Positions 1-28,599 of a stretch of 28,599 bases of DNA are shown in pieces; positions within the stretch are counted from its first letter, which is position 1; every line of letters starts with the position of its first letter. The stretch is taken from IMG/VR virus record IMGVR_UViG_3300017818_000077, positions 1-28,599 of that record; one strand, written 5' to 3'. The position numbers and the translations under genes were made by a program. Below the pieces are notes generated by a model. The model made no database searches and was not told the DNA's origin. It worked only from the letters and a program-made list of their open reading frames with translations. Source of the stretch: a virus.

Positions 1-1
1 A

Positions 2-358
2 TTCTTGGATGGTACAGTTACTGCAGATAGTGAAAATGAATATTCATCTTATAATCCAACAAGAGAATTTGATCTTTGTTCAAAGGGTACAAATAAAAAT
101 AAGTTAAAATGGAATTATAAGAAGGATGCATTTACATCATCATATAAATTAGGAATGACGGCGTTTAATATTGCAATGTCTGGAAATCGTGTAACATTAA
201 ATCCGTCAACATCAACCGCAGATGGTACATACATTTTCAGTATGAAACATCCTGTTACTGCTCCGCCTAAATTGCTTGATGTATTCCCATTGAGAGTAGT
301 TGAATTTGAATTAGTAGATACTAATCCGCCATTTCAAGAAGTTTATTACTACGGATAA
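2..358 (+). CDS. C-terminal end of an unidentified phage structural protein (5' partial)
   Basis: The reading frame is open to the left edge, so this is the last ~118 codons of a longer gene; the TTG at position 5 is not a convincing start. The visible part is hydrophilic and predicted beta-rich, with a Ser/Thr/Asn-rich stretch followed by a short ending rich in Pro, Val, Phe and Tyr (PPFQEVYYYG). No family is recognised. It ends 3 nt before the next ATG at 362 and is co-oriented with the baseplate genes, so a tail or baseplate role is inferred from context only. Confidence 0.6.
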   Translation, partial: FLDGTVTADSENEYSSYNPTREFDLCSKGTNKNKLKWNYKKDAFTSSYKLGMTAFNIAMSGNRVTLNPSTSTADGTYIFSMKHPVTAPPKLLDVFPLRVVEFELVDTNPPFQEVYYYG

Positions 359-361
359 CAT

Positions 362-1780
362 ATGTTCAAGCTTAAAAGTATAGGATTACTTCCGGGTATG
401 AGTAAAATAAAAATACCTATAGGAGGAAAAATAAAAATACCTGGCGGAGGTGCTATTGGTAGTGCAGTAAAAGGAGTTAAAGGTAATGTTAAAGTTCCAG
501 GTACAGGTCTTAATTTAAAGCCATTGCCAAAACCAGTTGCTCAAAAAGTTGCTAATATGAAGATTCCTCCTGGTGCTACGATTAATATAAATGGTATGAA
601 AGTAACAAATCCGGCACCAAAACAACCTCCAGTAAGTTCTTCTTGTACACAATGGGACGAATCAAAAGGTATGACTTCTTGGCCCACATTAGTAAAACCA
701 GAAATAAAAACAAAGATTGGGGTAAGTCCAGGGGTCGTAACATTTGCTCTCGGTGCTGACTTTGGTACACTTATTAATGATCCAAGTAGTTTATGGAAAG
801 GTGCGTTAAATGGACATCCAGCTATGAAAAATTATAAGTATTATATTATTGCTGGTTGGTCAAAAGGAAGACACATGAAAGTATACTGGGCAAATGATTT
901 GGCAACAGCCAAGCAAATAGATAAAATAATAGCAAGAAAACCTGATATGCCACCGGCACCACCTCCCATAACACTCTCAATGAATGCAGCACTTGTCAAT
1001 AAGGACGTTGAGGCTGCTTTGAAAAAAATAGGATTCTCAATCAGAGGATTACACATGCTTCTTGATTTTCAAGGCATGGCTCAACAAGGTAAATTTAATA
1101 GTCGGCCTCTACATACAAGACGTGGAAAAGTTTGGCTAGGTCCTTGGTCTGGTGTTTTTGATCGTTATCAAGATGGTACAAGCAGTTACACAGGTTTGTG
1201 GTGGTGTTTAAAAGGTGGAAAAACTCGTCGAAGTACTGATGGAAGAATGCAAAGAAGTGCTGATACTCAAGATATGCATCCGGCTCAATGGCATTGGTTT
1301 CATGTAAGAAATACTCCTTGGAAGCATCAAGGATTAACACAATATAGTGGTGAAAATGGTCCGCCTTGGTTCTGGCCATCTTCTCATGAAGGCGGTAAAG
1401 ACCATGCTCGGCGTGGAAAAGGTAGTGGTAGTCGAAGTATACATCCAAAGAGAGATACATATTTTGGTATTATTATGAATCGTTGGGCAATGGGCGGTGA
1501 AGGTTGGAAAATTTTAGCACAAGATCCAAAACTAAAGAAGATATTTAAAGTTAAACCTGGGTTTAAACTTGAATTTCAACCCGAACTCGATATATCAAAA
1601 TATGGATCATTTGAAAGATTAACATATGGGTTTTGCGGTTCACACGGTGGTCGTGCAGGAGCAGTTACTGGACTTGCTGCAACACCAAAACCTGTTGCAC
1701 CAACAGCAACTACAACCATCACTAGTACATCTTCATCTGGTGGTGTGAATAAAACAATGTCAAGGTCAGTGCCAAAATAA
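362..1780 (+). CDS. Unidentified basic, Trp/His-rich putative tail-tip or baseplate protein
   Basis: This 472-aa protein was not recognised. Residues 1-90 are basic and low-complexity, with four copies of an eight-residue unit of the form x-[IVM]-K-[IV]-P-x-G-x at about residues 15, 23, 42 and 65. A Pro-rich linker (PPAPPP) lies near residue 200. Residues ~260-390 are unusually rich in Trp, His, Gly and Arg, and the last ~35 residues form a Pro/Thr/Ser tail. There is no signal peptide and no clear transmembrane helix. The start at 362 lacks a good Shine-Dalgarno sequence but sits 3 nt after the previous stop, which suggests translational coupling. Its place upstream of the wedge genes suggests a virion component, possibly of the hub, spike or tail tip. 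That is inference. Confidence 0.7.
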   Translation: MFKLKSIGLLPGMSKIKIPIGGKIKIPGGGAIGSAVKGVKGNVKVPGTGLNLKPLPKPVAQKVANMKIPPGATININGMKVTNPAPKQPPVSSSCTQWDESKGMTSWPTLVKPEIKTKIGVSPGVVTFALGADFGTLINDPSSLWKGALNGHPAMKNYKYYIIAGWSKGRHMKVYWANDLATAKQIDKIIARKPDMPPAPPPITLSMNAALVNKDVEAALKKIGFSIRGLHMLLDFQGMAQQGKFNSRPLHTRRGKVWLGPWSGVFDRYQDGTSSYTGLWWCLKGGKTRRSTDGRMQRSADTQDMHPAQWHWFHVRNTPWKHQGLTQYSGENGPPWFWPSSHEGGKDHARRGKGSGSRSIHPKRDTYFGIIMNRWAMGGEGWKILAQDPKLKKIFKVKPGFKLEFQPELDISKYGSFERLTYGFCGSHGGRAGAVTGLAATPKPVAPTATTTITSTSSSGGVNKTMSRSVPK

Positions 1781-1789
1781 GGAGTTATA

Positions 1790-3985
1790 ATGGCAGTAAA
1801 TTTATTTACAGGTGGATCATTATTTAAACGCATTAAGGGTATATACGACCGTGTAGTGGGTACTGCAACTGTTGTTTGTCCTGAAGTTGTAATCAATAAG
1901 AATTGGAATCCTGATAGTCAATATGCAGGTTATGCAATGAAGGTTCCGTCAAAGAACTTTTATGATTACATCGGACCATATCTATGTCAAGATCCTGCGC
2001 TACGAAGTGGAACTTATACTGATCAGAAAACACTTGTAAAAACTAAAGGTGTTGGTCTAGGTCAAGATCCATATAATAATGATCTAACAAGAGCCTTAGA
2101 CCGTGAAATGCACAGTAATCCAGGACCACTTGCATTTACAATGGATTATTCAGATATTCCAAAAAATAATATATTTGTTGCAGAAAGTATTGCAAAAGGA
2201 AAGACTGAACTTGCTGATGCTAATATTAGTCCTGGTTCAAGAAAATATAAAAAGAGAGATTGGAAAGAAAAAATAATTAACTGGGAAGGTACTTGGGGTG
2301 ATACAGATGGCGCCTTTCAAACTGCAGTGATGCTTAAAGTTACAATACATCATTCAAATGATCGTGTTCCAGGTGGCTTTACAGGTAATGTACATCCAAC
2401 AGGTTCATATGGTATTGTTTGGATTGGTTCTGGTAATGATAATCATGCAGATACTTTTCAAAGTTCTGCACAGCCATGGGGCAATTTCGGTTTTAAGAAA
2501 TTTTTCAATCAATATTTTTCATCCGGTGAAATGCATCAGGGTAATGATGCGCAATCAGTAAAAGTTTTTATGGTACCGATCTATCGAAAACCATTTGAAA
2601 ATACATATGTTATTCGTGGTGGTACTTGTGCAAGGGCAGGTAAATATCAATGGATTGATTTACGTTTCTCAATTTGTGGTGGTGGCTTTTCCGGCGGTTC
2701 TTGGGGTGCGGGCGGAACAATTTTTGGTAGTGCAATGTCCACACTTTTTCATTGGCTCTGTCAACTACTCAACTTATTTAATATTGGATTTAACGTTCCT
2801 TTCACAAATTGCTGTTATTTTGCATTAGGTAATGCATTAAAATCACTTATTGAAGGACCTATCAATTGGGTACTTAAAATTATCAATGATTTCATGGCAA
2901 TTTTACTTGGTAATGATAAACCTTATAAAGGTTCTTGTAGAATTGATGTTGATGAAATTGGTTCAACATGGATGACACTTGACAGTAAAGAATACATGTT
3001 TCATCCTGCAATGAGAAACTTTCATAAGAATGCAACAACATCTGTAAATCCAACACATACAAACAATGAACACTTGTATACTCAGTTTTACTATCCACAT
3101 ATTATGAAGAATCCTTTATTTGGGTATGCAGAAAAATTTGAATGGAAGGTTCCTAATTTTAAGAATGCTCTTGTGAAAAATCCAACATACAATGACAAGG
3201 TTAAAATTGAGCATCCCTTGATCAAGAAGTATAAATATTTTACACCTGGTTTATTTTCTTTATTATACGAAACAAACATTGGTGTATTCTATGAACAGTT
3301 GTCAAAACAACTTGAATCAAAAGGTATTGCAAGAAGCTATAACATTAAATTATCAGGATATCAAACTGCATCAGATCCAAAAGTAGTGACTAATGAACAA
3401 AAAGATTGTCTTGCAGATGTAATATTTCCAACAAACATGACTAAGTTCAACAACTGGATTGAAAATGGTTATGGTACAAGGTCTGCTAAGAATAGTGGTA
3501 CATTGAGTTCAGTTATTGCTGGTGCGTCAACAACTGCTTCACCAGGTTCTGCTGTACCTGGTGACTATGCTAGTGCTTTAGGAACATATGGTATTAGTGG
3601 CGGTAGTTTTGGAGAGATTGATAATATCATGGGTTCATTCTCATTGATGAAAGGATTGGTAGATGCAAATGGTGGTGATGTTGCAAAATGGACACAATCA
3701 GCTAACACACACTACAAAGCATTATCAACTGGAAGTCCAAAAGGATTAGCAGTTAAATTAGCACAATTCATTTGCTGGTATCTTGAGCCGAATGGTATTG
3801 CAGACCGGACCCGTTCATCTGTTCGTGCTGCTGTTGAGTATGAAAAAGTTATTGATGAACAAATTGATCAATATCGAGCCGCAGCATCCTGTGGTTCACA
3901 ATATAAAAATTATCATATTGTAGGAACAGATAAGTATGGAAGAAACTGCTCAACAGACACATACAACCCACTCACAAGTGGATGA
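1790..3985 (+). CDS. Unidentified 731-aa putative tail protein with hydrophobic middle segment
   Basis: The ATG at 1790 follows AAGGAG (1779-1784), which overlaps the previous stop codon; this settles the start. No family is recognised. Residues ~1-290 look globular and rich in Tyr, Asn and Gly, with scattered Cys. Residues ~296-312 are Gly-rich, and ~313-374 are strongly hydrophobic/amphipathic helices (for example LFHWLCQLLNLF and INWVLKIINDFMAILLG) that include a Cys-Cys pair. A Ser/Gly/Ala-rich linker lies near residues 560-600, and the C-terminus carries several Cys. The hydrophobic middle is unusual for a soluble virion protein and might contact the cell membrane during ejection (inference). 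The end of the gene overlaps the small gene starting at 3936. Confidence 0.75.
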   Translation: MAVNLFTGGSLFKRIKGIYDRVVGTATVVCPEVVINKNWNPDSQYAGYAMKVPSKNFYDYIGPYLCQDPALRSGTYTDQKTLVKTKGVGLGQDPYNNDLTRALDREMHSNPGPLAFTMDYSDIPKNNIFVAESIAKGKTELADANISPGSRKYKKRDWKEKIINWEGTWGDTDGAFQTAVMLKVTIHHSNDRVPGGFTGNVHPTGSYGIVWIGSGNDNHADTFQSSAQPWGNFGFKKFFNQYFSSGEMHQGNDAQSVKVFMVPIYRKPFENTYVIRGGTCARAGKYQWIDLRFSICGGGFSGGSWGAGGTIFGSAMSTLFHWLCQLLNLFNIGFNVPFTNCCYFALGNALKSLIEGPINWVLKIINDFMAILLGNDKPYKGSCRIDVDEIGSTWMTLDSKEYMFHPAMRNFHKNATTSVNPTHTNNEHLYTQFYYPHIMKNPLFGYAEKFEWKVPNFKNALVKNPTYNDKVKIEHPLIKKYKYFTPGLFSLLYETNIGVFYEQLSKQLESKGIARSYNIKLSGYQTASDPKVVTNEQKDCLADVIFPTNMTKFNNWIENGYGTRSAKNSGTLSSVIAGASTTASPGSAVPGDYASALGTYGISGGSFGEIDNIMGSFSLMKGLVDANGGDVAKWTQSANTHYKALSTGSPKGLAVKLAQFICWYLEPNGIADRTRSSVRAAVEYEKVIDEQIDQYRAAASCGSQYKNYHIVGTDKYGRNCSTDTYNPLTSG

Positions 3986-4106
3986 TGAACAAGTTGAAAA
4001 ACTTGAAAAACAAATCAAAGATTTTGAACGAGTAAAAGATAGTCTTGAAATTTGTTTAGTACAAATTGATAAATTTATGGACGTTCTTTCAGGCCGAAAA
4101 AGCTAA
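3936..4106 (+). CDS. Small 56-aa coiled-coil protein overlapping its neighbour
   Basis: This short frame starts at ATG 3936, inside the last 50 nt of the 731-aa gene, with AGGA about 10 nt upstream. It ends in a TAATG overlap with the 1214-aa gene (TAA 4104-4106, ATG 4106-4108). The product is 56 aa: a polar Gln/Thr/His N-terminus (~15 residues), then a charged helix with heptad-like spacing (DEQVEKLEKQIKDFERVKDS) and an amphipathic end (LVQIDKFMDVLSGRKS). It fills the 120-nt gap between the two large genes exactly and links them by stop/start overlaps, as expected of a real coupled gene. The function is unknown; a small structural or chaperone partner of a neighbour is possible. Confidence 0.72.
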   Translation: MEETAQQTHTTHSQVDDEQVEKLEKQIKDFERVKDSLEICLVQIDKFMDVLSGRKS

Positions 4107-7100
4107 TGAGTAAAAGATTTCCCGGTGGTGCCGCTGGCGTTGGTAGAGAATTAACGCAATTCGGCAATGCCCTGGCTGGCAAACAACATACATTAATCAA
4201 TTCTGAATGGCAAGAAATCGCTCTTGGTGATAATTTTGTTGGTATCAGTCTTGAAGATTCAAAGTATTTACTTGAAAATATTGAACACATTGAAGGTCAA
4301 GTAGTTTTTGTTTTTGACTTTGCAATCACTGCAATATCATTGTATCGTGATTTTCTTTTCTTCCTTCCTAACTTCATGAATGCTGTCATTACATATTTGG
4401 CAGGCATTCTATACAATGCTCTAGATTCTTTTTTGCGTTTGGGTATGTACGCATTGGTTGTTCCACCAAACCTTGCTGACACAAGCTATAAAGGCTTACC
4501 AACAACAAGCCTTAAAGAACAAGCAGATAATGCATATAAAAAATTCTATGATGTATCTGATCCAAACATTCCTTACTATCTACCATTTGAAAAAGGTCTA
4601 GCAGAAAAGATCATTGATGATGGTGAGAAGATTAAAAACAAATTAAAATATTATTTTGAAGATTCTGCCATTTCTCATAATCTATCTGGTGGTAAAAAGA
4701 AAGCATACATGGAAAGAGACTTTCTTGATTTCAAGAAATCAGTTGAGAATCTTTCAATCCCTATGGGATTTTATGATGCTATCTATCTTTACTTTGCTGT
4801 TAGTTATGAAAAAAGTAGTACATCAAAAGATAATTTTATAAAGGCTCTTGCAAAAATTTCAGACCTTTTCAAGTTTCCTACAATTGAAGGATTGCTTAAA
4901 GAATATGATTCACTCTTCCGACCAAAAAGAAAACGTGTAAAAATTCTATGTGTTGATAAAATTGCAGGCCTCGACAAATCAATGGTCAGTAATGCTAAAG
5001 ATGATCTAAAACGCATTGATATGGAAACAACTCGTAGAAATTATCAAGATCCAAAACTCGAAGATTGGAGAATTTTTGAGTCTGATCCAATTGCATCGAT
5101 GACACCTGATCGAAAGAGAAGGATCAAAGCAGCCTTTGAAAAACAATTAATGTATGATAAGTTGTATAAAGAACAACTAAATGAACAAGGTCTTGATGAA
5201 TTAGTTGAGTTTCGTTTGAAAACAAATTCTCAATTTCAAACACTCAAAGAAGATATACTTGCACTTGAAGATGAAATACAATATTATGATTATAAAGAAT
5301 ACGTTCGAACAGCACTTGATGGTACAGACAAATATGATTATGAAGGATTTCATCAAAAGCTAAAAACAAATGAAAAACATTTTACACAATTAAATAATGT
5401 AAGTGCCTATCCAAATGCGGCCGCATTTCAATCTGAACGAGAAGTTTATTATAAAGCTTTTGATGTCTATCAAAATGCAAAAGATAAAGATAATGCAATG
5501 GCAAAGGCAGATGCTTTAAATAATATGATGCGGTCACAAGCAAGATTATTTAAGATGGGTGAAAACATCCGCAATGAAGTAATACTTTCGTTTACTCCTC
5601 CAGACTTAGCACAAACAGAACGTATTCAAAAACTTACAAGTAAACTTTCAGAAGAACAAGCTATTAAACTAGAGGTCACAAGAAACACACAAGAGTTTTT
5701 AAATACAGATTTAACAGATCGTATTAATAAGATTATTAAAAGTAAAGAAGAGCAAATCAAATATCTTGATGGTATTAGTGGAAGTACAAATGTTCCTTAT
5801 TCTGAAAATGATTTACAAAAATCCGCACAGTTAACATACTTAGGAAATTATTATCCAAATAGTGGTCGTGCATCATTGTATGAAAGTTATATGGAAAAGT
5901 TTTATAACTTTAATACTGTTGCTGATGTTGACTATATGTATGATTTTATCATTGAAGTTGATGCAACAGATGGTGATTTCTCTACAAAAATTGATAGCTT
6001 TCACTCAGGACAATATGTACAAATTCGGCAAAAGTCAGGCGGAAACTGGCATTATCGTGGTGCTGGAATTATTGTTGCGGATGTTACGGAACATTTTTCA
6101 GATGCTGGAGTAGGTACTTGGGTCAAGGCAAATTTCTCAGATATCATTGGACTTACTGCTGATATCAAACGATTGCAAAATGAGATTCTTGGATTTCAAA
6201 ATTTATTTGAACCAAACACAACTGCATTTGATGCCATTATTAACTTTTTGAAAGATGTTAAGCGAAGAATTCTAGACCTTATTAGTATACTTAAAGATTT
6301 AATTCAAATCATTCAGTTATTATTAAGTATATCTTTAGCTGGTAAAGTAATGGGTAAGTATATCAGAGAAAGAGACTATGATCAAATGACAATCGGTCTT
6401 TGTGATACATCAAAACTTCCACCACAAACAACAAAGAGGACATTTAAACCAAGCCGTTTAGCAACTGTTCAACATTGGTTAGGAAAAATTCGTGATAAAG
6501 ACCGTCAACGTGCGGCGGACATTGCTGATGCCATTGATACATTATTCACAAAAACAGATTCTGCCGATGATACATTTCGAAAAGATCATATAACAAATAA
6601 AAGTGTGGTGCAAGAATCATACCCTGTACAAGCAGCAATGTATCAAACATCACAACAATTAAAACATAGTATAAAACTTGAGCTTGAGAAAAAAATAGAT
6701 GCCGTTACGAGTTTATTTGATACAAGCACATCAGCAGTTGTCAATTGGAAGGATAATACTGGGTTTGTTTCTCGAGAAGACGCCGAAAAAATGGAAAATG
6801 ATAATGAACTTGATTTTTATGAAGCAAAAATATATGCCGAATTAGCGAAGGCGGAATCAAATTTAACGAATGAATTTGGCTTCTCACTTATATTATTAAG
6901 TTATTTGCCACAGGGAATACCTTTCTACCCTGTTCGTTTTTTGGCAGAAAAACTAGGTTTGATTGAACAGGATATTGGAATTGTTGGTAATCAAATCAAA
7001 GCCAATCAACACGGTACACCATCTGGAAATCGCCCAGACAGTCTCGATCCGGGTATCATCGCAGGTCTGATGCCAAACAAAACACCGGATGACTTAGTTA

Positions 7101-7750
7101 AGATTATGACTCGAAACAGTATTGCGAGAAATCCTGCTGTTAAATATACACCACAGCCGATTGATTTTAATGTTAAATTCAATGAGTTATTATGTACATC
7201 CGAATTTAATTTTACACTCAAACCAATTCTTGATGGAACAATTAAAGGTGAAGTTGGATATTCAATCGGGACACATCATATATCAGTTACTGAAAGTTTG
7301 CGGACAAGATATCTTGCAGGTGCATTGATCACAAATACAGATGGATCTCCAATTACATTAACTACTGATAAAGCATTAAATACAAACTATAAATATCTAT
7401 ATGAAGTAACTTTAGATACAGGACTTGGTAGTCAAGGATGTGGAAATTCAAATGAGATTGGAAAACTTCAAGTACATTTAGGTGGATTTCCCTATGCAGC
7501 AAGTTCAAGTACAGGCGATGCATTCTTACACACACATCGAAAAGGTTATGAAAGAAACAGTGATGGCAATACTGTATTTCGTTTTGGACGAATGTATAAA
7601 AAAACATTTCAAGCAGAAATTTATGTGAAACAAGATACTACACAATTTTTACCTTATATCTTAATTGGCTATGATGAAGATCAAAAATTAAATACATTCC
7701 CGTCTTTTAAATTGGTGAATGGTAAAATTAAGTTTTATAGAATAGCATAA
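4106..7750 (+). CDS. Unidentified 1214-aa baseplate/tail protein with hydrophobic and coiled-coil segments
   Basis: Translation starts at ATG 4106, overlapping the stop of the 56-aa gene (TAATG), so it is probably coupled. No family is recognised. Residues ~64-118 are markedly hydrophobic (runs such as FLFFLPNFMNAVITYLAGIL), enough for one or two membrane-type helices. Residues ~150-600 are helical and charged, with several coiled-coil-like stretches. Residues ~711-748 form a long aliphatic amphipathic helix (ISILKDLIQIIQLLLSISLAG). The last ~200 residues are predicted beta-rich. This resembles a large tail-tip/baseplate protein with a beta-sandwich end, but that is inferred from layout and from its place directly before the gp25-like gene. 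It ends 7 nt before the next ATG. Confidence 0.78.
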   Translation: MSKRFPGGAAGVGRELTQFGNALAGKQHTLINSEWQEIALGDNFVGISLEDSKYLLENIEHIEGQVVFVFDFAITAISLYRDFLFFLPNFMNAVITYLAGILYNALDSFLRLGMYALVVPPNLADTSYKGLPTTSLKEQADNAYKKFYDVSDPNIPYYLPFEKGLAEKIIDDGEKIKNKLKYYFEDSAISHNLSGGKKKAYMERDFLDFKKSVENLSIPMGFYDAIYLYFAVSYEKSSTSKDNFIKALAKISDLFKFPTIEGLLKEYDSLFRPKRKRVKILCVDKIAGLDKSMVSNAKDDLKRIDMETTRRNYQDPKLEDWRIFESDPIASMTPDRKRRIKAAFEKQLMYDKLYKEQLNEQGLDELVEFRLKTNSQFQTLKEDILALEDEIQYYDYKEYVRTALDGTDKYDYEGFHQKLKTNEKHFTQLNNVSAYPNAAAFQSEREVYYKAFDVYQNAKDKDNAMAKADALNNMMRSQARLFKMGENIRNEVILSFTPPDLAQTERIQKLTSKLSEEQAIKLEVTRNTQEFLNTDLTDRINKIIKSKEEQIKYLDGISGSTNVPYSENDLQKSAQLTYLGNYYPNSGRASLYESYMEKFYNFNTVADVDYMYDFIIEVDATDGDFSTKIDSFHSGQYVQIRQKSGGNWHYRGAGIIVADVTEHFSDAGVGTWVKANFSDIIGLTADIKRLQNEILGFQNLFEPNTTAFDAIINFLKDVKRRILDLISILKDLIQIIQLLLSISLAGKVMGKYIRERDYDQMTIGLCDTSKLPPQTTKRTFKPSRLATVQHWLGKIRDKDRQRAADIADAIDTLFTKTDSADDTFRKDHITNKSVVQESYPVQAAMYQTSQQLKHSIKLELEKKIDAVTSLFDTSTSAVVNWKDNTGFVSREDAEKMENDNELDFYEAKIYAELAKAESNLTNEFGFSLILLSYLPQGIPFYPVRFLAEKLGLIEQDIGIVGNQIKANQHGTPSGNRPDSLDPGIIAGLMPNKTPDDLVKIMTRNSIARNPAVKYTPQPIDFNVKFNELLCTSEFNFTLKPILDGTIKGEVGYSIGTHHISVTESLRTRYLAGALITNTDGSPITLTTDKALNTNYKYLYEVTLDTGLGSQGCGNSNEIGKLQVHLGGFPYAASSSTGDAFLHTHRKGYERNSDGNTVFRFGRMYKKTFQAEIYVKQDTTQFLPYILIGYDEDQKLNTFPSFKLVNGKIKFYRIA

Positions 7751-7757
7751 ATAATAA

Positions 7758-8135
7758 ATGTCCAAATACATAGATTTAGATTTAAAATTTCTACCACATC
7801 CACAAACAATGCGTGTGAATCATGTTGTGGGGAAAGCCGCTATCTTTCGTTCTATAAGTCATATACTTTTCACACGTCCTGGAGAAAGACTTTACAAACC
7901 TGACTTTGGCATCGGGATTCAAAATCAATTGTTTGAACCAAATGATTTTATTGGTATTGATTCTCTAAAAACAGATATCAGAGATCAAATAAAAAATTAT
8001 GAGAATCGTATTACTGTAACAAATCTTGAAATTACAAAAGAACTTTATAATCTTGATATAAAACTTTCTTTTTATATAAACACGGAACCATCAAATGAAA
8101 TAACATTTGAAAGGACTGTCAAACAGATTCGCTAA
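7758..8135 (+). CDS. 25: gp25-like baseplate wedge protein
   Basis: The 125-aa product has the length (T4 gp25 is ~132 aa) and hallmark of the gp25/IraD-like ('gp25-like lysozyme') family: RPGERLYKPDFGIGI at residues 40-54, preceded by a hydrophobic helix (residues 28-38) and followed by an acidic helix and two beta strands. In T4-like and other contractile injection systems gp25 is a structural wedge subunit that joins the gp6 ring and contacts the sheath; despite the family name it is not needed as a lysozyme. There is no Shine-Dalgarno sequence before ATG 7758, so reading probably continues from the gene upstream. The gp6-like gene follows after 3 nt. Confidence 0.95.
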   Translation: MSKYIDLDLKFLPHPQTMRVNHVVGKAAIFRSISHILFTRPGERLYKPDFGIGIQNQLFEPNDFIGIDSLKTDIRDQIKNYENRITVTNLEITKELYNLDIKLSFYINTEPSNEITFERTVKQIR

Positions 8136-8138
8136 TCA

Positions 8139-9983
8139 ATGTCTAAAATACCTAAAGAACATATAAGTGAATTAGATTTTAATGAGATAAGAAAAAACTT
8201 TCTTAGTTATGTACAAAATAATTCTGAATTTGCGAATTATGATTTTGAAGCCTCAGGTTTAAATTTCGTTGTTGACCTTCTCGCCTATAATACACAATAC
8301 AATGCCTTTTACTTGAATCAAATCTCAAGTGAAATGTACTTAGATACAGCACAGAAAAGAAAGAATGTTGTATCAATCGCAAAGCAAATGGGCTACACTC
8401 CTCGTTCAAAGAAATGCGCCCAGGCGGAAGTTTTACTTCGCTTAACAGGTACTGAGAATTTCAGAGGACCTCTTCCTGTTGAAAGATATACTGAATTAAT
8501 CGGTAAAGATATTAATGAAGATACATATCCTTTTGTTGTAAAACACCGTGTCAATGTTTCAGGAGGACGTAATTGGGAGGAGCCATTAATATTATTACAA
8601 GGTTCACATCAAAGAGAAGAAATAGTAGTTAATAATCTCATGCTTGAAAAAAAGTATGAAATACCAAGTAGAGATATTGACCTCAATACTCTTGAAGTTT
8701 ATGTAAAACCATTTCGTGAATCACAAGAACAAGAAAGATTTTTTGAAGCTCAAGATATTACACTATTGAATAAAGACTCAAAAATTTATTTCATTGAACA
8801 AAATTATGAGGGCAAGTATGAATTAGTATTTGGTGATGGTGTTTTGGGTAGAGCAGTTGAGAATAATAATTGTATTGTATTAGAATATCTTGTCACCCGG
8901 GGTAACGAAGGTAATGATTGTGTTCAATTTAATTTTAAAAATCGTAAAGAAATACCGATCAATTATCTTATAAGAACAGTTAGTCCTTCAGCCGCTGGAC
9001 AAGCCGAAGAAGATATTGAAACTATTCGTTTAAGTGCAAGAAAAAGTTTTATGAGCCAAAATCGGCTTGTGACCGCAAAAGACTATGAAATTGCATTATT
9101 AAGATACTTTAATTATATTGATACAATTTCTGTTTGGGGAGGAGAGCAGAATGATCCGCCTGCATACGGAACAATTTTTTGCGCAATTAAACCAAAAAAT
9201 TATCCGTCATTGATGGGTACTCAAAGACAAGAAATTTCAAATAAACTTAAAGAACTAAGTGTAGTTACAATTACACCTAAAATTTTAGATCCTATTTATA
9301 CATTCATAAGAGTAAAAAATCAAATTGTTTATAATGCAGATGAAATTACATCAACAGAAGGAACAATTATAAATGAAACAAAAGTACTGCTTCATAATTA
9401 TTTAAAAAATAATTTATTAAAATTTGAAAAACAATTTCATATCTCAGATATTAATCGATTGGTTGATAAACAAGATGATAATTATGTTGCAACAAATACA
9501 GCAGTTGTACTGTATCAAAGAATATCACTTGATGTTGGTGTACCAAGTTATTATGAAATTAATTTTAATAATAAAATAAAACATGGATCTCTTAAAGCAA
9601 CTCACTTTGATTATCTTGACGAAAATAATAATTACATTCGTAATTGTTATTTGAAAGAGAATTCTAGCTTTAATGGAAAAGTTGATGTTGTAACTGATAT
9701 TATGGTTGGAACTATAAAAGAAACAGCAGTTATAAAAAAAGATGTTGCAGACATTAATTATGATACAGGTAAATTTAAACTTGAAACTTTTCTACCATAT
9801 TTGTCAGATGGAAAAACAGAATTTATTATTGATGTAACACCTGATACGTTTATTATTTCACCAGCAAAAGAACAAATCTTAGCAGTGCTTGAAGAGGATA
9901 TTGAAATTTTACCAGAACCATTTGTTGATCGTGTGGTCAATTCACAGACACTTACAAAAAATGGGATGTTTAAATCCTTATGA
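8139..9983 (+). CDS. 6: gp6-like baseplate wedge protein (baseplate J family)
   Basis: The product is 614 aa (T4 gp6 is ~660 aa). Residues 12-100 match the conserved gp6 N-terminus (LNFVVDLLAYNTQYNAFYLN, then a D-T-A-x-x-R-K helix and GYTPRS). Residues 217-255 contain IYFIEQNYEGKYELVFGDG and a turn before ...YLVTRGNEGN. Residues ~288-352 carry the baseplate-J region, including SQNRLVTAKDYE and WGGEQNDPPAYG. gp6 forms the dimeric ring that ties wedges together around the hub. The stop overlaps the next start (ATGA at 9980-9983). It is a near-certain family member; the C-terminal ~150 residues diverge from what I can recall of the family. Confidence 0.95.
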   Translation: MSKIPKEHISELDFNEIRKNFLSYVQNNSEFANYDFEASGLNFVVDLLAYNTQYNAFYLNQISSEMYLDTAQKRKNVVSIAKQMGYTPRSKKCAQAEVLLRLTGTENFRGPLPVERYTELIGKDINEDTYPFVVKHRVNVSGGRNWEEPLILLQGSHQREEIVVNNLMLEKKYEIPSRDIDLNTLEVYVKPFRESQEQERFFEAQDITLLNKDSKIYFIEQNYEGKYELVFGDGVLGRAVENNNCIVLEYLVTRGNEGNDCVQFNFKNRKEIPINYLIRTVSPSAAGQAEEDIETIRLSARKSFMSQNRLVTAKDYEIALLRYFNYIDTISVWGGEQNDPPAYGTIFCAIKPKNYPSLMGTQRQEISNKLKELSVVTITPKILDPIYTFIRVKNQIVYNADEITSTEGTIINETKVLLHNYLKNNLLKFEKQFHISDINRLVDKQDDNYVATNTAVVLYQRISLDVGVPSYYEINFNNKIKHGSLKATHFDYLDENNNYIRNCYLKENSSFNGKVDVVTDIMVGTIKETAVIKKDVADINYDTGKFKLETFLPYLSDGKTEFIIDVTPDTFIISPAKEQILAVLEEDIEILPEPFVDRVVNSQTLTKNGMFKSL

Positions 9984-12900
9984 GTTCACCAAGAGATTTA
10001 ATTGAAAGTCAATTTCCTAGTTACTTTCTCGAACAATATCCACAATTTGTAAAGTTCATTGAAGAATATTATGATTTTCTTGAATCTTCAATTGTAGTTT
10101 TCAATGAACCGAAACGTTGTAAGCCGGGTGATGTTCTATATGGATCATTATCAAAAGCAAAAGCAATTGTAAAAATTGCTGCTGATAATAAATTTTATTT
10201 TGATTATCAAACAGAAAATAATACTTTCTATAAAAATGAAGTTGTTCTAAATGGATCAACTGGTGAAATATATGTTATAAAAAATGTCTATCAAAATATT
10301 TTTAGTTTTGCTAAAAATATGGAGAAAGAAACTGCTTATGATACAGTCCGAAGTTTATACAAAAAATATTTTAAGAGAGATATTTCTTTAGATCATAGTA
10401 TCTTTCGAAGAGTAGACCCCAACACCCTTACAAAAAGAATTCTTGATTATTATCAAAAAAGAGGTACTGAAGATTCAATGTATTGGTTCTTCAGAATTTT
10501 CTTTGATGATGATATTGAATTATATTATCCTAAAGTTAACATACTTCGTCTTTCAGATACTAATCATATTCAAAGACGATGGATGCAAATTGTATATGAT
10601 GTATCTCTTGAAAGATTTTATAAAACACGAATTGTTGGTGTTAAAAGTAAAGCAACAGCAACTGTAAGAGCCACAGAAGTTCGCAATCGCCATTCAAACA
10701 CTCGAGCATTTCTTGATTTAATTTTTATCAATGGAAATTTTGTTGAAAATGAAGAAATCATTGGATACGATATCATCACTGGACAAGAAAAGGCGAGGTC
10801 GTTTGTCCGTAAAACCGCAGGAAAATTAAAGATACTTGATGGTGGTATTGGCCACTTTATGAAAGATGAGTTCGGTTTTGCTGATGGTGTTGGTGAAGTT
10901 GTTTGGCAAGATGAATATTCTGTTACACAAATAAAAGTTCTCAATCCAGGATATTTACATTCACCTGGTGATGTAATTGAATTTGATAATGAATATCGTG
11001 GTGCAACTGCATTTGCAAATGCAGAGGTTCAAACTGTTCAAACAGATTATCAGTTCTCAGATTATGCATTTCATTTGAACACTGTAATGAAATATCAGCA
11101 AGTCAGTTCTTTCCTACATATGAACTTGACTGATTTTATTGCAAACAATTCACCAACAATTTTTGAAAACGCACATTCAGCCTCACAATTACCTGATACT
11201 TGGAAAAAACTTGGTCCGATTGATAAACTTCAAATCAACAAATCAGGTCTTAACTATAAGTTTGCACCTGCTGCAAAAGTTATCAATACAAACAAAGTTG
11301 CTCACATCACCAAATATTTTGATCTAACATTTGATTTGCAGCATCCAAATACATACTTGATGGATGCAAATACATTTGTTATAATTGATGGTGAGCCTGC
11401 TTATTTTCAGGGTGTAAAATCAATCAGCAATAATATCTTCTTGTCAAATACAAATTTGTTGACAGAAGATTTCCATGTCCATCGTTTTATTGCACCTCGC
11501 TGGCTTGAAGCAAACAACCGAATAGCTACTGCAAACATTCAATTCTATACGTCAAGCAATACACTTGAACTATCTGATATTTTATTTGATACTTACAATA
11601 AAAATGAAGTAATGAATTTGCCAGTCAAGGCACTTCATTCATGGGAAGGTCTTGCTAATGTATCACAGATTGAACCTGAACTTGGTTATGGTATTTCAAG
11701 AGTTCAAGCAACACAAGCTGGACTCATGGCAAGAATTGATGATAAAATTAGTTTCTTAGATAAGCCTGAATTGCGAGAGTATGACAATCCAAATATATTG
11801 CATGGGTTAACTGCTGAAGTTGAACTTGAAGAAAGTATTCTTTTTGATCCAATTCCATTCTTTAAAGAGAATAATAGTAATCTTTCTTCTGAAAAACATA
11901 TTCAAGATAATTATTATTATCAAACATATTCATATGAAATTATCACAAGCTTAAAGCCCGATGATATCGATATGAATTTGTTTGATGATTTACATCCTGC
12001 TGGTTTTATTGCATTTGTAAGAAATCGTATTGATTGGGAAATGCAACAGCATTTAAAAGTTACTGCATTCCCAAGAGTGGAAATATATGTTGAAACTGCT
12101 AAGTGTATGATTGACACACATGAAGCAATTCAACGTATTCAAATTACACATAAAAAGATGGAAGCACAATCAACTGAAGAACGAGATTTTTATACTCGAG
12201 TTGAAGTTGATAACACTGCAGATAATACTATCAAGGAAACTGAAGTATATCCTAGATTTGAAGAAGTTGCATTTGTTAATGCATTTGAAGCATTTAAGTT
12301 TTATGTTGAAGATGTATTGATTCGTCCAGAAAGTAGTACATTCACAGAGTTTCGTCAATGTTTGGGTGGTAACTTAACTTTTGACCATGGCAGTACACCT
12401 ACTGATTTACTTGATTTAGAAATAACTTTTGACTCAATTGAAACTGAACCGCCTTGGGGAAGATTTGACGGTACTGGTGGCTGTGAGTTAACTGGTTATG
12501 GAACTACAAAAGAATATCAAAAATTAATTCGTGAACAATTTCACTATGATGGTCATGTAGCCATTGAATCATTTGTGAAATTAATTAATATTGAAGATAA
12601 AGCAAATTGGAAAGCTGATATCATTGAAGCATTTGGTGGTAGAATTGGAGATCGACTAGATCAACCAATTAATAATCATGTTGCAACCGTTGAAGAAATT
12701 ATTGAACGCACCGTTGGAAACAATCCGGGTAAAAGAATATTGATTCGTGATTCAATGGGCGAGGCATCAAAAGTATTTTTTGATTCAGAATATTCATATA
12801 ACTGGCAAGAAAATAAGTACTATGATGCATTTCCAGTAAATTTCACAGAAAATCCATATTGGCTTTGGGACCTAGATAAAAGTGCATATAATGCAGCAGC

Positions 12901-15900
12901 AATGAATGTTGACCCACTTGAGCCAGATTTCTCAGATGATGGCGGTGGACCAAAAAGATGCCGTGCAGATTGGCATGATCATAATGCAAGGAACTTTTCA
13001 AATGAGCCAGCAACTGCATACATGCCTACGATATCTGGAAATACTATTGAATATCGTGGTTCTTATCTACCGACAACTGAAGTACTTACAAAGAATCGTG
13101 GATTTATTCAAATACAATATGTGCAACCAAGTGACATTGTTGCCACAATCAATGATAAGGGTGAAACAGTTTGGTTGAATCCAACTGAAGTTATTCGTCA
13201 GGAATATACCGGTTATATGTATCGAATTACAGATTATAACCGCATATCATTTACTGTTACACCAAGACAAAACTTAGTATTATTTGATGAACGTGCAAAG
13301 CCAGATATTAAAGCTGAGTTGTGGAAAGCAGAACGAATACAATTACCTAGAATGGTAAATCATAGTTTTGCTATTGTAGATCATAAATCAACTTCAATGA
13401 CGGATGATTCAATAACAGATTATATTCCTGTTACAAATTGTCATAAATTTTTAATTGAATATACAGGTTATGTTTATTGTTTACAGTTTGCTGATTATAA
13501 AGAAGGCATTGGAGCAACGGATAAATTCAGAGTTAATGAAGCAGACCTAAGCGCATTGCAAATTGCTTTAGAAATTCGTGATGAAAAAATGCTTCCTAAG
13601 GTTGATGTTCCCGCAGAGCAACCAACGATTTGGAATTATGACCATATAAAGAGTGGTATTCGTATTGATATGAGTAGCTTTACTTATAATATCGATGCAA
13701 ATAGTGCCGTACTTGGTATATCAAATACACGGTTTGAGGAAGCAAAACTAAATCATGCCAAAATGTTGAATATTGATGGTCCATTATTTGACCGCAATAT
13801 GGGTTGGTATGATAAATTAACTTTTGACAATACTAATCTAGCAGAGTTTTCCGACAGTGGTGAAAGATTTAAAGTATTTGCAACAAGAATGTATTCCGCT
13901 TCAGCAGTTGCGTTAACACCAAAACCTGTAGTGATTGAAACACCGCTAATATATCAGAAAGAAACTTTAGCAAATTATTCTGGTCAAATTGGTGGATTCC
14001 TACCAGATAGTCCTTATTTTGAAAAGGCAAATACAGCAAATGGTGAAATACAAGAAAAGTCCGGTGCAGACCTAACGCAAATTACTTATCTTGATTTTGG
14101 TGATCAAAGTGCAACCATGCAGCCAATGTCAACTCTATCTCAAGAAAATGATATTGGTTTGTATCCTAAGTTTTATAATCAAAAAATTGGTTGGGATAAT
14201 AGACCACTAGATCCACCATGGATGCCGTATGGTTTGTTTGATGCTGCCAATACAACTACGATTAATGTACGGACTCATCGATTTGATGCCGATGCAAATA
14301 CAGGCGCATTAACATTTGGACATACTATTGGAGATGCAAACTATACAGAACAGCCACATGAATTAGTAAGATTTAATAATTTATTTGATTCAATTAAATT
14401 TGATTTTACATTTGATAAAACACATGCAAGATATAAAACGAATGAGCAAAAGGTATTTGCAGTACAAACACTATCAAGTGAAGCAGAAGGTAAAGCAAGA
14501 GCAAAGTATGGAGGCTCTGAACAAATACGCATTCGTGAAAACTTTGGTACTGCTATTGTCGCAACGATTAAAAACTACAGAATAGACCCAAAAAAAAAAT
14601 TCTTTGATAGCTTAATTTATACATTTGACCGTGATTATAATAAGGCACAATATAGTGAAGAAGGTTGGGATAGTGGTCATACACCAAGAAAACTTGATTT
14701 AGATTGTTTCCATTTATTCTTCGATGCAGATGGTATTGATTTTGGTAGATTGGACATTCAGTATTATACCCGTGACTTTGCACCAAAGACCTTAGATAAT
14801 ACAGGTTTAAACTTCACACAAACTGATACGAATTGGGATCGATACGGTTGGTTATATAAAGATTGCAGTTCACGATACACACCATTCCCCTATGACGAAA
14901 CTGACACAAGCATTCGACTTGACCTTGAATTAGTTTACGAGATTGATGGTTATGGTCCGCATAATTATGCTGCATCTTTTGATGATGGCGACAATCGATA
15001 TGGATTCAGTAGAACTAAGTTTCCGAAATTTGATAATAGCCGTGGTGCGATCAAACCATACATTGATCCAGAATATGTTATCACAATTGATGGCGGCCAC
15101 ACACCATTTGAGCCAACTGCTGGTGATTGTGTAATTGAAATTGATGCTGCACCATTTAGAGATGTTGAAGCAAAACTTGTCCTTGAACAACCACTAAAAT
15201 GGATTTCCGGACCTTTCTTTGACCGGGCTAAGAAAGATGTATCTTTCGATCAAATTTTTGAACCAAAGTTTGATGATATACATTCAGGTCATATACCTCC
15301 TTTAATTGCTGAATCTGAACAAGTATTAATAAATTATAATGATGTATATGTCTGTGACTATGGATGGATTTATCATCATACATTAGTTGATCGTTATTTG
15401 AAAATGAAGATACATCCATTCTTGAGTAGAAGAGGTGGATGTCCACCAGATACAACTGAAGGAACAGTTGCTGTAGGTGATTACTACTTCTACAATTTTG
15501 ACCATGCAGACATGAGTATTGAACTTGAAGATGTAGAAACAATTGTTTATCATGCACCATCAGAAGTCCAAGAAGTAATTGAAACAATTGAAATGCCAGA
15601 AATTGAAGTTGTAACTGAAATTCAATCCTGCAAGCCAATTCGATATACAGATACCATTGCATATTTTGAAAGATACTTCATTGAAGCCTACATGGGTGAT
15701 GATTGTCCTGGACCAGATCGTTTACAACGAAATGAGTTGTTCTTATGGCCATCGATCATTAATGATGTGAAATTAAACATGAGAGCATATGCATGGCAAG
15801 CAATCTATTCAGATGAAATAAATTCAAATACAGCAGAAGTGGTTGTAATTACAGATGGATTTGGAAGTACAAAACTTGATTCATATTGGGGTGAACATTA

Positions 15901-18900
15901 TATACATGTTGACCAACCAATACTTTCCAGAAATTGTGCAATTGCAAATGAAGATAAAATCAAAACATTCTATTGGACAAAAATTACAGATTGCCATTTG
16001 AGAGAACCGATTCGAGATTATACTCGAGACTTAGTATATACGGGCAAGGTAAGTCAACAAACAATTCAAATACAAGAGCGGTCACCGAATACATGGATTG
16101 TTGATGCAGAAACATGGCCAACATATACAGACGAACAATTAATTAATGGTGAATTTGGTCTTCTTGAAAAGTTGACTGAGGTTGAGATGGGAATTCGGTT
16201 AGATGATCGTTGGAAATATCTTGCTCTTGATGGTATTATTAATTCAAAACTATATGAACCAATTGGACGTGACATTCAAAAGAATGAAATTATTCAAAGT
16301 AACTTGCAGCACATACCAACTGTTCTTGTAAAAGGTTTGACAAAGATACGAAAAACTGATGAAGTAATAACAAACTCAACTGCAAACATTGTTTCTTCTT
16401 TAATTCGACATGCTGATCAAGATGTAGAAGCAATGTTTACAACTAAAGAAGAAAATGAAGACGAAATTATAATCAATATGAAAGACCGTGGTAAGATTAT
16501 TGATTTGAATGATATTATTGCGGCTAAATTCTGGAAGTATATTCAGCCAAATATGGACAATTATGAAATTACAGATAGTCCTTGGGAATTTATTCCAACT
16601 GTAAAAGCTACTGCTTTCAATGAAATTGAACAGTATCGTTCAAACAGTCTGATGGCTGTTGCAAATCCAGATACAGTTCAAAGTACAAGAATTAAAAAGA
16701 AAAAGGACAAGGCAAATACTGCAAATTCAATTAGTCCTACAATGCCACCAGCTAAGGAATCACCAAGAATTGATAGCCGTGATGACTTCCATCGAATGAT
16801 TGATGCACAGTTTCGGCTTGATGATAATCCAGAATTAGAATATGTGATGAATCTGAGAGACCGCTGGATGTTATTGGATTTAGATGATATCATTGCACCA
16901 AGATTCTTTGAGTTGCTACCTGCACGACCACAAATTTATACTATTTCTGATTATGTTGATGAGTATATTCCGACTGTAAGAGCAGTTGCATTTAATGAAA
17001 TTGAACAATATCGCAATAATGTTATGACTGCAACATATGAATCAATGACAACAGTTCCATTTACTCAATCAGTTGAAACTATACAAACAACTGATGAAGA
17101 AAATGAAATTGAATATGTCATTGATATTCTAGACAGAAATAAAGCCATTGATCCAAATAAGATTATTGCTGCAAAATATTATGATTATATTGCACCAAAT
17201 ATGATGAGATATCCAATTTTGGATTATGTGCTTGATCGAATTCCTGTGGTGACTGTTGATAGTAGACCATCAATCCGTGTAAAGAATGAACATAAGTATA
17301 ACTTGCAGGCAAATCTATTCTTTGCAACAACATTTACTGGTGAGGACCTGCATCAAGAGATTGATGTATCCCATGATACACATGAAAACAATGAAGTCGA
17401 ATATGTAATTAACATGTTTGACCGATGGCGCACAATACCTCTTAATGAAAAACCTGTTGAGGGCCGTTGGGAAAATTGGATTATAACTAAGAAATCTTTG
17501 ATTTATCCTATTGTTGATGATAAAAATGGTTATATGCCAACCGTAAGAGTTGATCCATTACCATCAATTATACCAACAAGAGAAGAAAAGCACGACCTTC
17601 AAAGCAATACATTCCCATATACTGTAATGACAGGAGATTTCTTATCTTCTGTAGTTGAAATGAAACAAATAGTTGATGAACATACTGAACTTGAACATGT
17701 AGTAACATTGTGGGCAGATTATACAATTAATCTAGCAGATAGTATTGGTCCTTGGTATGATGAAGTAATAACTGAAGCACTTCTTGAAACGAAACTAAGA
17801 GACAAATATTATACAGCACATACTCCGAAGTTCAAAACACTTCCTGAAATTGAAGTTGTCCATGAACATACTGCAAATGTAGAATACTTTACAACATCAG
17901 TAATGTATGATGAAGCAACATTTAATGATGTAAGTGGTGAAGTTGAACTTGAAGGTGAACATGAAAGACTTATTCATATACCTGATCGGCATCGATTAGT
18001 TAACTTGAATGATCGTATGCCACATTATCTTGCAGATGAATATATTCATGACAGTGTATGGTTTGATTTAGGAAAACGAATTACATGGGATGATGGCTAT
18101 GCAATGCCAAGAATGACAATTGATAGTAGACCTTCAATTGAATCACTACGAACATATCATCATGATATTCGATCAAATACATGGCTGTTTGAAACAACAT
18201 CACACGATTCATATATTGATCAATCATTTGAAACTACACCAATTAATGATCTTGAGTTTGAGAATAAGATTGTACAACGAGCGCCATATTTTGATTTGAC
18301 AAAACCAATACCAATCAATCAATGGTTTGGTATGGGATTTGCTCAAGAAATTACTGATGAATGGACCAAATTAAAGTTGACTGATTGGGTTGGAGATAAA
18401 GCAATCTTTGGTGCAGTTGACCCAGAAGTTTATATTATAAATGCAAATACAGTAAGCATGGAACCTGAATATGATTTTGTTTACACCGCACTTGAAGAAC
18501 AGTCACTATATGTGAATTTGGGCCCAACAACTGAATATCAAGAATTGAATAATGATGTATTCATGTATAATGATAGTAAAACTTTTGGTATGGAAAGACA
18601 AACGAAATCATGGTTTAAAGATTGGATACTTGCTGATTATCTGAATCATCGTCTACGTCCAAATGCAACAATACCAACCGTTGCTCCAGGACCTCTATCA
18701 AATTACGAAGCAGAACAAAGACTGGTTAACCGACCAGTGCATTCGGCATATGGGCCTCAACAATGGAAACAAGATCGTTGGACATTTAAAGTTTCTACAG
18801 ATCCTCAAACAGTTACATGCTATACTGAGTTTACTCTTGATACATTTGTTGAAGGCCATATGATTTATACTGGTACTGAAATTCGTGCTGAAACTCAAAT

Positions 18901-20179
18901 AAATGCAGAGATGTTACCAAATGAATACGATGAAGACGGTAATATAATTTCAAGAATTCAACTTGATGAGCAAAGATTGATCATGTTCTATCCTGTTGGT
19001 ATTGAAAAATATGGTAAGAATAAAGATAAGTTAACTTGGAAGATGTCTGCTAAAGATTGGGTATCTGAATACATGACGAAACCAATTGAAGAGTTTATTC
19101 ATATTCCAGTTGATGTATTTGACATGGCAGATATTCGAACTGAAAGTGAAATTTATTCTCAAATGCCAAATGCAAATAATGTTTCTGGTAATACATGTTT
19201 TACAAAAGTTGATGAACAAAGACTGACGATGGAATATCTTGTTGATGGTTCACCATTTGCAAATTCAATAACATTCCATGATTCATATGGTTCACAAAGA
19301 CTTGGTGTTTACTATCCAAAAGATGCTTGTTTGCCTTTAGGATCTCGCTCCGAAGCTTTCAATCAATATATAAAGGCATCAAATGTCAAGCTTCAGGGAG
19401 TTGATGCATTATTGCCATTGATTGATGATGCAACAGTGAAAGCATTTTCTCAAGATCCGGGTAATACTCATGGTAGTAATACTTCAACAACTGTTTACCA
19501 TAAAAACTTATTTTTTGATAAATCTGGTCCAGCATATTTGCTTGATAAAAATCGAAACTTTTTCACTGAGTTAAATGATTTAACAGCAAACACCGCAAAT
19601 AATGGACCTCGAGCAAATCGTGATATTGAAATGGCATCATTTGAAAGATATGAATTTCGAATCACTGATATTGCCAATACACATGCAAATGGAGTATTTG
19701 CTTTGGGTTTAGCAGATGTATATGAAAAAAATCGTGCAGATGCGGCGAACTTAATTTTTGGTGATGCGAATTCAACATATATGGTTGACGGAGTTAAATA
19801 TACAAATTGGGCTGATTATCAAGCAGACTTTGCAAATGGTTCAAATGCAGTAATTACATTCCATCCAACAATTGAATTCTTACATACAAAAGGATTGAAT
19901 GCGAATACTGCAAATGGAGATACTTGGGAAAAGAGAACAGGTGTTTATAATACACCTAGTTGCGACATAAAAACTGGTAATACTGTTGCAAATACATTCG
20001 AAATATTCTATTTCACAACAGCAAATAATGAAATCTTTAGTGCGGGAGGAATTATCAGGATTTACGAACTAAATATGTTAGAGGCTTATGATTTTACTAT
20101 AAATAAAAAAGAGTACTTAGATAATATACGAACATTGCCAGAAATAAATGATTATGTAAGTTCTGACTGTATTGCGTGA
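9980..20179 (+). CDS. Giant baseplate wedge protein in the gp7 position (3399 aa)
   Basis: This 3399-aa protein lies between the gp6-like and gp8-like genes, where T4 gene 7 (1032 aa) lies, so a gp7-analogous wedge role is inferred from order. Residues 10-36 (FPSYFLEQYPQFVKFIEEYY) and ~143-196 (RRVDPNTL, KRGTEDSMYWFFRIFF, YYPKVNILRLSD) match, from memory, a domain found at the N-terminus of large baseplate/structural proteins of marine T4-like phages. Beyond that the body is acidic, rich in Asn, Asp, Thr and Tyr, and looks like serial beta-rich modules. Residues ~1028-1190 resemble a degenerate Hint/intein domain. Residues ~2067-2758 hold seven ~95-aa tandem repeats, probably with an eighth after them. 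Residues ~2968-3120 are an 84-aa duplication. No stop or frameshift interrupts it. Translation is coupled to the gp6-like gene by ATGA. It may replace both gp7 and parts of gp9-gp11, or reach outward as a fibre scaffold; neither is shown. Confidence 0.88.
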   Translation: MSSPRDLIESQFPSYFLEQYPQFVKFIEEYYDFLESSIVVFNEPKRCKPGDVLYGSLSKAKAIVKIAADNKFYFDYQTENNTFYKNEVVLNGSTGEIYVIKNVYQNIFSFAKNMEKETAYDTVRSLYKKYFKRDISLDHSIFRRVDPNTLTKRILDYYQKRGTEDSMYWFFRIFFDDDIELYYPKVNILRLSDTNHIQRRWMQIVYDVSLERFYKTRIVGVKSKATATVRATEVRNRHSNTRAFLDLIFINGNFVENEEIIGYDIITGQEKARSFVRKTAGKLKILDGGIGHFMKDEFGFADGVGEVVWQDEYSVTQIKVLNPGYLHSPGDVIEFDNEYRGATAFANAEVQTVQTDYQFSDYAFHLNTVMKYQQVSSFLHMNLTDFIANNSPTIFENAHSASQLPDTWKKLGPIDKLQINKSGLNYKFAPAAKVINTNKVAHITKYFDLTFDLQHPNTYLMDANTFVIIDGEPAYFQGVKSISNNIFLSNTNLLTEDFHVHRFIAPRWLEANNRIATANIQFYTSSNTLELSDILFDTYNKNEVMNLPVKALHSWEGLANVSQIEPELGYGISRVQATQAGLMARIDDKISFLDKPELREYDNPNILHGLTAEVELEESILFDPIPFFKENNSNLSSEKHIQDNYYYQTYSYEIITSLKPDDIDMNLFDDLHPAGFIAFVRNRIDWEMQQHLKVTAFPRVEIYVETAKCMIDTHEAIQRIQITHKKMEAQSTEERDFYTRVEVDNTADNTIKETEVYPRFEEVAFVNAFEAFKFYVEDVLIRPESSTFTEFRQCLGGNLTFDHGSTPTDLLDLEITFDSIETEPPWGRFDGTGGCELTGYGTTKEYQKLIREQFHYDGHVAIESFVKLINIEDKANWKADIIEAFGGRIGDRLDQPINNHVATVEEIIERTVGNNPGKRILIRDSMGEASKVFFDSEYSYNWQENKYYDAFPVNFTENPYWLWDLDKSAYNAAAMNVDPLEPDFSDDGGGPKRCRADWHDHNARNFSNEPATAYMPTISGNTIEYRGSYLPTTEVLTKNRGFIQIQYVQPSDIVATINDKGETVWLNPTEVIRQEYTGYMYRITDYNRISFTVTPRQNLVLFDERAKPDIKAELWKAERIQLPRMVNHSFAIVDHKSTSMTDDSITDYIPVTNCHKFLIEYTGYVYCLQFADYKEGIGATDKFRVNEADLSALQIALEIRDEKMLPKVDVPAEQPTIWNYDHIKSGIRIDMSSFTYNIDANSAVLGISNTRFEEAKLNHAKMLNIDGPLFDRNMGWYDKLTFDNTNLAEFSDSGERFKVFATRMYSASAVALTPKPVVIETPLIYQKETLANYSGQIGGFLPDSPYFEKANTANGEIQEKSGADLTQITYLDFGDQSATMQPMSTLSQENDIGLYPKFYNQKIGWDNRPLDPPWMPYGLFDAANTTTINVRTHRFDADANTGALTFGHTIGDANYTEQPHELVRFNNLFDSIKFDFTFDKTHARYKTNEQKVFAVQTLSSEAEGKARAKYGGSEQIRIRENFGTAIVATIKNYRIDPKKKFFDSLIYTFDRDYNKAQYSEEGWDSGHTPRKLDLDCFHLFFDADGIDFGRLDIQYYTRDFAPKTLDNTGLNFTQTDTNWDRYGWLYKDCSSRYTPFPYDETDTSIRLDLELVYEIDGYGPHNYAASFDDGDNRYGFSRTKFPKFDNSRGAIKPYIDPEYVITIDGGHTPFEPTAGDCVIEIDAAPFRDVEAKLVLEQPLKWISGPFFDRAKKDVSFDQIFEPKFDDIHSGHIPPLIAESEQVLINYNDVYVCDYGWIYHHTLVDRYLKMKIHPFLSRRGGCPPDTTEGTVAVGDYYFYNFDHADMSIELEDVETIVYHAPSEVQEVIETIEMPEIEVVTEIQSCKPIRYTDTIAYFERYFIEAYMGDDCPGPDRLQRNELFLWPSIINDVKLNMRAYAWQAIYSDEINSNTAEVVVITDGFGSTKLDSYWGEHYIHVDQPILSRNCAIANEDKIKTFYWTKITDCHLREPIRDYTRDLVYTGKVSQQTIQIQERSPNTWIVDAETWPTYTDEQLINGEFGLLEKLTEVEMGIRLDDRWKYLALDGIINSKLYEPIGRDIQKNEIIQSNLQHIPTVLVKGLTKIRKTDEVITNSTANIVSSLIRHADQDVEAMFTTKEENEDEIIINMKDRGKIIDLNDIIAAKFWKYIQPNMDNYEITDSPWEFIPTVKATAFNEIEQYRSNSLMAVANPDTVQSTRIKKKKDKANTANSISPTMPPAKESPRIDSRDDFHRMIDAQFRLDDNPELEYVMNLRDRWMLLDLDDIIAPRFFELLPARPQIYTISDYVDEYIPTVRAVAFNEIEQYRNNVMTATYESMTTVPFTQSVETIQTTDEENEIEYVIDILDRNKAIDPNKIIAAKYYDYIAPNMMRYPILDYVLDRIPVVTVDSRPSIRVKNEHKYNLQANLFFATTFTGEDLHQEIDVSHDTHENNEVEYVINMFDRWRTIPLNEKPVEGRWENWIITKKSLIYPIVDDKNGYMPTVRVDPLPSIIPTREEKHDLQSNTFPYTVMTGDFLSSVVEMKQIVDEHTELEHVVTLWADYTINLADSIGPWYDEVITEALLETKLRDKYYTAHTPKFKTLPEIEVVHEHTANVEYFTTSVMYDEATFNDVSGEVELEGEHERLIHIPDRHRLVNLNDRMPHYLADEYIHDSVWFDLGKRITWDDGYAMPRMTIDSRPSIESLRTYHHDIRSNTWLFETTSHDSYIDQSFETTPINDLEFENKIVQRAPYFDLTKPIPINQWFGMGFAQEITDEWTKLKLTDWVGDKAIFGAVDPEVYIINANTVSMEPEYDFVYTALEEQSLYVNLGPTTEYQELNNDVFMYNDSKTFGMERQTKSWFKDWILADYLNHRLRPNATIPTVAPGPLSNYEAEQRLVNRPVHSAYGPQQWKQDRWTFKVSTDPQTVTCYTEFTLDTFVEGHMIYTGTEIRAETQINAEMLPNEYDEDGNIISRIQLDEQRLIMFYPVGIEKYGKNKDKLTWKMSAKDWVSEYMTKPIEEFIHIPVDVFDMADIRTESEIYSQMPNANNVSGNTCFTKVDEQRLTMEYLVDGSPFANSITFHDSYGSQRLGVYYPKDACLPLGSRSEAFNQYIKASNVKLQGVDALLPLIDDATVKAFSQDPGNTHGSNTSTTVYHKNLFFDKSGPAYLLDKNRNFFTELNDLTANTANNGPRANRDIEMASFERYEFRITDIANTHANGVFALGLADVYEKNRADAANLIFGDANSTYMVDGVKYTNWADYQADFANGSNAVITFHPTIEFLHTKGLNANTANGDTWEKRTGVYNTPSCDIKTGNTVANTFEIFYFTTANNEIFSAGGIIRIYELNMLEAYDFTINKKEYLDNIRTLPEINDYVSSDCIA
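13061..13540 (+). other. Degenerate Hint/intein-like domain inside the giant wedge protein
   Basis: Residues ~1028-1190 follow the order of a Hint (intein N-terminal splicing) fold. A start-like segment S1028...TTEVLTKNRGFIQI resembles intein block A, with Ser in the place of Cys1 and the T-x-x-L-T-K-x-R-G pattern. Next come a PSDIVATINDKGE strand pair, EYTGYMYRI, FTVTPRQNLVLF (block B, with the usual TPxH His replaced by Gln1097), and a late EYTGYVYCLQF like block F. The terminal His-Asn and following Cys/Ser/Thr needed for splicing are not seen. What I see is motif order and spacing in ~160 aa; that it is a fold relic without splicing activity is inference. Confidence 0.4.
16178..18253 (+). 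repeat. Seven ~95-aa degenerate tandem protein repeats
   Basis: Within the giant wedge protein, copies begin near residues 2067, 2160, 2285, 2376, 2472, 2570 and 2660 (nt 16178, 16457, 16832, 17105, 17393, 17687, 17957), spaced 93, 125, 91, 96, 98 and 90 residues. Each opens with E-x-E-[YH]-V-[IMV] or a variant, then D-R and often DLNDIIAAK or similar. A Tyr-x-Ile-x-Asp segment and IPTV/MPTV follow, then in several copies DSRPSI or FNEIEQYR. The second copy has an ~30-aa Lys-rich insertion (KKKKDKANTANS). A weaker eighth copy seems to start at residue 2759 (nt 18254). The DNA copies have diverged, so this is an old duplication. Confidence 0.75.
18881..19315 (+). repeat. Two-copy 84-residue duplication near the C-terminus
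   Basis: Residues 2968 onward (IRAETQINAEM ... LDEQRLIMFYPVG) and 3052 onward (IRTESEIYSQM ... VDEQRLTMEYLVDG) align over about 60-80 residues, offset by 84 residues. This family differs from the ~95-aa repeats upstream. The pair suggests the protein grew by successive module duplications. Confidence 0.6.
20098..20105 (+). promoter_or_regulatory. Possible T4-type late promoter (TATAAATA) upstream of the gp8-like gene
   Basis: An exact TATAAATA lies in the last codons of the giant gene, 108 nt before the gp8-like ATG. In T4 this octamer is the whole late promoter. The spacing would give a ~100-nt leader. In DNA this AT-rich several chance copies are expected (others occur inside genes, as at 3230 and 7388), so support is weak and rests on the position before a gene with its own strong ribosome-binding site. 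Confidence 0.22.
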
Positions 20180-20199
20180 GTATTTTAAAGTTAATTAAC

Positions 20200-20213
20200 A
20201 AAGGAGAACCCAA
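20200..20213 (+). promoter_or_regulatory. Strong ribosome-binding site of the gp8-like gene
   Basis: AAAGGAG (20200-20206) stands 7 nt before ATG 20214. It follows the 10-bp palindrome GTTAATTAAC (20190-20199) in the only real gap (34 nt) of the baseplate unit. Most genes upstream rely on stop/start coupling, so this gene looks independently initiated. Confidence 0.75.
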
Positions 20214-22721
20214 ATGCCAGCATTAGTGCATACCACATTCCGTGTTAGTAATGCTAAACAATTTCGTGAAAGTTTTGAAGAAAAGAAAGAAAACGGTATT
20301 GGTGGTTATGTTCCAGCACACTTGTATGCTTTCAGTGTTGCAAATAATCAAATGGAACTTTCTGCCACAACGGTAGCTAATACCGATATTAATAGTATTC
20401 CAACCTATGCTTTGGATGATCAAATTTTCTTGTTCATTGGTAGAGTTGGAAAATGGAGCCAATTTGACCATGCCGCATATGAAGTGGATGGTACAATTGA
20501 TCCAAACTACAACGAGAATAACCCTCCTGCTCCTGTTGATAGTCCGAAGGATTCACACTTTAATCACTGGGATGATATGATTGCAGCAAAAAAAGTTGCT
20601 GCTTCTGAAGTATCTCATGTAATTAAAAGAGAAAGAGCAGATGAAATTCGTGCTGGTGTAAGAAACTGGAAAGCTGGTTTGCGCTATGATGAATATGATA
20701 GCCGTGATCCATTCATGTTTGATGATGACATGTTGATCCACACCACAAACGATAAGTTCCGTGTTTATAAATGTATCAAGCGTGGAACCGGTAAGTTTAC
20801 AAGAATTGATAACGTCCCCGGTGTATTAGCTGATTATTCCAACAATAGTGGTGGTGCTAATACTGTATGGATGTGGAACTATCAGTCAACAAGAGAGCCA
20901 TTACTAAGAGATATTTCTTGTGATGATCCAAATGGAAAGTGGACGGAAGATTTCATGTACACTGGACCAACTGCTGACGATGCCTATAATGACGGCTATC
21001 AATGGAAATATTTCTATACAATTGATGCAGGTCAAGCATTGAAGTTCGTAACAACTTCATATATTCCTGTAAAGAGATTGCGCAAAGAAAATGGTGATAT
21101 TATTGATGATTCTTCTGACCAATATGTAGTAGAAGAAGCTTCCATTCCTGGAGCGATTCTTAATGTTGTTACATTGAAGAAAGATGAAAACGGTTATGAT
21201 TCAACTGGACAACGATATGGATACGATACAAGAGGCGGTGATGGTTACTTCCAAACAGCATTCAAAAGTGTAAGAATCCAATCGTCTTTTAGTTCGTTGG
21301 CAAATACTATGCAGTTTGATGTTACTCTTCCTTCTGCACCAGCTGCACCAACAAATGCGCCAAAATGGCCAAATCCAGAAATTGCTCAATTGAATGCTGG
21401 ATTTGATACAGCAGTCCCAGGTAGAAATCAATTTGATACTCAAAGTGTAGGTGGTCAAGCCCATACTTGGATTAATAACTTAAACGGCAATGACCTTGAA
21501 GGATATGGTATTGTAATTACAGGTGCTGATCCTGGTACAATTTTTGATAATGAAGACTTTACACGATATGTGTATCCAATTGATGCAGCATTATGTACAA
21601 CGCCAGGTACTTTCCATATTAAGCAAGATTTCCTCAAAAGAATTTCTGGAAAAGTTTCTAGAGATCAAAATCCTAGATTACCAATTGTTGCTGGTCCTCC
21701 ACATGGAACCTGGAATGAACTTGGTGGTAATAACGTTTCAATTGCAATTCATCCAATTATTAATATTGAATCAAATTTCCAGAGTACAACTGAATCAGAT
21801 CCTGTTGATGCGTTTCAGGCATATGCAATCTGTGAACCTTTAGCTGATGTAACTGCTACACCGTTCCCAGTATATCATCAACAAAATCCAGGTCGTATCA
21901 TTGATGCGTATGTCCAAAATCCAGGACGTTACCACTACAGAATTGATAAAACTATGGTTGCAAATAACACCTTAACAGATACTGCATCAGGTGGTACAGC
22001 AAATTCTGCAGTAATGTGGGCATGTATTCCTCCTGTCGGTGGACATGGTTGGGATCCTGTAGAAGAACTTGGTGGATTTAACGTCATGATTAATGCACGA
22101 TTCGAAGGTGACGAAGCTGACGAATTTACTGTAAAGAACGAATTCAGAAAGATTGGTATTCTAAAGAATCCTCTCCAGTATGATACTCCGTTTGGACCAG
22201 GTGCAAATACAGACTTGAATCAACTTTGGCAATCACCGTTTGGATATGAAGAATTGTTCAGAGAGTACAAAACTGATCAATGTTATCGCATATTCTTGAA
22301 TGGTAATCCTACTGTTGGAGCAGTAACAGGTACCGGTCCTTTGAGATACGAGCCTGATATGGATGTTGAATTTATTTCAACTAAAGCCATTACCGGTGTA
22401 ACTGGTGAACCATATTCCATCGGTGACGTTGTTGCTAAAGCAAGAGTTGTAGATCATGATGATGTGCAACATCGTGTACGTTTCATTAAGCCACGAAAAG
22501 ATTGGGGTACAATTCTCCGAGGTGGTGATTTTGAAATCAAATCAGTAACAAAGCACTCTGTTGAAAACGAAAGTGTAACAGGTAATACAAAGAACACTCA
22601 TACATCTGAAACTCCAGGTATGAAGCCGTTCTCTGGAAAAATCCTATACATTGAAAACAGAAGTATGGTTTCTCGTTCTGAGAATCAAACTGAAGACTTG
22701 AAGATTAGTATCCAGTTCTAA
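20214..22721 (+). CDS. 8: gp8-like baseplate wedge protein
   Basis: The 835-aa product shows the conserved landmarks of T4-like gp8. These are FRVSNAKQFRESF at residues 9-21, FLFIGRVGKW near 72-81, a PPAPVDS linker and a W-x-D-M-I-A-A-K-K helix (residues 119-127), DGYQWKYFYTI at 260-270 followed by TSYIPV, and the ending SGKILYIENR ... SENQTEDLKISIQF at about 807-835. gp8 is a dimeric wedge subunit bridging gp7, gp10 and gp6. T4 gp8 is 334 aa, so this version carries large insertions, mostly between residues ~290 and ~720. It is the last gene of the + unit and is followed by a terminator. Confidence 0.92.
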   Translation: MPALVHTTFRVSNAKQFRESFEEKKENGIGGYVPAHLYAFSVANNQMELSATTVANTDINSIPTYALDDQIFLFIGRVGKWSQFDHAAYEVDGTIDPNYNENNPPAPVDSPKDSHFNHWDDMIAAKKVAASEVSHVIKRERADEIRAGVRNWKAGLRYDEYDSRDPFMFDDDMLIHTTNDKFRVYKCIKRGTGKFTRIDNVPGVLADYSNNSGGANTVWMWNYQSTREPLLRDISCDDPNGKWTEDFMYTGPTADDAYNDGYQWKYFYTIDAGQALKFVTTSYIPVKRLRKENGDIIDDSSDQYVVEEASIPGAILNVVTLKKDENGYDSTGQRYGYDTRGGDGYFQTAFKSVRIQSSFSSLANTMQFDVTLPSAPAAPTNAPKWPNPEIAQLNAGFDTAVPGRNQFDTQSVGGQAHTWINNLNGNDLEGYGIVITGADPGTIFDNEDFTRYVYPIDAALCTTPGTFHIKQDFLKRISGKVSRDQNPRLPIVAGPPHGTWNELGGNNVSIAIHPIINIESNFQSTTESDPVDAFQAYAICEPLADVTATPFPVYHQQNPGRIIDAYVQNPGRYHYRIDKTMVANNTLTDTASGGTANSAVMWACIPPVGGHGWDPVEELGGFNVMINARFEGDEADEFTVKNEFRKIGILKNPLQYDTPFGPGANTDLNQLWQSPFGYEELFREYKTDQCYRIFLNGNPTVGAVTGTGPLRYEPDMDVEFISTKAITGVTGEPYSIGDVVAKARVVDHDDVQHRVRFIKPRKDWGTILRGGDFEIKSVTKHSVENESVTGNTKNTHTSETPGMKPFSGKILYIENRSMVSRSENQTEDLKISIQF

Positions 22722-22744
22722 GAACTTAATACTAAAAAGAAGAG

Positions 22745-22773
22745 AGCCGGGTTTAAAAGCCCGGCTTTTTTTT
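22745..22773 (+). terminator. Rho-independent terminator after the baseplate unit
   Basis: The arms AGCCGGG (22745-22751) and CCCGGCT (22760-22766) form a 7-bp GC-rich stem with an 8-nt loop, followed by a run of eight T (22766-22773). It lies 24 nt after the gp8-like stop and 4 nt before the stop of the convergent fibre gene. An A-run on the left (AAAAAG) could give weak termination on the opposite strand as well. Confidence 0.95.
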
Positions 22774-22776
22774 GGC

Positions 22777-24033
22777 TTAAATTATGGAGAGTTTGAATTG
22801 TGAAACAGTTCTTCCGAAGAGATGGTCAAGATTTGAGCCACTTCCGTTATAGCATCGTCCGTACACCCCCGCTCCCATCCAATTAACCTGTCGATACCAA
22901 TGCATACCACCCCAACCCATTTGAGCAGAACACCAATCAGAGTAGGTACTTCCGTTGTGGGCAGTTATTTGATCATTCGCAGAAATTGAACCATCATTTG
23001 AAAAATTAACCAATGTTTTTCTTGCTGCTAATGCATTCAAACGATTGTAGCCTATTGTTGCTTCACAGCCCGGCAAACGAGTTACCTTTGATCGATGTCC
23101 TGCCGTACTCAACGTTGCTCTTTGAAGATAGCCAATAATGTTATGATGATAATAAGCTTCGTAGTCGGTTGGATTTGGTGATTTAGTGTAGTCAATTAAA
23201 TAATCTGTTTTCTTTTTTAAGTGTGTGCCACACCCGTTAACTAGTTCAATCTTAACTTGATGTGATGTATAGCCAAAGGTTATAGGTGGTTTTGTATAAA
23301 TCAATATATCAACTAGTCCGCTTGGCTTGTCAATATCATTAGTTAAATACACATACTTATTTGCAGTAAGGTTTACACGTTGTCCCCATGGTTTTGGAGA
23401 ATATCTTGGTTTAATGATCGCCTCACTGTGAAAAGCATAAGACATATCAGTAATTACAACACCACCAGGACCACCGTTTGCATAAAATGTGTAGTGTAAA
23501 CCTCCATTATTTTCAAGATGCGGAACAGGTGTATAAGGTGAATTGGAAATTACAGTATCGTAATTTGTACTCATATAACCCATATCAAAAATCTGACGTA
23601 GGTATCCATGATCATCTTTTGTGATTTGAAATCTTGTACCTACTGCTTTCCACCTACCAATACTCATGTCAAAAATATTACCACTTCCATTATTAACATT
23701 CGTTAAATCTATAGGAAGGTTCCAACATTTTGCTTGACATGCTATACCATCAATTACAATATCCCATTGAACATCAACATATGGTATTGGCGTTTTCAAC
23801 CAATCCAACGTGACGGGTTCAAGTAATGATTGTTTGTTGACCAAACCTTTATCAATTAATACACCATCAAAAGGTGGTACAGAACTTGCACCATAGAAAT
23901 CTTTAATACCTATTTTACCACTTGTAGGTATACCAGTACTGGCTCCATAATATGCTTTTAAATTAGGATCAGTTCTGGTATACTCTGTTTGAATATCACT
24001 TAAAGTAATTTGACCTGATGATTGTAGTGTCAT
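22777..24033 (-). CDS. Putative tail-fibre / receptor-binding protein
   Basis: This 418-aa protein starts with a short module common at the head of phage tail-collar and fibre proteins: SGQITLSDIQTEY (residues 6-18) and a second copy SGKIGIKDFYGAS (38-50), each a Ser-Gly-x-Ile/[LI]-x-D/F-Y-G-A-S unit. The remaining ~365 residues are beta-rich, with many Tyr, Gly, Trp and some Cys, and end in FKLSII; no enzyme motif is seen. The start ATG overlaps the stop of the S74 fibre gene (ATGA, 24030-24033), so the two are made together. The likely role is a distal adhesin that binds the host surface; family-level function is inferred from the N-terminal motif and the neighbour. Confidence 0.75.
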   Translation of the reverse strand: MTLQSSGQITLSDIQTEYTRTDPNLKAYYGASTGIPTSGKIGIKDFYGASSVPPFDGVLIDKGLVNKQSLLEPVTLDWLKTPIPYVDVQWDIVIDGIACQAKCWNLPIDLTNVNNGSGNIFDMSIGRWKAVGTRFQITKDDHGYLRQIFDMGYMSTNYDTVISNSPYTPVPHLENNGGLHYTFYANGGPGGVVITDMSYAFHSEAIIKPRYSPKPWGQRVNLTANKYVYLTNDIDKPSGLVDILIYTKPPITFGYTSHQVKIELVNGCGTHLKKKTDYLIDYTKSPNPTDYEAYYHHNIIGYLQRATLSTAGHRSKVTRLPGCEATIGYNRLNALAARKTLVNFSNDGSISANDQITAHNGSTYSDWCSAQMGWGGMHWYRQVNWMGAGVYGRCYNGSGSNLDHLFGRTVSQFKLSII

Positions 24034-24353
24034 TTGTTTTTAAGTTCATCAATTTCTTGTTTAAGTTCTTGAATTGCTTTGAGCAAAAGCACAGAAAGTT
24101 TAGGATAATCAACAGTTAAATAATTTTCACCTGATACTGATACACCTTCACCATTATCGTCTACTGGCGCAAGTCTCACTAACTCTGGCATAACTTTTTC
24201 GAGTTGCTGTGCGCTAACACCAATATGGCTATTTGTATCAAATCCCAAATCATTTGCTGTTGAATTATATGAAAAGGCAAATGTATCAAGGTCTGAAATT
24301 TTATCAAGTGCATTTTCAATTGGACTCAATACTGTTTTAAGTCGATCATCAGA
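24030..24353 (-). other. S74 self-cleaving chaperone domain
   Basis: The Ser659-Asp-Asp-Arg-Leu-Lys664 segment keeps the six-residue spacing of the Ser/Lys dyad known from endosialidase (Ser911/Lys916). Cleavage is therefore predicted before Ser659, releasing a ~107-aa fragment with a C-terminal coiled coil. The motif is seen directly; activity is inferred from the family. Confidence 0.85.
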
Positions 24354-26327
24354 TGCTGCAGCAAGAATATCTCCTGTCATTGATTTAATATCACCATCTG
24401 CAGTGATTGTTGATGCACCAACAATTGGATTTGTCAACATATCAAGACCAGTTGAACCTATTTTACAAGTCAAATCACCATTGGTAAAGATACCAATATG
24501 TCCAGCAGGTACAGTTTCTTCGGAAGGTGTTCGTGCTTTGTCACTGAGTAAGATACCATTGCTAAGATAATTTCTTGTTGCAATATCTTCAATGGCATGT
24601 GCATACATCCAAGGTGCAGCAATATTAACTGAATCTGGTATTTGTCCACCAAGAACAGGTAATGAATGTTCATGAGCTATTGATGGCCCAAGACCAATAC
24701 CTGAATTGTCAAGTCCTGTTTCACCAGATATAGCATCATTTGGATAGCCTACACTTGTTTTTGGACCAAGAAGAATACTTCGATTATGTTCAATACCATC
24801 AAATGGTGGTGTAGTTAAACTAATTAAGCTTCCATCAAAATCAACATAGAACAATAAGTTTGTTAGACGATCACGAATTAATCTACCCACTCCAATTGCA
24901 TCAACAATATTTGTAGCACCGTCAAGCTCAAAATTACCATCACTCTTTGGCTTATAAATTTGCATTGGTGTTGATGATAGATCAAAGATATATTCTTCGT
25001 ATACATCTGGTGCAAAGTTTTCAAATTTGATATCAGAGAATCGAGCGCCTTGTGAGAGACAACCATATCCATATGATTTCTTACCACGAAACTTTTCAAA
25101 TCTTGGATCATCTTTAAGATCAAATTCAATTAAAGTATTTGCATCAAATGTTGTTTCATCATCTTGTGTTGTCCAACATTTAATTGAATCACCTTCTCTG
25201 CGAATTTTAATTCTTGTACCATTTGTCATTGTTGACCAATTGGCATTAGCAACCTTATGTGGCACTTGTGCTGTTTTATCATGAATTTTAGCACCATCTG
25301 ATTTATTATAATTATAATAAATTGCCCAAGATACACCATTAGAATCATGATTTCTTATAGCAGATAATGTATATTCAATACCGGCTTCTTCAACATATGC
25401 AATGACTAATCCCATTCGATCATTATCCGCACCAGCAGCACCGGCTGCCGCAGTCAATTGAACGTCAAGTTGATAATCATCAAATTCCTTTGAACTTAAA
25501 AATCCAACATATGTACTTGTATTAACTAAACAATCAATGTAGGCATTTGCCGCATCATAAGAAAATGCATTCATTTCACTTGCTTTTGGTCCGCTAGTAG
25601 AGTGTGAGAATCTTTTCCAACTATTGAATATAGTTGCGGCACTCTGACCACTTGATAATGCGGTTGCCAAGTCACCTGAATTTGTAGGTAAATATGTTTG
25701 AAATAAAATCCATTCAGGTGATGCTTCTCTTGAATTATCTTTATTAATGATATTAACTTGATTTCTTAAACCAATGCCATTTGATTTTGATATAAGTTCT
25801 TCAATTTCAGAATCAGTTCTTACATTTACTGATCCTTTTGTAAGAGCAGATCCATTCCATTGTAGAAATTCATTACTTGAAGTTGAGAAACCTGCCGCTG
25901 GTTTTGTTACTTTACTTGAAACAGATGTTAGAATTGAAGCAATATCACTATCATTACTTTTTAATTCATTTTCAAGTTCCTTTAATGTATCATAAGCAGA
26001 ACTTGCACCACCAAGTAAATCATTAAATTTATCAGTGACATACTCATTGATACCTTTTGCTGTTACCAATGTATGATCATTAAGTGAACTCATGTTTGTA
26101 GAAATTGCACCAATTGCAGGACCTGTTCCAATTTGAATTGAAGTATTTGCAGTTAACTGCTGAACAGAACAATTGATAAAATTTAATGAACGATTTGGAT
26201 CAAAACGGACAAGAGCATTTGGAGAGCCAATGGCAGTTGCTGAATTATTCTCAGCAACTAAATCATTAATACGATACATCCATTCACCGAATGTATTCGT
26301 GGTAACTAAACTTTGAATAGAAGACAT
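24030..26327 (-). CDS. Long tail fibre with C-terminal S74 intramolecular chaperone
   Basis: The product is 765 aa. Residues ~50-140 match typical tail-fibre stems (SIQIGTGPAIGAIST, LVTAKGINEYV), followed by a coiled-coil-like stretch. Residues ~255-437 look like a jelly-roll, concanavalin-like carbohydrate-binding domain (DDYQLDVQLTA, DRMGLVIAYV, ISQ/LSQGARFSDIKFENF-type strands). The last 107 residues form a Peptidase_S74 domain: ASDDRLKTVLSPIENAL, then IGVSAQQLEKVMPELV and LLLKAIQELKQEIDEL. S74 domains fold the trimer and then cut themselves off. ATG 26325-26327 has a weak GGTGA upstream. Confidence 0.88.
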   Translation of the reverse strand: MSSIQSLVTTNTFGEWMYRINDLVAENNSATAIGSPNALVRFDPNRSLNFINCSVQQLTANTSIQIGTGPAIGAISTNMSSLNDHTLVTAKGINEYVTDKFNDLLGGASSAYDTLKELENELKSNDSDIASILTSVSSKVTKPAAGFSTSSNEFLQWNGSALTKGSVNVRTDSEIEELISKSNGIGLRNQVNIINKDNSREASPEWILFQTYLPTNSGDLATALSSGQSAATIFNSWKRFSHSTSGPKASEMNAFSYDAANAYIDCLVNTSTYVGFLSSKEFDDYQLDVQLTAAAGAAGADNDRMGLVIAYVEEAGIEYTLSAIRNHDSNGVSWAIYYNYNKSDGAKIHDKTAQVPHKVANANWSTMTNGTRIKIRREGDSIKCWTTQDDETTFDANTLIEFDLKDDPRFEKFRGKKSYGYGCLSQGARFSDIKFENFAPDVYEEYIFDLSSTPMQIYKPKSDGNFELDGATNIVDAIGVGRLIRDRLTNLLFYVDFDGSLISLTTPPFDGIEHNRSILLGPKTSVGYPNDAISGETGLDNSGIGLGPSIAHEHSLPVLGGQIPDSVNIAAPWMYAHAIEDIATRNYLSNGILLSDKARTPSEETVPAGHIGIFTNGDLTCKIGSTGLDMLTNPIVGASTITADGDIKSMTGDILAAASDDRLKTVLSPIENALDKISDLDTFAFSYNSTANDLGFDTNSHIGVSAQQLEKVMPELVRLAPVDDNGEGVSVSGENYLTVDYPKLSVLLLKAIQELKQEIDELKNK

Positions 26328-26376
26328 TTTTCACCAATAGTATATTATTGAATTTTAAGGTGGAGTTATCTTCTAT

Positions 26377-26390
26377 TATTTAGATAAATA
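26377..26390. promoter_or_regulatory. Inverted repeat with divergent late-promoter-like octamers
   Basis: TATTTAGATAAATA has perfect 6-bp arms (TATTTA/TAAATA) about a 2-bp centre. It lies in the 96-nt gap between the fibre operon (-) and the 101-aa gene (+). Read rightward it gives GATAAATA (26383-26390), and leftward TCTAAATA (26384-26377); each matches the T4 late octamer TATAAATA at 7 of 8 positions. It could be a divergent late promoter pair or an operator. Confidence 0.35.
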
Positions 26391-26423
26391 GTTTTATTAT
26401 TAACTCGTTATTAGGAGGTTTTT

Positions 26424-26729
26424 ATGCCAATTGATCCAGATGTACAAATAGAACTTGATGCAATTAATACCATGTTAAGCTCAATCAATACGCAAATTGC
26501 ATCGATTAATTCTTCATTGTCAACATTAAATACTGGTCTTTCAGATCTTGGAGACCAAGCAGATGCTCAAGGTGATGCAATTGCGGCACAACAACAAGCA
26601 AATGCTGATGCTGACGCCGCAAATGCGGCAGCTATGGCATCATCACCTGATGAAAAGTGGATCGACTTTGACAATGATCCTGACGGTGTGTATGTAACTT
26701 CTGGTGAAAAAGTAATGAGAGAACCTTAA
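26424..26729 (+). CDS. 101-aa heptad-repeat coiled-coil protein
   Basis: The strong AGGAGGT lies 7 nt or so before ATG 26424. Residues 11-46 hold a near-perfect heptad: Leu/Ile at 11, 14, 18, 21, 25, 28, 32, 35, 39 and 42, with Asn at 15, 22, 29 and 36 and Ser/Thr right after each. Residues ~46-77 are Ala/Gln/Asp-rich, and the end is acidic (DFDNDPDGVYVTSGEKV). It has no Cys and no membrane segment. It looks like a rod-like oligomer, perhaps a fibre, whisker or chaperone partner for the divergent fibre genes. Its stop overlaps the stop of the convergent zinc-protein gene (TTAA, 26726-26729). The function is unknown. Confidence 0.75.
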   Translation: MPIDPDVQIELDAINTMLSSINTQIASINSSLSTLNTGLSDLGDQADAQGDAIAAQQQANADADAANAAAMASSPDEKWIDFDNDPDGVYVTSGEKVMREP

Positions 26730-27220
26730 TACAACAAACGGTTCTGCATTCGTTTGAATTCAATCTCAAAGTCTGAGCCTCGTTTCGCCAGAAATTCCGC
26801 ATAAATCTTACAGCAGATTTCAACACCACGTCCTCTTGGCTCAACTTCATTGCGAAGTCCTTCAAGTACAGACCTTGCAAAGTTTCCTGGTGTGTTGGCA
26901 AGGACTTCCATGATTGGTGACCACTTGTTGTTAAAACGTTCTCTTCTTCTTCGAGCACGTTCTTCAATCTTTTTGTTGTGTCGCATTTTCTTGCGAAGGT
27001 CATCCAAAGCATGTTTCATTGGCTTACCAATGGTCGCATCATTCGTTTTTTCAACACAAGTAGTACCAACAATATATTCTTGACCTCTTGCATCTTCAAT
27101 ATGACAGAGATATTTGATTGGTCGTCCGCAGTGATTACAGTGTTCACCACCAACAGTTAGGCGGGTAAAGGTGTAGTTTGGTGTTGAGCCGGTGAGTGTT
27201 TCTTCAAATGGATGTGACAT
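26726..27220 (-). CDS. 164-aa Cys-rich putative zinc-binding protein
   Basis: The ATG at 27218-27220 is chosen because AAAGGAG (27227-27233) is correctly placed 6 nt upstream and a promoter lies before it. A longer frame from TTG 27250 would begin at the predicted transcript start. Residues 25-58 read GEHCNHCGRPIKY, LCHIED and YIVGTTCVEK, so Cys28, Cys31, Cys39/His40 and Cys55 could hold one zinc. Residues 75-98 are very basic (KKIEERARRRRERF) and may bind nucleic acid. I recall similar CxxCG...G-x-x-C-V-E-K proteins, of unknown role, in unrelated phages. The gene is convergent with the 101-aa gene and lies directly downstream of the cyclase gene on the same strand. Confidence 0.85.
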   Translation of the reverse strand: MSHPFEETLTGSTPNYTFTRLTVGGEHCNHCGRPIKYLCHIEDARGQEYIVGTTCVEKTNDATIGKPMKHALDDLRKKMRHNKKIEERARRRRERFNNKWSPIMEVLANTPGNFARSVLEGLRNEVEPRGRGVEICCKIYAEFLAKRGSDFEIEFKRMQNRLLY

Positions 27221-27252
27221 GACTTGCTCCTTTAGAGTTTGTGAATACAATG

Positions 27253-27280
27253 ATCATATCAGATGTAAACGTAATGTCAA
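27253..27280 (-). promoter_or_regulatory. Sigma70-type promoter for the zinc-protein gene
   Basis: On the - strand TTGACA (27275-27280) and TATGAT (27253-27258) are separated by 16 nt. This matches the -35 consensus fully and the -10 at 5 of 6 positions. Transcription would start near 27246, giving a leader of ~26 nt with AAAGGAG before the ATG. Such a host-type promoter is what phage early genes use. It lies just beyond the cyclase stop codon. Confidence 0.8.
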
Positions 27281-27281
27281 G

Positions 27282-28599
27282 TCATAAAAATAAAATTCTT
27301 CTTCTTTCTGCTGACATATGCTCACCTTCATCCTCACAACGTTCAATATAGAGTTTCGCAACATAGTCAGATGGATCTTCTGCAATGACTTCTTTGAACA
27401 TTAAATCAGCACGAATAAATTCCGCATTCATGAACGCATCATATGCTCGATCAAAAAGCGGTAAAAGTCTCATTTTTCTTTCAATCATTGGTTCTGTATA
27501 AACATCCAAAAGTTGATAAATATCTGTTTTTTCTTCTTTGCCTTTTACTGCTACGCTATCGATCATTCGAAGCCGGTAGCGAGACTCTGGAAGCTTCTGG
27601 ACAGTATGTCCAGACAATAGCACCGGCACATTATAATACTTGGTTAATGCTTCTAATCGTGAAGCAAGATTAACCGCATCACCAATTACAGATGCCTCCA
27701 TTCGGTCATGCGTACCGAGTGTTCCTAACATCAATCTACCCGAGTTTACACCAACACCAATTTTAATTGGATCATAATTCGAATCAATTAAGTAATCATT
27801 AAACATATGAAGTTTTTTGATCATATCAATTGAACATTGAATAGCATCAGTAATATCATTATGAAAGATTGCCATGATACTATCACCAATAAATTTATTC
27901 ACGAAGCCATTGTTATTACGGACTATTGGTGTCATATGAATTAAGAAATCATTGATAAATTTAAAGTTTTCTTCTGGTGTCATTTTCTCACTGATTGTAG
28001 TAAACCCACGAATGTCTGTGAATAAAATTGACATATCATATTCTTTTTGATCACCAAGTGTTACATCAGTGATTCTTTTTTTATTCAGCAACAAATTCAA
28101 TTCTTCAGGTACAAATCTTGCATATGATTCTTTAAGTTTTAATTGGTCATTTAATTGGTCTGCTTCTGTTTGACGAATCTTGAGTGTTGCAGTAACACCT
28201 AACAAACAAATTAAACCACCTAATAAAAATTCAGAACTAGGTAATGCATCAAAAGGCACATTAAATTTTAAAATTAAAATATATTTTAATGGTATCAATG
28301 TTAAGAATATCATACTTGTCAATAAGGAAATAGAATAAGCCTTTTTATTTGTTACAGAGATGGCTGCATATACAATCAATGGAATTAATTGAATCATCCA
28401 AAAAATAATAATTACTAATGGTGGAATAAATGATGGACCTAATGGAATTTCAAGTAGAGGATATTCAATTAAATCGGTTTCAAATTTAGTTGGAAAGTTA
28501 AAAAATAAAATTATATTACCAATTAACGCAAGTCCAGCAATTGACTGAGTTCCAATTTGAATTTTTTGAAGAAGCGGATAAAATTTTTCAGATTGTATC
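27282..28599 (-). CDS. Membrane-bound class III adenylate/guanylate cyclase (5' partial)
   Basis: The frame stays open to the right edge. The 67 codons before Met 28397 contain no ATG and encode hydrophobic helices, so the true start lies outside. Numbered from that Met, transmembrane segments occur upstream of it and at about residues 1-16, 20-45 and 54-73. A linker helix of bacterial type (LKESYARFVPEELNLLL) follows, then a complete class III catalytic domain (~120-300). Its residues are metal Asp128 (ILFTDIRGFT) and Asp172 (NKFIGDSIMAIF), base-contact Lys168, and Asn243/Arg247 (VIGDAVNLASRLEAL). Ser236 occupies the base-selecting place, usually Asp or Thr. Residues ~305-355 look like a TPR-type helical pair. 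It would be a homodimer making cAMP (or another cyclic nucleotide) at the inner membrane. Confidence 0.93.
   Translation of the reverse strand, partial: IQSEKFYPLLQKIQIGTQSIAGLALIGNIILFFNFPTKFETDLIEYPLLEIPLGPSFIPPLVIIIFWMIQLIPLIVYAAISVTNKKAYSISLLTSMIFLTLIPLKYILILKFNVPFDALPSSEFLLGGLICLLGVTATLKIRQTEADQLNDQLKLKESYARFVPEELNLLLNKKRITDVTLGDQKEYDMSILFTDIRGFTTISEKMTPEENFKFINDFLIHMTPIVRNNNGFVNKFIGDSIMAIFHNDITDAIQCSIDMIKKLHMFNDYLIDSNYDPIKIGVGVNSGRLMLGTLGTHDRMEASVIGDAVNLASRLEALTKYYNVPVLLSGHTVQKLPESRYRLRMIDSVAVKGKEEKTDIYQLLDVYTEPMIERKMRLLPLFDRAYDAFMNAEFIRADLMFKEVIAEDPSDYVAKLYIERCEDEGEHMSAERRRILFL

Follow-up and report, generated by a model that had tools for sequence, protein, structure and literature searches.

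A receptor-type class III nucleotidyl cyclase gene beside baseplate and tail-fibre genes in a lineage of T4-like phages

Adenylate cyclases of phages have so far been reported as accessories of curli gene clusters. Such clusters in pelagiphages include an adenylate cyclase (PMC9599517), curli genes in phages have been described (PMC7029224, PMC9004378), and in the open-licence literature the known phage adenylate cyclases surfaced through curli papers only. The CHASE2-type cyclases of pelagiphages and of the Methylophilales phage Melnitz (HTVC008M, AGE60353; Melnitz, QZI95054; PMC9599517) are, like the one described here, membrane class III enzymes of T4-like phages (Kyanoviridae), are encoded near baseplate genes and, in most cases, have the same catalytic residues. 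They differ from it in having a CHASE2 sensor instead of a 7TMR-DISM-like one, in the separate clade formed by their catalytic domains, and in sitting in a curli cluster (csgF, csgG, csgB-like, FecR), which is absent from the lineage studied here.

Among bacterial enzymes, the class IIIb cyclases CyaC (Spirulina), OaPAC and CyaB (P. aeruginosa) share the fold and the active-site positions of the phage protein but differ from it in sensor domains and genomic setting. In domain order and size, the phage protein matches the bacterial 7TMR-DISM receptor adenylate cyclases (L192, L196, L197, L204, L205), proteins that combine 7TMR-DISMED2, 7TMR-DISM_7TM and a cyclase in the same layout and occur in genomes of Leptospirales and SAR324. 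The catalytic domains are ~46% identical and the C-terminal helical segment is common to both, whereas the phage sensor half can hardly be aligned to theirs by BLAST and falls below the Pfam cut-off; near the bacterial loci, no PilZ partners were detected with a profile built from the phage PilZ genes. In the open-licence literature, no paper on a comparable phage cassette, with a 7TMR-DISM-like cyclase and PilZ/SOUL genes, was found. CHASE2-type phage cyclases beside curli genes are already known; new in this lineage are a sensor of the 7TMR-DISM-like type, partner genes of the PilZ and SOUL families, and an independent origin.

The cyclase gene and its setting in the window

The window, that is, the whole stretch of DNA analysed (28,599 nt), is the entire IMG/VR virus record IMGVR_UViG_3300017818_000077, a linear fragment of a T4-like phage. 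The relevant features are as follows.

7758-8135 (+): gp25 baseplate wedge gene (PF04965 and PF21379 cover the gp25/gp6 pair; phrog_261, phrog_219)
8139-9983 (+): gp6 baseplate wedge gene (same matches)
20214-22721 (+): gp8-type baseplate wedge gene (PF09215; phrog_438, E=4.7e-62)
24030-26327 (-): tail-fibre gene with a Peptidase_S74 intramolecular chaperone (PF13884, 50.5 bits; many tail-fibre PHROGs)
26424-26729 (+): 101-aa coiled-coil-like ORF (weak tail-fibre PHROG match, E=0.0016)
26726-27250 (-): 174-aa ORF with a CxxC-containing segment, the downstream neighbour of the cyclase (weak PHROG matches, function unknown)
27282-28598 (-): 3' part of a receptor-type class III cyclase gene, 438 of ~710 codons, stop-free to the contig edge (PF00211; dN/dS 0.13-0.17)
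27288-27494 (-): C-terminal TPR-like helical segment (AlphaFold2 model, pLDDT 86.5, and alignment; also present in bacterial relatives)
27510-28043 (-): catalytic domain, PF00211 (E=4.5e-25; 82.4 bits against a cut-off of 21.9)
28016, 27896, 27884, 27692, 27671 and 27659 (-): first bases of the codons of D195, K235, D239, S303, N310 and R314, respectively
28191-28598 (-): last membrane helices of the 7TM region (hydropathy; collinear with the 7TMR-DISM_7TM region of bacterial cyclases)

The gp6 protein of the window is ~30% identical to its nearest sequenced relatives, those of Melnitz, HTVC008M and cyanophages, and the DNA around the cyclase has no match among 50,697 sequenced phages. The baseplate cluster also holds a single ORF of 3,399 codons (9980-20179), with counterparts of 2,986-3,391 codons in the relatives. 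The 174-aa ORF has its first ATG near 27220 and is conserved in the relative L002; in three other, more distant relatives (L004:4192-4689, L005:2128-2733 and L099:3169-3726, all on the minus strand), its place is taken by a convergent gene whose small product looks secreted and has no family matches. ORFs resembling GIY-YIG homing endonucleases, as judged by eye, were seen at L004:7175-7798, L005:4896-5825 and G001:43751-44431, two of the three near fibre/gp8 genes. As for clues to the host, no tRNA genes were detected on the window, on four relative contigs (scanned nearly in full) or on G004.

The cyclase gene lies at the very end of the fragment because the window is itself the whole database record. 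The contig end cuts the gene, so the ATG at 28397, which the first-pass annotation had taken for its start, is not the real one: in the relatives L002, L004 and L099 the full-length protein has 710 residues, of which the window holds residues 273-710, and the ~272 additional N-terminal residues comprise a signal peptide and an extracytoplasmic domain. In its other statements on the gene and its place, that annotation was accurate. The class III cyclase that it described, membrane-bound, with its active site intact and lying in a phage beside tail-fibre and baseplate genes, occurs at the same junction in seven viral contigs; the several membrane helices and the C-terminal helical part fused to the cyclase are present (hydropathy; AlphaFold2 model); and the distances given, ~60 nt to a phage-type gene and ~1 kb to tail-fibre genes, are right, the first ATG of the neighbouring ORF lying ~61 nt away and the tail-fibre gene starting at a distance of ~1 kb.

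In the relatives, the signal peptide is followed by the extracytoplasmic domain of ~150 aa (residues ~20-175); the seven long hydrophobic helices span residues 175-432 and the catalytic domain residues ~458-632, with the TPR-like helical segment behind it. The partial protein of the window retains hydrophobic segments at residues 15-33, 62-80, 96-114 and 118-136 (hydropathy). The count of seven membrane helices after the periplasmic domain agrees between hydropathy and a low-confidence full-length model (five sequences, pLDDT 38), which was used for helix counting only. The N-terminal sensor half matched nothing above cut-off in Pfam, NCBIfam or PHROGs; 7TMR-DISMED2 was detected in one relative only, at 15.6 bits (E=0.016) against a Pfam cut-off of 22, so that neither a 7TMR-DISMED2 nor a DISMED1 ectodomain is recognized above the Pfam cut-off and the sensor half falls outside the family as Pfam strictly defines it. 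In a profile comparison, this half was nevertheless collinear with the corresponding halves, ectodomain and 7TM region alike, of true 7TMR-DISM cyclases of bacteria over 349 columns (E=1.6e-4; the tool's own profile comparison gave E=6.4e-5), whereas ten block-shuffled and one reversed control all gave E values of 0.097 or worse (0.12 or worse for the shuffled ones). The collinear alignment, set against these controls, points to a strongly diverged 7TMR-DISM receptor as the most likely identity of the sensor half.

The ORF at 27282-28598 (-) does encode a class III cyclase. With residues numbered over the 438 counted from the contig edge, D195 and D239 are the metal ligands, K235 is purine-specifying, and N310 and R314 act on the transition state; these are the residues read earlier as Asp128, Asp172, Lys168, Asn243 and Arg247, a set correctly described as intact. 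All five are invariant across the six phage relatives and 78 other viral cyclases in an alignment of 164 cyclases. S303 occupies the purine-specifying Asp/Thr position, where class IIIb cyclases have Thr and where Thr is the commonest letter in the aligned bacterial relatives. Thr or Ser at this position marks class IIIb cyclases, and the phage protein has both the Lys and the Thr/Ser of a class IIIb adenylate cyclase at the purine-binding positions (K235, S303). An AlphaFold2 model of the last 299 residues, built from 25 sequences, reached a mean pLDDT of 86.5, and Foldseek searches with the modelled catalytic domain retrieved OaPAC, CyaC and P. aeruginosa CyaB (E ~1e-17 to 1e-15), with an rmsd of 1.8 A for CyaB. 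Judging from the sequence, the product is most likely cAMP, made from ATP.

The SOUL-PilZ-PilZ-cyclase cassette and its possible role

In L002, L004 and L099, the gene order is SOUL, PilZ1, PilZ2, cyclase. PilZ2 and the cyclase gene share a 4-base ATGA overlap in all three, and PilZ1 and PilZ2 overlap by ATGA in L004 and L099; L002 alone has, between the two PilZ genes, a 207-aa lysine-rich ORF (774-1397) without family matches. The PilZ genes score 25.4-34.9 bits against PF07238 (cut-off 22.5). As read from the alignment, all three PilZ2 proteins have the RxxxR motif (RGAER, RKQDR and RKEER) and the (D/N)xSxxG motif (DISSAG, DLSYAG and DISIIG), and the motif of PilZ1 is degenerate; both PilZ proteins are probable c-di-GMP receptors. 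The SOUL protein of L004 (129 bits) has a lipoprotein-like start, its lipobox being judged by eye. At the thresholds applied, none of the three partner proteins has a relative in sequenced phages or in PHROGs. Because the window ends before these genes, we infer their presence in its phage from the 89%-identical relative L002.

No diguanylate cyclase of the phage's own was detected on the contigs, GGDEF matches being sub-threshold cross-matches to the cyclase itself. The cyclic-nucleotide-binding domain of cAMP receptors (PF00027) is likewise absent from the seven contigs, which are fragments, and because of this absence the cAMP route would have to pass through the host.

With moderate confidence, we propose that these lytic T4-like phages carry a receptor-type class III adenylate cyclase that sets cAMP in response to a cue, and that the cassette retunes the second messengers of the host. 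The signal peptide would export the protein such that the diverged 7TMR-DISM-type domain faces the periplasm, the chain crosses the inner membrane seven times, and the class IIIb cyclase acts as a homodimer in the cytoplasm. During infection, an extracytoplasmic cue would set the activity of the cyclase, and cAMP would rise and act via the host's own receptors, of the CRP type. The cyclase would be made from one cassette with the two PilZ proteins, next to a SOUL-family lipoprotein, and given this combination of a cAMP cyclase and PilZ proteins, the cassette would shift the second-messenger state of the infected cell in the phage's favour, through surface attachment, motility, catabolite control or lysis timing. 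The coupling of the cyclase to PilZ suggests that the cassette links the two messengers, cAMP and c-di-GMP, in controlling the cell's surface behaviour or its metabolism, and host reprogramming by the phage cyclase is plausible. Since the relatives join the cyclase to two probable second-messenger receptor genes, the virus seems to arrive with a signalling kit of its own.

A bolder form of this proposal, put forward tentatively, is that the phages encode a complete sensing relay, from an exported seven-helix receptor to cAMP, coupled within the cassette to c-di-GMP-binding PilZ proteins, and that relays of this kind were built at least twice with unrelated sensors. If so, an infected cell would change its behaviour according to its surroundings, under phage control. 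Concrete genes are now at hand for asking what cAMP does for a lytic phage.

The cAMP might instead belong to a surface-lifestyle module parallel to the curli/CHASE2 loci, by which infected cells stick or aggregate and the progeny meet new hosts. The genes of curli-cluster cyclases likewise lie beside baseplate genes, PilZ proteins usually have a part in controlling biofilms and motility, and 'sibling capture' has been proposed for curli phages (PMC7029224). We consider this reading unlikely, however: the catalytic domains fall into different clades (see below), cultures of Melnitz showed no aggregation (PMC9004378), and there are no curli genes on any contig of the lineage. No CHASE2 sensor was matched in the studied lineage, and csgF, csgG and FecR gave no match next to its cyclase on six contigs; a curli module was accordingly rejected for it.

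A scan of viral contigs yielded at least 577 viral stretches that encode a class III cyclase. Among the best 80 of these loci (L111-L190), nearly all those with enough upstream sequence have CHASE2 and many have csgF, csgG or FecR; in a profile search of the same 80, PilZ partners were found in none outside the studied lineage. The spread of viral class III cyclases seems larger than the literature found describes. One of these loci, L112, is a viral contig of 3.6 kb whose cyclase shares 71% identity with the Thiomargarita enzyme; it may be host DNA labelled as viral by mistake.

Origin and ownership of the gene

In a tree of 164 catalytic domains, built with a quick method and containing long branches, the six phage sequences form one clade with a support of 100, nested inside a clade of 37 bacterial sequences from mixed phyla. 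The 78 other viral sequences, together with HTVC008M and Melnitz, fall in a separate clade (support 99). The separate clades, along with the CHASE2 sensors in nearly all of the best viral loci with enough upstream sequence, indicate that phages acquired sensor cyclases at least twice and that the studied lineage is an independent capture. Phage cyclases have been reported as curli-cluster accessories, and this second capture, with another sensor and with PilZ partners, combined with the at least 577 viral contigs, makes phage control of cyclic-nucleotide levels look like a recurrent strategy and not a curiosity.

The cyclase gene is under purifying selection, with a dN/dS of 0.13-0.21 over up to 710 codons, and between lineages the protein is ~72-78% identical, compared with ~44% for gp6 or gp8. 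Phages often pick up host genes, and the cyclase could be a passenger of bacterial origin that makes no difference to infection. We regard this as highly improbable, given that purifying selection extends over at least three divergent lineages, between which gp6 is only ~44% identical, that the catalytic residues are all intact, and that the baseplate genes are less well conserved than the cyclase.

The seven viral contigs with the same junction of cyclase and tail genes are the window and six others, four from the first search and two more found via the PilZ gene. One relative (L003/G002) is 99.6% identical to the window over 20,983 bases, junction included. Another, G005 (84 kb), combines the junction with genes for a DNA polymerase (41% identical to marine cyanophage polymerases), UvsX, a DnaB-like helicase, a primase and both subunits of ribonucleotide reductase. 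In GC and GC3, the cassette falls inside the range spanned by the phage genes or close to it.

The first-pass annotation asked for confirmation that phage genes lie beyond the cyclase, and this was borne out in part. In the relatives, PilZ and SOUL genes lie there and, in L004, the farthest-reaching contig, so does an RCC1-repeat ORF that matches phage PHROGs; beyond SOUL/PilZ, none of the seven contigs, which end within ~2 kb of the cyclase, carries an unmistakable phage hallmark gene. Searches of viral contigs with SOUL and RCC1, aimed at extending further, returned only contigs already known. Between G001 and G005, which begin at the same base, identity is 95-100% over SOUL-PilZ1 and ~65-77% from PilZ2 through the cyclase. 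The near-identical part corresponds to bases 1-627 of L002 and L099, with ~70% identity right after it and ~44% in gp6/gp8, and marks a recombination breakpoint inside the cassette. Because a near-identical SOUL-PilZ1 segment in two different phages breaks assemblies, recombination explains, at least in part, why the contigs end at the same place.

These data bear on the concern, raised by the first-pass annotation itself, that a piece of host chromosome was joined to a phage fragment at a prophage edge or through an assembly error. Such an origin would fit the ending of all contigs within that short distance on the far side of the cyclase, and the lack of relatives of SOUL and PilZ in the 50,697 sequenced phages. 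It is contradicted by the recurrence of the junction in seven contigs of several phage types, one of them a 99.6% copy over 21 kb; by the T4-like replication genes on one contig; by the fit of GC and GC3 to phage genes; and by the RCC1 ORF farther out. The shared ends have the simple cause just given, and virulent T4-like phages are not known to integrate. Given the seven contigs, the near-identical copy, the replication genes and the base composition, a chimera or prophage edge is very unlikely.

Substrate residues and the comparison with Pycsar

The PycC cyclases of Pycsar systems share the class III catalytic domain with the phage protein but differ in the specificity residues, and the phage locus lacks a PycTM/PycTIR effector and has a membrane receptor layout. 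The determinants of the cytidylate cyclase EaPycC are R142 and Q144, and the uridylate cyclase AnPycC has K104 at position -2 (PMC11224242); relative to the second metal-binding Asp, the phage protein has Lys at -4 and Ile at -2 and thus lacks the pyrimidine-specific residues of either. No adjacent cyclic-nucleotide-binding effector (PF00027) was detected on the seven fragmentary contigs. Pycsar identity was rejected on these grounds, the PycC matches arising through the shared domain, and the earlier suggestion that the cyclase floods a Pycsar receptor is not supported, as its residues are those of a purine cyclase. More generally, the idea that the enzyme's product would flood a defence receptor for cyclic nucleotides, of the Pycsar type or another, or serve as a decoy for it, is scarcely credible: PycC is itself a class III cyclase and every PADLOC PycC model matches, but only via the common domain, the residues are unlike those of characterised pyrimidine cyclases, seven-helix receptor signalling would be an odd design for a decoy, and a flood would activate, not block, a Pycsar effector.

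Substrate-binding positions vary elsewhere in the family. In 16 of the 77 bacterial relatives, including the Bacteroidota sequences L021, L030, L031, L032 and L035, Gln replaces the purine-specifying Lys, and the substrate of these cyclases may differ. In the Melnitz cyclase (L007:6726-8777), the Ser/Thr position holds Asp and the transition-state Asn is replaced by Ser; this enzyme may be impaired or altered. In two Thiotrichaceae sequences (L010 and L066), two cyclase domains of the same subfamily are encoded in tandem in a single ORF.
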